A stretch of 64,000 bases of DNA from Deltaproteobacteria bacterium (lineage in GTDB: Bacteria; Desulfobacterota; Desulfuromonadia; Geobacterales; Pseudopelobacteraceae). Position numbers and translations under genes: made by a program. The notes under the pieces are model-generated. The model worked only from the letters and a program-made list of their open reading frames with translations, did no database searches and was not told where the DNA came from. The stretch is from assembly GCA_021850095.1 (NCBI GenBank), contig JAJZRX010000002.1:62001-126000 (forward strand), given 5' to 3'. Numbering within the stretch: the stretch's first letter is position 1; every line of letters begins with the position of its first letter. Below are positions 1 to 64,000 of the stretch, one piece after another.

Positions 1-1030
1 GTATCGCGAATTTCAATGCATTAAAATAACCGACTCCACAAGCAAACATGCATTCAGGACATCTTTCATCAATAATCGTTCTGCATATTTTATTAGTATC
101 AGCTGAAAACCAGATATCATGAACATTTTCAGACAACACATTACCAATTTTTTTGCCACCAGAATTGAGACAAGGGATAACATCGCCAGAAGGATTAATT
201 GTAATTGTATCGCTTAACGCCGGACACCCGCGGTTATTTGTGCCACCTTCGAGCATTGATCGGAATTGTGAATACAAAAACTTTTTACCAATATTTGTCT
301 CTTTATTTTCAATTTTCTTCAATACTTCCTTCAATTTGTTTTTTTTATCACCGTCGAAATGCAATTTATCACTATCATTGTTTCCGTAATAATGTTTATC
401 TAAACAAACAACAGTAAATATTGATTCAATGTTATTTAACTTTAAATAATCAAAAACATCTTCGGCTTCATCAACATTCAATGGCTGAATAACACAACCA
501 GCACTAATTTTATAGAACGGGTATACTTTTCTTAAATCTAATAGCTTATCAATAGTGTTTCTAACTTTTATACTAGCCCCTGGAGCTCTTATTTGATCAT
601 GTGTTTCAGTCAATGCATCAAAAGACACTTGTGAAATCAGCTGAACATTTCCATTAAAACTATTTACAATAGACGCAATTTCTAGCATTTTACTATTTAT
701 CAGTTCGGTGTTTAAGCCATTAGTAGCTATGGTAATACGTTTTAAATGAGGTAATCTCATTAAAGCTATTGATATTATTTTTTCAATGTCTTTTCGTAAC
801 AAAGCTTCGCCGCCACTTAACATTACATTTACAATATCTTTAAAAAGCGGATTACCTAACAGTTTATCATAATTATCAACTGACAATTCAACTCCAGCAG
901 AAAAGCCGTCTTTCCATATGTTACACATAACACAACGTGCATTACAATGTTCAGTAACCAACAAAGCAATATTAGATGGCTTCGTTCTAGTAAAACGAGA
1001 AACAATATGTTTATAAAAATGAAATAGCAT
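1..1030 (-). CDS. Radical SAM protein with SPASM-like C-terminus (partial)
   Basis: An open frame of 343 codons runs from an ATG at 1030 to the left window edge with no stop, so the C-terminus is missing. Seen: near residue 30 the radical SAM cluster motif CNARCVMC (CX3CX2C), then LSGGEALLRKDIE, the usual glycine-rich SAM-binding stretch; later cysteines in CPALSDTITINPSGDVIPC and ERCPECMFACG resemble a SPASM auxiliary Fe-S domain. Family knowledge: such enzymes use a 4Fe-4S cluster and SAM to make a radical, often on peptides or small metabolites. The gene is much more AT-rich in codon use than everything to its right, suggesting recent acquisition. It is last in a leftward cluster with a methyltransferase, GT2 and B12 radical SAM gene. 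Substrate unknown. Confidence 0.85.
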   Translation of the reverse strand, partial: MLFHFYKHIVSRFTRTKPSNIALLVTEHCNARCVMCNIWKDGFSAGVELSVDNYDKLLGNPLFKDIVNVMLSGGEALLRKDIEKIISIALMRLPHLKRITIATNGLNTELINSKMLEIASIVNSFNGNVQLISQVSFDALTETHDQIRAPGASIKVRNTIDKLLDLRKVYPFYKISAGCVIQPLNVDEAEDVFDYLKLNNIESIFTVVCLDKHYYGNNDSDKLHFDGDKKNKLKEVLKKIENKETNIGKKFLYSQFRSMLEGGTNNRGCPALSDTITINPSGDVIPCLNSGGKKIGNVLSENVHDIWFSADTNKICRTIIDERCPECMFACGVGYFNALKFAI

Positions 1031-1048
1031 CGACACATTTCCCCAAGT

Positions 1049-1678
1049 TTAAACTTGCTTTTCTACCACACATATATGATGCAAACAGACGGGCCAGCAC
1101 AGAAAGGGTATACTGCGTGCTGCCACGGTTTTGAATCCTATGGTACTCAATGCACTTCGGATTTCACGAGGCGTCCATTGACGGACATGTCCTGGATCAT
1201 AAAATGCTTCACGAACCATTCCCATGGCCAGACGAGCCAGCATGAAGGTACGGTCATTCGGGAATATAATGATAATGCGGCCTCCAGGGCGCAGAACCCT
1301 GAAAATTTCGGACAAAGCTTTCTCAGGCATATCAAGATGCTCAATTACCTCTGAAAAGAGTACGGTATCAAACGACTCATCATCAAACGGGAGCGAATAA
1401 AGCGAGCCTTCCTGAACCGGCAGCTTATGCCGTAGACAGATTTCAAGATTTTCAGGCTCCGTGTCAATTCCCACAACCCGCTTTTCAGGAAAAAGTTTGA
1501 CCAGCTTTTCGAGTGTTATTCCCTCGCCACAACCGGCATCAAGAATATCGTTACCAATAACATACTGAAAAGCATGATTATCACGATAATCCCAATAACG
1601 GACACCAAGTCCTCCCTTGGCATATTGGTCTCTCTGATAAATCATGCCTTCTTTATTCAATCCAGTATCAACCGGCAT
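1049..1678 (-). CDS. Class I SAM-dependent methyltransferase (Methyltransf_11 type)
   Basis: A 209-aa protein. Seen: motif I LDAGCGEG, the acidic loop VVGIDTEPEN, then a FDTVLFSEVIEHL stretch and FRVLRPGGRIIIIFPN, the classical order of a Rossmann-fold methyltransferase. The frame stays open to an ATG at 1705, but I prefer the ATG at 1678 because GGAG lies seven bases before it and the 11-base overlap with the upstream glycosyltransferase fits translational coupling; ATG at 1645 is also possible. Neighbours on the same strand are radical SAM and GT2 genes, so the substrate may be a lipid-linked sugar, quinone or small metabolite. That is inference; nothing in the sequence names the substrate. 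Confidence 0.85.
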   Translation of the reverse strand: MPVDTGLNKEGMIYQRDQYAKGGLGVRYWDYRDNHAFQYVIGNDILDAGCGEGITLEKLVKLFPEKRVVGIDTEPENLEICLRHKLPVQEGSLYSLPFDDESFDTVLFSEVIEHLDMPEKALSEIFRVLRPGGRIIIIFPNDRTFMLARLAMGMVREAFYDPGHVRQWTPREIRSALSTIGFKTVAARSIPFLCWPVCLHHICVVEKQV

Positions 1679-2702
1679 CCAGAAGCTCCATAAATGATAT
1701 TTCATACCCGGTCAGTAACTGCAGCATTTCCCGATCGGTTAGCCGCCGCGTAGCCATCACATAATGGCGCTTGCCGAACAGACGCGGTAAGCCACACAAC
1801 GCATCAAACACTCCGCGCAGTAGCGCCATGACCAAAGCAGATGTGGAGCTGCTGCGAAACTGGGCGCCCGCCCCTCGCCCACCCAACACCAGCCTGGCCT
1901 GAACCAAGTATCGCACCACCGTCCAGAATGGCAGCGCCATAATCATTGTAACGGGAAAGCTTTTCAAAGCAACCCAGTAGTGGTTCCGCTCCACCAGGTA
2001 CAGTTTGAAGGGAGAAAATTCACCGCCACTTCGAGAATATCGATGAAAGACAATCGCATCACGAGCAAGTACAGCCCCCCACCCGGCAACCCGTCCCCGT
2101 AACCCCAAGTCGGTATCTTCGCAATAGGCAAAAAAATCATCGTCAAAAAATCCGATCTCATCGATCATCTTTCGACGATATAAAGCAGCGCAGGCACTCG
2201 GCAGGAGAATATCTTCAAACCTGCCAACGGAAAGTTCTGAATAACAACTGCGGCGACGGCTACCCCGAGACATGCCGTCAAGGCAGATGGCAACTCCCAG
2301 CGAATCGATCTGATCCGGCTCGTCCCAATTACAGATGCGACTGGCAACCATCCCTATTTCTGGGTTTTCCTCAACAGGAACAATCAGTTCAGACAACCAG
2401 AATCTGTCTACCCGTGTATCATTATTGAGGGTAACGATATATTCCCCTTGAGCAACAGCAAGCCCGGCATTGTTGCCCCCGGAAAAGCCAGTGTTGTCAG
2501 CAAGTGAAACCAAACGCACCCAGGGATAAAAATCCTGCAGCAGTTCTATTGAACCATCACGCGATCCGTTATCAACGACAACCGTTTCAAAATCGACATA
2601 GCTTTGTTGACGGAGACTATCCAGACAATCCGGAAGAAATTCCTTGCCATTCCAGTTTACGATAATGATTGATATGAGCGGTGACGTGATCATGTTTTCC
2701 AT
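1668..2702 (-). CDS. Family 2 glycosyltransferase
   Basis: A 344-aa protein. Seen: ISIIIVNWNGKEFLPDCLDSL at the N-terminus, DNGSRDGS, and VTLNNDTRVD containing the acidic metal and nucleotide-sugar binding region, then CEDTDLGLRGRVAGWG, the ED-type acceptor motif of rhamnosyl/GT2 enzymes. A hydrophobic helix at about 255-275 suggests membrane association. Known of the family: transfer of a sugar from a nucleotide-sugar to a cell-surface glycan acceptor. It starts 13 bases inside the end of the upstream B12 radical SAM gene and its end overlaps the methyltransferase start, so the genes are one transcription unit. A second ATG at 2693 could be the real start. Donor and acceptor cannot be told. 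Confidence 0.9.
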   Translation of the reverse strand: MENMITSPLISIIIVNWNGKEFLPDCLDSLRQQSYVDFETVVVDNGSRDGSIELLQDFYPWVRLVSLADNTGFSGGNNAGLAVAQGEYIVTLNNDTRVDRFWLSELIVPVEENPEIGMVASRICNWDEPDQIDSLGVAICLDGMSRGSRRRSCYSELSVGRFEDILLPSACAALYRRKMIDEIGFFDDDFFAYCEDTDLGLRGRVAGWGAVLARDAIVFHRYSRSGGEFSPFKLYLVERNHYWVALKSFPVTMIMALPFWTVVRYLVQARLVLGGRGAGAQFRSSSTSALVMALLRGVFDALCGLPRLFGKRHYVMATRRLTDREMLQLLTGYEISFMELLDAG

Positions 2703-4105
2703 ACGCTGCGAAAAAATGCCCTGAAACCAGCCGCAAGTCCTTTTATAATCGCTGGACTTGCGGCCAGTCTCCCAAGATAGCCTGCAACTATTCGAGACCT
2801 CAGATAAAAACGCCGGATAATCTCACGCTGATAATGTTCCAGATCTTCTTTAGTCAATCCATGCGGTATAAACACGGCATTCAACAGATTCATCCTTGAC
2901 CAGTCACCATCAAATATACCGAATTCTGCGGCACGCTCGTAAATTTCTGTTCCGGGGAAAGGTGTCAGCATGGTGACACTTATATCGTCCAACGGAAGCT
3001 GCAGGGCAAAATCAAGGGTCTGTTCAAGCGTTTCTTTTGTCTCGCACGGGTGCCCGACAATAAAGAATCCCTTGCTGAGGATACCTGCTGAGCTGCAGAT
3101 TGTCACAGCGTTTCTGATCTGCTCTAGAGTAACATTCTTGTGGATGGCATTCAAAATATCCTGACTGCCACTCTCGATTCCAAAACTGATCTGCCAGCAG
3201 CCCGCTCGCTTCATAAGCGCCAGACTTTCAGCATTGACATGATTGACTCTGCCAAGGCACGACCAGGACAGATCCAACTTCAACTCAATCAGTCGTTCGC
3301 AGACTTCGGTCAATCGGTGCTTGAATGTAACAAACGTGTCGTCCTCAAAACAAATATGCCTGATGCCGTAGGTATGGTACAGATCCAGCATCATCCTGAT
3401 AACATAATCGGCTGAAAAAGCATGACAGGCAGTTCCAAAAACAGAACGGTCACAGAATATGCAATGGTTTGGACACCCTCGCGAAGACACCAGTGAAGCA
3501 GACGGCAAACTCTTGACTTTGAAGGGCGCCGGTGCATAGCGGGCTGGGAAATTCTCCAGAAGATCCCAGGCAGGAAAAGGCAGATCGTCGAGGTTCTTAA
3601 TAAAAGTGCGCCTCGGAGTTGTTATTACAGCTCCGTCCTGCCGGTAACAAATGCCACCAATATTCTCCAGCGGCCGATTCCCGCCCAAAGCGTCCAGAAG
3701 TTCCAGGATTGTCTCATCACCCTCGCCAACCACAGCCAGATCAAACGATAAAAAGCGCTGCATGGTTTCTTCAGGAACAGCCGAAATATGCGGCCCGCCA
3801 AGGATAATCAAAACCTGCGGCATACAAGCCTTGATATGCTCCGCAAGACAAGAAGCGTTGAATATTCCCAAAGTTGTCGATGAAATTCCAACAACATCGG
3901 GCTCAAACAGGCGAACCTGCTCCAGCGTTTGATCCATCCCCATTTCAAGAGCTGCTGTATCAATAACGGAGACCGTATGACCATGCCGACGCGCTACGGC
4001 AGCCAGGATAAGAATGCCCAGAGCCGGCGAAGAGCTGCCCGCGCCGGCCAGTTTACCGTAGCGTTCAATCAGACTGTTTGGCGGGATAAGAAATAGAATT
4101 TTCAT
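2690..4105 (-). CDS. B12-binding domain radical SAM protein
   Basis: Read as 471 aa from ATG 4105 (MKILFLIPPN); the frame extends 30 codons further upstream but that part looks non-coding and the family begins with this beta strand. Seen: N-terminal cobalamin-binding-like Rossmann domain (to about 140, with GISSTTLGI and LGGPHISAVPEE), then SSRGCPNHCIFCDRS with the CX3CX2C cluster motif, FEDDTF, FGIESGS and KGFFIVGHPCETKE. This is the architecture of the BchE/HpnP/PhpK-like class, which does radical methylations, cyclisations and rearrangements with B12 or a vestigial B12 fold. First gene of the leftward cluster, with its own promoter region between 4105 and the terminator at 4294. Substrate unknown; hopanoid or lipid modification is one option. 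Confidence 0.88.
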   Translation of the reverse strand: MKILFLIPPNSLIERYGKLAGAGSSSPALGILILAAVARRHGHTVSVIDTAALEMGMDQTLEQVRLFEPDVVGISSTTLGIFNASCLAEHIKACMPQVLIILGGPHISAVPEETMQRFLSFDLAVVGEGDETILELLDALGGNRPLENIGGICYRQDGAVITTPRRTFIKNLDDLPFPAWDLLENFPARYAPAPFKVKSLPSASLVSSRGCPNHCIFCDRSVFGTACHAFSADYVIRMMLDLYHTYGIRHICFEDDTFVTFKHRLTEVCERLIELKLDLSWSCLGRVNHVNAESLALMKRAGCWQISFGIESGSQDILNAIHKNVTLEQIRNAVTICSSAGILSKGFFIVGHPCETKETLEQTLDFALQLPLDDISVTMLTPFPGTEIYERAAEFGIFDGDWSRMNLLNAVFIPHGLTKEDLEHYQREIIRRFYLRSRIVAGYLGRLAASPAIIKGLAAGFRAFFRSVWKT

Positions 4106-4293
4106 CGTTTGATCAATGTGGCTCACCGAATGGTCAATAGAATGACAGAGAAAGCACATAGGGAGTGTACTTGAAAAAGAATGGCATGCCAACAATATAC
4201 AGAAAAAATAGCAGCGGTATGAAGCTCACAATGGAAAAGTTCCATCTGATCCACTTGACAGGAATGATGATTGAAAAGGTTGGCATGGAACCT
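4106..4293. other. Intergenic region upstream of the B12 radical SAM gene
   Basis: About 190 bases with no supported gene. It should hold the leftward promoter for the 4105 gene; I see no convincing -24/-12 or -35/-10 pair. Short frames here on both strands lack ribosome binding sites. Confidence 0.5.
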
Positions 4294-4320
4294 CAAAAAA
4301 AAACCGGGAAAGTCCCGGTT
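4294..4320 (-). terminator. Intrinsic terminator after the barrel gene
   Basis: On the minus strand an 8-bp stem, AACCGGGA with a three-base loop, is followed by a run of nine T. It lies 27 bases past the stop of the leftward outer-membrane barrel gene and separates it from the B12 radical SAM cluster. Confidence 0.85.
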
Positions 4321-4346
4321 GTACAGCATATATATTTTGCAACTGT

Positions 4347-6632
4347 CTAAAAAGTCTTTTTAACATTGGCGGTGATTTTTTTCTCCACCAGTCCGTCGGA
4401 TTGGCGCTTGCCCTGATAGTAATCCAGCGAAGCCTGGAAAAGCCGGAAGTTGACTGCAGCTGATGAGTACCACAACAAGCTGTAATTGGATATTTTGTTG
4501 TCGTACTGATAGCGGGCGCCGGCGGACAGGATCAGAGATCGCAACGGATAGTATTTGAATCCAAGCGTAAAAGAAGCCCGGTTCCTGTTTTCTCCGGAAA
4601 CAGCAACCCCGTCGAAATATGTAATATTGCTGGCATTGGATGAAGTAGAAAATTGTGTATTTGTCAAACGCGGAGAACTAGAGTAGTTAAACATCTCATT
4701 AATTTCAAACAGTTTCCGCGAGTTCCCTGTCCTACCAAAATATATATAGCTAAAACGCTGCTCAACATCGTAGCTGTTCGTCGTAACCGAGCTATCAACA
4801 ACTCTGTTGTATGCCAGAGAAATAATTGCGTCCAGATTGCGACTATATTTGTACTGCAGGGTAGCCGTATTACTCAATGAAGAGGTATGCGATCCGATCA
4901 GGACACTGCCATCTGTATAGTTTAATACATTGCTAAACCTGAAGGTGGCCATCTCATATCCAATATTTACCGTAGCGGTTGTAATGTTGCTGTCGCCATA
5001 ATTGGCGGATGAAAAAATATCTTCACTGACTGTCAGCCCAATATTTAGACGTGGCAAGGGATTCCAGGCAACAGCCAAACTGGTGAGTGAGCGATAGCTG
5101 GATGCCCCGGGGTCGTTAGTTGACCCGTAGCGAGGAACAAAATACTGCGGCAAAGCCGTATTGGAATCACGAACCGAACTGCTAAAATACGCATTATTGC
5201 CGCTCGTAAAATCATTGGTCTGTTGAAAATTAACGCGCAGCTGATTTGTGGGAGTATAGCTGGAACGGAAGGTCAGCCTCTGCTCCAGGAAGTTTGTCTC
5301 GGAAATGGATCCGCTCTGTACGGAGTTTTTTATCGAATACGAGGCACCCAAGGATACTTTACGAGAGAAAGCCGGACTGCTGGTCGTTTCCAGACCTCCG
5401 GACAACGCCAGCATTTCGGAGTTTTCTGACACAGACGACTCAACATCGAAGTTATGGGACAGCGTAAACAGAGAACGCCGGAAACCATCCACCCGATAAC
5501 CGGCCAGCATGCTTTCCAGGTAGGCACCTTTGTTATCGTGAGTTTCCCTATACTGTGCCCGGGTGCTCCAGGCAACTTCCGGATTCAAAACGCCTGAAAC
5601 ATACAGCGGCACCGTTGTACGGTGGGTCAGCTTGCCATTAATTTCACGATAACGATTGAAGTTATTGTAACTGCGGGCTTCCCATCTTCTGCGCTTTGCC
5701 TGAAAAAAAAGATTCAGGTCGGACTCTTCAAAATCCTGGGACGTGTTGTTATTGATTCTTTTAGTCAGCTGAAGATCAGCTGAGACCTGCAGCCAGTTTG
5801 AAAAATCGATCCAGCGGCGGGCCAGGTGCTGATCGACGGTTCCAAGCTGGAACTGCCGTTCACTGTAATCATTAGCCGGGTTAATGTTGTCCTTATAGGT
5901 CGTAAACCGGTAATGAAACCAGTTGTCCTTTTTATTGAGGCTGACAAAGGCCAAGCGGGACAAACGGGTATCCACCGGGGTATCCGCGTGCAGGTCGCGA
6001 TTGATCTGATCGCGGTAATCAAGCATGATCATCGGGAAATGCCGCAGAATCTCGTTATAGCCGTTGGTCATGCCGTTTTTGACGCCGGCCACCAGAGTGG
6101 CGCCACTATCAATGTGCAACCCGTTATTGATGCCAGTGGCAAGAGTGGGACTGGTAAACAGTCCACCTTCATTTGAGGTAAACATATTATTCGACAGAGC
6201 CAGACCGTTAGTTGAAAATGTATTGCGCGACAGGTCACGACTATAGGCGGTCAGGCGAACGGGAATCTCTTTGGGATCTACCAGTAACTTACCGCCGAAC
6301 AGAATATGCCCGCGACTGGGGCTGGCGTTATAAACGGCGCCGTTAGCGGAAGTACGGGCATCCACGGCGGACCAGTTGTAACCAAGCGAAAGGGAATACC
6401 TGCCAAATCGTGAATTGAGGACCGAGCCTTGAGTCGAATACAGCAACGAATAATTCTGGGTTAAAGAATTTGATGAAAGATGGTTTTTATTATCATCACT
6501 CATGGAATAACTGGTGTAATTGAGTTCGGCTTCCGCAGTCAGGCGGGCAGAGGCCGCAAGCGGACACAGGCAGATCAGCAGTGAGGCCAGAAAGGGTAGC
6601 GATATGTAACGTACGGCGGATGACATGATCAT
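4347..6632 (-). CDS. Large outer-membrane beta-barrel protein
   Basis: A 761-aa protein with an N-terminal signal peptide (hydrophobic stretch then PLAASARL, cleavage near residue 30). The rest is alternating hydrophobic and polar residues rich in S, T, N and Y, with many short strands such as SLSLGYNW and ASLDYYQGK, and it ends in phenylalanine (NVKKTF), the usual C-terminal signature of BAM-inserted barrels. Length fits a roughly 20 or more stranded barrel. It has no haem motif. It follows the NHL lipoprotein and OmcE-like cytochrome genes, so by analogy with porin-cytochrome conduits it may carry cytochromes or filament subunits across the outer membrane (inference). A sigma-54 promoter lies at 6681-6696 and a terminator at 4294-4320. 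Confidence 0.85.
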   Translation of the reverse strand: MIMSSAVRYISLPFLASLLICLCPLAASARLTAEAELNYTSYSMSDDNKNHLSSNSLTQNYSLLYSTQGSVLNSRFGRYSLSLGYNWSAVDARTSANGAVYNASPSRGHILFGGKLLVDPKEIPVRLTAYSRDLSRNTFSTNGLALSNNMFTSNEGGLFTSPTLATGINNGLHIDSGATLVAGVKNGMTNGYNEILRHFPMIMLDYRDQINRDLHADTPVDTRLSRLAFVSLNKKDNWFHYRFTTYKDNINPANDYSERQFQLGTVDQHLARRWIDFSNWLQVSADLQLTKRINNNTSQDFEESDLNLFFQAKRRRWEARSYNNFNRYREINGKLTHRTTVPLYVSGVLNPEVAWSTRAQYRETHDNKGAYLESMLAGYRVDGFRRSLFTLSHNFDVESSVSENSEMLALSGGLETTSSPAFSRKVSLGASYSIKNSVQSGSISETNFLEQRLTFRSSYTPTNQLRVNFQQTNDFTSGNNAYFSSSVRDSNTALPQYFVPRYGSTNDPGASSYRSLTSLAVAWNPLPRLNIGLTVSEDIFSSANYGDSNITTATVNIGYEMATFRFSNVLNYTDGSVLIGSHTSSLSNTATLQYKYSRNLDAIISLAYNRVVDSSVTTNSYDVEQRFSYIYFGRTGNSRKLFEINEMFNYSSSPRLTNTQFSTSSNASNITYFDGVAVSGENRNRASFTLGFKYYPLRSLILSAGARYQYDNKISNYSLLWYSSAAVNFRLFQASLDYYQGKRQSDGLVEKKITANVKKTF

Positions 6633-6680
6633 TGAAGGTTGTTAATACCTGTCAAGATAAATTTAGTTTCAACCTTTATA

Positions 6681-6696
6681 TGCAAGAAAAGCGCCA
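6681..6696 (-). promoter_or_regulatory. Sigma-54 (-24/-12) promoter of the barrel gene
   Basis: Minus strand TGGCGCTTTTCTTGCA matches the TGGCAC-N5-TTGCW consensus with one mismatch and exact GG-N10-GC spacing. The predicted transcript starts about 35-40 bases before the start codon at 6632. Confidence 0.65.
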
Positions 6697-6917
6697 CTGC
6701 TGGTCATTTGCGCGATCATCCCGATAGGGGCTGAAAAGCGCAGATACATTCAACAAAAATACTTTCCCATAAACCAAAGACACAGACAAACCACGGATTT
6801 CCAGTCAATTCACCCGGTTACTGCGTGATTTGACATGAGCAATCGAATAACACGGAGATACGGAACACACGGAGAATTTGCTATGCGCATGACCCATTTT
6901 TGTAATCATTCAAAAAC

Positions 6918-7052
6918 GGCAGTTAACCACAGATAGACGGGATGAACACGGATAAAACCTAAAGATCAGACAAATAGTACTTCATCTCTTTGGTTACAAT
7001 CTATTGCATTTAATTGTCTGGTTTATCTGTGTTTATCCTATTCATCCCAGTT
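6918..7052. repeat. Palindromic intergenic repeat, family 1, copy a
   Basis: The 438-base gap 6633-7070 has no gene. Apart from the sigma-54 site, 6770-7052 is repeat-like: CACAGA/CACGGAG words, then an imperfect inverted repeat whose left arm contains GGGATGAACACGGATAAA and whose right arm contains TTTATCTGTGTTTATCC. The core (CGGCAGTTAACCACAG, CTCTTTGG, CAATCTATTGCAT) is shared with copy b at 42432-42680, about 35 kb away. Confidence 0.8.
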
Positions 7053-7070
7053 TCAAATGTTTTTTCAGCT

Positions 7071-8132
7071 TCATTCCCCCCGCAGGGATCGCTGATATTT
7101 TTCCGACAGGTACTGGAAAACCTGCACCCTGGCGTTCAGCTGATCAACGACATAGATTTTGTCATTGGCATCAATATCCATTCCGATCGGCACGGAGAAA
7201 CCGCCCGGCGCTACTTTGCCGGAAAGCGAGACGGCATAATAGCCCCCCAGCACCAGCAGCAATTCTCCACGTTGATTAAAGATTGAAATATTATGCATTC
7301 GGCCGTCGACAACATAGATATTGTCTTCCGAATCCACCGCCACCGACTTGATCAGCTGGAAATCACCGGCTCCGTCGCCCCGTTGTCCAAAATTGCGCAG
7401 CAACATTCCATCAGAATCGAATATCTTAACTTGGACGTCAAAAGCATCCGCAATGATCAACTGCCCCAGTGAATTTACCGCCACAGATACCGGCAGATTA
7501 AACTGGCCAGCGCCGATCTTGTTCAGATAACGGCCATCAAGCCCCAATCCGAAAACCGCGCGGGATGTTGCGTCCGCCACATATATGCGCTCTGACTTGC
7601 GATCGATCGCCATGGCAACCGGACTCGATATCGACAGCGGACCAAGCTTGATTGAACGCAGGTACTTTTCAAAGCGGTCAAAGACATAGATCGAAGCCGA
7701 TCTGCGATCCAGCACATACAGATTATTTTCCTGATCGACCACAATCGAAAGCGGATGGCTTAAGGGGGGCACCCCGTCCGGGATTTCCAGCTGACGCAGT
7801 TCATGCTGGCCAAGATCAAAAACCAGCACCGCCGAACGGCCCAGATCGGAAACATAGAATCGATCCATCTCCGGTACGGATTTGACCTCAACCGGCTTTA
7901 GCAGAGAAATCGGCTGATCGTCACCCACCAGGGCGGCCATAAAGCGCTGCCCGGAGCTTTTATCAATATCCAGCTGACTGGTGTAGGCTTTCAGCCATTC
8001 GATTTTGGGTGCATTGGGAGGAGGGGGCCAGAAGTAGCGTTCCTGCTGTGCGACCGGCGCGGTCGAGCAGGCGGGCAGAAGCGGCAAAAAGACCATAGAG
8101 ATGATAAGCAGAAAGAATCGAGCGGATATCAT
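7071..8132 (-). CDS. NHL-repeat beta-propeller lipoprotein (second copy)
   Basis: A 353-aa protein with a lipoprotein signal peptide (FLPLLPAC; lipid-modified Cys near residue 22). The body shows repeated NHL-type blades: SVPEMDRFYVSDLGRSAVLVFD, NNLYVLDRRSASIYVFD, ERIYVADATSRAVFGL, GQLIIADAFDVQVKIFD, DNIYVVDGRMHNISIF and DKIYVVDQLNARVQVFQ, i.e. six recognisable blades. It is clearly paralogous to the lipoprotein at 9096-10229, with the same RYFWPPPPxxPxIEW entry sequence. NHL propellers are protein-interaction or enzyme scaffolds; in Geobacter they recur beside OmcS/OmcE-type cytochromes. Likely role is assembly or anchoring of the cytochrome at the outer membrane (inference). A terminator at 8167 stands between it and the cytochrome, so expression may rely on read-through. 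Confidence 0.85.
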   Translation of the reverse strand: MISARFFLLIISMVFLPLLPACSTAPVAQQERYFWPPPPNAPKIEWLKAYTSQLDIDKSSGQRFMAALVGDDQPISLLKPVEVKSVPEMDRFYVSDLGRSAVLVFDLGQHELRQLEIPDGVPPLSHPLSIVVDQENNLYVLDRRSASIYVFDRFEKYLRSIKLGPLSISSPVAMAIDRKSERIYVADATSRAVFGLGLDGRYLNKIGAGQFNLPVSVAVNSLGQLIIADAFDVQVKIFDSDGMLLRNFGQRGDGAGDFQLIKSVAVDSEDNIYVVDGRMHNISIFNQRGELLLVLGGYYAVSLSGKVAPGGFSVPIGMDIDANDKIYVVDQLNARVQVFQYLSEKYQRSLRGE

Positions 8133-8166
8133 GCCGGGATACTAGCATAACCGAATAAAAAATGAA

Positions 8167-8197
8167 TAAAAAAAGGGCGAATTTCTCCGCCCTTTTC
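8167..8197 (-). terminator. Intrinsic terminator after the tetrahaem cytochrome
   Basis: Minus strand AAAAGGGCG, 8-base loop, CGCCCTTTTTTT: a short strong stem with a seven-T tract, 21 bases past the cytochrome stop and about 35 bases before the next leftward start codon. It probably sets a high cytochrome to low lipoprotein ratio. Confidence 0.8.
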
Positions 8198-8217
8198 GAT
8201 AGTATTCGATGCAAAAA

Positions 8218-8868
8218 CTATTTGTTATGACAAGCCAGACAAAGAGCACTGTCCTTGTTGGTGGTTCTCAAGAAGGGCGCATTGGCATTATCATGAACCT
8301 TGTGACAACTGGCGCACTCAATCATATTAGCGCCCGCTCCAAAGAAAGCATTGCCACCCAGGGCCGCGTTGGCCGTAGCTTTTACAAACAGACCAGTGCT
8401 GTCATCTGACTGGGCCGCATCATAGGAGAACCCGACCGGATGGTCGTTTTGAAGATCGATTCCGATATTTGCGGGGCCAGTCAAGGGGGTCATTTTAAGC
8501 GAATCATCGCCGACTGGAGAAGTATTGGTCATGGCGCCCAAACCGGTCACGCCATCGTGACAGCTCATGCAGAACAAGGAAATACTGTCGGCGGCAAACG
8601 CTGAAGTTTTAGCAGCGGTGGTCAAAGTAGCACTGGTTTTATAGAGGGTAAAGCTTCCGGCGGCCGGGTTGGTTCTGTTCCAGAGCGGGACATTCTGGGC
8701 AGGGTTATGCGGTGTATGGCAGAAAACACAGATCTCGTTTGTATTTGTAGAATTCCACGATGCTCCTGAATTAAGCGACAGGTCATGCTTGCTGTTTTTG
8801 ATTGTTAGTGCTGATGCTGATGTTGCTAGAACCACTAATGCTGCGGTAAGTAATACTGTTCTTTTCAT
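8218..8868 (-). CDS. Tetrahaem c-type cytochrome, OmcE-like
   Basis: A 216-aa secreted protein: signal peptide MKRTVLLTAALVVLATSASA, then four haem-binding motifs CVFCH, CMSCH, CASCH and CLACH. Other histidines that could be distal haem ligands are in SKHDLS, HTPH, NDHPVGF and HKVH. Size, four motifs, the KHDLS entry, CHTPHNP, NDHPVGF and C-terminal LCLACHNK resemble what I know of OmcE, the Geobacter sulfurreducens cytochrome that polymerises into extracellular filaments; neighbouring NHL and ResB/CcsB genes also fit. The OmcE assignment is from memory of the family and not from a search. Ribosome site AAGGAG lies seven bases before the ATG; a near-perfect sigma-54 promoter is at 8964-8980 and a terminator follows. 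Confidence 0.85.
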   Translation of the reverse strand: MKRTVLLTAALVVLATSASALTIKNSKHDLSLNSGASWNSTNTNEICVFCHTPHNPAQNVPLWNRTNPAAGSFTLYKTSATLTTAAKTSAFAADSISLFCMSCHDGVTGLGAMTNTSPVGDDSLKMTPLTGPANIGIDLQNDHPVGFSYDAAQSDDSTGLFVKATANAALGGNAFFGAGANMIECASCHKVHDNANAPFLRTTNKDSALCLACHNK

Positions 8869-8963
8869 GACAATCTCCTTGTTTTTTTGAGTGCTTTAAA
8901 CGCCACCAGGATTTTTATGCAATTGTTTGTGTGTGATATCTGTCAGCTGTTGTCAATTTCATT

Positions 8964-8980
8964 AGCAATGCATGTGCCAA
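8964..8980 (-). promoter_or_regulatory. Sigma-54 promoter of the OmcE-like cytochrome
   Basis: Minus strand TTGGCACATGCATTGCT is a full match to TGGCAC-N5-TTGCT with GG-N10-GC spacing. It predicts an 80-base leader before the start codon at 8868. No other gene starts between it and the cytochrome. Confidence 0.85.
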
Positions 8981-9095
8981 CTTTTCAACTAGCTGATTTT
9001 TATAGGTTTACATTTTATAACCACACCAGCACAGGCATAACCATATCAAATTACTGCAGTGACACCGCCATTACACGGCGTGCTAAAAAAATCCG

Positions 9096-10229
9096 TCACT
9101 TGGCGCCCGCTGCAGGCGTATCGGCTTTTTTCGGGATATCCGCCTTGGCGGCCGGCATCTGCTCCGTGATGGGATTCTCGCGCAGATACTTCTCGGTCAC
9201 ATACTGGAACATCTGAAAGCGCGAATTAAACTGGTCAACAATATAGATTGTGTCGTTTTGGTCAATGAAGATGCCGTTGGGCAGCAGGAATCCGCCCGGT
9301 GCGACCGAACCCTCGGTTTTCAGAGAATAGGCGCCGCCGAAAGCCAGCAGTATCTCTCCTTTTTCATTATAGATACTGACCCGGTTGGACTTGCTGTCGG
9401 TAACATAGATATGCCCTTCCGAATCTACCGCCACCGCCTTGATCAGGTTAAAGTCCCCGATTCCATCTCCCCTTCGTCCGAATTGTGAAATAAATTTCCC
9501 TTCCGGGGTAAAGCGGACGATACGGGCGTTCATTGAATCACAGACCAGAATGTTTCCGGCGCTGTCCACCGCTACCGATGTCGGAAAATTGAAACTGTCC
9601 ATCTCGGCCCCTTTTTCAACCACGCCGCTGGCTCCGAAACTGAACAGCACTGCCCGCGACACAAGGTCATAAATCAACACCTGATTACCCTTGACATCCG
9701 GAACCAGCAGACGTTTTCTGGATTTGTCGATTGCTATCGAACCGATGCTTTTAACATTTTTCGACAGATCAATGGCATACAGCGGTTTTTCATTGCGATC
9801 AAAGACCAGCACCTTTTGGGTTTTTATATCCCCGACATAGATGTTTCCCTGCTCGTCAACCGCCACACCAGTGGCCTGCTCAAAAATACCACTGACTAAA
9901 GGATGGACGTTCTTCGTTTTCATGTCGAACACAATAACTTTCTTAAGCGCAAAATCACTGACATAGATTTTGCCATTGCCGTCAGCTGTGATAAATGTCG
10001 GCCGATCCAGAGCAACGGATGTTGCTTCTCCGACCACCAGTTCCATCAAGCCGGGGTTTTTCATGTCACCTTGTCCGCTATATGCGCCCAGCCATTCGAT
10101 CCGGGGCGTATCGGGCGGCGGCGGCCAAAAATAGCGATGCTTGACCTGCGGAGCGGCGGCACACCCGGCACAGACTAACAGGAGTGAGATCAGTATCAGG
10201 GTTGTTACATTGCGCAACGCACTTTTCAT
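9096..10229 (-). CDS. NHL-repeat beta-propeller lipoprotein (first copy)
   Basis: A 377-aa lipoprotein: signal ILISLLLVCAGC with the lipobox Cys near residue 23. NHL blades are visible as GKIYVSDFALKKVIVFD, GNIYVGDIKTQKVLVFD, KRLLVPDVKGNQVLIYD, GNILVCDSMNARIVRF, GHIYVTDSKSNRVSIY and DTIYIVDQFNSRFQMFQ, six repeats making one propeller, then an Ala/Lys/Pro-rich tail. Paralogue of 7071-8132. It begins 18 bases after the octahaem cytochrome with a GGTGGAG ribosome site, so it belongs to the resB-led operon. Likely a periplasmic-face or surface scaffold for cytochromes; no enzymatic residues can be inferred. Confidence 0.85.
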   Translation of the reverse strand: MKSALRNVTTLILISLLLVCAGCAAAPQVKHRYFWPPPPDTPRIEWLGAYSGQGDMKNPGLMELVVGEATSVALDRPTFITADGNGKIYVSDFALKKVIVFDMKTKNVHPLVSGIFEQATGVAVDEQGNIYVGDIKTQKVLVFDRNEKPLYAIDLSKNVKSIGSIAIDKSRKRLLVPDVKGNQVLIYDLVSRAVLFSFGASGVVEKGAEMDSFNFPTSVAVDSAGNILVCDSMNARIVRFTPEGKFISQFGRRGDGIGDFNLIKAVAVDSEGHIYVTDSKSNRVSIYNEKGEILLAFGGAYSLKTEGSVAPGGFLLPNGIFIDQNDTIYIVDQFNSRFQMFQYVTEKYLRENPITEQMPAAKADIPKKADTPAAGAK

Positions 10230-10247
10230 AGCTTCTCCACCTTGCTT

Positions 10248-11234
10248 TTATTTGTTATGGCACATCTGACAAAGCAGCATGCGGTCTTCGGGATTGTTGA
10301 TAAAGAAATATCTGACATCGCCGCCATGGGGATTGTGGCAGGAAACGCAGCTCATCTGCCGGCCGCTGGCCTTCCTGAGCGGATCCGGCTTGCCGCTCAA
10401 GGGGTGGCCGGTACCCGTGGTGGTGCGGACGACATGGGTCTGGTTGCGGAGATGGCCGTGGCAGGACAGGCACAACTCGTTGATCGGTTTGATCAGCTGC
10501 GATTCGTTGGGGCTGCCGTGGGCGTCGTGGCAGGACTCGCACATGCCGGCCTCGATCGGGCCGTGGACGAATTTTCTTTTCTTGATCTGCAGCGCCATGT
10601 CCGAATGGCACTCATAACAGAGTTCGGCCCCGCGCTTGACAACGGCGTGCTTGGGGTTGCCCTTGCTGGTGTGGCAGTAACCGCAGGAGTAGGTTCCGGC
10701 CGGGCCGTGCACGTATTTGACCGACATGATTTTCTTGTGGCAGATGTAGCAGGGATTTTCTTTCTCGATGCTGCTGTTCATCTGGGCCGGGGTCGGGTTC
10801 ATGACGTGGCAGGACTGGCACAGGCGCTCGCTTTCGGGCTTGTGCATCACAACCGGGGTGTATTCCGGCGGCGCATTCTTTGTGCCCCCCTCGGTGAAAA
10901 AGACATTCAGATTGGCCGATTCGATCTTCTGCGCGCCCTTGAAAAGATCGACGATAATCCGGTTTACGCCTGGATCCCAGAGCGCCTGGGCGATGAAGAA
11001 ATCCTGGAACAGTTTGCGGTATTCGGGCGAACCAACGTTGACCGGATCGCCGGCTACGCCATTTAACGTTATCCGCAGCGAGCTGACATCCACCTGATTG
11101 AGTTTGAAGATCAGATGACCCGAAGAGGGCACCGAACTGTTGGGAGACGGGTAGATGAAATCGATCGCCGCCCGGGAGGAGGTGGCGCCAACAAGCACTA
11201 ACAACGATATGACCAGCATTGCGCGCTTCAGCAT
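10248..11234 (-). CDS. Octahaem c-type cytochrome, secreted
   Basis: A 328-aa protein from ATG 11234, chosen because AAGGAG lies eight bases upstream and a signal peptide (MLKRAMLVISLLVLVGATSS) starts exactly there; the frame runs 14 codons further but without these signs. Eight CX2CH motifs: CQSCH, CYICH, CGYCH, CYECH, CESCH, CLSCH, CVSCH and CQMCH, all in the C-terminal two thirds. The N-terminal part (to about 125) has no haem and looks like an Ig-like or cadherin-like beta domain (FKLNQVDVSSLRITLNG, RIIVDLFKGAQKIESANL). HGP-x-CxxCH spacing is of the doubled-CXXCH/NapC-NrfH-distant class. Periplasmic electron transfer to an outer-membrane conduit is the likely role. Confidence 0.9.
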   Translation of the reverse strand: MLKRAMLVISLLVLVGATSSRAAIDFIYPSPNSSVPSSGHLIFKLNQVDVSSLRITLNGVAGDPVNVGSPEYRKLFQDFFIAQALWDPGVNRIIVDLFKGAQKIESANLNVFFTEGGTKNAPPEYTPVVMHKPESERLCQSCHVMNPTPAQMNSSIEKENPCYICHKKIMSVKYVHGPAGTYSCGYCHTSKGNPKHAVVKRGAELCYECHSDMALQIKKRKFVHGPIEAGMCESCHDAHGSPNESQLIKPINELCLSCHGHLRNQTHVVRTTTGTGHPLSGKPDPLRKASGRQMSCVSCHNPHGGDVRYFFINNPEDRMLLCQMCHNK

Positions 11235-11276
11235 CCCGGCGCTCCTTGTTTTATTTGTGTTGCGGTGATTGAACAC

Positions 11277-11394
11277 CTAACCCCTCTAAATCTCCCCTTA
11301 TCTAAGGGGAGACTTCAAGGCCTGCCCCCTTATCTAAAGAGAGATTTCAAAGCTTCCCCCCTTAAGTAAGGGGGGATTGAGGGGGGTTAGATTT
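11277..11394. repeat. Palindromic intergenic repeat, family 3
   Basis: Between the two cytochrome genes. It is made of three hairpin-like units: CTCCCCTTATCTAAGGGGAG, then CCCCCTTATCTAAAGAG and CCCCCCTTAAGTAAGGGGGG, bracketed by AACCCCTCTAAATC on the left and a complementary GATTGAGGGGGGTTAG on the right. No open frame with a ribosome site. It separates the 3' end of one operon gene from the promoter-proximal part of the next. Confidence 0.75.
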
Positions 11395-11415
11395 TGATGT
11401 TACGGCGCCCCTGCC

Positions 11416-12435
11416 TCACCGGTACACCACCGGATCATTGCGGTCATAGGTCTTGGGCTTGTGACAGCCGACCACGCAGGTGCCGCCCACCTCGGTTTTG
11501 GTATAGCGGATCGGAATCCGCCAGCGCCCGAATCCGCTTACCTTGCTGGAGATCAGCCGCTGCTGGCTTGAGGCGTGCGGATCGTGGCAGACCTTGCAGG
11601 AGCGGCCCTTGTCCGGCTTGTTGACGTGCAGGAAATGCAGGTTGAACATGCCGTTCCTGAAATTCGTATCGGCGCCGGTGCGCTGATCATCGGCCAGCCC
11701 GGGGGCGTGGCAGCCGAAGCAGAGCGCAAAGTTGCCCTTGTCGAAGGGGGCATAGAACTCTTCCGGGAAATAGCGCCGTAACAGCTTCGGGTACTGGGTG
11801 CCGTGGGTGGCGTGGCAGGAATCGCACTCGCCGGCGGCCACCGGAGCGTGCTCGCTGGCACCTTTGAACATGGACGGGTCGTGGCAGAGGACGCAGAGCT
11901 GCGAACCGCCCCCCTTGAGCATATACTTGAAATCGGACTGGTGCGGGTCATGACAGCCGGTGCATTTCCCCTCCGCAATCGGCGGGTGGGGGTATTTGCG
12001 ATCGAACTTGGCTTTTTCGTGGCAGCTGAAACAGAGCGCGCTGCCCGGCTCTTTCAGCTGAAATTTGTTGTTGCTCTGGTGGATGTCGTGGCACTCCAGG
12101 CAATCCCCGGAGCCGACCGGGCCGTGGACAAACTTTTTATTGTCCTTGCGCTCGTGGCATTCGTTGCACAAACCGGCCTTGCCGTTGTCGGTCAGGGTAA
12201 ACGCGCCCTTTTTGACCTTGGGATGGCGCTGGTCGGTGGCTTTGTGGCAGGATTCGCACTCGAACGCCTTGACCGGTTGATGGACATAGGGGCCGCTGAC
12301 CTTCTGGGGATGGCAGCCGCAGTTCATCTCCCCGGCGGCCTGGGCCGGACGCTCCCAGGAAACAAAAGCCACTCCGGCAGCTCCGAGCAGGAGCGCCGTA
12401 CAAAGGCTGATTATTTTCCCCATTGGAGCGTTCAT
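11416..12435 (-). CDS. Multihaem c-type cytochrome with nine CX2CH plus CXCH and CX3CH motifs
   Basis: A 339-aa protein read from ATG 12435, 16 bases after the ccsB stop and just ahead of a signal sequence (IISLCTALLLGAAGVAFV). Canonical haem sites are CESCH, CNECH, CLECH, CFSCH, CTGCH, CVLCH, CDSCH, CFGCH and CKVCH. Two more lie at the edges: CGCH (one residue between the cysteines) just after the signal peptide and CVVGCH (three residues) near the C-terminus; both are clear in the DNA. HGPVGSGDCLECHDIH-type spacing places the protein in the doubled-CXXCH class. If both odd sites bind haem it carries 11. Operon with ccsB, resB and the octahaem cytochrome suggests a periplasmic electron carrier or conduit component. 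Confidence 0.9.
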   Translation of the reverse strand: MNAPMGKIISLCTALLLGAAGVAFVSWERPAQAAGEMNCGCHPQKVSGPYVHQPVKAFECESCHKATDQRHPKVKKGAFTLTDNGKAGLCNECHERKDNKKFVHGPVGSGDCLECHDIHQSNNKFQLKEPGSALCFSCHEKAKFDRKYPHPPIAEGKCTGCHDPHQSDFKYMLKGGGSQLCVLCHDPSMFKGASEHAPVAAGECDSCHATHGTQYPKLLRRYFPEEFYAPFDKGNFALCFGCHAPGLADDQRTGADTNFRNGMFNLHFLHVNKPDKGRSCKVCHDPHASSQQRLISSKVSGFGRWRIPIRYTKTEVGGTCVVGCHKPKTYDRNDPVVYR

Positions 12436-12451
12436 GCCAGGCCCCTGGCCT

Positions 12452-13309
12452 TTAGTTTCCGCCGCCGCCATAGCTGTGCAGGCCGGACAGAAACAGGTTG
12501 ACCCCCAGATAGCAGAAGATCGTGGCCGCAAAGCCGATCACCGACAGCCAGGCGGCCCGTTTGCCGACCCAGCCCCGGGTGAAGCGGGCGTGCAGGAAGG
12601 CGGCGTAGACGAACCAGACGATCAGCGACCAGGTTTCCTTGGGGTCCCAGCTCCAGTAGGTGCCCCAGGCGTAGTTGGCCCAGGCCGCCCCGGTGATGAT
12701 GCCCAGCGTCAGCAGCGGAAAGCCGATCATGATGGCGCGGTAGTTGAGATCATCCAGCACCTTCAGGGGGGGGAACAGGGCCATCAGTCCGCCAGCCTGG
12801 GCTGAAGACTGTTCTTTTTCCAGTGCGGCCTTGATCAGGTACATGATCGATATGCCGCAGGCCACCGCAAAGGCGGCGTAACCCAGGAAGCAGGTGATGA
12901 CGTGGTACAGCAGCCAGTTGCTCTGCAGGGCCGGCACCAGCGGTTCGATGCCGGTGTTCATCCCCAGCTGGGCCCAGGCCATGCCCAGAAGCGCAAAGGG
13001 GAGCACGAAAGCGCCGATGATGCGGTATTTGTATTTCAGATCGATGTAGGTGAACAGCAGCACGATCGTCCAGGAAAAGAAGACGACCGACTCGTACAGG
13101 TTGGACATGGGGGCGTGACCGACCCCCAGGTCGTAGGATTCTTTCCAGCGCAGGCCGATGGCCACGGTATGGATCGCCAGGCCGGCGTAGGCGATCAGAC
13201 TGCCGACCAGACCGATGGTTTTATTTTTGCTGGCCAGAAAGGCGAAGAAGGCGAGCATGGAGATCAGATACACAAAGGTTGTGACGTTAAAAAACATGGA
13301 ACTGGTCAT
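12452..13309 (-). CDS. ccsB: Cytochrome c biogenesis protein CcsB/CcsA family
   Basis: A 285-aa polytopic membrane protein with about eight hydrophobic segments. The WWD-type haem-handling motif is present as WGTYWSWDPKETWSLIVW, flanked by conserved histidines (AIHTVAIGLRW before it and ATIFCY-LGVNLFLSGLHSY after it). Together with ResB it forms the System II haem lyase, exporting haem and attaching it to CXXCH motifs outside the membrane. Starts 16 bases after resB with GGAGG upstream. Its presence directly ahead of multihaem cytochromes suggests a dedicated haem lyase for this locus, as is common in Geobacter, which carries several copies. Confidence 0.93.
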   Translation of the reverse strand: MTSSMFFNVTTFVYLISMLAFFAFLASKNKTIGLVGSLIAYAGLAIHTVAIGLRWKESYDLGVGHAPMSNLYESVVFFSWTIVLLFTYIDLKYKYRIIGAFVLPFALLGMAWAQLGMNTGIEPLVPALQSNWLLYHVITCFLGYAAFAVACGISIMYLIKAALEKEQSSAQAGGLMALFPPLKVLDDLNYRAIMIGFPLLTLGIITGAAWANYAWGTYWSWDPKETWSLIVWFVYAAFLHARFTRGWVGKRAAWLSVIGFAATIFCYLGVNLFLSGLHSYGGGGN

Positions 13310-13325
13310 TATCGGGTAGCCTCCG

Positions 13326-14690
13326 CTAGATTTTCAACTGTTTGAACTTCTCGGTGATGGCGTCGAACTGGATCTCAAAAGCAGCCTGGTTCTTGCTGGC
13401 GTTGCCATAGATGCGGGCGTGCCCCTTGGAAACGACGATCCAGACGCGTTTATGTGACATGAAAAAAGCGATAAAGAGGCCGACCACCATCAGGGCGCAT
13501 CCCAGCCAGACCACCCAGACCCCCGGATCCTTGGCGACCTGCAGACCGGTGTACATGCGGGCGTTGGTGCCTTCATAGCCGAAGATCAGCGCGTCACCGC
13601 GCTGGGCGTTCATATCGGGGAAATCCTTGAAGACGATAAAGGTCTGGGGAGCGGCGCCCTTGGAGGTGACTTCGACCCGGGCGGCCGGACCGGAGAAGCC
13701 GGGCGCGAACTGGCGCACTTCCTGGGTGGCTTCCAGCAGTCTGAACTGGGTGCCGTCCTTCAGGGTAACTGCGGCCCCCTCCTGAACGGCCAGCTTTTCG
13801 GGAGTGCCGCCGCTGCGCGGGGTGACGGTGATGTAATGCTCACTCCCCTCGCTGGCCTGTCCATAGCTGGATTGATAAAAGGTGATGCCCTTGTAGGTCA
13901 GGGGATGGTTGACGATGACCTTGACCTGGGAATATCCGGGAACCGGCTGTCCGTTTTCCAGGATCGTCAGGATGCTACGGAACTCCTTGGGCGCTCCGGT
14001 CGGATAATAATCCACGCTGAATTTCTCGCACAGCACCTCGAAACCGAGCGGGATCTGACCGCCGTTGCGGGCTTCGACCGTATTGACGCTGGTCCCCTCT
14101 ACGATCGAGACATAGGCCTTGTAGCCGGCCAGCGAACCGATGATGGCACCGATGAAGATCACCAGGATGCTCAAGTGAACCACATAAACACCCAGACGCG
14201 ACCAGGCGCTTTTCTGGGCGAACAGGTGGTATTCGCCGTTCTGCTCGCTGACAACCGGAGCGCCGAATTCCTGGCCGAGGAAAGTGCTCAAATTGTCACG
14301 GCCACTTTCAACCGAACCGGAGATCTTGATCTCCTGCTTGAGGGAAAAGGAATTGCGGAGCGATTCGCCCAGGATCAGGGTCGGTTCGCTGACGAATTTG
14401 AACACATGCGGCAGGCGCTTGATCGAACAGCAGATCAGGTTGAGGCTGAAGACGTACAACAGGGTGATGAACCACCAGGAGTGGTACATATCGAAGAAAC
14501 CAAGCTTGGTGTAGATCTGCAGCTTGGCAGGACTGATCTGGGCCACATATTCGGGGGGCAGCTGCCCCTGGGGCAGGACCGTGCCAATAATCGATGTCAA
14601 AGCCAGTGAAATCAGTAAAAAGAGGGTCAGCTTGAGTGAACAGAAAAAATCCCAGACGTTTTCAACAAAACTTCTTTCGGTGGTTGCCAA
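13326..14690 (-). CDS. resB: Cytochrome c biogenesis protein ResB
   Basis: A 454-aa protein with transmembrane segments near residues 15-35, 68-88, 170-190 and 395-415 and a large periplasmic domain, the ResB/Ccs1 layout. Motifs include FFCSLKLTLFLLISLALTSI, SWWFITLLYVFSLNLICC and GITFYQSSYGQA. ResB is the partner of CcsB in System II cytochrome c maturation. The start codon is TTG at 14690 (GGAGA six bases upstream); no ATG is available before residue 68. First gene of the leftward electron-transfer operon and divergent from a small membrane protein at 14893. Confidence 0.93.
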   Translation of the reverse strand: MATTERSFVENVWDFFCSLKLTLFLLISLALTSIIGTVLPQGQLPPEYVAQISPAKLQIYTKLGFFDMYHSWWFITLLYVFSLNLICCSIKRLPHVFKFVSEPTLILGESLRNSFSLKQEIKISGSVESGRDNLSTFLGQEFGAPVVSEQNGEYHLFAQKSAWSRLGVYVVHLSILVIFIGAIIGSLAGYKAYVSIVEGTSVNTVEARNGGQIPLGFEVLCEKFSVDYYPTGAPKEFRSILTILENGQPVPGYSQVKVIVNHPLTYKGITFYQSSYGQASEGSEHYITVTPRSGGTPEKLAVQEGAAVTLKDGTQFRLLEATQEVRQFAPGFSGPAARVEVTSKGAAPQTFIVFKDFPDMNAQRGDALIFGYEGTNARMYTGLQVAKDPGVWVVWLGCALMVVGLFIAFFMSHKRVWIVVSKGHARIYGNASKNQAAFEIQFDAITEKFKQLKI

Positions 14691-14892
14691 TGGTCTCTCC
14701 CGGCGGATGTGAAATTGTACTGCCTCAAAACGGCGCTAATTAACTTTCCGACAATACCCCAAATTTCAAAAAAAATGCACCTCTTTTTTTGACGCGGGCG
14801 TTCTGCCGGCGGAAGAATCACCGCTTTCATTTTTTTAATCATCGTGTATACTTGAACCGTAACAAACTACAACTGGTCAGCAGGAGGCTGTC

Positions 14893-15099
14893 ATGCCGGT
14901 CATATTGGAAGCAATTCTCGCCTCGGTCGGTATGCTGATGATATTTTCAGTGGCGTTTTTCTTCATTTTTCTGCTGGCAATCATCATGTCGCCGATTGAA
15001 AAGAGCCTCTCGAAAATGATCTGGGCCAACACCGCGCCCCCCAAGCCGCTACCCGCCCCTCCCAAAGGCTCGTTCAAGGATTTCAGCAAGAAGCATTAA
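14893..15099 (+). CDS. Small single-pass membrane protein, unknown function
   Basis: A 68-aa protein with a perfect AGGAGG ribosome site five bases before the ATG, which is why I call it real. One long hydrophobic helix (residues 4-31, ASVGMLMIFSVAFFFIFLLA) precedes a short basic and proline-rich tail (PPKPLPAPPKG). A TATACT -10 box is at about 14850. It is divergent from resB with 200 bases between. I do not recognise the family; a small respiratory or cytochrome-maturation accessory is possible from position alone. Confidence 0.7.
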   Translation: MPVILEAILASVGMLMIFSVAFFFIFLLAIIMSPIEKSLSKMIWANTAPPKPLPAPPKGSFKDFSKKH

Positions 15100-15116
15100 C
15101 GTTGTCTGTTGTCGGC

Positions 15117-15147
15117 AACGGGGGCGACCCGCCGGGTCGCCCCTACC
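15117..15147. repeat. Palindromic repeat, family 2, copy a
   Basis: GGGGCGACCCG, one base, CGGGTCGCCCC, then TAC: an 11-bp perfect stem. The TAG in the complementary GTAGGGGC end is the stop codon of the leftward YkgJ gene. It may double as a terminator stem, though no T-run follows. Confidence 0.75.
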
Positions 15148-15862
15148 TTTTCCCTTCGCCTGCGCCCTCAAAGTTCCTGACCACCGCCACTATCTTCTCC
15201 AGATCCAGCACAACCGCCGCCGGTATGAACAGATCGGCCTCGCTGATCGCCCGGCCGGTCAGCCGGCGGGTCAGCTCGTGGAACAGGAGCAGCTCCTGGG
15301 CAAAGAGCTGATTGAAAGCGAAGCGCAATCCCGCCAGGCGGCGCGGATTATTGCTGACAAAATTAAGCGTACACCAATCGTCGAACAGCTCTTCGCCGGA
15401 AGTATCGATCAGGGGGATGCCGTTCAGGCGGCAGGTCATGGGGCGCTGGTCGTAAACCAGGCATTGGCCATCCTCCGACAGCAGCAGACAGGGGGTCTGA
15501 TCGTCTTCCGGCATCAGCTCGCCCCACTGTTCCTCGGGAATGGTGTTCAGCAGCCAGGGTTCGGCAAAGGCGGGAATAACAGCCGACAGTGATTGGAGGC
15601 GCTGATTGGCGGCGGAGATGATCCGGTTCCGCAGGGGCTGGTCAAGCCGGTCAAAGCCGCGTTTGAGATGCAGGGCATCCAGCAGGGTGATGTCAAATAA
15701 CCCGCGGCAGCAGGCTGAACACCCCTTGTGGCAGGCGATCTGACGGGGATAGCGGGAAAGGCACTCCCCAAACCAGGTATCCACTTCACGCAGCAGCAGG
15801 CCATAACGATCCAACAGATCATCCAGAGCGCAATTATCAGGATCTTCAGCGGAGGAAAGCAC
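15143..15862 (-). CDS. YkgJ-family cysteine-cluster protein
   Basis: A 239-aa protein with the CxxxxxxxxC..CC pattern of the YkgJ family: CHKGCSACC near residue 48, then QCLVYDQRPMTCRLNG near 130 and DDWCTLNF. These cysteines are thought to bind a Zn or Fe-S centre; the biochemical role of the family is not established. GTG start at 15862 shares its G with the TAG stop of cheX (TAGTG), so translation is coupled. It ends inside a family-2 palindromic repeat that supplies its stop codon, so the native C-terminus may once have been different. Confidence 0.85.
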   Translation of the reverse strand: MLSSAEDPDNCALDDLLDRYGLLLREVDTWFGECLSRYPRQIACHKGCSACCRGLFDITLLDALHLKRGFDRLDQPLRNRIISAANQRLQSLSAVIPAFAEPWLLNTIPEEQWGELMPEDDQTPCLLLSEDGQCLVYDQRPMTCRLNGIPLIDTSGEELFDDWCTLNFVSNNPRRLAGLRFAFNQLFAQELLLFHELTRRLTGRAISEADLFIPAAVVLDLEKIVAVVRNFEGAGEGKR

Positions 15863-16356
15863 TACATATACACCATGACCGTGATGGAGATGGTGCCGTC
15901 AACGGTTTTAAAGGGGATCGTCACCCCTTTGCACTGCACGTTGATGCTGGATTCAGCGCTTTCGGGCTGCTCGCTGACGGTCCTCAACTGGCCGGAAATC
16001 ACCAGCGGCAATCCCAGAGCAACGCTGCCGTACTGCTCGTGATACTTGGTCTTGAAAACCCCGGCGATGTTGTTGGCCAGTTCCCCCATGGCATCCCGAA
16101 TGCACTCTTCATCGGCTTCATCCACCATCAGCAGTTCCTTGGCCACCCGCTGGGCACTGGCGCGGTCAGTGGCGATGATGATGTAGCCGACCCGGTCGCC
16201 GGCGATTCCGACGATGCCGGTCACATCAGAATCCACCGGCTCAACTTTCTTTTCAACCTTGCCGGCCAGCAGGTCAATATTCATATAGCTCTTGAATGTG
16301 TCCTGGGTAGCCGACATGATCGTAAACATGATTTCTTCGAATGAAATAGCAGCCAA
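15862..16356 (-). CDS. CheX-like chemotaxis phosphatase-family protein
   Basis: A 164-aa protein. Start is the TTG at 16356: AGGAGG lies eight bases before it, while earlier in-frame ATGs have no such site. Seen: the CheC/CheX/FliY signature AMGELANNIAGVFK (E-x2-N), and DSDVTGIVGIAGDRVGYIIIATD. Family members dephosphorylate CheY-P; in Geobacter many standalone CheX-like proteins exist whose CheY partners are not adjacent. No chemotaxis genes are nearby. It sits between a transglutaminase-like gene and YkgJ in one leftward unit, so the target response regulator is unknown. Confidence 0.85.
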   Translation of the reverse strand: MAAISFEEIMFTIMSATQDTFKSYMNIDLLAGKVEKKVEPVDSDVTGIVGIAGDRVGYIIIATDRASAQRVAKELLMVDEADEECIRDAMGELANNIAGVFKTKYHEQYGSVALGLPLVISGQLRTVSEQPESAESSINVQCKGVTIPFKTVDGTISITVMVYM

Positions 16357-16384
16357 GGTGATCCCCTCCTGATTTTTAAGTGTA

Positions 16385-18850
16385 TTACAGCGCCTTGCCG
16401 GAAACCTTAAAGACAAAGTCGTAAGTGCGGATATCTTCCCACTGGAAACCCTTGGCGGTCGAGCGGGTGTCGTCGCTGTCGCTGTAGGGTTTGCCGGGGA
16501 TGTAGAACCAGTTCATGATCGCCTCTCCGGAGGTGCGCAGCACGATCCAGTATTTGCCCGGCTTCAGGCGGCTTTGGGCATCATTGGCAAAAGCGAAGTC
16601 AACCCAGTAATAACCGGGCTTGCGGGAGATGCCTTCCAGCGGCACCATCTGTGAGCGGACGCCATCCAGAATATTGGGGCGGCCATTGTCATCCCGCACC
16701 AGATCGACATACACATTGCCGTCGCCGCCGAATTTACGCATGGCCAGTGAAACCGTGTCCAACTCCAGACTGTTTTTCAGGTTGAAAGCCTGGGCAAAGA
16801 TGTACTGGGAGGTGACATATTCGGAGGTTTCCTTGTCCAGGATGCGCGTGCCCACATTGCCCTGCACGCTGTAGCTGTCCACCAGATTGGGAAACTCCAT
16901 GTTGCCGAAAACCACCGCCGACCCGCGGGGAGGCGCCGGCGGTTTTTGAATCGGCGGCGGCTCCTTCTTCAGCCCGGCGATCCGCTCGGCCTCGGCTTTT
17001 TCCAGCGCCAGTCTCTTCTTCTCGGCTTCCTGACGGGCCTGCTGCTCCTGCTCGGCCTTCAGCCTGGCGACACGCTCCGCTTCGGCTTTTTCCAGCGCGA
17101 TCCGCTTTTCTTCAGCTTCCTGACGAGCTTTGCGCTCCTGCTCGGCTTTTTCAAAGGCTAGGCGCTCCGCCTCGGCTCTTTCCCTGGCGAGCCGCTTGTT
17201 TTCGGCCTCCAGACGCTGGACCCTCTCCTGCTCTGCTTTCAGGCTGGCGATCCGCTCGGCCTCGGCCTTTTCAAAGGCCAGGCGCTTGTTTTCCGCATCC
17301 TGGCGGGCTTTTTGCTCCTGCTCGGCCTTCAGCCGGGCAACCCGTTCGGCTTCCTGCCGTTCCCTGGCCAGGCGATCCTTCTCGCTCTGCTCCTGGGCCC
17401 GCCGCTCCTGCTCGGCTTTCAGGGCGGCCAGTCGCTCCGCCTTCAGACGCTCCTGCTCGGCCCGCTCCAGCCGCAGCCGTTCCTGCTCCAGGCGCTGCTG
17501 CTCGGCCCGCTCCGCTTTCAACCGCTCCTGCTCGGCCCGCGCCAGCCGCAGCCGTTCCTGCTCCAGGCGCTGCTGCTCGGCCCGCTCCTGCTTGAGGCGT
17601 TCCTGCTCGCGCCGCTGTCGTTCGGCCTGTTCCTGCTTGAGGCGTTCCTTCTCAAGCCGCTGTCGTTCGGCCTGTTCCTTTTTGACCCGCTCCCGCTCGG
17701 CCCGTTCCAGCTTCTCGCGCTCCGCCTTTTCCCGCGCGCTCCGTTCGCGGTCCGGTTTTTCTTTGGCAACGCCGGGTACGGGCACAGCCACAACCGGCGC
17801 TGAAGCGGCGATTTTCGAGGCCACCAGATTGCTGATGATATAGGAGCGCGGATCCTTGCCGGTGCTTTTGACGGCCAGCTTGACCGTGTCGGCCAGGAAG
17901 GATCCTTCGATCAGCTCGGAATAGCGCGGCAGGTAGGGAACGCCGCGCCAGGTGTCGTTGATATCGCGGGAATCCAGACCGTGGGACTGTTTGATATGGC
18001 GCGAGGAGGTGAATTGGCGCGACTGCTGCGGATCATAGGGCAGCCAACCCAGGTCGGAAAAAAAGATCTCGATCCAGGCATGCCCCCCCTGCCCCATGCT
18101 CTGGACAATCGTGTTTTTGCTGTCGATCGGCACCTTCCAGGAATCTTTCAGAGTTATCCCCCCCACGATGCGGGCCGGAATGCCGACGCTGCGCAGCAGG
18201 GCGATATTGAGGTGGGCAAAGTTCTGGCAGTTGCCGCTTCTGGTTTCCAGGGTATACAGGGCGTCGTACTGGGGCGGGTTAAAGGTATATTTGACAAAAT
18301 CACTGACGTGGTTGGTGATGGCCGAAACCGCTTCATACTCGTTTTTTGCGCCGGCGGTCAGGCGGCGGGCCAGCTCGCTGATGCGGGCATCGTCGGATTG
18401 CACCATCCCGGTCGACTGCAGGTACAGCGCGTCGGCATCGGATATGGAGCCGATCGGAAAGGGAGTGCGGCTCTCCATGGCCGACAGTTCGGAGCTGATC
18501 TGGGCGGTATAGTTGAGATTGATGCGGATGGTGCTTGTGAGGTTGTTCCAGACGACTTTCTGAAAACGGTTACCGAACTTGTCCTCTTCGATCTCCGAGC
18601 TGGAGGGCTGGGGAGTGATGGCGGCCTGCAGGGCGGCTACGGACTGGGATACGCTGCGGCTTTTGAAATCGGCCGGCAGGGCGAAGCGGAAGGTGAAGGA
18701 CTCCACCTCGCCCCGGTCAACGGTGAACTCCATAGCCTGGCGCATGGCGATCCGGCTGTTGAGTCCGCCTTCCAGGATCAGGGTTTTGGCTCCGGCAGCG
18801 CTTGCGGCCAACAGCACCGCCAGCGTCACCAAAACGATCAGCCGCTGCAT
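16385..18850 (-). CDS. Secreted transglutaminase-like protein with long TolA-like coiled coil
   Basis: An 821-aa protein, GGGAGG ribosome site. Domains seen: signal peptide (1-21); beta-rich N-domain; transglutaminase-like core with Cys208 in SGNCQNF, His257 in GGHAWIE and Asp273 in LPYDPQQ, the expected triad; about 270 residues (roughly 366-635) of near-repetitive E/R/K/A/Q heptads such as AERERVKKEQAERQ that must form a very long helix; and a C-terminal beta-sandwich (GKYWIVLRTSGE region) ending KVSGKAL. Family knowledge: this fold includes proteases and cross-linking enzymes acting in the periplasm. The coil could span much of the periplasm like TolA. Coil DNA is internally repetitive (16980-17730). 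First gene of the unit with cheX and ykgJ. Confidence 0.8.
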   Translation of the reverse strand: MQRLIVLVTLAVLLAASAAGAKTLILEGGLNSRIAMRQAMEFTVDRGEVESFTFRFALPADFKSRSVSQSVAALQAAITPQPSSSEIEEDKFGNRFQKVVWNNLTSTIRINLNYTAQISSELSAMESRTPFPIGSISDADALYLQSTGMVQSDDARISELARRLTAGAKNEYEAVSAITNHVSDFVKYTFNPPQYDALYTLETRSGNCQNFAHLNIALLRSVGIPARIVGGITLKDSWKVPIDSKNTIVQSMGQGGHAWIEIFFSDLGWLPYDPQQSRQFTSSRHIKQSHGLDSRDINDTWRGVPYLPRYSELIEGSFLADTVKLAVKSTGKDPRSYIISNLVASKIAASAPVVAVPVPGVAKEKPDRERSAREKAEREKLERAERERVKKEQAERQRLEKERLKQEQAERQRREQERLKQERAEQQRLEQERLRLARAEQERLKAERAEQQRLEQERLRLERAEQERLKAERLAALKAEQERRAQEQSEKDRLARERQEAERVARLKAEQEQKARQDAENKRLAFEKAEAERIASLKAEQERVQRLEAENKRLARERAEAERLAFEKAEQERKARQEAEEKRIALEKAEAERVARLKAEQEQQARQEAEKKRLALEKAEAERIAGLKKEPPPIQKPPAPPRGSAVVFGNMEFPNLVDSYSVQGNVGTRILDKETSEYVTSQYIFAQAFNLKNSLELDTVSLAMRKFGGDGNVYVDLVRDDNGRPNILDGVRSQMVPLEGISRKPGYYWVDFAFANDAQSRLKPGKYWIVLRTSGEAIMNWFYIPGKPYSDSDDTRSTAKGFQWEDIRTYDFVFKVSGKAL
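16980..17730. repeat. Degenerate in-frame tandem repeats encoding the coiled coil
   Basis: Many near-copies of codons for (A/L)-E-R/K-E-R/Q steps repeat with units of about 33-66 bases, e.g. CGCTCCTGCTCGGCCCG and CTCGGCTTTTTC words. The same strand bias leaves long frames open on the other strand, which are not genes. The array could vary in length by recombination. Confidence 0.7.
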
Positions 18851-18949
18851 GAGTAGTCCTCCCGGTCAAGTTCTGATAGATGTAAAGGGTGACAGTCAGC
18901 CACGCTGACAGCTTATCGCAAAAGGGGGCTTTTGCAATCGGCTATCAGG

Positions 18950-20511
18950 CTATTCCCATTCAATGGTGGCCGGCGGCTTGCTGGAGATATCGTACACCAC
19001 CCGATTGATCCCCTTGACCTCGTTGATGATCCGGCCGCTGATGCGCGCCAGATCCTCGTAGGGCATCGGATACCAGCCGGCGGTCATGAAGTCTTTGGTT
19101 TCCACGGCCCGCAGCGCCACCACGTATTCGTAGGTGCGCCCGTCCCCCATGACCCCCACGCTCTTGACCGGCAGAAAGACCGCAAAGGCCTGGCTGATCT
19201 TGTCATAATGGCCGGAGGAATACAGCTCCTCGATGTAGATGGCATCGGCCCGGCGCAGGATATCGGCATACTCCTTTTTGACTTCGCCCAGGATGCGCAC
19301 CCCCAGTCCCGGCCCGGGGAAAGGATGGCGCCAGACCATCTGGCGCGGCAGCCCCAACTCTTCACCAATGGCCCGCACCTCGTCCTTGAACAGTTCGCGC
19401 AGCGGCTCCAGCAGTTTGAGTTTCATGTAGTCCGGCAAACCGCCCACATTGTGATGACTCTTGATATTGTGGGCCTTGCCGGTCTTGGCTCCGGCCGATT
19501 CGATCACATCGGGATAGATGGTGCCCTGGGCCAGCCAGTTGGCATCCTGGATCTTATTCGACTCTTCATCGAAGATCTCGACGAACAGCCCGCCGATGAT
19601 CTTGCGTTTTTTCTCCGGGTCGCTTGCACCACTCAAAGCCGACAGAAAACGTTCCTCCGCATCGACCCGGATGACCTTGACCCCCAGGTTCTCGGCGAAG
19701 GTGGCCATAACCTGGTCCCCCTCCCCCAGACGCAGCAGGCCGTTGTCCACAAAAACGCAGGTCAGCTGGTCGCCGATGGCGCGGTGGATCAGGGCGGCGG
19801 CCACCGAGGAGTCGACCCCGCCCGAAAGGCCGAGAACCACCCGGTCGCTGCCGACCTGGCTGCGGATGCGCTCCACGGCGTCATCGATGATCCGGCCGGG
19901 GGTCCACTGGCCGCTGCAGCCGCAGATCGACCGCACAAAGCTGTCGATCAGCTGCTCGCCGCGCGGTGTATGGTTGACTTCCGGATGGAACTGCACGCCA
20001 TACAGGTTGCGGCTCAAGTTCTGAATGGCGCAGACCGGCGCATTGGCCGTGGCCGCCACGACCTGGAAACCATCCGGGACGCGGGCAACGTGGTCGCCGT
20101 GGCTCATCCAGACCGGGCTTTTTCCCTCAATGAAGAAGTTGTCAAAAAGCGGCCCCGGCTGCCCGGCCGCCAGCAGATCAGCGTGCCCGAACTCCCGTTT
20201 GCCGGCCGGAACGACCTCGCCGCCGAAGTGGCGGCTCATCAGCTGCATGCCGTAGCAGATCCCCAGCACCGGCACCCCCAGCTCGAACAGCTCTTCGGCC
20301 ACCGCCGGCGCACCTTCTTCATACACCGACTTGGGGCCACCCGACAGGATGATGCCCCGGGGGGCAAAGCGCCGGATTTCGTCCAGCGGCATGTCAAAGG
20401 GATGCAGTTCGCAGTAAACATGCGCCTCGCGCACCCGGCGGGCGATCAACTGGGTGTACTGGGAACCGAAATCCAGGATCAGGATCTTCTGCTGGTGGAT
20501 ATCAGTGGCCA

Positions 20512-20512
<1 letters not shown>
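18950..20512 (-). CDS. guaA: GMP synthase (glutamine-hydrolysing)
   Basis: A 520-aa enzyme converting XMP to GMP with ATP and glutamine. Class I glutamine amidotransferase domain: catalytic Cys in GICYGMQLM, His/Glu in [14 protein letters not shown] pyrophosphatase domain: P-loop [16 protein letters not shown]-terminal dimerisation domain ends [17 protein letters not shown], the family's invariant end. ATG shares one base with the guaB stop (TAATG), so the two are coupled. A short stem GCAAAAG-CCCC-CTTTTGC lies 15 bases after the stop. Confidence 0.97.
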
Positions 20513-22035
<1,523 letters not shown>

Positions 22036-22049
22036 TCAAGTCAAGGCAA

Positions 22050-22076
22050 AAGGGGGTATACACTATCCCCCGGCTG
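22050..22076 (-). terminator. Possible intrinsic terminator after the M42 peptidase gene
   Basis: Minus strand GGGGGATA, GTG loop, TATACCCCC (one bulged A) followed by TTTT. It lies just past the peptidase stop at 22093, ahead of the guaB promoter region. T-tract is short, so efficiency is uncertain. Confidence 0.45.
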
Positions 22077-22092
22077 TTCTTTTCAGGCAGAG

Positions 22093-23166
22093 CTATTTCG
22101 GCACGAATTCCTCGCGGGAAACAATGCTCTCCAGCGCGGCTACAATCAGCCGGGCTGCCCCCTCCAGATCGCCCAGCGAGATCGTTTCCACCGGTGTGTG
22201 CATATAGCGCAGCGGTATTTTGACCAGGGCCGTCGCCACCCCGCCCCGCGAGATCTGCATGACGTTGGCGTCGGTGCCGGTGGCCCGGGGGGTGGCAGTA
22301 TGCTGAATGGAGATTTTCTCCTTATCGGCGGCCGTCTGCAGCAGCTCGAACAGGTGCGGGTTGATGTTGGCGCCGCGGGCCAGGATCGGCCCCTTGCCCA
22401 GCGCAACCTCGCCGTTATGCTTTTTCTCCACATCCGGCTGATCGGTGGCAAAATCCACCTCGACGCAGATGCCCACATCCGGGTTGATCGTGTAGCAGCT
22501 GGTGGTGCCGCCCCGCAGGCCGATCTCTTCCTGAACCGAGGAAACGCCGTACAGATCAAGGGGCATTTTTTTGCCGGAAGCCGCCACCAGGCGCAGCACC
22601 TCGGCCACCACGAAACAGCCGGCCTTGTCGTCAAAACCGCGCGAAGCGACCCGATCCCCCTGCAGGCGGGTGAATGAGCTTTCAAAGGTGACGGCGTCCC
22701 CGACCCGCACCAGTTTCTGGGCCGCTTTTTTGTCAGCCGCGCCGATATCGATGTACTGCGACTCCAGCTTGACGACCGTCTCGCGGTCCTTGGTGTCCAT
22801 CAGATGGATCGGCTTTTTGCCGATCACCCCCGCTAGCGGGCCGGCAACGGCATGGACATTGACCCGCTTGCCGGGCGTCAGGTGGGCGTCCACCCCCCCC
22901 ACGGCCGCGAAGTACAGAAAGCCCTTGTCATCGATATACTTGACCTGCAGGCCGATTTCGTCGGTGTGGCCGACAATCATGACCCTGGGCAGATCCTTGC
23001 CCTTGCCGCTGATGCGGCCGAAAACATTACCCATCACATCGGTGGTCAGCTCGTCGCAGAAGGGGGCGACATAGTCGCGAAAGACGCGCTGGGCCGGCTG
23101 TTCATAGCCGGAAGGGCTGGGAGCATGAAGCAGTTTTTCGAGAAATTTCAGGGATTCTTTACGCAT
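22093..23166 (-). CDS. M42-family metallo-aminopeptidase (FrvX-like)
   Basis: A 357-aa dinuclear metal peptidase. Seen: MIVGHTDEIGLQVKYID (first metal His-Asp), GFDDKAGCFVVAEVL (bridging Asp), SSVQEEIGLRGG (general base and metal Glu pair), VEVDFATD (Asp) and RYMHTPVETISLGDLEG (final His). These are all the expected M42 ligands, so it should be active on peptides, removing N-terminal residues in the cytoplasm; family members form large tetrahedral assemblies. ATG directly abuts the TAG stop of the upstream radical SAM gene, so the two and rnc form one leftward operon. Confidence 0.92.
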   Translation of the reverse strand: MRKESLKFLEKLLHAPSPSGYEQPAQRVFRDYVAPFCDELTTDVMGNVFGRISGKGKDLPRVMIVGHTDEIGLQVKYIDDKGFLYFAAVGGVDAHLTPGKRVNVHAVAGPLAGVIGKKPIHLMDTKDRETVVKLESQYIDIGAADKKAAQKLVRVGDAVTFESSFTRLQGDRVASRGFDDKAGCFVVAEVLRLVAASGKKMPLDLYGVSSVQEEIGLRGGTTSCYTINPDVGICVEVDFATDQPDVEKKHNGEVALGKGPILARGANINPHLFELLQTAADKEKISIQHTATPRATGTDANVMQISRGGVATALVKIPLRYMHTPVETISLGDLEGAARLIVAALESIVSREEFVPK

Positions 23167-24219
23167 CTAGTACACCTCGTCAATGGAATAGTGAAGATCG
23201 TTCAGCAGATTATAGTTGAAGCGTTCAGTATTTTTCAGGATGGCAATCTCGTTTATTTCAAGCGCGGCATCCGGAAGAACCCGCGCCCGGATGCCCCGTT
23301 CGGCAAGCTCGTTCAGATGACATTTTTTCTGTCCCAGCACGTCCGACAGCCGGGAAGGATGGCAGCGGATAATAACCTCTTCGCCCGGGTATACATGGCG
23401 ACCGATCAGATCGCGGCACAGCCCTGAACGCACCAGTTGCCCCAGGGCGGCATGCCAGCAGCCGGCCAGTACGGTGTCGGCATTCAGCCCCTGGTCGGCC
23501 TGCAGACCGATCCGGATCACCGGCAGATCGGCCTGTAGCGCGCGAAGCAGCAGCAGCTTGCAGAGAGCAATCCCGCCTTTTAGGTCCAGGGGGAGGTAAT
23601 CGCCGGCGGCGTAACGTCGGGCCAGTTCGGTTCCGCGCAGGACAAGCGCCGGATAAATGCGGATAAAGTCGGCCCCGGCGGCGATGACCCGCTCCAGCGA
23701 AGTCAGCGAAGCCTGCGGCGTATCCCCCGGCAATCCCGGCATCAGCTGGGCCCCGAGCCGCAGGCCATGCCGTTTGATGCACGCCATGGCCGCCTCGGAC
23801 TGGTCAGCGCTATGCCCGCGCCCGGAGGCCGTCAGCACCTCATCATCCAGAGACTGAATTCCCAGCTCGATCGTCCGCACACCGTTCTCTTTGAGCCAGG
23901 CAACCCGCCGGGCATCAATGGAGTCCGGCCGGGTTGAAAGCCGGACCCCGGCCAGCTCACCGGACTTCAGCAACGGCTGCAGCGGTTCCAGCAGCCTGGC
24001 CTGCGTCTCTTCAGGAAGCGCGGCGAAACTGCCGCCGAAAAAAGCAACTTCCATGTCCCGCCCGCCGCTGCTGGCACGCCAAACGGCAATTTTGGAAAGC
24101 AGCTCGTCCGCGCCCGGCAGACGGCCGGCCGATCCGGAAATCGTGCGCTGGTCGCAGAAAACACAGGTGTGCGGGCAGCCTTGATGGCTTATAAAAAAAG
24201 GAACCGTGACCGGTCTCAC
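23167..24219 (-). CDS. Radical SAM protein, Elp3/YhcC-like
   Basis: A 350-aa protein, GTG start overlapping the rnc stop by four bases. Seen: ISHQGCPHTCVFCDQRTI with the CX3CX2C cluster motif directly at the N-terminus, EVAFFGGSFAALPEE, TRPDSIDARRV, TIELGIQSLDDEVL and QLMPGLPGDTPQ, all typical of the Elp3/MiaB-like radical SAM branch. There is no acetyltransferase domain as in true Elp3; the C-terminal 90 residues are a small basic domain (GRHVYPGEEVIIRCHP). In Geobacter genomes this protein lies next to rnc. Its substrate is not known; a tRNA modification is a guess. Confidence 0.88.
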   Translation of the reverse strand: MRPVTVPFFISHQGCPHTCVFCDQRTISGSAGRLPGADELLSKIAVWRASSGGRDMEVAFFGGSFAALPEETQARLLEPLQPLLKSGELAGVRLSTRPDSIDARRVAWLKENGVRTIELGIQSLDDEVLTASGRGHSADQSEAAMACIKRHGLRLGAQLMPGLPGDTPQASLTSLERVIAAGADFIRIYPALVLRGTELARRYAAGDYLPLDLKGGIALCKLLLLRALQADLPVIRIGLQADQGLNADTVLAGCWHAALGQLVRSGLCRDLIGRHVYPGEEVIIRCHPSRLSDVLGQKKCHLNELAERGIRARVLPDAALEINEIAILKNTERFNYNLLNDLHYSIDEVY

Positions 24220-24926
24220 CCGATCCGTCCCTCGACGATGCGGACATTCTCCAGCGCCTGGGCGGCGGCAGCCTGCTGGGCCAGCTTTTTGGACTTGCCT
24301 TGCCCCTGGCCGACCGGGCGCCCTTCCAGCAGAACCTGAAAGTGATACAGGCGATCATGGGGCGGGCCGGATTCCTCCAGCAGCTTGTATTCCGGCGAAC
24401 AGGCGCCGCACGCTGAAAACAGCTCCTGCAGCTGGCTTTTGAAATCCCGCCCGAGCTTCACGTCCTGGGGCGCAGCAACCAGTCCGGAAAAGAGCCGCAC
24501 CACCAGGGCGCGGGCCGCGTCCAGGCCGGCATCCAGATAAACCGCCGCCAGCAGCGCCTCCAGCACATCCGCCAGAATCGAATCCTTGGCCCGTCCGGCC
24601 GACTGCCGCTCGCCCCGCCCCAGCAGGATAAAATCCCCCAGATTCAACGTGCGGGCCCGGTCGGCCAGGGCATCCTGACCCGCCAGACGCGAGCGGAACT
24701 GTGACAAAGCACCTTCATCCCAGTCCGGGTAATGACGGAAGAGCTGTTCGGCCAGCAGCATCCCCAGGATAGAATCGCCCAGGAATTCCAGCCGCTGGTA
24801 ATCGCCGTTTCCGGGCTGACCGGATTCGTGCAGAAAGGAGGGATGGGTCAAGGCCTGCAGCAGCAGCGCCCGATCGGCGAAGGAGTGCCCCAGAAGTTGT
24901 TCAAGTTGTTGCAGTTTCGAGTCCAC
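24216..24926 (-). CDS. rnc: Ribonuclease III
   Basis: A 236-aa double-stranded RNA endonuclease processing rRNA and mRNA. RNase III signature RLEFLGDSILGMLLAEQLF, second catalytic acidic region LADVLEALLAAVYLDAG (all four metal-binding acidics present), and a C-terminal dsRNA-binding domain from about 155 (DFKSQLQELFSACG to KKLAQQAAAAQALENV). GTG start with TGGAG nine bases upstream; the 138-base divergent gap to tmk should hold both promoters. Confidence 0.95.
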   Translation of the reverse strand: MDSKLQQLEQLLGHSFADRALLLQALTHPSFLHESGQPGNGDYQRLEFLGDSILGMLLAEQLFRHYPDWDEGALSQFRSRLAGQDALADRARTLNLGDFILLGRGERQSAGRAKDSILADVLEALLAAVYLDAGLDAARALVVRLFSGLVAAPQDVKLGRDFKSQLQELFSACGACSPEYKLLEESGPPHDRLYHFQVLLEGRPVGQGQGKSKKLAQQAAAAQALENVRIVEGRIG

Positions 24927-25064
24927 CGTTCGTTTCTCCAGGCCGAGACTATAGCCATACGGCCGGTTTTTGGCAATCGAAAGTCGTACAGTGGAATTTG
25001 GTTGATAAATCAGGGTCGCTTGCCTATAATTCCTGATTCAAATTTGCGAAGATCAGTGAAATGT

Positions 25065-25736
25065 ATGTGGGTGGCACCGGTGGGCTATTTTATTACATTC
25101 GAAGGGGTGGAGGGGTGCGGAAAAACCACCCAGATCAGGCTGCTGGCGGAACTGCTGACGGAAAGCGGCTTCTCCGCGACCCTGACCCGCGAGCCGGGAG
25201 GCTGCCCGATCGCCGACCAGATCCGCGCCATCCTGCTGGATGCCGAAAACCGGGCCATGACCCCCATGACCGAACTGATGCTGTATGCCGCGGCCCGCGC
25301 CCAGCACGTCAACGATGTTATCGCTCCGGCCCTGGCTGACGGCGGGGTTGTGCTCTGCGACCGCTTCTGCGATGCGACGGTCGCCTACCAGAGTTTTGGG
25401 CGCGGCCTGGATCGTTCGACCATCGACGACCTCAACCGCCGGGCTTGCCAGGGGGTCTTCCCCGATTTGACGATTCTGATCGATTGCGATCCGGCGCTCG
25501 GCCTGGAGCGGGCCCGCAGCAGGATCGAAGCCTGCAGCGGCCCCCGCGAAGAGCGTTTCGAGCTGGAGGCGCTGGCCTTTCACCAGCGTGTGCGGGCCGG
25601 CTACCGCAGCCTGGCGGAGAGTGAGCCGGAACGCTTTGCCATGATTGATGGCGCCGGAACGGTCGCGGACATCGCCGCAGCCATCCAGTCAGCGGTTCTG
25701 GCGCGGATCCCGGAGGGGCTGCATGCCGCTTGCTGA
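25065..25736 (+). CDS. tmk: Thymidylate kinase
   Basis: A 223-aa enzyme phosphorylating dTMP to dTDP. P-loop FEGVEGCGKTTQ, DR motif VVLCDRFCDATVAYQ, lid region RSRIEACSGPREERFE with arginines. ATG 25065 is taken; GTG 25080, three codons before YFITFEG, is as likely because neither has a good ribosome site. The much longer in-frame extension upstream overlaps rnc in antisense and is not coding. Overlaps holB by 14 bases. Confidence 0.95.
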   Translation: MWVAPVGYFITFEGVEGCGKTTQIRLLAELLTESGFSATLTREPGGCPIADQIRAILLDAENRAMTPMTELMLYAAARAQHVNDVIAPALADGGVVLCDRFCDATVAYQSFGRGLDRSTIDDLNRRACQGVFPDLTILIDCDPALGLERARSRIEACSGPREERFELEALAFHQRVRAGYRSLAESEPERFAMIDGAGTVADIAAAIQSAVLARIPEGLHAAC

Positions 25737-26697
25737 TATCCTTGGGCATGAGAGGATCGTGGAGGTGTTGCGGCGCTCGCTGCGCACCGGCAAAACCGCC
25801 CACTCCTACCTGTTTGAGGGAGTTCCCGGCTGCGGCCGCAAAAAGACGGCCCTGGCCCTGATCCAGGCCCTGTTCTGCACATCAGCCGCCGATGACGCCT
25901 GCGGAGTCTGCCCCTCCTGCCGCAAGGTGGCCGGCGGCAGCCATCCCGACATCACCCTGATCGCGCCCCTGCCGGACAAACGGGACATCAGCATCGATCA
26001 GCTGCGGGAGCTGCAGCGGGTCCTGTCGCTGCGCCCCTACGAAGCGCCCCGCAAGGCCTGCATCATCGAACCGGCCGAACGGATGAGCGTCAACGCCGCC
26101 AACTCACTGCTGAAAACACTGGAAGAGCCCCCCGGCGACGCCCTGATGATCCTGCTGACCGAAAATGCGGGCATGCTGCTGCCGACCATCCGTTCGCGCT
26201 GCCAGCTGATCCGCTTCGCGCCGCTGCCGCCGGAACACGTCATGACGCTGCTGGAACGAAGCGGCATATCCGCCGGAACCGCCAGCCTGCTGGCCCCCAT
26301 GTCCGGCGGCAGCATGCAGCGGGCGATCGAACTGGACAACGAAGCGCTGGCGGAAAAGCGTGAAGCCGTTCTCGCCCGTCTGGGACAGATGAACATCAAG
26401 CGCATCGCAACCGTTTTTGACGCGGCCGAAGCGCTGTCCGGCAACCGCGATGAAACCCTGGAGCTGCTGGACCTGCTGATTTCATTTTACCGGGATGCGC
26501 TCCACTTGGCGGCCGGCAGCGCCGAAATCGTCAACCGCACTGTCCGCCCGGCCATCGAAGCAATTGCCGGGCGCACCCCGCTGCCGCGCACCCTGGAACT
26601 GCTGGAGGCAATCTGCGAAACCCGACGTGCGGTCCAGCGCAACGCCAATCCCAAGCTGGCGCTGGATCACCTGTTCATGGATATCGCAGCGGCGTAA
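25723..26697 (+). CDS. holB: DNA polymerase III delta-prime subunit
   Basis: A 324-aa clamp-loader subunit. AAA-type fold with modified P-loop FEGVPGCGRKKTALAL, zinc module CGVCPSC, conserved EPAERMSVNAANSLLKTLEEPP (SRC-preceding region) and TIRSRCQLIRF, the SRC sensor. ATG 25723 has GGAGG seven bases before it and overlaps the tmk end, as usual for tmk-holB pairs. With ricT and metG downstream this is the conserved tmk-holB-ricT-metG order also seen in Gram-positives. Confidence 0.94.
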   Translation: MPLADILGHERIVEVLRRSLRTGKTAHSYLFEGVPGCGRKKTALALIQALFCTSAADDACGVCPSCRKVAGGSHPDITLIAPLPDKRDISIDQLRELQRVLSLRPYEAPRKACIIEPAERMSVNAANSLLKTLEEPPGDALMILLTENAGMLLPTIRSRCQLIRFAPLPPEHVMTLLERSGISAGTASLLAPMSGGSMQRAIELDNEALAEKREAVLARLGQMNIKRIATVFDAAEALSGNRDETLELLDLLISFYRDALHLAAGSAEIVNRTVRPAIEAIAGRTPLPRTLELLEAICETRRAVQRNANPKLALDHLFMDIAAA

Positions 26698-26711
26698 GCA
26701 TGCTAAACATT

Positions 26712-26882
26712 AAAACGAAAATACATTTGGCCACAGAGGACACAGAGGGCACAGAGTAAAATTGAACAGACAGGAAAATTTTTGATTTCACCAAAGGGTA
26801 AAACTAAACAAATATTTTTGAATCTTTTCTCTGTGTTCTCTGTGTTCTCTGTGACCTCTGTGGCAAACAGCCGTTTTAGATT
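26712..26882. repeat. Palindromic intergenic repeat, family 1, copy c
   Basis: Arms GGCCACAGAGGACACAGAG on the left and CTCTGTGACCTCTGTGGC on the right flank a 60-base AT-rich centre. The right end carries AACAGCCGTTTT, shared (as its complement) with the other copies. It lies between holB and ricT, which are otherwise likely to be co-transcribed. Confidence 0.85.
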
Positions 26883-26921
26883 AACATTGCAGTCCCGGCC
26901 CGGCCGGTTGAGGAGGTATTT

Positions 26922-28058
26922 TTGTCACAGATTGTAACTATTCAGTTCGCCAAAGCCGGCAAAATGTACGATTTTGATTCCGGCTCCCTCGAACTTGCCC
27001 AGGGAGACCATGTTGTCGTGGAAACCGAGCGGGGCCTGGGGATCGGCCAGGTTGTCAAACCGCCCCGCGAGCGGGATGCCGCAGCGTCCGAAAGTCTGCT
27101 GACGATCAAGCGCAAGGCCACCGCCGATGATATGGCGACGCTCGAGCGGATAGCCCGCAAGGAAAAGGAATCCTTCGCCTTCTGCGTCAACCGCATCATC
27201 GAGCGCAACATGCCGATGAAGCTCGTGCGGGTCGAATATCAGTTCGACTGCAGTAAGGCGGTTTTCTTCTTCACCGCCGATGGCCGGGTGGACTTCCGCG
27301 ACCTGGTCAAGGATCTGGCCCACACCTTCCACACCCGCATCGAGATGCGCCAGATCGGGGTGCGCGACGAAGCAAAAATGATCGGCGGCATCGGCATCTG
27401 CGGCCGCGAACTGTGCTGCTGTTCTTTCCTGCGCGATTTTCAGCCGGTGTCGGTCAAAATGGCCAAAGAGCAGAACCTGGCGCTCAACCCCAACAAGATT
27501 TCGGGCCAGTGCGGGCGCCTGCTCTGCTGCCTGGATTACGAATACGACACCTACTGCTGCCTGCGCAAGAACTACCCCAAATCCGGAAAACGGGTGCGGA
27601 TCGCCAACAACAGCGGGGTGGTGGACAAGGTCAACATCCTGACCGGCACCATCACGCTCAAACTTGACGACAACAAACTGGTTGTAATCAAGCGCGACGA
27701 GATTCTGGGCGAAGGCGCCGCCCCGCCCCCGGCGCAGGAAGCTCAAACGCCGCTCCAGCGCGCCGCAGCAGCGCCGCAAACCCGTCCGCAGCCAAAACCC
27801 CGCGAACGGCGCTCGGAACAACGCCGCAAACCGGAAAAATCGTCACTGCAGTCGGTTATCCAGGCGGTTTCTGTTGAAAACGATACGCCACCGGTTTCTC
27901 CGCCAGCCGCCACTGTGTCGGCTGCAACCGCGCAGCAAACCGACCCGTCTAAAACCGGCCAGCCGCGCAAAAAACATCGTTCCCGCAAACATGGCAATCG
28001 CAAACCGCAGGGCGGCGCACCGGAAGGCGGTACAACGCCAGCATCCCCAGGAGCCTGA
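26922..28058 (+). CDS. ricT: PSP1-domain protein RicT (YaaT)
   Basis: A 378-aa protein, TTG start with AGGAGG seven bases upstream. PSP1 core: VRVEYQFDCSKAVFFFTADGRVDFR, IGGIGICGRELCCCSFL and GQCGRLLCCLDYEYDTY, holding the conserved cysteines. In Bacillus, RicT with RicA and RicF directs RNase Y and phosphorelay activity through Fe-S binding; the role outside Firmicutes is unsettled. Here residues from about 270 form an extra low-complexity tail rich in Pro, Ala, Gln and basic residues (RKKHRSRKHGNRKPQGG), absent from the short core family and suggestive of RNA binding. Same operon order (holB-ricT-metG) as in Bacillus. Confidence 0.9.
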   Translation: MSQIVTIQFAKAGKMYDFDSGSLELAQGDHVVVETERGLGIGQVVKPPRERDAAASESLLTIKRKATADDMATLERIARKEKESFAFCVNRIIERNMPMKLVRVEYQFDCSKAVFFFTADGRVDFRDLVKDLAHTFHTRIEMRQIGVRDEAKMIGGIGICGRELCCCSFLRDFQPVSVKMAKEQNLALNPNKISGQCGRLLCCLDYEYDTYCCLRKNYPKSGKRVRIANNSGVVDKVNILTGTITLKLDDNKLVVIKRDEILGEGAAPPPAQEAQTPLQRAAAAPQTRPQPKPRERRSEQRRKPEKSSLQSVIQAVSVENDTPPVSPPAATVSAATAQQTDPSKTGQPRKKHRSRKHGNRKPQGGAPEGGTTPASPGA

Positions 28059-28059
28059 T

Positions 28060-29586
28060 ATGAAAGAAACGTTTTACGTTACGACACCGATTTATTACGT
28101 CAACGATGTTCCGCACATCGGCCACGCCTATACCACGGTCGCCGCCGACGTGCTGGCCCGCTATAAACGCCTGATGGGCTACGACGTTTATTTCCTGACC
28201 GGCAGCGACGAGCATGGCCAGAAAGTTGAAAAGGCCGCCATCACCGCCGGAGAAACTCCGCTGGAACTGGCCGATCGGGTTGTCAAGCGTTACCAGGCGC
28301 TTTGGGAGCGGCTGGGCATCTCGCACAACGACTTTATCCGCACAACTCAGGAACGACACAAAAAGGGTGTCAGCGAAATATTCAGCAGCATTCTGGCTAA
28401 AGGGGACATTTATCTGGGAGAGTATGAGGACTGGTACTGCACCCCCTGCGAAACCTTCTGGACCGAAACTCAGCTGATCGAGGGGCGCTGTCCGGACTGT
28501 AACCGGCCGGTGGAAAAACTGAAGGAAGAGTCTTACTTCTTCCGCATGAGCAAATATCAGAATCAGTTGCTGGCCCATATCGATGCCAACCCGGACTTTA
28601 TCCAGCCCAAAAGCAAACGCAACGAGATCATCTCCTTTGTCAAGGAAGGTCTGCGCGACCTGTCGGTTTCCCGCACGACCTTCAGCTGGGGCATTCCGGT
28701 ACCGGGCAACGACCGCCACATCATATACGTCTGGTTCGACGCCCTGACCAACTACATCACCGCCCTGGGCTATCCGGACCAGTCCGGCAATTACGGCCGC
28801 TACTGGCCGGTGGACGTGCATCTGATCGGCAAGGACATCCTGCGTTTTCACGCCGTCTACTGGCCGACCTTCCTGATGGCGGCCGGCCTGCCGTTGCCCG
28901 AAAAGGTCTTTGCCCACGGCTGGTGGACCGTGGAAGGGCAGAAAATGAGCAAGAGTCTGCAGAACGTGGTCGAACCGAACATGCTGATCGACAAATACGG
29001 TGTGGATGTGGTGCGCTACTTCCTGCTGCGGGAAGTGCCCTTCGGCCTGGATGGCGACTTCTCCCACACCGCCCTGATCCAGCGCATGAACTCCGACCTG
29101 GCCAATGACATCGGCAATCTGCTGTCGCGCTCCACCGCCATGGCGGTCAAATACTTTGACGGCATCCTGCCGGAAACGGCTGAACTGCAGGAGATCGATC
29201 AAGCCCTGAAGATCAAGACCGAGGAGATGATCGGGATCGTCGATAAATTCATCGATGAGCTGGCCTTCAGCAAGGCGCTGCAGGCCATCTGGGACGTGAT
29301 TTCGGCCGGCAACAAATACATCGACGACTCGGCCCCCTGGACACTGGCCAAGGATCCGGCCAACCGCGGGCGACTGGCCACGGTCATGCACACCCTGCTG
29401 GAATCCCAGCGCATCACCCACTGCCTGCTGACTGCCTTCCTGCCGTCAACGGCCGCCAAGGCACTGCACTCTCTGGGGTATAGCGATGAGGTTACCAAAG
29501 ACGGTCTGGTGTGGGGCGGCTTGAAGGCGGGAACGGTGATTACCAAGGTTGAGGCACTCTTTCCACGATATGAAGGGAAGGAATAA
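28060..29586 (+). CDS. metG: Methionyl-tRNA synthetase
   Basis: A 508-aa class I synthetase. HIGH-type motif PHIGHAYTT, zinc knuckle CTPCETFW and CPDC, KMSKS in GQKMSKSLQN, and the anticodon-binding helix bundle. It lacks the C-terminal EMAP-like tRNA-binding domain of longer bacterial forms. ATG 28060 has AGGAG six bases upstream and begins one base after the ricT stop. Confidence 0.97.
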   Translation: MKETFYVTTPIYYVNDVPHIGHAYTTVAADVLARYKRLMGYDVYFLTGSDEHGQKVEKAAITAGETPLELADRVVKRYQALWERLGISHNDFIRTTQERHKKGVSEIFSSILAKGDIYLGEYEDWYCTPCETFWTETQLIEGRCPDCNRPVEKLKEESYFFRMSKYQNQLLAHIDANPDFIQPKSKRNEIISFVKEGLRDLSVSRTTFSWGIPVPGNDRHIIYVWFDALTNYITALGYPDQSGNYGRYWPVDVHLIGKDILRFHAVYWPTFLMAAGLPLPEKVFAHGWWTVEGQKMSKSLQNVVEPNMLIDKYGVDVVRYFLLREVPFGLDGDFSHTALIQRMNSDLANDIGNLLSRSTAMAVKYFDGILPETAELQEIDQALKIKTEEMIGIVDKFIDELAFSKALQAIWDVISAGNKYIDDSAPWTLAKDPANRGRLATVMHTLLESQRITHCLLTAFLPSTAAKALHSLGYSDEVTKDGLVWGGLKAGTVITKVEALFPRYEGKE

Positions 29587-29595
29587 TACAGGTAA

Positions 29596-29762
29596 ACAGT
29601 TGAAACACAGAGCAACAGAGCAACGGAGTAAAAAACAAAGAATAATCTTATTGAAAAGGCTTGTTTGAGATTTTCCTGTTTGGTGAATCTTGTTCTGAAT
29701 CTACCTGATTTATTTCTCTGTTGCTCCGTTGCTCTGTGTTATCCCAACGGCCGTTAGAATGA
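29596..29762. repeat. Palindromic intergenic repeat, family 1, copy d
   Basis: Arms AACACAGAGCAACAGAGCAA on the left and its near-complement TTGCTCCGTTGCTCTGTGTT on the right, about 85 bases apart. Ends in CAACGGCCGTTAG. Between convergent metG and the ABC ATPase gene, where it may act as a two-way stem. Nearly the same arms as copy e at 58236. Confidence 0.85.
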
Positions 29763-29764
29763 TT

Positions 29765-29795
29765 TTTGCCGGGGTGAATTTGTCGCCCCTACGCC
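29765..29795. repeat. Family 2 repeat remnant, copy b
   Basis: GCCGGGGTGAATTTGTCGCCCCTAC: only one arm of the GTAGGGGC element is clear. Its TAG is the stop codon of the leftward ABC ATPase gene. Confidence 0.6.
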
Positions 29796-30700
29796 TGATT
29801 GACCAGCGACAGGAAAAAATCCTCCAGATCGCGGCGCTTGGTTTCCACCAGCAGCACTTCGACTCCGGAGGCGTTGACCTGGCCCATAAAAGCATTGAAC
29901 GAACCGCAGGACACATAGAATTCGGACGTCGAACCGACCCGCCGCAGCGGCTCCAAACCTGCGAACGAGCGGTTTTCAGTCTCCGGCAGCCGCAGATGCA
30001 CCAGATACCCCTCCACTCCGCTTCTCATGATATTCTCGACCCGGTCCACCGCCACCAGACTCCCCTTGACGATCACCCCCACCCGGTCGCAGACCTTCTC
30101 CACATCATCGGTGATATGGGTGCTGAAGAATACGCACTTACCGCGTTTCTTCAGGTCCAGAATGATATCTTTGACCAGCGCCCGCCCGATCGGGTCCAGC
30201 CCGCTCATCGGCTCATCCAGGATATAGACGGCCGGATCGTGGACCAGAGTCTGGGCCAATCCAACGCGCTGCACCATGCCCTTGCTGTAGCTGCGCATCG
30301 GCCGTTTGCGGGCCTCCCACAGCTCCAGACGCTTTAGCACGTCCTCGCTGCGGCGCTTCAAGAGTGCCGCCTCCATCCTGAACTGGGAACCGACAAAGGC
30401 GATGTACTCTTCGGCGCTCAAATAATCGTAGAAGGCCGGATTTTCAGGCAGATAACCGACTGACCGGCGTGCCCCGGTCTCAGTTGATTGTATGCCCATG
30501 ATACTGGCCGAGCCGGAGGTCGGCTGCAGAAGTCCCATGACCAGCTTGATGGTGGTGCTCTTGCCGGCCCCGTTGGGACCCAGAAAACCGAAGACTTCAC
30601 CGGCCTCAATCTGCAGGTCCAGCCCCTTCAGAGCATCCACCTTGGCCATGCGCTTACCCTTGAACTGCTTGCAAAGCCCTGCTATTTCAATGGCGTTCAT
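29789..30700 (-). CDS. ABC transporter ATP-binding protein
   Basis: A 303-aa ATPase of the ABC-2 (DrrA/NosF) class: Walker A GPNGAGKSTT, Q-loop YLPENPAFYDYL, signature SKGMVQRVGLAQTL, Walker B VYILDEPMSGLDPIG, H-loop FFSTHITDD. The C-terminal 80 residues are an accessory domain. Its permease and a TPR partner lie upstream on the same strand (31500-33184), with a toxin-antitoxin module placed between them. Substrate unknown; export of glycan or a polar lipid is plausible given the neighbouring glycosylation genes. The stop is supplied by a palindromic repeat. Confidence 0.93.
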   Translation of the reverse strand: MNAIEIAGLCKQFKGKRMAKVDALKGLDLQIEAGEVFGFLGPNGAGKSTTIKLVMGLLQPTSGSASIMGIQSTETGARRSVGYLPENPAFYDYLSAEEYIAFVGSQFRMEAALLKRRSEDVLKRLELWEARKRPMRSYSKGMVQRVGLAQTLVHDPAVYILDEPMSGLDPIGRALVKDIILDLKKRGKCVFFSTHITDDVEKVCDRVGVIVKGSLVAVDRVENIMRSGVEGYLVHLRLPETENRSFAGLEPLRRVGSTSEFYVSCGSFNAFMGQVNASGVEVLLVETKRRDLEDFFLSLVNQA

Positions 30701-30755
30701 ACATCACAACTCCAGTAATTTCAAAGTAAGATTCGTTAAAAAACGGATTCGACGC

Positions 30756-31013
30756 TCACTTCCACAAATCTTCATCAATAGCCTCAAGTGAACGTGTAGC
30801 AGCCAGGAATGACAACTCATCACCTTCACTCCAAGTACCGGCAAGAGCATCAAGATCGTGATGCACCAGAGTTCTTTTCCGTTTGTCAACACCTGTAGCT
30901 TCGCGAATCAGACGCAGAGCCAATGTATTAAGACTGACACCCTGATTACGAGCCAACTCTTTCAGAGCTTGAGCCAGAGTCTCATCAATGCCGCGTAATG
31001 TCATGGTTGTCAT
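30756..31013 (-). CDS. Antitoxin, ribbon-helix-helix (VapB/FitA-like)
   Basis: An 85-aa protein. MTLRGIDETLAQALKELARNQG is a ribbon-helix-helix N-terminus (DNA binding and dimerisation), SLNTLALRLIREATG its second helix; the acidic C-terminal half (SEGDELSFLAATRSLEAIDEDLW) would block the toxin. ATG overlaps the toxin stop by four bases, so toxin is translated first, the reverse of usual VapBC order. An ATG three codons later could be the real start. Confidence 0.85.
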   Translation of the reverse strand: MTTMTLRGIDETLAQALKELARNQGVSLNTLALRLIREATGVDKRKRTLVHHDLDALAGTWSEGDELSFLAATRSLEAIDEDLWK

Positions 31014-31420
31014 GGCTGTATCCTTTCCAGTGCCGGGTATAGAGAAAGCCCTGCAATGTATGAAAAATGACTGTCCAGAGTCGCCAGGGTACGCCCGTAT
31101 TGCATTGCGGAAGCTGCAATCCAGATGTCATTGGTGGGAATCGGTTTTCCAATCTGTTTAAGATTATTGAACACTAAAGCAAAGAAATCAGCGCTTGACT
31201 CGTCAAGCACAAGCAGATCGACACGGGGTGAATCAAGAAACTGATCAAGTTCCTTGCGGTTTGCGGTTTCTCGGATACCACCTTTAAATCCGGCAAGCAA
31301 CTCCCCCATCACCACGGTATTTATTGCAATGCATTCTGCTTGCCTCAACATTTCAATAACTTTGGGCACATTTCGTTTAAAAGCAACATACACATTTGTG
31401 TCTATAAGCAGTTGTTTCAT
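31010..31420 (-). CDS. PIN-domain toxin, VapC-like
   Basis: A 136-aa predicted Mg-dependent ribonuclease. PIN acidic residues are present: Asp in LLIDTNVYVAF, Glu in VMGELLAG, Asp in PTNDIWIAASA and Asp in ATLDSHF. Start taken at ATG 31420 because family members begin directly at this strand; six more in-frame codons lie upstream. Expected to cut tRNA or other structured RNA when free of antitoxin. It sits inside the ABC operon, 80 bases after the TPR gene. Confidence 0.9.
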   Translation of the reverse strand: MKQLLIDTNVYVAFKRNVPKVIEMLRQAECIAINTVVMGELLAGFKGGIRETANRKELDQFLDSPRVDLLVLDESSADFFALVFNNLKQIGKPIPTNDIWIAASAMQYGRTLATLDSHFSYIAGLSLYPALERIQP

Positions 31421-31499
31421 CGCAAGCCCCAGCAGCAAATAATGACATCACTGTGCAATCGTATAATGATGCCATAAAGGTCGTCAACAACAATTGTGT

Positions 31500-32393
31500 T
31501 CACCGCGCATTTTCCACTTTTTTCTCATCTTCCTTTTTCGCTCCGGCAAAGGCGAACTTACTGGTGGTTGCGACTTTGCCGTTTTCCCCCAGATAAAACT
31601 GCCCTCCGTAGGGATCAAGCGGGGCAGGCACCAGCAGACCGGAACGGACGAGGGTCTCAAGCAGAACCGGCAACGTGCCGCCCGACGAAAGGTAACGATC
31701 CCGGGCCTGTTCAATCCGGCGCACCTCCTGGAAAGCCGCCAGACGGATCTGGTAGTTTTTTTTGACGGCCGGATTCCTTTCACCCTTTTCCATGGCGCTC
31801 AAATATGCAATCGCCAGTTCGGTCTGCCCGGATTCCTGCATATAGCGACCGGCCAGACTGAAATATAACGCATCACCTTTCAGTTCTCCGGCACGTTTGT
31901 AATAATCAGCAGCTTTTATATAATCTTTAAGAAAATACGCATGATTGAAACCGGCAAAAACGGGCAGATACCAATCCCATGTACGGTACTTCATACCATA
32001 GTCAAGGAGTTTATTGGCAATATCGTACTGTTTGACTTCCCATACGAGGAACGACTGGGCAAAATAGTAGCCGTCAACATTGTAGGGATCAAGCTTCAAA
32101 GCAGTATGAATGATGTTAGACATTCCGCGATAGTCCGGCACTTCAGTAACAGCTTTACTATCCTGCTTGTCCATCAAACCGCCAAAATACATCAAAACTT
32201 TCATCAGCAACGTAGCTCCAACGAACTCCTTATGATCCGCACTAATGTATCGAAACAAATTCACACTCGGCACATATCCTAGCTTCTCTTCAACCGGTTT
32301 ACGCTTCATGTATGCGGTAAATGGCCCAAGTGTCAGCCCATAGCAAATCATGCAAATCAGCAGGACAAGCAAAGGTCGTTGAAGCGTACTCAT
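31500..32393 (-). CDS. Membrane-anchored TPR protein of the ABC operon
   Basis: A 297-aa protein with a single N-terminal transmembrane helix (PLLVLLICMICYGLTLG) and then helical TPR-like repeats (ALKLDPYNVDGYYFAQSFL, IAADYYKRAGELKGDALYFSLAG). Overlaps the permease stop by four bases (ATGA). The C-terminal part (TLPVLLETLVRSGLLVPAPLDPYGGQFYLGENGKV) resembles the small C-terminal domain of type II secretion-like pseudopilin or TPR proteins. Probably a periplasmic or cytoplasmic-face partner of the transporter; no known function. Confidence 0.8.
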   Translation of the reverse strand: MSTLQRPLLVLLICMICYGLTLGPFTAYMKRKPVEEKLGYVPSVNLFRYISADHKEFVGATLLMKVLMYFGGLMDKQDSKAVTEVPDYRGMSNIIHTALKLDPYNVDGYYFAQSFLVWEVKQYDIANKLLDYGMKYRTWDWYLPVFAGFNHAYFLKDYIKAADYYKRAGELKGDALYFSLAGRYMQESGQTELAIAYLSAMEKGERNPAVKKNYQIRLAAFQEVRRIEQARDRYLSSGGTLPVLLETLVRSGLLVPAPLDPYGGQFYLGENGKVATTSKFAFAGAKKEDEKKVENAR

Positions 32394-33184
32394 TTCATTT
32401 CTCTCCGGCCAAAGAGGATGGCACTTACCGCAAGCAAGATCCCAATGTAAACGACAAAATAAATAACCGTCAGAAATAACCCTGACGGATTAAGCGGAAT
32501 GGCATAAATCGCATTTACCTTAAGGTCGAAGCTGTTTAGGTTTGGTACCAGATAATACAGTAATTGCGCAACATTCCTGACGGCAGCAGATACTGCTTTC
32601 TGGGCGGATGGGGTCTGTAGATAGTCATAAACCTGTTGCGTTATGGTACCAACCAGATAAGTACTTACAGAACCGAAGATTGGAAGAAAAAAGGAGGTGC
32701 TGACCGTGGCAAGCATCATCGCTACAGCTACTACGACAATATATTTGAGAGCGTCAAAAAAGATTGCGGCAACGATAGCTGACCAGAGCAACGGGCGGGC
32801 AGGCGGGTAGATCAATGAAGCAACCTTGATCGAAATCATCGCGATACTACCGAGAAAGAGGGCGGTGATCAGCATAAAGATTGCGATACCCAAAAAACGG
32901 CCGAGCAGATAGGTGGAGCGACTGATCGGAAGACTCAGAACACTGAAGGTATAACGGCGCTCAATATCCTTCCAGATCGAAGTTGCCCCCAGAAACACCG
33001 CCAGCAGAAGCATGATGAACGAAATCAGCGACAGCGACAGCGTCGTGGAAAGCTCCACTACCTGACGCATGGAAAGTGATGCAGCCGATGGGATGAAGAG
33101 AAAAAGAACCGACAGCGCCATGATGCCCTGAAAGATACGGTCACGGAAAATGCCTTTTAACGTTATCAGTATAATTCTGTTCAA
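32390..33184 (-). CDS. ABC-2 type transporter permease
   Basis: A 264-aa protein with six hydrophobic segments, the ABC-2 topology (FQGIMALSVLFLFIP, LSLISFIMLLLAVFLGA, LGRFLGIAIFMLITALFLGSI, and so on). Starts with TTG (GGAGG seven bases upstream). Partner ATPase is at 29789, separated only by the TPR and toxin-antitoxin genes, so the original operon was likely permease-TPR-ATPase. Substrate unknown. Confidence 0.88.
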   Translation of the reverse strand: MNRIILITLKGIFRDRIFQGIMALSVLFLFIPSAASLSMRQVVELSTTLSLSLISFIMLLLAVFLGATSIWKDIERRYTFSVLSLPISRSTYLLGRFLGIAIFMLITALFLGSIAMISIKVASLIYPPARPLLWSAIVAAIFFDALKYIVVVAVAMMLATVSTSFFLPIFGSVSTYLVGTITQQVYDYLQTPSAQKAVSAAVRNVAQLLYYLVPNLNSFDLKVNAIYAIPLNPSGLFLTVIYFVVYIGILLAVSAILFGRREMK

Positions 33185-33252
33185 ACCCGCCCTCCGTTTC
33201 CTTAGTCAATAATGCGGATACAAACCTGCTTTGCATTGAGTTCAGCCGTGGC

Positions 33253-34125
33253 CTATACCGAACCTTCATTAACAAGCTCAACTATCAATCCGGCAAGTTC
33301 AGGATCTTTGATTTTGATGTTTTCCAGATGAGATTCAGCTTCGGATCTTTGCCCGTTTTTTGTAAGAGCCCTGATCAAACCGACATGAGCCTGCAGAGAT
33401 TCTTCATCAAAGAGCAGGGCTTGGCGGAAATAAGCGACGGCGTTGCCGGCATCACCGTTTTGGCAGGTATACTCGCCAAGCATCAAATAAGTTTCTAGGT
33501 TTCCGGCGCCACGCTCTATAATGGCATAGCAGACTTTGACGGCAGCCTCATGGTTTCCAGCTTCCCAGAGTTCATTAGCCTGACGCATATCCCATTCCAG
33601 ATCGTATTCAGGCAACTTTCGCTTTGTCAGGATAGTGTGGATATCGCTGACAACGTTGATATAGTGTTTTATTGCAAATTTTAGCTCATCATCGTTTTTT
33701 CCCCGCCAAGCCGGATCAATAATATAACTGTATTCAAAATCAAAATCGGACACAATCGGGTAATGATCCAGCCTGTTAATTTCGCGCCACCCCTTGTTAA
33801 AGTACAAAAATGTATTTTCAGATATCGCCCGCAGGTGTGTCGGATCCTGCCAAGCCCTGATACTGGAGTAGTAGGGTGCGATAATTTCCGCTTTTGCCCC
33901 GACCTTGAGAATCCGATGCAGTTCGTTGGCAAAAGAGATCAGATCAGGGGTGTGTTCAATGTAGTGAGAACAGAAGATAGCGTCGACACTGTTATCCTCG
34001 AAAGGCCAGGGGAATTTTTCCAGATTGGCAACAATGTCCGCACCATCCCAGATATCGACACCGATAAAGCCCGGCTTCTTGTTTTTGCCGCAGGCGATGT
34101 CAAGTTTCAATCCTTCCAATTCCAT
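33253..34125 (-). CDS. Methyltransferase with C-terminal TPR domain
   Basis: A 290-aa fusion. Residues 1-100 form a class I methyltransferase: KLDIACGKNKKPGFIGVDIW, then EKFPWPFEDNSVDAIFCSHYIEHT and LHRILKVGAKAEIIAPYY. Residues 195-285 are TPR-like repeats (NLETYLMLGEYTCQNGDAGNAVAYF). Start at ATG 34125: GGAG six bases upstream lies within the end of the GT41 gene, whose TGA ends three bases earlier. Likely modifies a sugar or protein made by the neighbouring glycosyltransferases (inference). Confidence 0.87.
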   Translation of the reverse strand: MELEGLKLDIACGKNKKPGFIGVDIWDGADIVANLEKFPWPFEDNSVDAIFCSHYIEHTPDLISFANELHRILKVGAKAEIIAPYYSSIRAWQDPTHLRAISENTFLYFNKGWREINRLDHYPIVSDFDFEYSYIIDPAWRGKNDDELKFAIKHYINVVSDIHTILTKRKLPEYDLEWDMRQANELWEAGNHEAAVKVCYAIIERGAGNLETYLMLGEYTCQNGDAGNAVAYFRQALLFDEESLQAHVGLIRALTKNGQRSEAESHLENIKIKDPELAGLIVELVNEGSV

Positions 34126-34127
34126 TT

Positions 34128-37100
34128 TCACTCCGTAAAATTTATTTGGTTTTCATTTTGCCGTGCGTACATTTCAGCTTTTTCTTTCCATATTCTGAAA
34201 AATAGAGACTCCAGCGACGCTGCGTACTGTTTGGTGTCACACAATGGCGAGGTAAGCATACGCTCCCGCAAAGATTCGCGTAATTCAATCAATCGATCGG
34301 GATCATTGGCCAACTTGACGGCACTATCCAGATATTCGTTATAATTTACAGCAATCAAATCGGAAAGTCCGACCAACTTCAGAAAAGACCGCGATTGACG
34401 GCTGACCGGCATCTCACCATCCAGAGTTACCATCGGCACCCCCATCCAGAGAGAATGCAGGCTTGTCATGCCCCCGCAAAAAGGAAATGGTTCCAGACAA
34501 ATATCCACATCACCCAATTCCGCCATCATAAGGTACAGATTCGATTCAGCCCTGAATTCCACTCTGCGCGGTGAAATGCCATAATATCTGAATTTTTCAC
34601 TGAAACGGTGCCGCACGGCTCTGTCATTGAACGTTTTGAACTTCAGGATCAAGCGCGACCTGGGGACGGCTTTCATAATTTGAGCCCACAGTTGGATTAC
34701 ATGGTCTGAAATTTTAACGGGATTATTGAAACAACCAAAGGTTATATGGCCGTTTTCAACAAAAGGTGATTCGACAACTTCCGGATGCGGAACGGGAGGA
34801 ACATAGCAAAAACGGTTATGGGGCAACCGGACAACCTTTTCGCTGAACCATTGCTCATCCTCGGGACGGATGAAGTCCTCGTCTGCGATTATATAATCCA
34901 TAAAAGGAAGCCCGGTCGTATGCCAATAACCAAGCCACGCCACCAGAGCCGGAGCGGGACGGCGCGCAAACACCGCTAGTCGATGTTTGTCTGTATACCC
35001 GGAAAGATCAACAAGAATATCTATTTCATCTTTTTGAATCAACTCGGCGGTCTTATCGTCGTCAAGATCATAGATGTCATGCCAACCTGAAGATACTGAT
35101 CGGTACCATGACGACAAATAATCATTTTGCTTACCATTATTATAGCAATAAAGCGACAAATGCTCGGGATTGTACTCCCTAAAAAACGCTACCAGCAGCA
35201 TACCGACTGGATGATGTACATAGTCGGCAGAAACAAATCCTATCCGTAAACGTTCTTTCCTAGGATCAGTTTTGAATTCGAACGTACTGGCGGCAGCATT
35301 GAGACTGACCAGCAAGTTACCAATTTTTGTACTGACATCAAATAAATCAGACTGTTTGGTGTTGTCTGCGTACGAGAGCAAGTGAACATAGGTGTATAAG
35401 CTTTCAAGATCATCCGGTATTTTACAGAGGACATCCCGGATGCGTTGCAAGGCTCCCTGAACGTCACCAGAACGGCTTAAGATAAGAGCAATCTGTCTTT
35501 GCGCCAGACTATGGTCGGGCTTGATTTCCAAGGCCTTTTCAAATGATTGACAAGCTTCTTCGGAACGCCCCATCAATTTACACACAATCCCCAGATTGAG
35601 AAGGGCCTCAACATGGTCCGCCTGCAACTCTACAACACGGCGCAAACTGGCATATGCCTTGTGATATTTGCGCCGATCCAGATAAAAACATCCAAGGTTA
35701 AGATTTGTATCAATATTACTTCCATTAAGTTTCAATGCGCGCCTGAAAGAGCGTAATGCCAGGGTGTAGTGCCCCTGTACTTCCAATGCCCTTCCCTTTC
35801 CATTCAGTCCGCGGATATGCCTGGAGTCTCGATTTAAAACACGTTTGAAGACTTCTACCGCCCGCGTACATTCGTTATCCTTTAGATAATTGAAACCAAT
35901 ATCACAGAGTTCTTCCGTGGAAAATTGCCTCGTTGAATGCTTGGTGAGCTGCTGGTGTTTCGTTAAGTCGGTACACCATACCTTCCACATCTGCCGAAAG
36001 GTGGCCTCAAGATTATATGCAAAACGTTTTCCGTCACACACCGGTGATTCGGACATTTCCAGGCGCAGTCTTGATCGAATCAGGGCTAGTGTTTTCGAAT
36101 CGGCAGCAAGGCGCTGGGCAATTTCAACAAATTCATCCGGTGTCTGGGCCACCCACTCGGGATGTCCTATTGTCTGCAGATATGCCTTGGTCTGCCGGCC
36201 GATGGGAGTTCTGCCAGCAAGGGTTACCACCGGGACTCCCATCCAGAGAGATTCACAGGTCGTTGCTCCGCCATTGTAGGGAAAGGTATCCAGCGAAATA
36301 TCCATGTCCCCGTATTCGGCCAGCATCTCGGCATGGGGAGACGGCAAACGCAGCTCAATACGGTCTCTGGTGATGCCGTGGTTCGCAAATCTGTCACTAA
36401 AATCATCAACAACCTGCTCATCCTTGAATGACTTTGATTTCAACAGAAGACGGGAGCCGGGAACCGCCAACAGTACCCGCGACCAGAGGGAAACCACGTC
36501 AGGCAACATTTTGTGGATTGCGTTGAAGGAGCCAAAGGTAACAAACTGATTGCGCACTGACGGCAACGGGGCCACCTCGGGCGCATACGATTGAGGCTCG
36601 TAGCAGAAACGGATGTCCGGCAACCTGATCACCTTTTCGACAAAGCAGGCATCATCTTCGGGTGGTGTCGTGATCAAATCGCTCAGGAAATAATCCATGG
36701 CCTCCATGCCGGTTGTATTAAAGTAGCCGATCCAGGAAACCTGGATCGGTGCCGGTCGCCGGGCGAAAAGCATCAGACGGTTGAAGGCGGTATGGCCCGC
36801 AAGATCAATCAGGATGTCAATGCCATCCTCTCGAATGATAGATTCAACCTTCTCATCCGGCTTGAGAGAAATATCACGGTAACAATCGGCATAACCGGCA
36901 AATTCTTCGGTAATGGCGTCACAGTTTGGAAACGCGTTATACAAAAAAACGTCTACCTTGCTTTTATCATGTGCCGCCAGCACCGGCCTGAGATGATACC
37001 CAACCGGATGTGTTCTAAAATCGCCGGAAACATAGCCGATACGAAGTTTCCTATCCGGATCCGGATAGTTAAAGTGCCCACGTGACCGGCTAAAAAAGCG

Positions 37101-37742
37101 TGACGTAAATCTTCGCCCCCAAACCAGCGATTCTTCGAAGATGTCTTTTTGGGTTGAGTCAGGCAATAGATTCAGAGCAAACAGAAGACTTGAATGCAGA
37201 TTGTTGTTTTTTTTGAGCGACAGAGCTTTTCTTATGTAAGCGATCCCTTCATAGGGTCTGCCGTACTGCATCATCACATTGCCGTAATGCCCATAAACTT
37301 GGGCATAACAAGGATCAATCTCCAACACCTTGTCACAAAGAGCGAGAGCCTCTCGACCTCGTCCTTTATGAATCAGTACCAATGCCAATGATGACAATGT
37401 CTTGCAGTCGTCAGGCATCAATTCATTGGCCTTGCGATACTGTTCCTCGGCTTCATCCAGACGCAATGAATAATAGAATATACGACCCAGATTTTGGTAC
37501 GCCTCGACAAAACCGGGATTATTCTCGATTGCGGTACGAATCAGGGTTTCACCGTCCTCAAGATCACCGGTACGATAGCGGAGAAGTCCCATCCCATGCA
37601 TGACTCGCGGGTTTTCAGGATACATACGAAACAGGGCTTCGCAACGTTTCCGGGCCTTCACAAGTTCACCGCGTTCGGCTAACAGATTAATGTCCTTGAA
37701 CTCACGCTCGATGTACTCATCATTGAGAGGTTTATTGCTCAT
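34128..37742 (-). CDS. Tandem TPR-GT41 protein, double O-GlcNAc-transferase-like
   Basis: A 1204-aa cytoplasmic-looking protein with two full copies of the OGT architecture. First half: TPRs to about 215, then GT41 to about 590 (YVSGDFRTHPVGYH with His245, GSFNAIHKMLPDV with Lys411, LDTFPYNGGATT with Asp485). Second half: TPRs 610-800, GT41 830-1190 (FVSADYVHHPVGM with His844, GCFNNPVKISDHV with Lys1010, LEPFPFCGGMTS with Glu1084). These match the UDP-sugar site of human OGT, with Asp to Glu at one uridine-ribose contact in the second half. GT41 enzymes put a single sugar on Ser/Thr of proteins. Overlaps the GT-C gene by 11 bases and is 2 bases from the methyltransferase. Confidence 0.9.
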   Translation of the reverse strand: MSNKPLNDEYIEREFKDINLLAERGELVKARKRCEALFRMYPENPRVMHGMGLLRYRTGDLEDGETLIRTAIENNPGFVEAYQNLGRIFYYSLRLDEAEEQYRKANELMPDDCKTLSSLALVLIHKGRGREALALCDKVLEIDPCYAQVYGHYGNVMMQYGRPYEGIAYIRKALSLKKNNNLHSSLLFALNLLPDSTQKDIFEESLVWGRRFTSRFFSRSRGHFNYPDPDRKLRIGYVSGDFRTHPVGYHLRPVLAAHDKSKVDVFLYNAFPNCDAITEEFAGYADCYRDISLKPDEKVESIIREDGIDILIDLAGHTAFNRLMLFARRPAPIQVSWIGYFNTTGMEAMDYFLSDLITTPPEDDACFVEKVIRLPDIRFCYEPQSYAPEVAPLPSVRNQFVTFGSFNAIHKMLPDVVSLWSRVLLAVPGSRLLLKSKSFKDEQVVDDFSDRFANHGITRDRIELRLPSPHAEMLAEYGDMDISLDTFPYNGGATTCESLWMGVPVVTLAGRTPIGRQTKAYLQTIGHPEWVAQTPDEFVEIAQRLAADSKTLALIRSRLRLEMSESPVCDGKRFAYNLEATFRQMWKVWCTDLTKHQQLTKHSTRQFSTEELCDIGFNYLKDNECTRAVEVFKRVLNRDSRHIRGLNGKGRALEVQGHYTLALRSFRRALKLNGSNIDTNLNLGCFYLDRRKYHKAYASLRRVVELQADHVEALLNLGIVCKLMGRSEEACQSFEKALEIKPDHSLAQRQIALILSRSGDVQGALQRIRDVLCKIPDDLESLYTYVHLLSYADNTKQSDLFDVSTKIGNLLVSLNAAASTFEFKTDPRKERLRIGFVSADYVHHPVGMLLVAFFREYNPEHLSLYCYNNGKQNDYLSSWYRSVSSGWHDIYDLDDDKTAELIQKDEIDILVDLSGYTDKHRLAVFARRPAPALVAWLGYWHTTGLPFMDYIIADEDFIRPEDEQWFSEKVVRLPHNRFCYVPPVPHPEVVESPFVENGHITFGCFNNPVKISDHVIQLWAQIMKAVPRSRLILKFKTFNDRAVRHRFSEKFRYYGISPRRVEFRAESNLYLMMAELGDVDICLEPFPFCGGMTSLHSLWMGVPMVTLDGEMPVSRQSRSFLKLVGLSDLIAVNYNEYLDSAVKLANDPDRLIELRESLRERMLTSPLCDTKQYAASLESLFFRIWKEKAEMYARQNENQINFTE

Positions 37743-39642
37743 TCAGTTGATTCCTTGCTTCACTCTTCAATCTTTCAGCCGTCCGGCGCTGATGATCAGT
37801 TGGCAACATGTAACGCAATGCCGTGTCAAAAGACGTATAGGCCGCCGAAAACGATCCAGCCCGCATGGCGGCAGTGCCTCCCTCTATCAGGAGGGAAGGA
37901 TTACGGGTCATGGAGTACAACCGGGCCGCGTATTCCTGCTCCAATCCTGACAAGCGCAAGCGTTCAGCGTTGGCTACCCTACCTGACTGCCTCATTTCTC
38001 GCAAAAGGCGCACCACAGATGCCAAAAGCGGTTCTGAGCTAAATTTGGTACGTATCAACGCCTTTTGATACAACTCAAGAGCATCGTTATACCGACCCTC
38101 CTTAACCATCAACCTACCAACCATCAGGTCGGCCTTGTCGTCATGAGTGGGAAAATGCTGTAACGCATAGCGGTATTCTTTCTCCGCTTCATTCAAAAGT
38201 CTGGCATTGACCAGCGCATGGATATATATGTCGCGCAATTTTCGTTTTTTCGGTGACTGTGCCACCGTATCACGCATCAAAGCAACATTGGTTTGCCAGA
38301 CAATATTTCTATTGTAACTGGCTACAGCCGCCAGAAAACACAGCGCTCCCATCATGCCAATAACAGCTGTATTTATTCGTTCATGGCGTTCTACAAGTCG
38401 ACCGGCAAAAAGTAGAATGGCGATAACCCAGAAGGCGCTGGACAGGTATATATAGCGCTCCGCATAAGCATTCCACGCAATTGTACCGAAAGCAAAAGGC
38501 AATGCCGGAGCCATCAGAAGAAAGCCCACGACACACATAGCGGACGGCAAAGAGCGGACAACCACCAAATGCATGCAGAGCAACAAGATAGCAATACCCA
38601 TAAAATCATACAACGGGTCTATTTCGGTAATGAAAAAATTAAGCGGCAAAGGCAAGAAAAACTTCTTTACATAAAAACCGGCCGCACCAACAAACAATGA
38701 GATGGTATAACTTGTATCCGCAAACATGAGTGTTACGGTCTGCCCGATCTTGGCAACACTGGAGGTAAACGCCAACTTGCGCAACGCGACAAACAGGAGA
38801 GCGGTGACTGCAATTGAAATTGCAAACCACTGAACTCGCCGTATGGTTAGTGTTTGAAATAAAGAGTCGTCATTTGTATATTCGATCAGCAGTAAATGAG
38901 CACTATAACCGGCACACACTAGAAGAACGACCCAATAGGAACCGATAAAGATGGCGGTTATAACCGCAAGGGAGTAATAGACCAGAAAACGGATCACGTT
39001 GAAGCGACCAGGTATATGACCCAGTTTACAACCAATCGGAAACCATAACAGAAGCGGTATTCCGATCAGAAAACCGAAAGCGGCCTCCTTGGCCAACAGC
39101 GCAATCCCTGCACTGACCAGCGCAAAAACAAGCAACCAACGTTTTCCGGTTTCCCTGAAATGAAGCAGGCCTAAAACGCTAAGAAACACAAAATTACCCA
39201 TCATGATATCCGTTCGGCCCGAAATCCAATTGACTGATTCTGTTACAATCGGATGTAAAGCAAACAAAAGAGCTGCAAAAAGTGGAATCCAGGTGTTGTA
39301 CTTTCCCCGATATAAGCCATCAGCCTTCCGACAGATAAAATACACGAGCAATGCATTACACAGATGGGCAACAACATTTTCAAAATGCATCAGATGTTCA
39401 TCAAGGAACCACGCTTGCCGGTCAAACCAATAGCTGAATCCGATAAGTGGCCGATAATAGCCTCCCTCCAGGCTGCGGGGAAATAATATAGTTCCAAACG
39501 ATAGTTTATCATCGTTCAATGTTGACATTATGGCGCCATAATCATCAACCAGACAGACTTCGGAAAACAGGGAGGGATAGAAAACCGCAAAAACGGCAGC
39601 AACCAATAACATGATCTGAAAAGGAGGTTTAATATTGATCAT
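37732..39642 (-). CDS. TMTC-like GT-C glycosyltransferase with TPR tail
   Basis: A 636-aa protein. About 10-11 transmembrane helices fill residues 8-440; the first periplasmic loop has the GT-C acidic pair (SEVCLVDDYGAI, Asp33-Asp34), and FALHPIVTESVNWISGRTDIMM is the signature loop of TMTC/PMT-like proteins, which use dolichyl- or undecaprenyl-phosphate sugars to O-glycosylate exported proteins. From about 470 the protein is soluble TPR (AEKEYRYALQHFPTHDDK). No ribosome site stronger than GGTG. Directly downstream of the pilin pair and its terminator. A cell-surface protein such as the pilin is a possible target (inference). Confidence 0.85.
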   Translation of the reverse strand: MINIKPPFQIMLLVAAVFAVFYPSLFSEVCLVDDYGAIMSTLNDDKLSFGTILFPRSLEGGYYRPLIGFSYWFDRQAWFLDEHLMHFENVVAHLCNALLVYFICRKADGLYRGKYNTWIPLFAALLFALHPIVTESVNWISGRTDIMMGNFVFLSVLGLLHFRETGKRWLLVFALVSAGIALLAKEAAFGFLIGIPLLLWFPIGCKLGHIPGRFNVIRFLVYYSLAVITAIFIGSYWVVLLVCAGYSAHLLLIEYTNDDSLFQTLTIRRVQWFAISIAVTALLFVALRKLAFTSSVAKIGQTVTLMFADTSYTISLFVGAAGFYVKKFFLPLPLNFFITEIDPLYDFMGIAILLLCMHLVVVRSLPSAMCVVGFLLMAPALPFAFGTIAWNAYAERYIYLSSAFWVIAILLFAGRLVERHERINTAVIGMMGALCFLAAVASYNRNIVWQTNVALMRDTVAQSPKKRKLRDIYIHALVNARLLNEAEKEYRYALQHFPTHDDKADLMVGRLMVKEGRYNDALELYQKALIRTKFSSEPLLASVVRLLREMRQSGRVANAERLRLSGLEQEYAARLYSMTRNPSLLIEGGTAAMRAGSFSAAYTSFDTALRYMLPTDHQRRTAERLKSEARNQLNEQ

Positions 39643-39656
39643 CGGAGGGCTTTCAC

Positions 39657-39690
39657 CAAAAAAAAAGGGCTGGCTGACGCCAACCCTTTT
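39657..39690 (-). terminator. Intrinsic terminator after the pilin pair
   Basis: Minus strand AAGGGTTGGC, GTCA loop, GCCAGCCCTT then a nine-T run. Located 20 bases past the PilA-C stop and before the GT-C start, so the glycosylation operon probably depends on read-through or a nearby promoter. Confidence 0.85.
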
Positions 39691-39707
39691 CCAAGCAAAG
39701 GATGATG

Positions 39708-40067
39708 CTACATTGAAGACCAGGTTCCAGCAGAACCGGCATAATCGTCACCAGTCGCAGCCCCGGACAGGGCGCTACCGTTGCCCGGTGTAGTCGTTGC
39801 AAAATAAATCCGGGAATCGCCGCTCTTACCAGCAATGACCTTGTCACCAGCGGAATGATAAGCGCGGATGGAATAATTCTGTCCGTCATAGGTAGTGGAG
39901 TTTGTGCCGTCGGTTGCAGCTACAACCGTTACCTTGTTGGAAGCGGAGAAAGAGCTGCCGCCGATGTCGTTGTTGGCACCTCTAAAAGCAGTTGCAGCAA
40001 ATGCAGATGAAGCCGCCATGGTGAGGGCTATGACGAGGGCTAATTTTAACATTGTTGGTCTTGCCAT
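39708..40067 (-). CDS. pilA-C: PilA-C, second chain of the split geopilin
   Basis: A 119-aa protein with its own Sec signal peptide (LALVIALTMAASSAFA|ATA); mature part is a beta-rich, Ser/Thr/Gly-rich domain (SKVTVVAATDG, GDSRIYFATTTPGNG). It has no N-methylation signal. In Geobacter sulfurreducens the pilin is two polypeptides, PilA-N and PilA-C, that assemble together, and this gene has the right position and type. ATG 40067 with AAGGAG ten bases upstream. The Ser/Thr content would suit O-glycosylation by the adjacent enzymes (inference). Confidence 0.85.
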   Translation of the reverse strand: MARPTMLKLALVIALTMAASSAFAATAFRGANNDIGGSSFSASNKVTVVAATDGTNSTTYDGQNYSIRAYHSAGDKVIAGKSGDSRIYFATTTPGNGSALSGAATGDDYAGSAGTWSSM

Positions 40068-40098
40068 GATATTAATTCTCCTTTCTGATAATTTTAAA

Positions 40099-40314
40099 TT
40101 ATAAGTTGCCCGGATACCCCTGGCGATCGGCATAAACTGACTCCAAAATAGTCTTGAAGTTGCGCATATCACTGGTTGCAGCGGAGTTGAAGCCCTTGAT
40201 ACGGTAAGACGAGAACTGCGGGATTGCAACGGCGGCCAGGATGCCGATGATCGCGACAACGATCAAAAGCTCGATCAGGGTGAAACCTTTTCTGTTTCTG
40301 ATTTTCTGTAGCAT
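40099..40314 (-). CDS. pilA: PilA-N, short type IVa pilin (geopilin)
   Basis: A 71-aa prepilin. Ten-residue leader ends in Gly before Phe1 of the mature protein (RKG|FTLIELLIVVAIIGILAAV), with Glu5 and the hydrophobic spine. The mature chain is 61 residues, like Geobacter sulfurreducens PilA-N. Aromatics at mature positions 1, 24, 27, 32, 43, 51 and 57. Assembled by the type IV pilus machinery, or exported as a pseudopilus by secretion. Preceded by a sigma-54 promoter at 40395, with PilR-type regulator 0.7 kb upstream. Confidence 0.95.
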   Translation of the reverse strand: MLQKIRNRKGFTLIELLIVVAIIGILAAVAIPQFSSYRIKGFNSAATSDMRNFKTILESVYADRQGYPGNL

Positions 40315-40394
40315 GTGTTTCTCCTTTCTTTGTTTTATGCGCTCTTCAAAGAGAGCCGTTTAAATGCTGGTTGGTTTTGATTCTGCATCTAATG

Positions 40395-40411
40395 AGCAAA
40401 ATAGATACCAA
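40395..40411 (-). promoter_or_regulatory. Sigma-54 promoter of the pilin genes
   Basis: Minus strand TTGGTATCTATTTTGCT has GG-N10-GC spacing and a full TTGCT -12 element; the -24 element has TGGTAT for TGGCAC. It predicts a leader of about 70 bases. A PilR/RpoN-driven pilA promoter is known in Geobacter. Confidence 0.65.
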
Positions 40412-40570
40412 AATGTATATTTCATTTAATTACAGCCAATTATCTTCCCGCTTTTACAATTCTAACACCCGCAACATCCCAAGGGCGTCACAAGCACTAA
40501 CAATTTTTGTCACACCATCAGCAACTATGAAAACTATTCTGCAGACGGGAGGATTACAACTCCCCTTTGT

Positions 40571-40891
40571 TCACGCCGCTTTCCTGACTTCGCGTTTACG
40601 GGGCACTTTATGCAGCTCGGTACTGTTACGATGTGCGGTCAATTCAGACGTCATATCATCCAGACGGGCATCGATACCGTCCAGACGGGCATCAATACCG
40701 TCCAGATGCGAATCCACACCATCAAAACGTTTGCTCAATGCTGATATTTTTACATTCAGCAAAGCACTGTCTTCTTTACGATCAGCACGTTCATCCTCAA
40801 TTTTTTTGTTCAGAACACTGAATCCCTCGAGGATCAAATTGATCTTACTGTCCACTGATTCCAGCAATATTTCAAAGTGCTCTTTTTGCAT
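40571..40891 (-). CDS. Small coiled-coil protein, unknown function
   Basis: A 106-aa charged helical protein. Ribosome site GAGG seven bases before the ATG. Heptads such as RFDGVDSHLDGIDARLDGID form a coiled coil; three 21-base direct repeats at about 40660-40725 (CCAGACGGGCATC...) encode the LDGIDAR repeats. Located between the pilR and pilA genes on the same strand. Similar short coils are frequent in Geobacter; no function known. Confidence 0.7.
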   Translation of the reverse strand: MQKEHFEILLESVDSKINLILEGFSVLNKKIEDERADRKEDSALLNVKISALSKRFDGVDSHLDGIDARLDGIDARLDDMTSELTAHRNSTELHKVPRKREVRKAA

Positions 40892-41011
40892 ATTGTCGCC
40901 TCTGAAAGTTTTTTATCGTTTTGATGTATGCCATATCGACCAGGTGAATGTCGAGGATAAATCTATGCGGCCGTCAAACTCCCCTGCCAGAGAACTAGTG
41001 CTGACAGCGCT

Positions 41012-42391
41012 CTACTCTTCCCCGCTATCCAGCCCGAACTTCGCCAAACGATACCGAAAAGAGCGGAACGACATGCCCAGCAGCTCGCCGGCCTTTTTCT
41101 TGGCGCCGCCGGTTCTTTCCAGCGCCTTCAGCAGGTACTTCTTCTCCAGATCCTCCAGCAGCGGTTCCAGCTGCAGCCCCTCATCGGGAATTTCAATTTC
41201 AGTCGAAAGACCGGACGCCTTGCCGGCCAGCATCTGTTTGGGAAGATTATGTTCCGAAATCACAAGGGGATCCAGGATCAGGCTGCGTTCGATGCAGTTT
41301 TCCAGTTCACGGATATTGCCCGGAAAGGGGTGGTTCATCAGCGCCTTGAGGGCGCCGGGGGTGACGGTCGCCGGAGCGGCCTGCCCGTCGGACTGGTATT
41401 TCCGGCAGAAGTGCTCCACCAAAAGCGGAATATCCTCGATCCGTTCCCTGAGCGGCGGCATCAGCAACTGAACGACGTTGACCCGGTAAAACAGGTCTTC
41501 GCGGAAGGAGTTCTCCTTGACCTGGGATTCCAGGTCGCGATTGGAAGCGCAAATAATACGCACATCCGACTTGCGGGTCACGGAGCAGCCCACCCGCTTG
41601 AACTCGCGCTCCTGCAGCACCCGCAGTAGTTTGGTCTGCAACAGCAGCGGCAGCTCGCCGATCTCGTCCAGAAAGAGCGTGCCCCCTTCGGCCTGTTCGA
41701 AAAGACCGGGATGGTCGCTTACGGCGCCGGTGAAGGCGCCCCGCTTGTGCCCGAACAGTTCGCTCTCGATCAGGTTTTCCGGTATCGCGCCGCAGTTGAC
41801 CGCCACAAACGCTTTCGCTTTCCGGGGACTGCAGGTGTGCACCGAGCGGGCGGCCAGTTCCTTGCCGGTGCCACTCTCCCCCAGTATCAGCACGCTGCTC
41901 TGGCTGTTGGCAACCTTCTGGATCATGTCAAACAGCTCGCGCATTCGGGCGCTTTTGCCGATCATGCCGCAGAAACTGTCCCGCTGCTGAACATCCTTTT
42001 TCAGCAGGATGTTTTCACGCTTCAGTCCCTGCTTTTCCAGGGCGTTCTTTATCAGCTGCTTGATCTCCTCGATCTTGAAGGGCTTGGAGATATAATCGTA
42101 TGCCCCCAGCTTCATGGCCTCCACCGCCTGCTCGGCGGCCGAAAAGGCGGTGATCATCAGCACCCCGGTTTCGGGTGAAATCTTCTTGATGCGCGACAAA
42201 AGCTCGATGCCCCCCAGGCCAGGCATCTGCACATCCGAAAGCACCAGATCAAACAGGGATGTCTCCATCTGGCGCAGGGCCTCCTCGGCGCTGCCAGCGG
42301 TCTCGACCAGATACCCCTCCCGCTCCAGCAGGATCGAAAGGAACTCCCGCATGCTCAATTCATCATCAACAACCAGAATTCTGATTTTCAT
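41012..42391 (-). CDS. pilR: Sigma-54-dependent response regulator, PilR-like
   Basis: A 459-aa NtrC-family activator. Receiver domain with acceptor Asp53 (LSDVQMPG) and Lys (YDYISKPF), AAA domain with Walker A ILGESGTGKE, the sigma-54 contact loop GAFTGA, Walker B GTLFLDEIGE, and a Fis-type HTH at the C-terminus (ERTGGAKKKAGELLGMSFRS). Start at ATG 42391 (GGGGAG five bases upstream). Its position next to pilA, which has a sigma-54 promoter, supports PilR; other NtrC-type regulators look the same. No histidine kinase (PilS) is adjacent. Confidence 0.85.
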   Translation of the reverse strand: MKIRILVVDDELSMREFLSILLEREGYLVETAGSAEEALRQMETSLFDLVLSDVQMPGLGGIELLSRIKKISPETGVLMITAFSAAEQAVEAMKLGAYDYISKPFKIEEIKQLIKNALEKQGLKRENILLKKDVQQRDSFCGMIGKSARMRELFDMIQKVANSQSSVLILGESGTGKELAARSVHTCSPRKAKAFVAVNCGAIPENLIESELFGHKRGAFTGAVSDHPGLFEQAEGGTLFLDEIGELPLLLQTKLLRVLQEREFKRVGCSVTRKSDVRIICASNRDLESQVKENSFREDLFYRVNVVQLLMPPLRERIEDIPLLVEHFCRKYQSDGQAAPATVTPGALKALMNHPFPGNIRELENCIERSLILDPLVISEHNLPKQMLAGKASGLSTEIEIPDEGLQLEPLLEDLEKKYLLKALERTGGAKKKAGELLGMSFRSFRYRLAKFGLDSGEE

Positions 42392-42431
42392 ACTATCTCC
42401 CCAGGACAGACAAACCAAGTACACATAAATG

Positions 42432-42680
42432 TTTCACGCGGAGGCGCGGAGAACGCGGAGCCACAAAATTCAAAACCATTCAAAAAAGGCAGTTAACCAC
42501 AGGATATAGAGGATGAACACTGATAAAATCTAAAGCTCTAAAAACGTACCTGCACCTCTTTGGAGTACAATCTATTGCATGTAATTATCTGATTTTACTC
42601 TATGAACGATGTATTATGATTTTTTTGACTTTCTCCGCGTCTCTGCGTCTCCGCGTGAGGTGGTTTTCACTGCTTTTTTT
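42432..42680. repeat. Palindromic intergenic repeat, family 1, copy b
   Basis: Fills most of the 327-base gap 42392-42718, which has no gene. Outer arms CACGCGGAGGCGCGGAG and CTCCGCGTCTCTGCGTCTCC are complementary; the inner 110 bases are close to copy a at 6918 (GGCAGTTAACCACAG, CACCTCTTTGG, CAATCTATTGCAT). It looks like one element nested in another. Confidence 0.8.
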
Positions 42681-42718
42681 AAACATTGTAACTACATAAG
42701 CCATAATGGAGAAACACC

Positions 42719-43876
42719 CTACCCCACCCGGCGCAAACCGTCGGCGATATTGATCCGCACCGCCCGCCAGGCCGGAAACAGACCGGCCACCACCCCCACC
42801 AGCAGGCAAAAGAGCATATCCATGTAGATGGTTGACCGCGCCACCTGGAAGATCGGGAAGAACTGCCCCATGACCTCACCAAAGGTGTGCGCCACCGGAA
42901 AGGTCAGCAGAATCCCAAGCGCTCCGCCGCAGATGGTTATGAAGAGCGACTCGCCGAAGATCAGGCCGGCGATGTGGTAGCTCTTGAAACCCATGGCTTT
43001 GAAGATGGCGTATTCGCCGATCCGCTCGCGGGCGGTCATGGCCATCGTATTGGCCACCACCACCATGATAATAATGATCACCACAAAGGAGACAATCCGG
43101 ATCGCCACCACAATCGCCTCGGTCATGGCCACAAAGTTGAGCTGAAAGGCCTTTTCGGTCTCGGTCAGGGTCTCGGCCAGCGAGTTTTTAAAGGTACTGT
43201 CCACCGCCAGCGAGACTTCGGCCGCCGACTGGGGATTTTCCAGTCCGATCAGATAGATGCCGGTCTGGTCGGCCCGGCGGGGGATCGTCTTTTTAAGGGT
43301 TTCGTTGAGATAATCCCAGTGAAAGAAAAACTGGGATTCATCGGTGGATTTGTCGGCGCCGCTGTAGATGCCCCGCACCACGAATTCCCAGTCACCGGGA
43401 AAAATGGTCCCCTTCAGCGGAACGCTGTCGCCGATTTTCCAGCCGAAGCGCTGGGCCAGCTTGCGTCCGATCAGGCACCCCTTGCGATCGGCGATAAAAG
43501 ACCGCTTTTGATCCGGCTCGACGACAAATTCCGGATACAGCGCCAGATAGCTGTGCGGTTCGATCGCGAAATTGGGGAAGAAGTTCTTCTCATTGATATA
43601 AACTCCGCCAAACCAGTTGGCATAGGAGACCGAGGCAACCCCTTCGATGCGCCGGAGGCGCTCCTGGTAGGAGATCGGCAGCGAAAAGACCAGCGAGACC
43701 GCGTTGCGGGTGATCAGGCGGGTGGCCGAAGAGGCGTTGACGCCGGCATACCAGGCGCTGACCACGGTTTGCAACAGTCCGAAGGCCAGAATCGCAACCG
43801 TAATCCCCAGAATCGTCAGCAGCGTGCGCAGTTTATGCCGGAAGGCATTGCGGGCCAGAAGCTTAAGCAGGAACAT
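42719..43876 (-). CDS. FtsX/MacB-type ABC permease
   Basis: A 385-aa protein: N-terminal transmembrane helix (LLTILGITVAILAFGLLQT), a periplasmic MacB-like domain to about 260, then three helices in the C-terminal third (VVIIIIMVVVANTMAMTARERIGEYAIFKAMG, the FtsX motif). Overlaps the ATPase stop by 14 bases. With the ATPase and HlyD-like protein it forms a MacAB-like exporter. No outer-membrane factor is encoded here. Substrate unknown. Confidence 0.9.
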   Translation of the reverse strand: MFLLKLLARNAFRHKLRTLLTILGITVAILAFGLLQTVVSAWYAGVNASSATRLITRNAVSLVFSLPISYQERLRRIEGVASVSYANWFGGVYINEKNFFPNFAIEPHSYLALYPEFVVEPDQKRSFIADRKGCLIGRKLAQRFGWKIGDSVPLKGTIFPGDWEFVVRGIYSGADKSTDESQFFFHWDYLNETLKKTIPRRADQTGIYLIGLENPQSAAEVSLAVDSTFKNSLAETLTETEKAFQLNFVAMTEAIVVAIRIVSFVVIIIIMVVVANTMAMTARERIGEYAIFKAMGFKSYHIAGLIFGESLFITICGGALGILLTFPVAHTFGEVMGQFFPIFQVARSTIYMDMLFCLLVGVVAGLFPAWRAVRINIADGLRRVG

Positions 43877-44564
43877 CGCTCAGGACGCCCTTTTCCAGAT
43901 GACGGATGATATGGGCCTTTTCGGCGGCGCGCGGATCATGGGTGACCATGATGATCGTCTTGCCGAAATCGGCGTTCAGCCGCGTCATCAGCCCCAGGAT
44001 CTCGCCGGCCGAAACCCGGTCCAGGTCGCCGGTCGGCTCGTCGGCCACCAGCAGGGTCGGATCGGTCACAATGGCCCGGGCGATGGCCACCCGCTGCTGC
44101 TGGCCGCCGGAAAGCTGGGAGGGGTAATGCTCGATCCGGTCGCTTAACCCCACCACCTCCAGGGCGGTTTCCACATGCTCGCGCCGCTCACGGCGCGAAA
44201 GCGACGTCAGGAGCAGCGGCAGCTCCACATTCTCGAAAGCGGTCAGCACCGGTATCAGATTGTAGAACTGGAAGATGAAGCCGACCTGGGCCGACCGCCA
44301 GCCGGCCAGGTCGGCTTCGCCCAAGGAGGCGATATCGACGCCGTCGACGATGATCGAGCCGCTGTCAACCGTGTCGATCCCGGCGATCAGGTTCAGCAGC
44401 GTGGATTTGCCGGAACCGGAGGGTCCCATCAAGGCCAGGAACTCGCCCCGGGCGATATCGAACGAGATCCCTTCCAGAACCGGCACGGTCTGGCTGCCGC
44501 GCTGGTAGGACTTGGAAACGGCATTGATGCTGACGATGATCCCCTCGTGCTGAACGGCAGGCAT
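43863..44564 (-). CDS. ABC ATPase, MacB/LolD class
   Basis: A 233-aa ATPase: Walker A GPSGSGKST, Q-loop FIFQFYNLIPVLTAFENV, signature LSGGQQQRVAIARAI, Walker B LLVADEPTGDLD, H-loop MVTHDPRAA. Between the permease and the membrane fusion protein, two bases after the latter's stop. Confidence 0.94.
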   Translation of the reverse strand: MPAVQHEGIIVSINAVSKSYQRGSQTVPVLEGISFDIARGEFLALMGPSGSGKSTLLNLIAGIDTVDSGSIIVDGVDIASLGEADLAGWRSAQVGFIFQFYNLIPVLTAFENVELPLLLTSLSRRERREHVETALEVVGLSDRIEHYPSQLSGGQQQRVAIARAIVTDPTLLVADEPTGDLDRVSAGEILGLMTRLNADFGKTIIMVTHDPRAAEKAHIIRHLEKGVLSDVPA

Positions 44565-44566
44565 GA

Positions 44567-45784
44567 CTATTTTTTCTCCGGCAGCGCAACAACGGCGCCG
44601 TCCTTGAGCTTGTCCAGAGGTTTCAGCGCCAGCTTGTCGCCCGATTTCAGCCCGGAAACCTCCACCAGATCCCCCAATTTTGCTCCGCGAACAACCGGGG
44701 TGAAGACGACCCGTTCCCCCGTGACCAGATAAACCCCTTCGCGCCCGGCAACCGTGACGATGGCAGCTGGATTGACGACAATCCGCGCCTTCTGATCAGC
44801 CGGCCCGGCTTCCCGCTCCAGAAAAGCGACCTTGGCGCTCATTTCCGGGTAGATGCGCTCGTCATGCTCCAGAAAACGGACCTTGACCATGACCGAAGCC
44901 TTGCTGCGGTCGGCGGTCGGCACGATCGTATGGACGACACCCCGGAAACGGCTGCCCGGCAGGGCATCCAGGGTGATTTCACAGGGCTGCCCCTTTTTAA
45001 CCTGATACAGGTTGGATTCGGACACATCCGCCTCCACCTGCAGCGAGTCCAGATCGGCGATCGTCACCACCGCCGCCTTGGCGTTGGCCGCCGCCCCCAA
45101 CGGGGTGATGATATCGCCCACATCGGCGTTTTTGGTCAGTACAACCGCATCAAAAGGCGCCCGGATCAGGCTGTAGTCCAGATTGACCCGGGCCCCCTGC
45201 AGGGCGGCCTGGGCGCTCCTGATCCCCGCCTCGCCACCGGCGGCCTGGGCCGCGCTGCGTTTGAAACGCGCTTCGGCGGCGTCATACTCGGCCTGGGAGA
45301 CGATCCCCTGGCCAAGCAGTTCCTGCTGGCGGCGGAACGACTGACCGGCATCCGCCAGCTCGGCTTTGGACTGCTCCAGCACGGTCTTGGAATTTTGAAG
45401 AGCGGCTTCGGCCTGGCGCAGCACCGCTTCACTATCCCTGTTCTCCAGCCGGGCTATAATCTGGCCACCACTGACCCGGCTCCCCTCCTCGACCCCGATC
45501 CACTCCAGCCGCCCGGTGGTTTTTGACGCGACCGCCGCCTTGCGCTGGGCCACGACATAGCCGCTTGAATTCAGCAGGGTGAAGGACTGGGTGGGGAAGA
45601 ACTGCACGACACTGACGGTTTCAATGGCCACCGGCCGGCCGCGCAGGAAAAACAGCAACGCAAGCGCAATGGCAGCACATACAACGGCGGCAACGGCGCC
45701 GCGCAGCCAGCTGCGCCGTCCGGAGCGGGAAGGTGTCTGACGGGCCTTGTCGATCGAAAGCTTATCCAGAACATCGCTTGGCAT
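44567..45784 (-). CDS. Membrane fusion protein, MacA/HlyD family
   Basis: A 405-aa periplasmic adaptor with one N-terminal transmembrane helix (VAAVVCAAIALALLFFLRG), lipoyl half-motifs (GRLEWIGVEEGSRVSGGQIIARLENRD and SLIRAPFDAVVLTKNADVGDIITP) flanking a helical hairpin rich in Ala/Glu/Gln, and a beta-barrel (ITLDALPGSRFRGVVHTI). It bridges the MacB-like permease to an outer-membrane channel. Confidence 0.92.
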   Translation of the reverse strand: MPSDVLDKLSIDKARQTPSRSGRRSWLRGAVAAVVCAAIALALLFFLRGRPVAIETVSVVQFFPTQSFTLLNSSGYVVAQRKAAVASKTTGRLEWIGVEEGSRVSGGQIIARLENRDSEAVLRQAEAALQNSKTVLEQSKAELADAGQSFRRQQELLGQGIVSQAEYDAAEARFKRSAAQAAGGEAGIRSAQAALQGARVNLDYSLIRAPFDAVVLTKNADVGDIITPLGAAANAKAAVVTIADLDSLQVEADVSESNLYQVKKGQPCEITLDALPGSRFRGVVHTIVPTADRSKASVMVKVRFLEHDERIYPEMSAKVAFLEREAGPADQKARIVVNPAAIVTVAGREGVYLVTGERVVFTPVVRGAKLGDLVEVSGLKSGDKLALKPLDKLKDGAVVALPEKK

Positions 45785-45851
45785 AAAGGAGCCTTTTTGA
45801 CAGGAGGTTAGGATTGTGTGCCATTTTTTGTCATACCATTTTCAGGCTTGA

Positions 45852-47306
<1,455 letters not shown>

Positions 47307-47327
47307 GCCATACATTGCACCAACACA

Positions 47328-47353
47328 CGGGCGGAGGAAACTCCGCCCTTTGT
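47328..47353 (+). terminator. Hairpin between eno and pgi
   Basis: GGGCGGAG, GAAA tetraloop, CTCCGCCC then TTTGTGT: an 8-bp stem with a short T-run. It may be a partial terminator or a processing stem, as pgi begins 26 bases later. Confidence 0.7.
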
Positions 47354-47378
47354 GTATCCGGCAACCAAGGAGCCACCT

Positions 47379-48965
47379 ATGAACCAGCTCGAATTGTGGA
47401 AGCGTTATTCATCGTTGCTGTGCCACTGTCCCGAAATCGGCCTTTCTCTCGATATCAGCCGCATGAAGTTTGACGACGGCTTCCTGGAACGCATGGAACC
47501 GGCCCTGCAACGAGCCTTCAACGAAATGAAGGAACTGGAAGACGGGTCAATCGCCAACCCGGACGAAGGGCGCATGGTCGGACATTACTGGCTGCGAAAC
47601 CCTCCCTTGGCTCCCACCAAAGAGCTGCGCTGCGAGATCGAAGCGGCCATCAACCAGGTGGCGACCTTCAGCCGCCAGATCCAGAGCGGAGCCATCAAAA
47701 CCCAGAACGGCCAGCCCTTCGACAGAATGCTGATCATCGGCATCGGCGGTTCGGCCCTGGGACCGCAGTTCGTGGCCGACGCGCTTTCATCATCCGATGA
47801 CAAGCTGAAAACCCATTTCCTCGACAACACCGATCCGGACGGCATCGACCGGGTTTTTGCCGAGCTGGGGAATGACATCTCCCGCACCTTGGCGATCGTC
47901 ATCTCCAAAAGCGGCTCCACCAAGGAGACCCGCAACGGCATGCTGGAAGCCCAGGCGGCCTATCGCCGGGCCGGGCTGGAGTTTGCCCGGCACGCCGTGG
48001 CGGTGACTGGCCACGACAGCGAGCTGGACAAACTGGCACGATCGGAAGGCTGGCTGGAGCGTTTCCCGATGTGGGACTGGGTCGGGGGGCGCACTTCGGT
48101 GACCTCGACGGTCGGCCTGCTGCCGGCTGCCCTGCAGGGTTTTGACATCAACGCCCTGCTGGCCGGGGCCGGAGAATGCGACCGGATTACCCGCGGCACG
48201 GAAACCAGGCGCAACCCGGCCGCGCTGATGGCGCTGATGTGGCACCACGCCACAGGGGGGCGCGGCCAGAAGGACCTGGTGATGCTGCCCTACAAGGATC
48301 GCCTGCTGCTGCTTTCACGCTACCTGCAGCAGCTGATCATGGAGTCGATCGGCAAGGAGCTTGATCGAAAGGGTGCTGTTGTCAACCAGGGACTGACGGT
48401 TTACGGCAACAAAGGCTCCACCGACCAGCACGCCTATGTGCAGCAGCTGCGCGAAGGGGTGGCCAACTTTTTCCTGACGTTTATCGAAGTCCTCAAGGAT
48501 CGTGAGGGTGATTCAATGCAGGTTGAAGAGGGCATCACCAGCGGCGACTTCCTGTTCGGCTTTTTCCAAGGCACCCGCCAGGCGCTGTATGACAAGGGGC
48601 GCGAATCAATGACCATCACGGTGCAGCAGGTTGACGCTTTCACGGTCGGCGTCCTGATCGCGCTTTTCGAGCGCACGGTCGGACTGTACGCCAGCCTGGT
48701 GGACATCAACGCCTACCACCAGCCGGGGGTCGAAGCCGGCAAAAAAGCGGCCGGAACGGTCATTGCGCTGCAGAAGGAGGTCATGGCATTGCTCGGGAAG
48801 GAGCAAAGGGCAATGAATGCTGAAGAGATCGCCACTTTGATAGGTAAAAGCGAGGAGGTTGAATCGGTATTTTCGATCCTGCGCCACTTGGCTGCCAACC
48901 CTGACCGGGGCATTATCAGCAGTGAGCAGGGAACGGTGCACAACACAACGTTTCAACGCAAATAA
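47379..48965 (+). CDS. pgi: Glucose-6-phosphate isomerase
   Basis: A 528-aa enzyme. Start at ATG 47379 (AAGGAG seven bases before). Seen: [25 protein letters not shown] (sugar-phosphate binding), the PGI signature [11 protein letters not shown], and [16 protein letters not shown] with the catalytic region. Linked with eno, reflecting gluconeogenesis and glycolysis in one unit. Confidence 0.96.
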
Positions 48966-48984
48966 CATCTTGTAATGCATAGTT

Positions 48985-49028
48985 TACAACACTACCCGCC
49001 AGGAAAATCACTTGGCGGGCAGTGTTGT
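48985..49028. terminator. Two-way hairpin after pgi
   Basis: ACAACACTACCCGCCA, 11-base loop, TGGCGGGCAGTGTTGT: a 15-pair stem with one mismatch, between convergent pgi and the Cas4-like gene. Lacks a clear T-run on either side but is well placed. Confidence 0.5.
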
Positions 49029-49060
49029 TATGATGCATGGCTTTAGGTGGCAGTCTTTGT

Positions 49061-49765
49061 CTACAAAGTCAAAAACGGAGTTCGCGGCACATCAGCCCAG
49101 CAATATCCCGTAAAGTCACAATCATACGGTTTTTTGCACTGCCGACCGATGCCAATTTTCGGCATATCTCCCTTGAGCATGGTTCTCTGAAGATCTATTT
49201 CTGAGCGAATCGCCTCCTGCCGCCGAAGCACCTCTGCGGTGACATCAATCCAGACGAAAATATTCTCCGGCTCAACATCCCCATTCCGGACATAGCGGGC
49301 AGTGAGCAGAACCAGAGATGCCTTCTCGACACGAATGCCGGAGTTGGTTACAACATAATACTGCACCGCTATGTCATGTATGTAATTTTCTTTAGCGATT
49401 GTCGATGCCTTGACCTCACCCAGATGCCAGCCTGCAGGAGATTTTGTCAGAAGGTCGGCTTTTATGAATACATTATCGTAGGAAAACGCGGCTTCAAAGA
49501 TCGTGTCCGTCCCGGAATCAATCAGGCGGCGGGTCATTTCAATCTGCTCTGCCAACGGCACGTCATCAAACGGCACTTCGATCCCGTCAGGAAACATCTG
49601 TTGCGCCAACCTGCCAACCTTATGTCCGAAATCAAATACCGCTTGTTTGTCATCGCCGACTTCATCCTTCAGTTCCGGGCGATGAGTCTGAAGCCACAAC
49701 GCCTTATGGCACTGCATTCCTTTGATAAAGCGTGATTTACTGAGAAAGGGGATGTATTCGTTCAT
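49061..49765 (-). CDS. Cas4/RecB-like Fe-S nuclease, short form
   Basis: A 234-aa protein. Seen: KSRFIKGMQCHKALWL with Cys19, IKADLL with Asp104, HLGEVKAST with Glu117-Val-Lys119 (the D...ExK active site), IHDIAVQYYV, and cysteines 210, 216 and 222 in CKKPYDCDFTGYC, which with Cys19 should hold a 4Fe-4S cluster as in Cas4 and AddB. Many such proteins carry a C-terminal DUF2779 domain; this one stops short of it. No CRISPR array or cas genes are nearby. Last gene of the island; own predicted promoter with a shared 16-bp site at 49826-49841. Confidence 0.8.
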   Translation of the reverse strand: MNEYIPFLSKSRFIKGMQCHKALWLQTHRPELKDEVGDDKQAVFDFGHKVGRLAQQMFPDGIEVPFDDVPLAEQIEMTRRLIDSGTDTIFEAAFSYDNVFIKADLLTKSPAGWHLGEVKASTIAKENYIHDIAVQYYVVTNSGIRVEKASLVLLTARYVRNGDVEPENIFVWIDVTAEVLRRQEAIRSEIDLQRTMLKGDMPKIGIGRQCKKPYDCDFTGYCWADVPRTPFLTL

Positions 49766-49825
49766 AATGATTCTGCTCTCCTGTGTTCTGAACTTTGTGT
49801 GATGGTGCCAACGTATCAGAAGCGA

Positions 49826-49841
49826 GAGTCATTTCTGGACA
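49826..49841 (-). promoter_or_regulatory. Shared 16-bp site C, upstream of the Cas4-like gene
   Basis: Minus strand TGTCCAGAAATGACTC, matching 11-12 of 16 bases of sites A and B (TGTCCAC-NN-CTGTCAC). GATACG follows at the same distance as the -10-like boxes at A and B. It lies 61 bases upstream of the 49765 start codon. Confidence 0.6.
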
Positions 49842-49856
49842 CAGGAGAGGTAAATG

Positions 49857-50684
49857 CTATTGCATCTTTTTCAAGGCGATGAGCTCCTCATCGATTGTTT
49901 CCGGAGAGCGAGCGCCGGCGAAATACGACCTATCGCCGTCATTCCGTGGCGCCCATGCCGATACATAGCGGGCAAAAATATCAGCGAATGGTGACTTCAG
50001 GCTGTTCAGGCAATTCACCACATCCGCAAAGGTTATCTGCCTGATGGCCGATAGATCGTAGTTCCTGACCTTTGCCATTTCCTCATTGGTAAAACCTGCT
50101 GGCTGCAGCATGATGATTTCGCACGAAGAAATGTCTTTGATCACCTCTATTTTGTCAATCAGCTCGCCGACGCCCTGTTTTTTTACGGAATATAATTTCT
50201 CTTTGATGCCGGAAGACATTGAAATAAAACCAAGCTGTTCCAGCAAACTGAACAGGTGAAAATATTTCTGCTTATCGCCGGTTGCCTTGAATACCTGGCG
50301 AAGATCAGTCAAAATATTTTTGAATCCGCCACCTGCTTCCTCAATATGCTTTTTGGCTTTGAAGAGGTATTCGAATTGCTCATCCCGCAACGAACCCATA
50401 TCAGTTTTGAATTCGATCAGATAAACCGTAGACAGCGATTTTGAGAACATCACATAGTCAACATTGACGGTGTGGTTTTCATTACCATGACGGAGCGGAA
50501 ACTCGGGAATAATGGCCGGTGACAGTTCAACACGATTGTCGTCGGTGCTCAGTTTTGCCTCCATAATCTCTTTCAGATACAGTGAAAAGAAGATGTCAGC
50601 CCGGCGCTCCAACTGATATTTGGGCAGGTTCCTCCACAGGGTAAGGTTCTGGAATATTTTTTCAACTGCCTGTTGTTCATTCAT
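49857..50684 (-). CDS. PD-(D/E)XK-like nuclease-fold protein, unknown
   Basis: A 275-aa protein with a strong GGGGGAG ribosome site. VNVDYVMFSKSLSTVYLIEFKTDMG contains Asp76, Glu91 and Lys93 in the spacing of a PD-(D/E)XK active site, and an upstream Glu lies in LYLKEIMEAKL. The C-terminal half is helical with no known motif. I do not recognise the family. It sits between the 98-aa unknown and the Cas4-like gene, same strand. A restriction-like nuclease is the best guess. Confidence 0.65.
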   Translation of the reverse strand: MNEQQAVEKIFQNLTLWRNLPKYQLERRADIFFSLYLKEIMEAKLSTDDNRVELSPAIIPEFPLRHGNENHTVNVDYVMFSKSLSTVYLIEFKTDMGSLRDEQFEYLFKAKKHIEEAGGGFKNILTDLRQVFKATGDKQKYFHLFSLLEQLGFISMSSGIKEKLYSVKKQGVGELIDKIEVIKDISSCEIIMLQPAGFTNEEMAKVRNYDLSAIRQITFADVVNCLNSLKSPFADIFARYVSAWAPRNDGDRSYFAGARSPETIDEELIALKKMQ

Positions 50685-50751
50685 AAAACTCCCCCATACA
50701 TAGTCGTTAGTTTTAATTCCGTTTCTTCAATAGCATACAGAAGATACTGGG

Positions 50752-51048
50752 TCAGTTGTAGTGAACATCATATTCAATTTCATACACCTGATCCCTCAAA
50801 CCGAACAGATAAACTATCTCGGCGATCATCCCCTGTGAAATACGAGGTGAAATGTAAACCCTGTAGACGCCGCGCAACGTAAAATAAACCACCCTGCCAC
50901 GTGGCCAGTGTTCGTAAGGCAGCCTTTTCAGTAACCATTCAGATCTGGTTGAAGGGACAAGCTTCTCATGCCATTCAAAATGACCGCCATGCTGAAGTGC
51001 ATCTCCGTAAGGCTCGGCTTCTTCTGTCGTAACCATATCACAGCCCAT
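50752..51048 (-). CDS. Hypothetical protein, 98 aa
   Basis: Aromatic-rich small protein (WLLKRLPYEHWPRGRVVYFTLRG, VYRVYISPRISQG, QVYEIEYDVHYN). No ribosome site is clear before the ATG at 51048 or the one at 51036, but the composition is coding-like and it lies 63 bases downstream of the AAA gene and 67 bases before the nuclease-like gene, in one leftward unit. Family not recognised; an HTH or adaptor role cannot be argued from sequence. Confidence 0.6.
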   Translation of the reverse strand: MGCDMVTTEEAEPYGDALQHGGHFEWHEKLVPSTRSEWLLKRLPYEHWPRGRVVYFTLRGVYRVYISPRISQGMIAEIVYLFGLRDQVYEIEYDVHYN

Positions 51049-51111
51049 TCTTTACTACCCAGTAAATACCGACTTTTGGTATATCCGGATCGATTTGTCT
51101 TTCAACATATC

Positions 51112-53355
51112 TCATGCTGAAACCGACCTTCCCCCAAACAGCACTCCTGCTTTTTTACTGCCCCTATACCCGGAAATGACCTCCGTCACATCGATAATGC
51201 CGGTATGATCCCGCCCGGAAATTATGGCGCGGACTTTGGCCTGCCGGGAAATGAAGCCGATCTCCGACAGGTGCATCGGATAACGTTCTACCAAATCAAC
51301 CAGATCATCATCACTGATCGACCCGCAGCCGATATTTTTCTCCCAATGACGCATCTGCAGCTCTTCCGGCGGGTGGGCCAGAGTGATCATCTGGTGGAAC
51401 TCCACCGGCACCAGTCCGGACTTGACGTCTCTGGTAACAAGGCAGAACAGCCCTTTGTTGTTGCGCAGTTGATGGAACATCTCGCCGTACATCAGATTGG
51501 TGGCCTTGTCATAGCCGGAATCGATCAGCCGTGCCACATCGCCGTTGTAATCAATGAACAGAGTCATGTTTCGACAGGCAGAACTATTGAGGAATGCCGC
51601 CACCATCGGGTAGATGCGACGCTGAGAGACCATATCCAGCACCTTGTCATCCTCCGCCATAGATGAAACCCTGGCGATGTCGAAGGCCTGCACATCCATG
51701 CCGATCTCAACGGCAAGGCCGCATGCCGCCTTGATGCCGGTGGTGATATCGCTGCAGTTGAAAAGCAGATTGAAACCGGTCTCTTCCCGGCGCAGCCACT
51801 GCCAGCCCCTGGCAAGCCCCTGCAACTGGTCACGCTGCTGACGGCTTACGGGAACGACTTCCAGCGACGGCAGCGGCGGGAGTTTTTCACATAAGCGGCT
51901 CATGTCGTTCATAGTCGCGGTCTGGAGTGTCGCGGCGTGCTCCAGGGCCTCCAGTGTCAATGATATGGTGCCGTCACTGGCCGATGGAATCGAGGTCACA
52001 GCCATCAGGATGCTGTTTTTGATCAGTCCCCCGGAAAACGGGAAGCGTTCCGCCAGTGCCTGCAAGTCCACATCAGGTGCAAACATTACTTCAGGCGGCA
52101 GCAGGGCGCGCCACATCTGCTCCCGCAGTTGAGTCTCCGGCAGTTCAAATTTGACCTTCATGGCCAGACGGCGCTCCATGGCCGGGTCAAGCTCCAGCGG
52201 TTTATTGGTGGCCATGATGGTGATGCAGCGGGATTTCTCGATTTCAAGCAGCAGGGAGCGGCTCAGCCGGGTTTCACTGCGGCCGAAGATATCGTCACAC
52301 TCGTCAAGGAAGACGATTCCTCCCAGCAGAGCCGCCTCGCGGAACAACATGGCGAGGATGTCGTCATCAGAAACAGGGATCTTCGGCATATCCTCCAGGT
52401 TGAGCGATACCAGCGGGCAGCCGAGATGATTGGCCAGCCCCTTGGCCAGCATGGTCTTGCCGGTTCCGGAAGGGCCATGGAAGAGGAAGGTCAGGCCGGT
52501 ACCATAGCCGAAAAAATCATCCAAACGCTCAAGACAGCCGTTTTTACGGCCGGCCAGATAGTGCTCGGCGCTGCTGATCACATCCTGCTTGACGCTGTCC
52601 GGGAGTACCACCTGTGACAGGTTGACGGAGGAATGCTCCTGTCGTATGAAACGGAAGGCGACATGGTACTGATTCTCATCCCCCAGGATATGCCGTACGT
52701 AGCGCTCATGCAGATAGACCGACATCCGCAGGATGCTGGCGGTGCTGTCAACGCAGTTATGGTTCGCGTACAGTATGTCGCGGTTGAGAAGAGTGCCGCG
52801 GATATTGAAATAGTGCCGGTATTCAAGCTGCTGCCCGAGATTCTCGGAGATTATCGAGAGCAGCGGGCCGATCTCCATGCCATTGTCGCTGCCACGCTCC
52901 AATCTGCTGGCTTGATAGGTTAAGCAGAAACCGGGCGATGAGAACTGCATCAGAAGCAGCATCACGATCTGCCGCTCCACCCTGTCCAGCTCCCATTTGT
53001 CGCAAAAGTCGATAAAATTGAGCCGTATCCCCTGTTGCCGGGAGAGTTCCTCCCGTTGCCGGTTTTCTCCCGCAGTGGTCTGTAGCAAACCCTGAACCTG
53101 CTGTAGGCTTGTCCCGCTTGCCAGAAAGGAAAAACGTACTTCCCGCTCCGGACCATCATCGTTGTCGGCACCAGGGCCGGTACGATACGCGGCTGCCGCG
53201 ACCATCAGCTTTGCTTCATACTCCAGCGCCTCCAGATGGTTATTACTGCTGGCAAACGGCACAATCTCAACCGTGCTGTCGCGATGAGAGTTCAGGGCAA
53301 TAATCTGGGCCGCATTGGTCGTCATATGGCCGGTCTGCATAATAGTTGCTTGCAT
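51112..53355 (-). CDS. AAA ATPase with one active and one degenerate AAA domain
   Basis: A 747-aa protein. N-domain to about 265; first AAA domain: Walker A GPSGTGKT (294-301), Walker B IVFLDECDD (347-355), sensor MATNKP, arginine finger PAMERR, sensor-2 FPFSGGLIK. A second AAA-like domain (505-715) mirrors it part by part, but the P-loop is replaced by NCSDITTG and Walker B by LFIDYNGD, so it should not bind ATP. ATG 53355 with GGGGG seven bases upstream, 11 bases after the ClpP-like gene. It may be a remodelling or unfolding partner of the ClpP-like protease, but it is not ClpX, ClpA or Lon (inference). Confidence 0.85.
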   Translation of the reverse strand: MQATIMQTGHMTTNAAQIIALNSHRDSTVEIVPFASSNNHLEALEYEAKLMVAAAAYRTGPGADNDDGPEREVRFSFLASGTSLQQVQGLLQTTAGENRQREELSRQQGIRLNFIDFCDKWELDRVERQIVMLLLMQFSSPGFCLTYQASRLERGSDNGMEIGPLLSIISENLGQQLEYRHYFNIRGTLLNRDILYANHNCVDSTASILRMSVYLHERYVRHILGDENQYHVAFRFIRQEHSSVNLSQVVLPDSVKQDVISSAEHYLAGRKNGCLERLDDFFGYGTGLTFLFHGPSGTGKTMLAKGLANHLGCPLVSLNLEDMPKIPVSDDDILAMLFREAALLGGIVFLDECDDIFGRSETRLSRSLLLEIEKSRCITIMATNKPLELDPAMERRLAMKVKFELPETQLREQMWRALLPPEVMFAPDVDLQALAERFPFSGGLIKNSILMAVTSIPSASDGTISLTLEALEHAATLQTATMNDMSRLCEKLPPLPSLEVVPVSRQQRDQLQGLARGWQWLRREETGFNLLFNCSDITTGIKAACGLAVEIGMDVQAFDIARVSSMAEDDKVLDMVSQRRIYPMVAAFLNSSACRNMTLFIDYNGDVARLIDSGYDKATNLMYGEMFHQLRNNKGLFCLVTRDVKSGLVPVEFHQMITLAHPPEELQMRHWEKNIGCGSISDDDLVDLVERYPMHLSEIGFISRQAKVRAIISGRDHTGIIDVTEVISGYRGSKKAGVLFGGRSVSA

Positions 53356-53366
53356 AGATTTCCCCC

Positions 53367-53936
53367 TTATCCACGTTTCCGAACAGGTTCCACAACATCA
53401 GCCAGCCCGAACTGGATGGCCTCATCCGGCGTCAACCAGGTATCCACATCGCGCAGCAGGTATTTTTCCAGTTCGTCCTTATGCTTGATGTTGGAATACG
53501 ACAGATAGTGCTGGAGGATGCGCTCGTGCTCCAGATCTTCTTCCTTGCGACTGGCGATCAGCTGGCTGTGATTGCCGAAGTTGAAAGCGGAGAAGCGATG
53601 GGAGAGGATTGAAGTGCGGGGGGTGATGACCCGGCGACCTTTCTCGCCGGTCATGAAGATCAGGAGCCCCATGCTGGCGATCATGCCGATGCCGGTGGTG
53701 TAGATCGGGATACGCGACCACTCCATGATGTCGATGATGGAGAAGCCGGCCGGGCAGGAACCGCCCGGCGAATTGATGATCATCTGGATCTGGTTGACCT
53801 CACCCTTGATGTTGAGGTCGATGATCTCCTTGCAGACGCCTTCAGCGGTGCCGCCGCTGATCGCCCCGGAGATGTAGATGATGCCGTAGTCTTTGAGTCC
53901 GTTGTCTTTCTGCTGCTTGTCGGTGTCTGCTGCCAT
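53367..53936 (-). CDS. ClpP-like serine protease
   Basis: A 189-aa protein with the ClpP/crotonase fold: IIYISGAISGGTAEGV, INSPGGSCPAGFSIIDIM, catalytic Ser88 in GMIASMGLL, His113 in ILSHRF and Asp163 in LLRDVDTWLTPDEA; the triad is complete. C-terminus is short. It is divergent from housekeeping ClpP and has no clpX next to it. AAGGAGG ribosome site; shared 16-bp site B lies 48 bases upstream. Paired with the AAA protein, expected to degrade proteins in an ATP-dependent way (inference). Confidence 0.88.
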   Translation of the reverse strand: MAADTDKQQKDNGLKDYGIIYISGAISGGTAEGVCKEIIDLNIKGEVNQIQMIINSPGGSCPAGFSIIDIMEWSRIPIYTTGIGMIASMGLLIFMTGEKGRRVITPRTSILSHRFSAFNFGNHSQLIASRKEEDLEHERILQHYLSYSNIKHKDELEKYLLRDVDTWLTPDEAIQFGLADVVEPVRKRG

Positions 53937-53983
53937 GGTGGCGCCTCCTTGAAAATGTGTTGATCAAGGAGTACACCCGGGGT

Positions 53984-53999
53984 GTGACAGAAGTGGACA
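53984..53999 (-). promoter_or_regulatory. Shared 16-bp site B, upstream of the ClpP-like gene
   Basis: Minus strand TGTCCACTTCTGTCAC, identical to site A at 14 of 16 bases. TGTACT follows 18 bases later. The two half-words TGTCCAC and TGTCAC are direct repeats about one helical turn apart. Confidence 0.75.
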
Positions 54000-54013
54000 A
54001 TCAAAAATCGCAG

Positions 54014-54340
54014 CTACATCATTGGCAACCAGGCGAGCAGCTTTCGAATGCCCTTGATCCGGTTCATGCCCTTTGCCACATTTTGTTCGGAACGATCCTG
54101 CGACTTGGGTTGGTAGGCTTTCAGTGCTCTGATGGCGCGGGGGGTGAAGGTGTGGTTGAAATGCAGGGCACCCAGGGCCGTGAGGCGCACCGCTGATGAT
54201 TCGTCGTTAAGTGCCTGGAGAGCGATGTCCAACGCCTTGGATGAACCAACTTTCTGCAGAGAGGAGACCGCCTGTGCCCTGACAGCACTTTCGCTGTCGG
54301 AAAACTCTTCGATGAGCAATTTCTCGATATGTTCAGCCAT
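54014..54340 (-). CDS. Small HEAT-repeat protein
   Basis: A 108-aa helical protein: EEFSDSESAVRAQAVSSLQKVGSS and ALNDESSAVRLTALGALHFNH are HEAT/phycobilin-lyase-like repeats, followed by a basic tail (KGMNRIKGIRKLLAW). Start at ATG 54340; an in-frame TTG at 54355 is also possible. Follows the 37-aa ORF by 23 bases; may be a scaffold or adaptor of the AAA/ClpP pair. Confidence 0.75.
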   Translation of the reverse strand: MAEHIEKLLIEEFSDSESAVRAQAVSSLQKVGSSKALDIALQALNDESSAVRLTALGALHFNHTFTPRAIRALKAYQPKSQDRSEQNVAKGMNRIKGIRKLLAWLPMM

Positions 54341-54363
54341 AATTCGATGTTTCAAAGCCGCTT

Positions 54364-54477
54364 TTAACCGTTCACCGATACCGCGCCATGAACTACGAAT
54401 ATTGCCATCCCCTCAAACCATGGCCCGATTGTTTTGATAAATCGCCTAAAATCTGTGTCTGTCTGTATGTGTTCCAT
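54364..54477 (-). CDS. 37-aa ORF with a strong ribosome site
   Basis: MEHIQTDTDFRRFIKTIGPW then FEGMAIFVVHGAVSVNG, stop. A GGGGGAG ribosome site lies five bases before the ATG, the same as at other genes of this island, so it is likely translated. First gene downstream of site A. No known family; it could be a leader peptide or small subunit. Confidence 0.55.
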   Translation of the reverse strand: MEHIQTDTDFRRFIKTIGPWFEGMAIFVVHGAVSVNG

Positions 54478-54496
54478 TGTCTCCCCCTTTCCGTAA

Positions 54497-54525
54497 TTGC
54501 TCATCCTTTGATTGCAGGCTATAGT
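54497..54525 (+). promoter_or_regulatory. Sigma-70-type promoter of the WYL gene
   Basis: TTGCTC, 17-base spacer, TATAGT. Its start point would fall just before or in site A (54532-54547). The CTATAG core also serves as the -10 of the leftward promoter on the other strand. Confidence 0.6.
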
Positions 54526-54531
54526 CTGGCA

Positions 54532-54547
54532 GTGACAGTTGTGGACA
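54532..54547. promoter_or_regulatory. Shared 16-bp site A, between the WYL gene and the leftward unit
   Basis: GTGACAGTTGTGGACA on the plus strand. On the minus strand TGTCCACAACTGTCAC is followed 18 bases later by TATAGC and then the 37-aa ORF. On the plus strand it overlaps the expected WYL transcript start, so it could be an operator for both directions. Confidence 0.75.
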
Positions 54548-54577
54548 CAAGAAGCGATCAGAAATGAGGTAGCTGAC

Positions 54578-55603
54578 ATGGATAAGAAAGAACGGAACAT
54601 CTGGGGACCGAAGATGGTGCAGCTGGTGACGGCGGTCAGACTTCTTGCCCGCCCGAACGGAGCCACAGCCCAGGAGCTTGCCATTGAGCTGGAACTGTCA
54701 AAGCGCACGGTGTATCGGATACTGGAGACCCTTGAGGTTTTGATCGGGGGGCCGTTGGATAAGGTTCAGGGCGTTTTGCAGAAAGAGGTGCGTAATAAAT
54801 TCCCCCAAGGGTTTACGCTTAACCTGCCGCTGACCGAACTGTCCGGGCTGACCGTACCGGAACTGATGGCACTGTTTGCTCTACGCATGAATGCCGGATT
54901 ATTCAGGGGCAGCGTCATCAGTGCCGACATTGACTCGGCGTTCGAAAAGATCAGCAACGCCTTGTCACCAGAGGCAAAGTCCGTGCTGGAGCGCTACTCC
55001 ACCCTGTTCATCTCCGTTCCGAAAACTCCGAAGGACTACTCCGGACACGACGAAACGATTGAAGAGCTTTCCATGGCAATACTGGGGCGGAAAACCTGCC
55101 GCATTACCTACACCACCTTTGCTGAAGAGGAGATTAGAGAGAAAACCTATGACATCAACCCGCTGCATTTCTTTGAACGTGATGGAGGGCTGTATGTGTT
55201 CGTGGTGGTGCCGTACTTCGGCGACATCAGACTTCTGGCGGTTGAGAGGATCAAATCCATCGAAATGAGTGAAAAGGAGTTCTCCTGGCCGACAAACTTT
55301 GCCCCGGAAGCCCTCCTGCACAAGGCATTCGGTCTGTACTGGGATGATCCCTTAACCGTAAAAATAAAATTCCCGGCCTCCCAGGCCCGCTATATCAGAG
55401 AGAGAAAATGGGCTGAACAGCAGAGTATTGATGAATTGCCGGATGGCAGTATCGTTTTGACGATGGAAACATCGGGCGGCTATGAGATCAAACGGTGGGT
55501 ACTGTCATTCGGCTCTGATGCGGAACTGCTGGAGCCCCCCAGATTACGGGCCGAAATAACAAGGGAAATCGAGGCTTTCTCAAAAATATATTTCGAGCAC
55601 TGA
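54578..55603 (+). CDS. WYL-domain transcriptional regulator
   Basis: A 341-aa protein. N-terminal winged HTH (ATAQELAIELELSKRTVYRIL), a middle helical segment, a WYL domain (CRITYTTF to INPLHFFERDGGLYVFV and RLLAVERIKSIEM) and a WCX C-terminal domain (VKIKFPASQARYIRERKWAEQQ). WYL regulators sense nucleotides or nucleic acid and often control phage-defence operons (BrxR, CapW). Start at ATG 54578, GAGGT seven bases before. Divergent from the island; likely autoregulated through site A. Confidence 0.9.
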   Translation: MDKKERNIWGPKMVQLVTAVRLLARPNGATAQELAIELELSKRTVYRILETLEVLIGGPLDKVQGVLQKEVRNKFPQGFTLNLPLTELSGLTVPELMALFALRMNAGLFRGSVISADIDSAFEKISNALSPEAKSVLERYSTLFISVPKTPKDYSGHDETIEELSMAILGRKTCRITYTTFAEEEIREKTYDINPLHFFERDGGLYVFVVVPYFGDIRLLAVERIKSIEMSEKEFSWPTNFAPEALLHKAFGLYWDDPLTVKIKFPASQARYIRERKWAEQQSIDELPDGSIVLTMETSGGYEIKRWVLSFGSDAELLEPPRLRAEITREIEAFSKIYFEH

Positions 55604-55623
55604 AAGCACTGATCAACCGAACG

Positions 55624-58152
55624 TCAGGTCCCTCTCGACTTTGCCCGCCGGGTCGGAGTGGCGCTCCAGGGATCGTCCGGCCAGGGATGTTTGGGATAGC
55701 GCCCCTTCAATTCTTTTTTAACCTGCTGATAGGCTCCGTCCCAGAAACCCTTCAGGTCGCGGGTGACCTGGATCGGCCGGCCGGCCGGCGAGAGCAGATG
55801 CAGCAGAACCGTGACCCGCCCATCCGCGATGGCGGGAGTGTCTTTCAGCCCGAACAGTTCCTGCAGTTTGACCGCCAGCACCGGCGCCTCCCCACTGTAA
55901 TCCAGCCTGATGCGCGATCCGCTCGGCACGGTCAGATGGGTGGGCGCCAGCCCATCCAGTTCGCGCTGCTGGCGATAATCCAGGCGCTGCCGCAGCAGAT
56001 TCGCCAGATCCAGTTGTGCCAACCTGCGGACACTCCGCACCCCGCCCAGATGCGGCGCCAGCCACTCCTCCAGATCATCCAGCAGCGCAGCGTCGGAGAA
56101 ATCCGGCCACTCTCGCTCCGGCAGGGCAGATCGGACCAGCGCCAGCCGCCCCTGCAGTTCACGCACGGCATCACCCATGGTCAACAGCCCCAATCCGGAA
56201 GCCCGCACCGCCGCGACCACGGCCGGAACCAGTTCCTGGTCCGAGGGAACAAAGGTTTCCACACTGAGCTGCAGCGCCCCCAGCTTTTCCATTCTACGGG
56301 CCAGCGCCCGTCCATCCCGCTCGCTCCAGCTGACGGACGTTTCCTTGAAAATATGCCCGCCCCGCTCCTCCCGGATGATCTCCTCGGAAACTTCGGCCGC
56401 CAGATGGATCAGTGCCTCGGCCTGGCTGCCGCCATCCAGCACGACGGCGACCAGATACTCGGCTCCCCGCACCGCGCAACGCGAAGAAAGGGCGGCTCCA
56501 CGGCCGTTGGCCAGCAGATACCCTTCGGCGTTGGCACTGCGCCGCCGGGCAACCCGATCCGGATAGGCCGCCAGCAGCAGCCGGGAAATCAGGTCGTCAT
56601 CAAGCGCCGCCGGCTGACCAACCGCCGAACAGCCCGCAAGCCGGGCCAGCTGGCCGACCACCCGATCGACATTTTTCAGTGCGGCCTGGTCCAGCCGGTC
56701 ATCCCCCCTGCCCCGCTTTCTCCAGTCCCAGAGCGCTTCCAGGCGGTCGGAAACATCCGAATAACTGGCCAGGGCGGTATGCTGCGACCCTGATGACCTG
56801 AAAAAATCACGCTCGGAAAGCAGCGCCGCCAGATCGCAGCCCAACGCAAGGCAACCCAGTTCACGGGCGCGCAGCAGCAGGCGTCCCAGGCGTGGGTGCA
56901 GCGGCAGCCGCATCATCTCCTGCCCCCGGGGCGTAATCCGTCCGGCGCTGTTGAGAGCGTCCAGCTCAACCAGCAGGGCGCGGGCCGCCGCCAGGGCGGC
57001 CACCGGGGGCGCATCCAGCCATTGCAGGGTCAGCGGATCCATGGTTCCCCAGGCGGCCAGTTCCAGCAGCAGCGGCGACAGATCGGTTTCGCGTATCTCG
57101 GGCGGCGTATGGGGGATCATGGCAGCCAGAGTATGACGGCTGTAGAGCCGGTAGCAGACACCGGGAGCCACCCTTCCGGCCCGCCCCTGACGCTGTTCGG
57201 CCGAGGCCCGGGATTCGCGCAGCGTCACCAGCCGGTTCATGCCGGTTGACGGATCAAACTGCAGCCGGCGGGACACCCCGCAGTCAATCACGACCCTGAC
57301 CCCTTCAATCGTCAGACTGGTCTCGGCAATGCTGGTGGCCAAAACGATTTTACGTTGAGGCCCGGGCTGGATCGCCTTCTGCTGCTGATCGAACGGCAGA
57401 TCGCCGTACAGCTGGCAGACGGCAACTCCCCGGGCAGCGATGCCGGACTCGGCCAAGCGGGCAGCGCAGGCGCGGATCTCGCCGGAACCGGGCAGAAAGG
57501 CCAGTATATCGCCTTCGCTTTCGTTCAGGGCCCGCAACACGGCCATCGCCATGCGCTGCGGCAATCTGACAGCGGCCTGCTCATCCAGAAAAATCTCCTC
57601 CACCGGATAGGAGCGCCCTGCGGAGCTGATCACTGGCGCATGGTCCAGCAGGGCCGCCAGCGGCTCGATTTCAAGCGTGGCCGACATGACCAGAATGTTG
57701 AGATCGTTTCTGACCTGCCGCTGAAGGTCCAGGCAGAGCGCCAAGCCAAGATCGGCATGGATGCTGCGCTCATGGAACTCGTCAAAGACCACCAGCACCA
57801 CCCCTTCCAGCAGCGGATCGTTCTGAATCCGCCGGGTCAGGATCCCCTCGGTCACGACCTCGATGCGGGTGGCGGCTGACGTGCGACTGTCGAAGCGGAT
57901 CGAATAACCGACCGTTTGTCCGACCTCTTCACCCAGAGAGCGCGCCATCCAACGGGCAGCCGACACGGCCGCAATCCGGCGCGGCTCAAGCATGATGATC
58001 CGTCCGGCATCCGGGGGGATCAGCTCCAGCAGCTCCAGGGGCACCCGGGTGGTTTTGCCGGCGCCGGGCGGCGCGTGCAGAAGGACGTTGGCATGGCTGC
58101 GGAGTGCGGAAAGGAGCTGTGACAGGATGTCGTCAATCGGCAGCGGAATCAT
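55624..58152 (-). CDS. hrpB: ATP-dependent helicase HrpB
   Basis: An 842-aa DExH RNA helicase read from ATG 58152 (MIPLPIDDILSQLL). Seen: Walker A APPGAGKTTRVP, DEFHER for DExH, SATLE, QGRAGRVAPGVCYRLYS, and the HrpB C-terminal domain (HPLLSPAGRPIQVTRDLKGFW region). Longer in-frame sequence upstream passes through a palindromic repeat and is not coding. Substrate in cells not known. Convergent with the WYL gene, 20 bases apart. Confidence 0.93.
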   Translation of the reverse strand: MIPLPIDDILSQLLSALRSHANVLLHAPPGAGKTTRVPLELLELIPPDAGRIIMLEPRRIAAVSAARWMARSLGEEVGQTVGYSIRFDSRTSAATRIEVVTEGILTRRIQNDPLLEGVVLVVFDEFHERSIHADLGLALCLDLQRQVRNDLNILVMSATLEIEPLAALLDHAPVISSAGRSYPVEEIFLDEQAAVRLPQRMAMAVLRALNESEGDILAFLPGSGEIRACAARLAESGIAARGVAVCQLYGDLPFDQQQKAIQPGPQRKIVLATSIAETSLTIEGVRVVIDCGVSRRLQFDPSTGMNRLVTLRESRASAEQRQGRAGRVAPGVCYRLYSRHTLAAMIPHTPPEIRETDLSPLLLELAAWGTMDPLTLQWLDAPPVAALAAARALLVELDALNSAGRITPRGQEMMRLPLHPRLGRLLLRARELGCLALGCDLAALLSERDFFRSSGSQHTALASYSDVSDRLEALWDWRKRGRGDDRLDQAALKNVDRVVGQLARLAGCSAVGQPAALDDDLISRLLLAAYPDRVARRRSANAEGYLLANGRGAALSSRCAVRGAEYLVAVVLDGGSQAEALIHLAAEVSEEIIREERGGHIFKETSVSWSERDGRALARRMEKLGALQLSVETFVPSDQELVPAVVAAVRASGLGLLTMGDAVRELQGRLALVRSALPEREWPDFSDAALLDDLEEWLAPHLGGVRSVRRLAQLDLANLLRQRLDYRQQRELDGLAPTHLTVPSGSRIRLDYSGEAPVLAVKLQELFGLKDTPAIADGRVTVLLHLLSPAGRPIQVTRDLKGFWDGAYQQVKKELKGRYPKHPWPDDPWSATPTRRAKSRGT

Positions 58153-58235
58153 CGGATAGTCATAAACCCTTGCAGTGGAGATGTGTGAATAGTTACGGCT
58201 GAAATGCCTGAAAACACATAAACCTTGAAAAAACA

Positions 58236-58392
58236 TTTGAAACACAGAGCAACCGAGCAACGGAGTAAAATAAATCTTCTCGGAAGTCCTTTTTTGAGAC
58301 TCGCTTTTTTGTGAATGCTGTTTCTGATGTAAGGTCTTGATTTCTCTGTTGCTCAATTGCTCTGTGTTATTCAAACTGCCGTTTGCAGGATA
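58236..58392. repeat. Palindromic intergenic repeat, family 1, copy e
   Basis: Left arm AACACAGAGCAACCGAGCAA, right arm TTGCTCAATTGCTCTGTGTT, ending CAAACTGCCGTTTG. Nearly the same as copy d. It takes up a third of the 463-base gap 58153-58615; the rest (58393-58615) is presumed promoter of the metal locus and holds no gene. Confidence 0.85.
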
Positions 58393-58615
58393 AGCCGACT
58401 TGAACCCTTTAGACAACCTTATTTATCCCCGACAGCGTCTCTGCCTTGCAGAAGAATATTCAACGCAGCTGAAGAATATTCCACAACGCCATCCTCTTCC
58501 ACTACCTACAGACGAGACCATCCACAATAGTTACAGCCCGTTACGGTGTTTTTCCAGCATGGCACGTTCCTTGATAGAAGCCAGCCATACAAACACACCG
58601 TGGAGGAAACCACAC

Positions 58616-59041
58616 ATGAAAAACAAATCCTTGAATATCGGCATTATCGTTTCCGTTGTTACCCTTCTGTCCGTGATGGCTTTTTTCGTCAGAACCGGCG
58701 CAACCGCCGACTCGGTGGCGGTTCTGAAGACCAGCGGCATGACCTGCGGCAGCTGTTCCAGCAAGATCAGCGCGGCCCTGGAGGCCTTGAAGGGGGTTGC
58801 GGTGACCGAGGTGGACGTGAACGGCGGCTGGGTGGTCGTCGGTTATGACACCAAGGATGTCAAGCCGGAGGCACTGGCCGAGAAGGTCAGCGGCGCCGGC
58901 TATGGTAGCAGCGTGCATATGGTGCTGACGCCGGAGCAGTTCAAAGAAATCACCGGCCGCCAGATCGGCGCCAAAGTGGCACAGAAATCGGGATGCTGCG
59001 GCAACAAGGGCGGCGGCTGCGGATCCAGAACTAACAGCTGA
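58616..59041 (+). CDS. Membrane-anchored HMA-domain protein
   Basis: A 141-aa protein with an N-terminal transmembrane or signal helix (IGIIVSVVTLLSVMAFFV), then an HMA domain with metal motif GMTCGSCSSKI (CX2C), and C-terminal Cys-rich GCCGNKGGGCG. Similar to MerP/CopZ heavy-metal carriers but exported. Start with GGAGG nine bases upstream. First gene of a metal-related operon; Cu, Hg or Fe binding possible. Confidence 0.88.
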   Translation: MKNKSLNIGIIVSVVTLLSVMAFFVRTGATADSVAVLKTSGMTCGSCSSKISAALEALKGVAVTEVDVNGGWVVVGYDTKDVKPEALAEKVSGAGYGSSVHMVLTPEQFKEITGRQIGAKVAQKSGCCGNKGGGCGSRTNS

Positions 59042-59071
59042 TACAGCGAACAATAACCAAAGGAGATCAAC

Positions 59072-59536
59072 ATGGCATCAGGTCGCACAAAACAGATCGT
59101 AGTGGCAGGTATTGTTATGGCAGCGCTGCTGGTTGGCGCAGTCGCCGGGTTTGCCTTCTCGCTGGGCAAGTATGAAAAGGTCAAAGCGAACGGCGGAGTC
59201 GTATCGCTGCCGGTTTCCAAGCTGTCCGATGGCAAGGCCCGCTTCTATAAATTCCAGGACGGCGGCAAGGAGATCGCCTTCTTCGCCATCAAAGCCGCCG
59301 ACGGCAGCGTCAAAACCGCTTTTGACGCCTGCGATGCCTGTTATCGCGACAAGAAGGGCTACGAACAGCAGGGCGATAAGATGAACTGCAAAAACTGCAA
59401 CCAGAAATTCGCGGTCAACCGTCTGGGCCCCAACGCCACCGGCGGCTGCAACCCCGGCTACCTGCCGCACCAGTTGAGCGGCAGCACGGTCACTATCTCA
59501 ATTAATGACCTCAAGGGCGGAGCGAGATACTTCTGA
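59072..59536 (+). CDS. DUF2318 Fe-S/metal-binding protein
   Basis: A 154-aa protein with one N-terminal transmembrane helix (VVAGIVMAALLVGAVAGFAF) and a DUF2318 domain: DACDACYRDKKGYEQQGD and NCKNCNQKFAVNRLG give two CX2C pairs, then GGCNPGYLP. In other bacteria DUF2318 proteins are encoded with Ftr1/P19 iron uptake and FtsX permeases. AAGGAG ribosome site. Its stop shares a base with the permease start. Confidence 0.88.
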   Translation: MASGRTKQIVVAGIVMAALLVGAVAGFAFSLGKYEKVKANGGVVSLPVSKLSDGKARFYKFQDGGKEIAFFAIKAADGSVKTAFDACDACYRDKKGYEQQGDKMNCKNCNQKFAVNRLGPNATGGCNPGYLPHQLSGSTVTISINDLKGGARYF

Positions 59537-60696
59537 TGAAACTACACACGATCTCAATCAACAACCTGAAACGCCGCAAGGCCAAGATGGCTTTCCTGAC
59601 GATCGGCCTGATGGTGGGGATTGCAACCATCGTCACCCTGGTCACCCTGACCCGCTCCATGTCCAGCGACATCGAACGCAAGATGGACGAGTTCGGCGCC
59701 AACATCCTGATCACGCCCCAGAGCAACGGCCTGGCCATGAACTACGGCGGCATCAGCCTGGGGGGGGTGACCTTCGATCAGCGCGAGATTCTGGAAGAGG
59801 ATCTGGCCAGGATCAAGACCATCACCAACCACAAGAACATCTCGGCCGTTGCGCCAAAGGTGCTGGGCGGCATAAAGATCGGCAGCCACGATGTGCTGCT
59901 GGTGGGGGTCAACTTTGAAAGCGAGTTGAAGATGAAGCAGTGGTGGCAGATCTTCGGCCATGAGCCCAAAGCGGAAAATGACCTGTTACTCGGCTCGGAT
60001 GCCTCCAGAGTGCTGAACGTTTCTTCCGGCGACAGCCTGACCATCAAGGGCGAAACCTTCACCGTGGCCGGCGTACTGGATCAGACCGGCTCCCAGGATG
60101 ATGCGCTGGTTTTCGCCTCCCTGCCCAAGGCCCAGAAACTGCTCGGCAAAGAGGGTAAGATCACCTTGGCCGAGGTGGCGGCGCTCTGCTCCGGCTGCCC
60201 GATCGGCGACATGGTGACCCAGATCGCCGAAAAGCTGCCGGATGCCAAGGTGTCGGCCATCCAGCAGGTCGTGGAGGGGCGCCTTAAAGCCCTGGATCAG
60301 TTCAAGCGTTTCTCCTACGCCATGGCCGGGGTGGTGGTTTTCATCGGCTCGCTGATCGTCTTTGTCACCATGATGGGCAGCGTCAACGAGCGCACAACTG
60401 AAATCGGGGTCTTTCGGGCCATCGGCTTCCGCAAGAGCCACATCATGCGGATCATCCTGCTGGAAGCGGCCCTGGTCAGCCTGCTGGCCGGCTTCCTGGG
60501 CTATGCCGTCGGCATGGGGGGCGCCAAACTGGCCCTGCCCTTCATGGCCGAAAGCAAAAATGCCGTTCTGGCCTGGGACACAAGCATCGCCTTCGGTTCC
60601 ATCGCTCTGGCCCTGACGCTGGGACTGCTGGCCAGTCTCTACCCGGCCCTGCACGCCAGCAAGATGGACCCGACCGAGGCCTTGCGGGCACTGTAG
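59536..60696 (+). CDS. FtsX-type ABC permease of the DUF2318 locus
   Basis: A 386-aa protein: N-terminal helix, periplasmic domain, three C-terminal helices (VVVFIGSLIVFVTMMGSVNERTTEIGVFRAIGF, the FtsX motif). An internal CSGCP motif around 217-221 may bind metal or a thiol partner. Ends in a repeat that supplies its TAG stop. With the ATPase it probably transports or energises a periplasmic step in metal handling. Confidence 0.9.
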   Translation: MKLHTISINNLKRRKAKMAFLTIGLMVGIATIVTLVTLTRSMSSDIERKMDEFGANILITPQSNGLAMNYGGISLGGVTFDQREILEEDLARIKTITNHKNISAVAPKVLGGIKIGSHDVLLVGVNFESELKMKQWWQIFGHEPKAENDLLLGSDASRVLNVSSGDSLTIKGETFTVAGVLDQTGSQDDALVFASLPKAQKLLGKEGKITLAEVAALCSGCPIGDMVTQIAEKLPDAKVSAIQQVVEGRLKALDQFKRFSYAMAGVVVFIGSLIVFVTMMGSVNERTTEIGVFRAIGFRKSHIMRIILLEAALVSLLAGFLGYAVGMGGAKLALPFMAESKNAVLAWDTSIAFGSIALALTLGLLASLYPALHASKMDPTEALRAL

Positions 60697-60777
60697 GGGC
60701 AACCCCGTGTGGTTGCCCGCTTTGCCGGTACCATGACGTTAATCGGGCGGCCACACGGGGCCGCCCCTACAAAAGGG
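60692..60777. repeat. Palindromic repeat, family 2, copy c
   Basis: GTAGGGGCAACCCCGTGTGG on the left and GGGGCCGCCCCTAC on the right; each half is itself a small hairpin. Lies between the permease and ATPase genes; the permease's TAG stop is in GTAGGGGC. Confidence 0.85.
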
Positions 60778-60782
60778 AAATT

Positions 60783-61448
60783 ATGGCACTGATAAAAATA
60801 ACCAACCTGAAAAAACAGTACACCAGCGGCGACGATACCGTCGAAGCGCTGCGCGGCGTGGACATCTCCATTGAAAAGGGCGAATTCATCACGATCATGG
60901 GCCAGTCCGGCTCCGGCAAAAGCACCCTTTTGTCCGTGCTGGGGGGGATGAACCATCCCAGCGCCGGCGAGGTTGAAATGGCCGGGGTCAAGCTGTACCA
61001 CTTGCCCGGCGAAAAACTGGCCGATTTCCGAGCCCAGAATCTGGGGTTTGTCTTCCAGTCCTTCCACCTGATCTCCTACCTGACCGCCATCGAGAACGTC
61101 ATGCTGCCGCTGGCGATCGTCAAGACCAGCACGGCGGCCAAAAAGAGCGCCGCCCGGCAGGCCCTGGAACAGGTCGGGCTGGGTGCCAAGCTCGACCGCC
61201 TGCCCAATCAGCTTTCCGGCGGCGAACAGGAGCGGGTCGCCATCGCCCGGGCAATCGTCAACAATCCCCATATCCTGCTGGCGGACGAGCCGACCGGCAA
61301 CCTGGATTCCAAAACCAGCGACGAAGTCATGGCCCTCTTCCGCACACTGAACGATGCCGGCCAGACGGTGGTGATGGTGACCCATAACCCGGACAACGGC
61401 CGTTATGCCGACCGGACGATCACCCTCAAGGACGGCATGGTGGTGTAA
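60783..61448 (+). CDS. ABC ATPase of the DUF2318 locus (LolD/MacB class)
   Basis: A 221-aa ATPase: Walker A GQSGSGKST, Q-loop FVFQSFHLISYLTAIENV, signature LSGGEQERVAIARAI, Walker B LLADEPTGNLD, H-loop MVTHNPDN. Partner of the permease upstream, from which it is split by a palindromic repeat. Confidence 0.93.
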   Translation: MALIKITNLKKQYTSGDDTVEALRGVDISIEKGEFITIMGQSGSGKSTLLSVLGGMNHPSAGEVEMAGVKLYHLPGEKLADFRAQNLGFVFQSFHLISYLTAIENVMLPLAIVKTSTAAKKSAARQALEQVGLGAKLDRLPNQLSGGEQERVAIARAIVNNPHILLADEPTGNLDSKTSDEVMALFRTLNDAGQTVVMVTHNPDNGRYADRTITLKDGMVV

Positions 61449-61458
61449 CACGGCGAAA

Positions 61459-61539
61459 CGTAGGGGCAACCCGCCGGGTCGCCCGCTTTTGACGTTGGCG
61501 ACATTCCCGGCCGGGCGAGTCAACGACTCGCCCCTACAT
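61459..61539. repeat. Palindromic repeat, family 2, copy d
   Basis: CGTAGGGGCAACCCGCCGGG on the left and CGAGTCAACGACTCGCCCCTACA on the right, with inner hairpins. It lies between the ATPase and histidine kinase genes. Confidence 0.8.
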
Positions 61540-61591
61540 GAACCCCCTGCTTTCAGTTCCAATTTTCGGGGGGATGCGCTATAAAAGGCCC

Positions 61592-62686
61592 ATGAACAAA
61601 ACCGCCCCGCGCATAGGCCTGCTGGCCCTCTCCATCCTCGGCATCAGCCTGCTGCACTACCTCACCCCGCTGCACCTCCATTATCTGCATGACATCTTTC
61701 AGCGTTTCTACTACCTGCCGATCATCCTGGCCAGCCTCTGGTTCGGCTTTCGCGGCGGCATGGCCTGTTCTCTGGCGGTCAGCATCGTCTACGCCCCCCA
61801 TATCCTGCTCCAGTGGGGCGGCGGGCTGACCCTGGAGATGGAGAAATATCTGGAGATCGTCATGTACAACGTGGTCGGCGGAGTCACCGGCCTGCTGGCC
61901 CAGCGGGAACGGGAGCGCAGCCTCGAGCTGCAGCGCACCGCCCAGGGGCTGGAAGAATCCTATAAAAAGCTGCAGAGCCAATCGGAGCGGATCATCGCCG
62001 TTGAGGAGCAGCTGCGCCGGGCGGAACGGCTTTCCACCCTGGGTGAGATGGCGGCGGTGCTGGCCCACGAGATCCGCAATCCACTCGGATCAATCCGCGG
62101 CACGGCCGAGATTCTGCGCGACGATTACCGCCCCGGAGACCCCAAGCACGAGTTCATCGAGATTCAGATCAAGGAAACCGAGCGGCTCAATCATGTGGTT
62201 GAGGATTTCCTTCGCATGGCACGGCCGCAAGCAGGCCAGATGCAACGCTGCTCGCTGCGGGAGGAGCTGGAAACGATCGTCGTACTGACCGCCAACGATG
62301 CCCACCAGCGCGGCATCAAGCTGACCTTCGAGCCGCTGGAGAACGATCTGGCCGTCACCGGCGATGGAGAAAAGCTGCGCCAGGCCTTCCTCAACATCGT
62401 CATCAACGCGCTGCAGGCCACGCCGGACGGCGGGAGCGTCACCATTTCGACCGACAGCAAGGATGGATTCTGTGAGGTTCGTTTCAGAGATACCGGGGCC
62501 GGCATAACACCAGACGCGTTGGAAAAAATCTTCGAGCCGTTCTTCACTACCAAAGCCGACGGCACCGGCCTTGGATTGGCCATCACCAGAAAAATCATCG
62601 AGGCCCACGGAGGAACCTTGACCGTGGAGAGTGAGATCGGCACAGGGACGACCGTAACCGTCAGGTTGCCGGAAACCAAGACATAG
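61592..62686 (+). CDS. Sensor histidine kinase (NtrB-like)
   Basis: A 364-aa protein. Four to five N-terminal transmembrane helices (LLALSILGISLLHYL; YYLPIILASLWFGFRGG), coiled linker, then HisKA with phospho-His in MAAVLAHEIRNPLGSIRG and an HATPase with N (NIVINALQATP), G1 (RFRDTGAGI) and G2 (TTKADGTGLGLAI) boxes. Start at ATG 61592, AAGG upstream. No response regulator is adjacent; the PilR-like protein at 41012 is a possible partner only by class. Confidence 0.9.
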   Translation: MNKTAPRIGLLALSILGISLLHYLTPLHLHYLHDIFQRFYYLPIILASLWFGFRGGMACSLAVSIVYAPHILLQWGGGLTLEMEKYLEIVMYNVVGGVTGLLAQRERERSLELQRTAQGLEESYKKLQSQSERIIAVEEQLRRAERLSTLGEMAAVLAHEIRNPLGSIRGTAEILRDDYRPGDPKHEFIEIQIKETERLNHVVEDFLRMARPQAGQMQRCSLREELETIVVLTANDAHQRGIKLTFEPLENDLAVTGDGEKLRQAFLNIVINALQATPDGGSVTISTDSKDGFCEVRFRDTGAGITPDALEKIFEPFFTTKADGTGLGLAITRKIIEAHGGTLTVESEIGTGTTVTVRLPETKT

Positions 62687-62746
62687 TGCAGATGCTGCCC
62701 ATGGTCATATGTGGGAAGTAGCGTATAAATGTTCCATTTGGGGGGA

Positions 62747-62782
62747 TGAGCGGTTCACGCGTGTGCGCGCGTGAACCGCTCA
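62747..62782. repeat. Perfect 15-bp inverted repeat
   Basis: TGAGCGGTTCACGCG, loop TGTGCG, CGCGTGAACCGCTCA. No T-run, so it may be a REP-like element or a stem-only terminator for the kinase gene. Confidence 0.7.
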
Positions 62783-62818
62783 AGTTGAGCAAAGAAATGT
62801 TCTGATAAGGAGAATTGT

Positions 62819-64000
62819 ATGGAGGCGTTATTCACTTTAATTTTCATTGCAGCGTTTATTGCAGGTGCGATCTACATCCCGTATAAAATCTTCAAGGTGA
62901 TTTTTGTGGGCGAAAACCCAAGCGGAACATCAAGCAATGCCCCAACAACTGACTGGAAATGCCCAAAATGTGGATTAATCAATAACGTAGCTGGCTCCAC
63001 AAGCTGTTTTTGCGGATACGATAAAAACAAACCTGAAATTGAAAAACGAGAAATACGTCAAGAGGATCTAAAATCAAAAACGCCAATTAAGCAACCGGCA
63101 TATGAGACACCGAAGAGTTCCAATAGTATTGAGGACTTTGACAATTTGACGCAAGCTGCACTTAGCAGTGCACTATTCGAGAAAAATTTTGAAGTCCTTG
63201 GACTATCTCCCAGAGCAACTATTGATGAAGTTCGAGAGCGTTGTAAAGAATTGGTCAAGCAATGGCACCCAGACCTGCATAAACACGATCCAGATAAACA
63301 CAAACAAGCATCAATTAAAATCCAAGAAATTAAAGCAGCATATGAAGCAATAACATCTGATACTGGAATCGCTACCAGAACAAAATCACAAACATATTCC
63401 AATAGTTTAAACAATAATTTTGCGACCGAAGACGTAGTTTCCCCACAGAATCGCACATCTCAGCCTTCCCCAAAAAGAGAATCAAAATCATATGCAAAGG
63501 CGTGGCCTAGATTTTTTGCACGGATGTTCGATCTATGGTGGGAGTCTATATTGATTGGTATGTTATCAGCAATTGTGCTGGCACTTATTAGTCCAAATTT
63601 TGCTGTTTGGATTAGTAAGCCTGGCTCAGAAACTCTGTTCGGTATCCTTATTATGCCAATAGCACTTATTTTTGACGCGGCATTGTACTCCTTGGCAGGC
63701 AATACGCCTGGTAAAATGTTACTTGGATTAAAGGTGACGAGACTTGGTGGCATTCCATTGGAATTTGGCGAGTACTTTTCACGAAATATGTCAGTCTGGT
63801 TTAGTGGCCTCGCACTGGGGTTGCCCCTTATAAATCTTTTTACAATGGCAAATCAGCACAGACGCCTCAGCAAGGGTGAATCGGCAAGCTATGATTATGA
63901 CTCAAATTATAAAGTACTCGCTCAGCCGCCGAGCGGCTTACGAATTACCGCATTTGTCATTCTGTTTGTTTGTCTATTCTTCGTGATGGTGATATTGAAC
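62819..64000 (+). CDS. Zinc-ribbon, J-domain and RDD membrane protein (partial)
   Basis: Open from ATG 62819 (AAGGAG seven bases upstream) to the window edge, 394 codons. Domains in order: N-terminal helix; zinc ribbon (CPKCG and CFCG); J-domain with HPD in KQWHPDLHKH; low-complexity linker; RDD domain (RFFARMFDLWW, GNTPGKMLLGLKV) with several transmembrane helices. The C-terminus is missing. J-domain suggests recruitment of DnaK to the membrane; RDD proteins may be transporters. AT-rich relative to neighbours. Confidence 0.85.
   Translation, partial: MEALFTLIFIAAFIAGAIYIPYKIFKVIFVGENPSGTSSNAPTTDWKCPKCGLINNVAGSTSCFCGYDKNKPEIEKREIRQEDLKSKTPIKQPAYETPKSSNSIEDFDNLTQAALSSALFEKNFEVLGLSPRATIDEVRERCKELVKQWHPDLHKHDPDKHKQASIKIQEIKAAYEAITSDTGIATRTKSQTYSNSLNNNFATEDVVSPQNRTSQPSPKRESKSYAKAWPRFFARMFDLWWESILIGMLSAIVLALISPNFAVWISKPGSETLFGILIMPIALIFDAALYSLAGNTPGKMLLGLKVTRLGGIPLEFGEYFSRNMSVWFSGLALGLPLINLFTMANQHRRLSKGESASYDYDSNYKVLAQPPSGLRITAFVILFVCLFFVMVILN

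Follow-up and report, generated by a model that had tools for sequence, protein, structure and literature searches.

In the ClpXP, ClpAP and ClpCP systems, a ClpP peptidase with a Ser-His-Asp triad works with an ATPase partner, and one account reports that binding to ClpP is lost when the short docking motif of ClpC is mutated, and that loops or C-terminal tails make the contact in AAA partners (PMC12521514). The locus described here, which lies in a window of 64,000 nucleotides (the whole stretch of DNA analysed), shares with these systems the triad-bearing ClpP, the ATPase and, as proposed here, a short hydrophobic contact motif. However, its ATPase resembles CDC48 and has a dead second domain, its LFG motif is C-terminal rather than part of an internal IGF-type loop, the docking positions of E. 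coli ClpP are replaced, and the module is WYL-linked and mobile. Like PAN or Cdc48 with the 20S proteasome, it has a classical AAA motor for which docking by a C-terminal tail is proposed here, but the peptidase is ClpP and the tail is LFG instead of HbYX. There is also a distant AAA likeness to IetAS (IetA 4.3e-17; IteA 2e-15), which likewise has a serine protease partner. IetS is a subtilisin, whereas the AAA partner here is ClpP, and membership of IetAS was ruled out by the score (56.8 bits against a cut-off of 510) together with the protease type.

Repression of CBASS by the WYL regulator CapW is lifted when infection occurs (PMC9122588). As with CapW and BrxR (CBASS, BREX), an HTH-WYL-WCX regulator stands beside the operon with candidate sites upstream, but the genes here are for a protease and nucleases, and the main site is a direct repeat, a palindrome being present in three loci of another WYL class (class 2) only. 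In PADLOC-DB 2.0.0 no match (E up to 1) was found for ClpP, the PD-(D/E)XK-like protein or the conserved small protein U98, while the other module proteins matched generic WYL, Cas4 and IetA-type models only. The statement of the first-pass annotation that the gene set could not be matched to a named defence system was borne out in the libraries searched, and no description of a ClpP-AAA-WYL module was found in the open-licence literature.

Features of the inserted module (positions in the window)
Feature	Position	Strand	Remarks
Inserted module	48966..55623	.	flanked by pgi (end at 48965) and hrpB (end at 55624)
Cas4-like PD-(D/E)XK protein with Cys cluster	49061..49765	-	truncated form of a protein with Cas4-like, DUF2779 and RNase H parts
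PD-(D/E)XK-like protein, 275 aa	49857..50684	-	D76...E91-x-K93
U98, conserved small protein, 98 aa	50752..51048	-	relatives in other loci; shortened here
AAA-1	51112..53355	-	N-terminal winged-helix domain; D1 intact, D2 dead; LFG at residues 739-741 in the C-terminal tail
ClpP	53367..53936	-	full triad; altered unfoldase-docking positions
Candidate WYL operator	53984..53999	-	47 bp upstream of clpP
HEAT-repeat protein, 108 aa	54014..54340	-	HEAT_2 5e-11, obtained on a longer TTG-start reading
37-aa ORF	54364..54477	-	65% match over 29 residues with an ORF of 81 aa in L093
Second candidate operator	54532..54547	.	between 37-aa ORF and WYL, 30 bp before WYL ATG
WYL-WCX regulator, N-terminal HTH	54578..55603	+	divergent; WCX 6.5e-21, WYL 1.2e-8

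The gene set named in the first-pass annotation is present and forms a 6.6-kb insertion separating pgi from hrpB. A match to pgi was found in 34 of 39 same-genus genomes (the genome itself, 29 with a locus that was read and four without), and pgi and hrpB are adjacent in 26 of the 29 other loci read, the exceptions being L128, L140 and L145, where hrpB is absent from the flank examined. GC content is 0.44-0.57 across 49-56 kb against 0.57-0.63 leftward and 0.64-0.67 in hrpB, and it is also low (0.53-0.57) at 58-60 kb. Judged by its sequence, the module is horizontally acquired. No repeats were recognised at the insertion ends, and neither an Rfam scan (44000-60000) nor a tRNA scan gave a match.

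The protease matches PF00574 at 1.8e-31 (Pfam), and its triad (S88/H113/D165) aligns with that of E. coli and is invariant across 21 aligned rows, which identifies it, by its predicted catalytic residues, as a member of the S14 peptidase family and upholds the earlier call of a complete-triad ClpP-like protease. Most of the positions taken to form the unfoldase dock of E. coli ClpP are substituted, and this holds for all five family members compared, although L48 and M92 remain hydrophobic, and the housekeeping ClpP of the genome likewise deviates at Y60. The latter is a separate protein with ClpX adjoining, the two being 69% and 67% identical respectively to their E. coli counterparts, and the condition that the first reading had named as refuting it, a known housekeeping role for this pair, therefore fails.

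AAA-1 has Pfam matches to a winged-helix domain (PF22977, 1.2e-21) and to AAA (3.8e-19), and the dead second domain proposed earlier was confirmed, with GxxxxGK[S/T] absent from D2 in 18 of 18 aligned rows; the L089 copy is without the D1 Walker A stretch. Its match to the NCBIfam CDC48 model (1.6e-12, 46.6 bits) lies below the cut-off of 802.65, and structural matches of its predicted model (mean pLDDT 74.7, pTM 0.42) are to Rix7 and p97, both of them two-domain proteins. Sequence and model together characterise AAA-1 as a predicted CDC48-like tandem AAA protein with one ATPase domain intact and the other dead. A Clp/Hsp100 unfoldase of the ClpX, ClpA or ClpC type was ruled out by the score against the ClpX model (0.0014, 17.6 bits, cut-off 359). 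The LFG tripeptide is present in all 26 complete C-termini, three of which come from partial genes or contig ends (of 35 records, two more are cut by contig ends and seven are without that part), and it sits in a disordered tail where the predicted model has pLDDT <50. By analogy, we infer that this tail is the ClpP dock. Over eight pairs, ClpP is 71-97% identical as against 37-73% for AAA-1, a gap that the housekeeping ClpP and ClpX (69% and 67% to E. coli) do not show, and in all eight the N domain of AAA-1 is 11-27 points below D1.

Like Cas4 nucleases, the Cas4-like ORF has a PD-(D/E)XK core with a Cys cluster (Cas_Cas4 PF01930, 4e-5, 24.2 bits, cut-off 22.7), the Cys residues being common to its relatives. 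However, these relatives, when intact, measure about 490 aa and include DUF2779 and RNase H-type regions, and no cas or CRISPR genes are among the identified genes of the module. The predicted nuclease core and Cys cluster are thus present in the truncated ORF, as first described, but it amounts to roughly half a gene, the C-terminal half having been lost. In the 275-aa protein D76, E91 and K93 are invariant in 4/4 rows, in keeping with the proposed PD-(D/E)XK assignment, but a Pfam search gave no match and its model gave nothing significant against the PDB (best E 0.011, a restriction endonuclease subunit), the match list mixing nucleases with unrelated folds. The 98-aa unknown, U98, turns out to belong to a conserved family, although the window copy is missing both terminal parts seen in its relatives, their Cys pair included. 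The HEAT protein was verified, and no relative of it was found among the other loci compared. The 37-aa ORF is likewise present but may be a remnant, because 29 of its residues match a longer ORF at another locus.

The divergent regulator has the predicted HTH, WYL and WCX domains of WYL-WCX repressors, in agreement with its original description; HTH models match at 3.8e-5, slightly below their cut-offs, and the ATG at 54578 is the more likely start. The main candidate operator is a TGWC-type direct repeat, which has 20 occurrences over 503,753 bases of module records and none over 486,353 of background, though the pattern was derived from these same loci and is non-specific genome-wide, with a match in 33 of 39 genus genomes. 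The class 2 palindrome lies upstream of clpP; a further locus, L119, has a class 2 WYL gene without it.

Among the 32 records retrieved with ClpP, the AAA gene follows immediately downstream of it in 30, and the remaining two contain ClpP fragments only; the records come from 28 genomes, are not independent and were all collected from the ClpP side. The possibility raised at first that the homologues never co-occur therefore fails. The shared gene order holds for ClpP-AAA, the constant part of the module, but the remaining gene content differs between loci, with partners including DUF2779/Cas4-like, PD-(D/E)XK-like, ERCC4, REase-ARP and HD genes. Carriers make up 13 of 277 class genomes and 5 of a sample of 395 across the phylum, and decayed copies are seen at L072, L074 and L092. 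Geomobilimonas luticola and Geobacter sp. OR-1 are cultured carriers, and a frameshift interrupts the AAA gene in L072, which is the first of the OR-1 copies. McrBC adjoins L070, type I restriction-modification genes adjoin L088 and the PADLOC candidate system PDC-M27 adjoins L119. In a pooled PADLOC comparison, 123 neighbour genes (>=100 aa, 11 loci, ClpP/AAA/WYL removed) gave 195 matched families, and 123 control genes, sampled from 169 in 13 regions of those contigs or of the contig that holds the window, gave 132; these are counts of families, not genes, and generic candidates lead both lists. The WYL, ClpP, AAA and nuclease-like genes behind the original suggestion of defence are thus real, but phage defence as such is a putative role: known defence genes stand beside some copies only, a WYL gene was seen in 18 of 32 records and the Cas4-like gene is truncated.

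The reading favoured here, at a probability of roughly 0.45, is of a mobile, WYL-switched and self-contained ATP-dependent protease module with a defence-type role against mobile DNA. An accessory protease for stress or quality control that takes no part in defence, its WYL protein sensing damage or a metabolite and its nucleases serving DNA repair, is an unlikely but serious alternative: WYL proteins such as PafBC function in DNA damage (PMC9122588), the pair is followed by RtcB and a release-factor-like gene in L069, an RtcR-like regulator occurs in L088, and metabolic genes flank several loci. Against it are the patchy spread, the insertion site empty in most relatives read, the decayed copies and the restriction genes that adjoin some copies of the module. 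It is distinctly unlikely that the module serves the mobile element carrying it, in transfer control or in defence against competitors in the cell. The AAA gene of L047/L073 does extend across the two ends of a 166-kb contig, as it would in a circular replicon, and two integrase-family genes lie near the L077 WYL gene, but no integrase or transfer gene is among those of the insertion in the window, and plasmid and phage collections gave no relative of >60% identity.

That ClpP and AAA-1 are not one machine, with ClpP joining housekeeping Clp parts and AAA-1 a separate remodeller, is improbable. Classical AAA motors often act without ClpP, but the near-constant adjacency, the altered ClpP docking positions and the invariant LFG tail argue against separation. 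The best PHROG match of ClpP is a head maturation protease (3.4e-24) and the nearest phage ClpPs are 40-43% identical, yet a prophage remnant is very hard to credit: the conserved AAA pairing weakens it, no capsid or packaging family is among the module's genes, and an IMG/VR pattern scan found no close relative.

On the favoured reading of a defence-type protease module, the cluster looks like an inducible protease system not described before, which probably acts in conflicts with phages or other mobile DNA. The WYL protein would keep the operon repressed until an infection or damage signal, AAA-1 hexamers would dock on ClpP through their LFG tails, in the manner of proteasome HbYX tails and unlike ClpX with its internal IGF loop, and the fast-evolving N domain would choose the proteins fed into ClpP. 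The released protease might then degrade proteins of the phage or element, or else one of the host's own with abortive consequences, while the partner nucleases would attack DNA alongside it. There is also a second family, AAA-2, with two AAA domains and often WYL-linked, which has IG[F/Y] near the end in all 15 complete C-termini (a further three of 18 cut by contig ends were left out) and a ClpP match in one of 15 loci, usually with none adjoining. A tentative extension, possible though on the doubtful side, is that two parallel docking codes exist, in which LFG AAA-1 would serve a dedicated, insulated ClpP and AAA-2 would capture the cell's own ClpP by a C-terminal ClpX tripeptide, both being inducible conflict proteases with CDC48-type motors replacing ClpX.

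If the proposed role, which we infer, is correct, a CDC48-type motor would drive a ClpP by way of its C-terminal tail, as docking is known to occur on proteasomes, and mobile DNA would carry a module for ATP-dependent proteolysis with a defence-type regulator adjoining. It would open the question of whether phages or plasmids may be fought with a mobile weapon that works by targeted proteolysis, beyond nucleic-acid cleavage.

The module between pgi and hrpB has the gene content and orientation described by the first-pass annotation, namely, on the minus strand and read leftward, a 37-aa ORF, a HEAT protein, a ClpP, a CDC48-like two-domain AAA protein (AAA-1), a 98-aa conserved protein (U98), a 275-aa PD-(D/E)XK-like protein and a Cas4-like protein, with a divergent WYL regulator on the plus strand. 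Pfam matches were obtained for ClpP (1.8e-31), AAA-1 (AAA, 3.8e-19; winged-helix domain PF22977, 1.2e-21), the HEAT protein (HEAT_2, 5e-11) and the WYL regulator (WCX, 6.5e-21), and for neither the 98-aa nor the 275-aa protein. The proposed Cas4-like nuclease stands as to family (Cas_Cas4, 4e-5) but not as a complete gene, being cut to 234 aa at the module's pgi-side end versus approximately 490 aa in complete relatives, which extend into DUF2779 and an RNase H-type region. The spacer separating the PD-(D/E)XK-like gene from the Cas4-like one contains an imperfect inverted repeat with 17-nt arms.

Of 29 other loci read in the same genus, 26 have pgi directly next to hrpB; here the entire module lies between them and, as read from the sequence, is an insertion. 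Its GC content (0.44-0.57) is lower than that of the left flank and hrpB, yet the 58-60 kb region also shows 0.53-0.57.

The first-pass claim of a complete catalytic triad is borne out, with S88/H113/D165 invariant across 21 aligned rows and aligning with S97/H122/D171 of E. coli ClpP. The genome (3.4 Mb in 118 contigs) encodes a separate housekeeping ClpP with ClpX adjoining, which are equally close to their E. coli counterparts (69 and 67% in a single comparison). We take the E. coli ClpP positions receiving the IGF loop to be L48, F49, Y60, Y62, F82, I90, M92, F112, L114, and L189. In five members of the module family, L48 and M92 are still hydrophobic, and the others are replaced: F49 by Asp/Glu/Arg, Y60 by Gln (the housekeeping ClpP itself carries His there), Y62 by Ile/Val, F82 by Trp, I90 by Thr, F112 by Val, L114 by Thr and L189 by Glu/Gln. 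The N-terminal stretch is also shorter than in E. coli, and the module ClpP may be insulated from ClpX.

A ClpP pattern scan with one genome per species gave 26 loci, with titles of Geobacter-like, Syntrophaceae/Smithella and other Deltaproteobacteria and one Dependentiae record, and profile searches added five. Homologs do co-occur in other genomes: among 32 records including the window, from 28 genomes and all gathered via ClpP, 30 have AAA-1 as the gene immediately downstream of ClpP, the exceptions (L091, L093; L numbers denote records read) being ClpP fragments only. The sample includes decayed copies (L072, frameshifted AAA; L074 and L092, fragments). The module ClpP was found in 13/277 genomes of the class, 5/395 drawn from the phylum (own genome counted), and 9/155 and 2/46 of two other classes. 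In one genome (L050, L069, L092, L093), an intact pair coexists with two broken copies of ClpP and a C-terminal piece of AAA-1, which points to rapid turnover. In Geobacter sp. OR-1 (L046, L047, L073), a 166-kb contig starts and ends within the AAA-1 gene, as a circular replicon would. Among the matches listed, the best phage ClpPs are those of a 469-kb Sinorhizobium phage (43% identity) and a 156-kb Synechococcus phage (40%); neither of the two has an annotated AAA-family gene within 5 kb, though many neighbors are listed as hypothetical, and the latter has a PhoH-type gene nearby.

AAA-1 resembles Cdc48, p97 and Rix7 (sequence and model) more than ClpX (sequence), the model being moderate (mean pLDDT 74.7, pTM 0.42). 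Its D1 retains Walker A in 17/18 aligned rows (L089 has a gap there) as well as Walker B, sensor and arginines. GxxxxGK[S/T] is absent from D2 in all 18, in agreement with the dead second domain first proposed. Across eight pairs, identity is 71-97% for ClpP versus 37-73% for AAA-1, whose N domain falls 11-27 points under D1 in all eight and whose D2 falls under the N domain in three. All 26 complete AAA-1 C-termini carry LFG inside their last 11 residues (pLDDT <50 in the model), an ending not shared by five further AAA proteins that the same search recovered from the order and that have no ClpP in the stretch read (L053, L019-L022). According to PMC12521514, AAA partners dock via loops or C-terminal tails, and the AGF tripeptide of ClpC binds ClpP, mutation abolishing binding; PAN docks by a C-terminal HbYX motif (PMC5476697). 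By analogy with these, we infer that the LFG tail is the ClpP dock.

The module records, 503,753 bases in all, contain the candidate operator TGWCCA-N4-TGWCA[C/T] 20 times, versus none in 486,353 background bases; the count is partly circular because these same loci supplied the pattern. Eleven sites lie upstream of ClpP, six upstream of WYL, two before downstream genes of L079 and one elsewhere. The near-constant spacing to clpP (47 bp in the window, ~46-50 in others) is the stronger point. The window's genome has three matches, two at the module; with some match in 33/39 genus genomes, the pattern by itself lacks specificity. With another WYL class, CGTTCC-N7-GGAACG precedes ClpP in L084, L087, and L088 and is absent from L119. 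A WYL gene was seen in 18/32 records; L069 has the motif with no WYL nearby, and ~70 kb off on the same contig there is a WYL gene that has a motif of its own. In L079 and L080 a DnaA-type ATPase gene replaces HEAT between WYL and ClpP.

Partners in the 32 records are DUF2779/Cas4-like (10, the window copy truncated), ERCC4 nuclease (7), U98 (6, one distant), PD-(D/E)XK-like (4), HD (4) and REase-ARP (3). Individual copies adjoin McrBC (L070), type I restriction-modification genes and an RtcR-like regulator (L088), PDC-M27 (L119), a TPR-repeat NTPase (L074) or a WD40 protein (L076); flanks are metabolic at L082, L111, and one side of L088. In L069 an RtcB-type ligase and a release-factor-like gene lie directly downstream of the pair.

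A second family, AAA-2, has two AAA domains and IG[F/Y] near the end in 15/15 complete C-termini, with FGF instead in a diverged copy (L119). It occurs in 16/138 genomes of the order, near a WYL gene in 9/15 loci and near ClpP in one. FtsZ_C-type, ankyrin-repeat and FtsA-type proteins are encoded near AAA-2 or AAA-1 genes.

Coordinates of features in the window and in the other records read
Record	Position	Strand	Feature
Window	49776-49849		Inverted repeat
L047	3838-6072	-	AAA-2
L050	3278-5440	+	AAA-2
L119	7297-9525	+	AAA-2
L165-L182			AAA-2 loci
L047	6805-7752	-	FtsZ_C-type, ankyrin-repeat or FtsA-type gene
L185	5013-6665	-	FtsZ_C-type, ankyrin-repeat or FtsA-type gene
L079	14587-15822	+	FtsZ_C-type, ankyrin-repeat or FtsA-type gene
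L069	13231-14807		RtcB-type ligase and release-factor-like gene
L079	9173-9931		DnaA-type ATPase gene
L080	7716-8462		DnaA-type ATPase gene
PV764938.1	115020-115697		Sinorhizobium phage ClpP
ON615601.1	75487-76053		Synechococcus phage ClpP

Searches of protein family, defense-system and phage profile libraries did not name the module, as the earlier failure to match it to a named defense system had anticipated, and no description was found in the open-license literature. It shares its protease family with the Clp systems and differs from those known to us in partner and proposed docking mode. The best supported reading is a WYL-switched degradation system, in which WYL would repress the operon, a signal would lead to production of AAA-1 and ClpP, AAA-1 would dock on ClpP through its LFG tails, its N domain would select proteins for degradation by the pair, and the nucleases would act alongside. 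A dedicated ClpP-AAA-1 machine is probable (roughly 0.7); that it both exists and serves in conflict with mobile DNA has slightly less than an even chance, and, given such a machine, this use would be the somewhat favored one.
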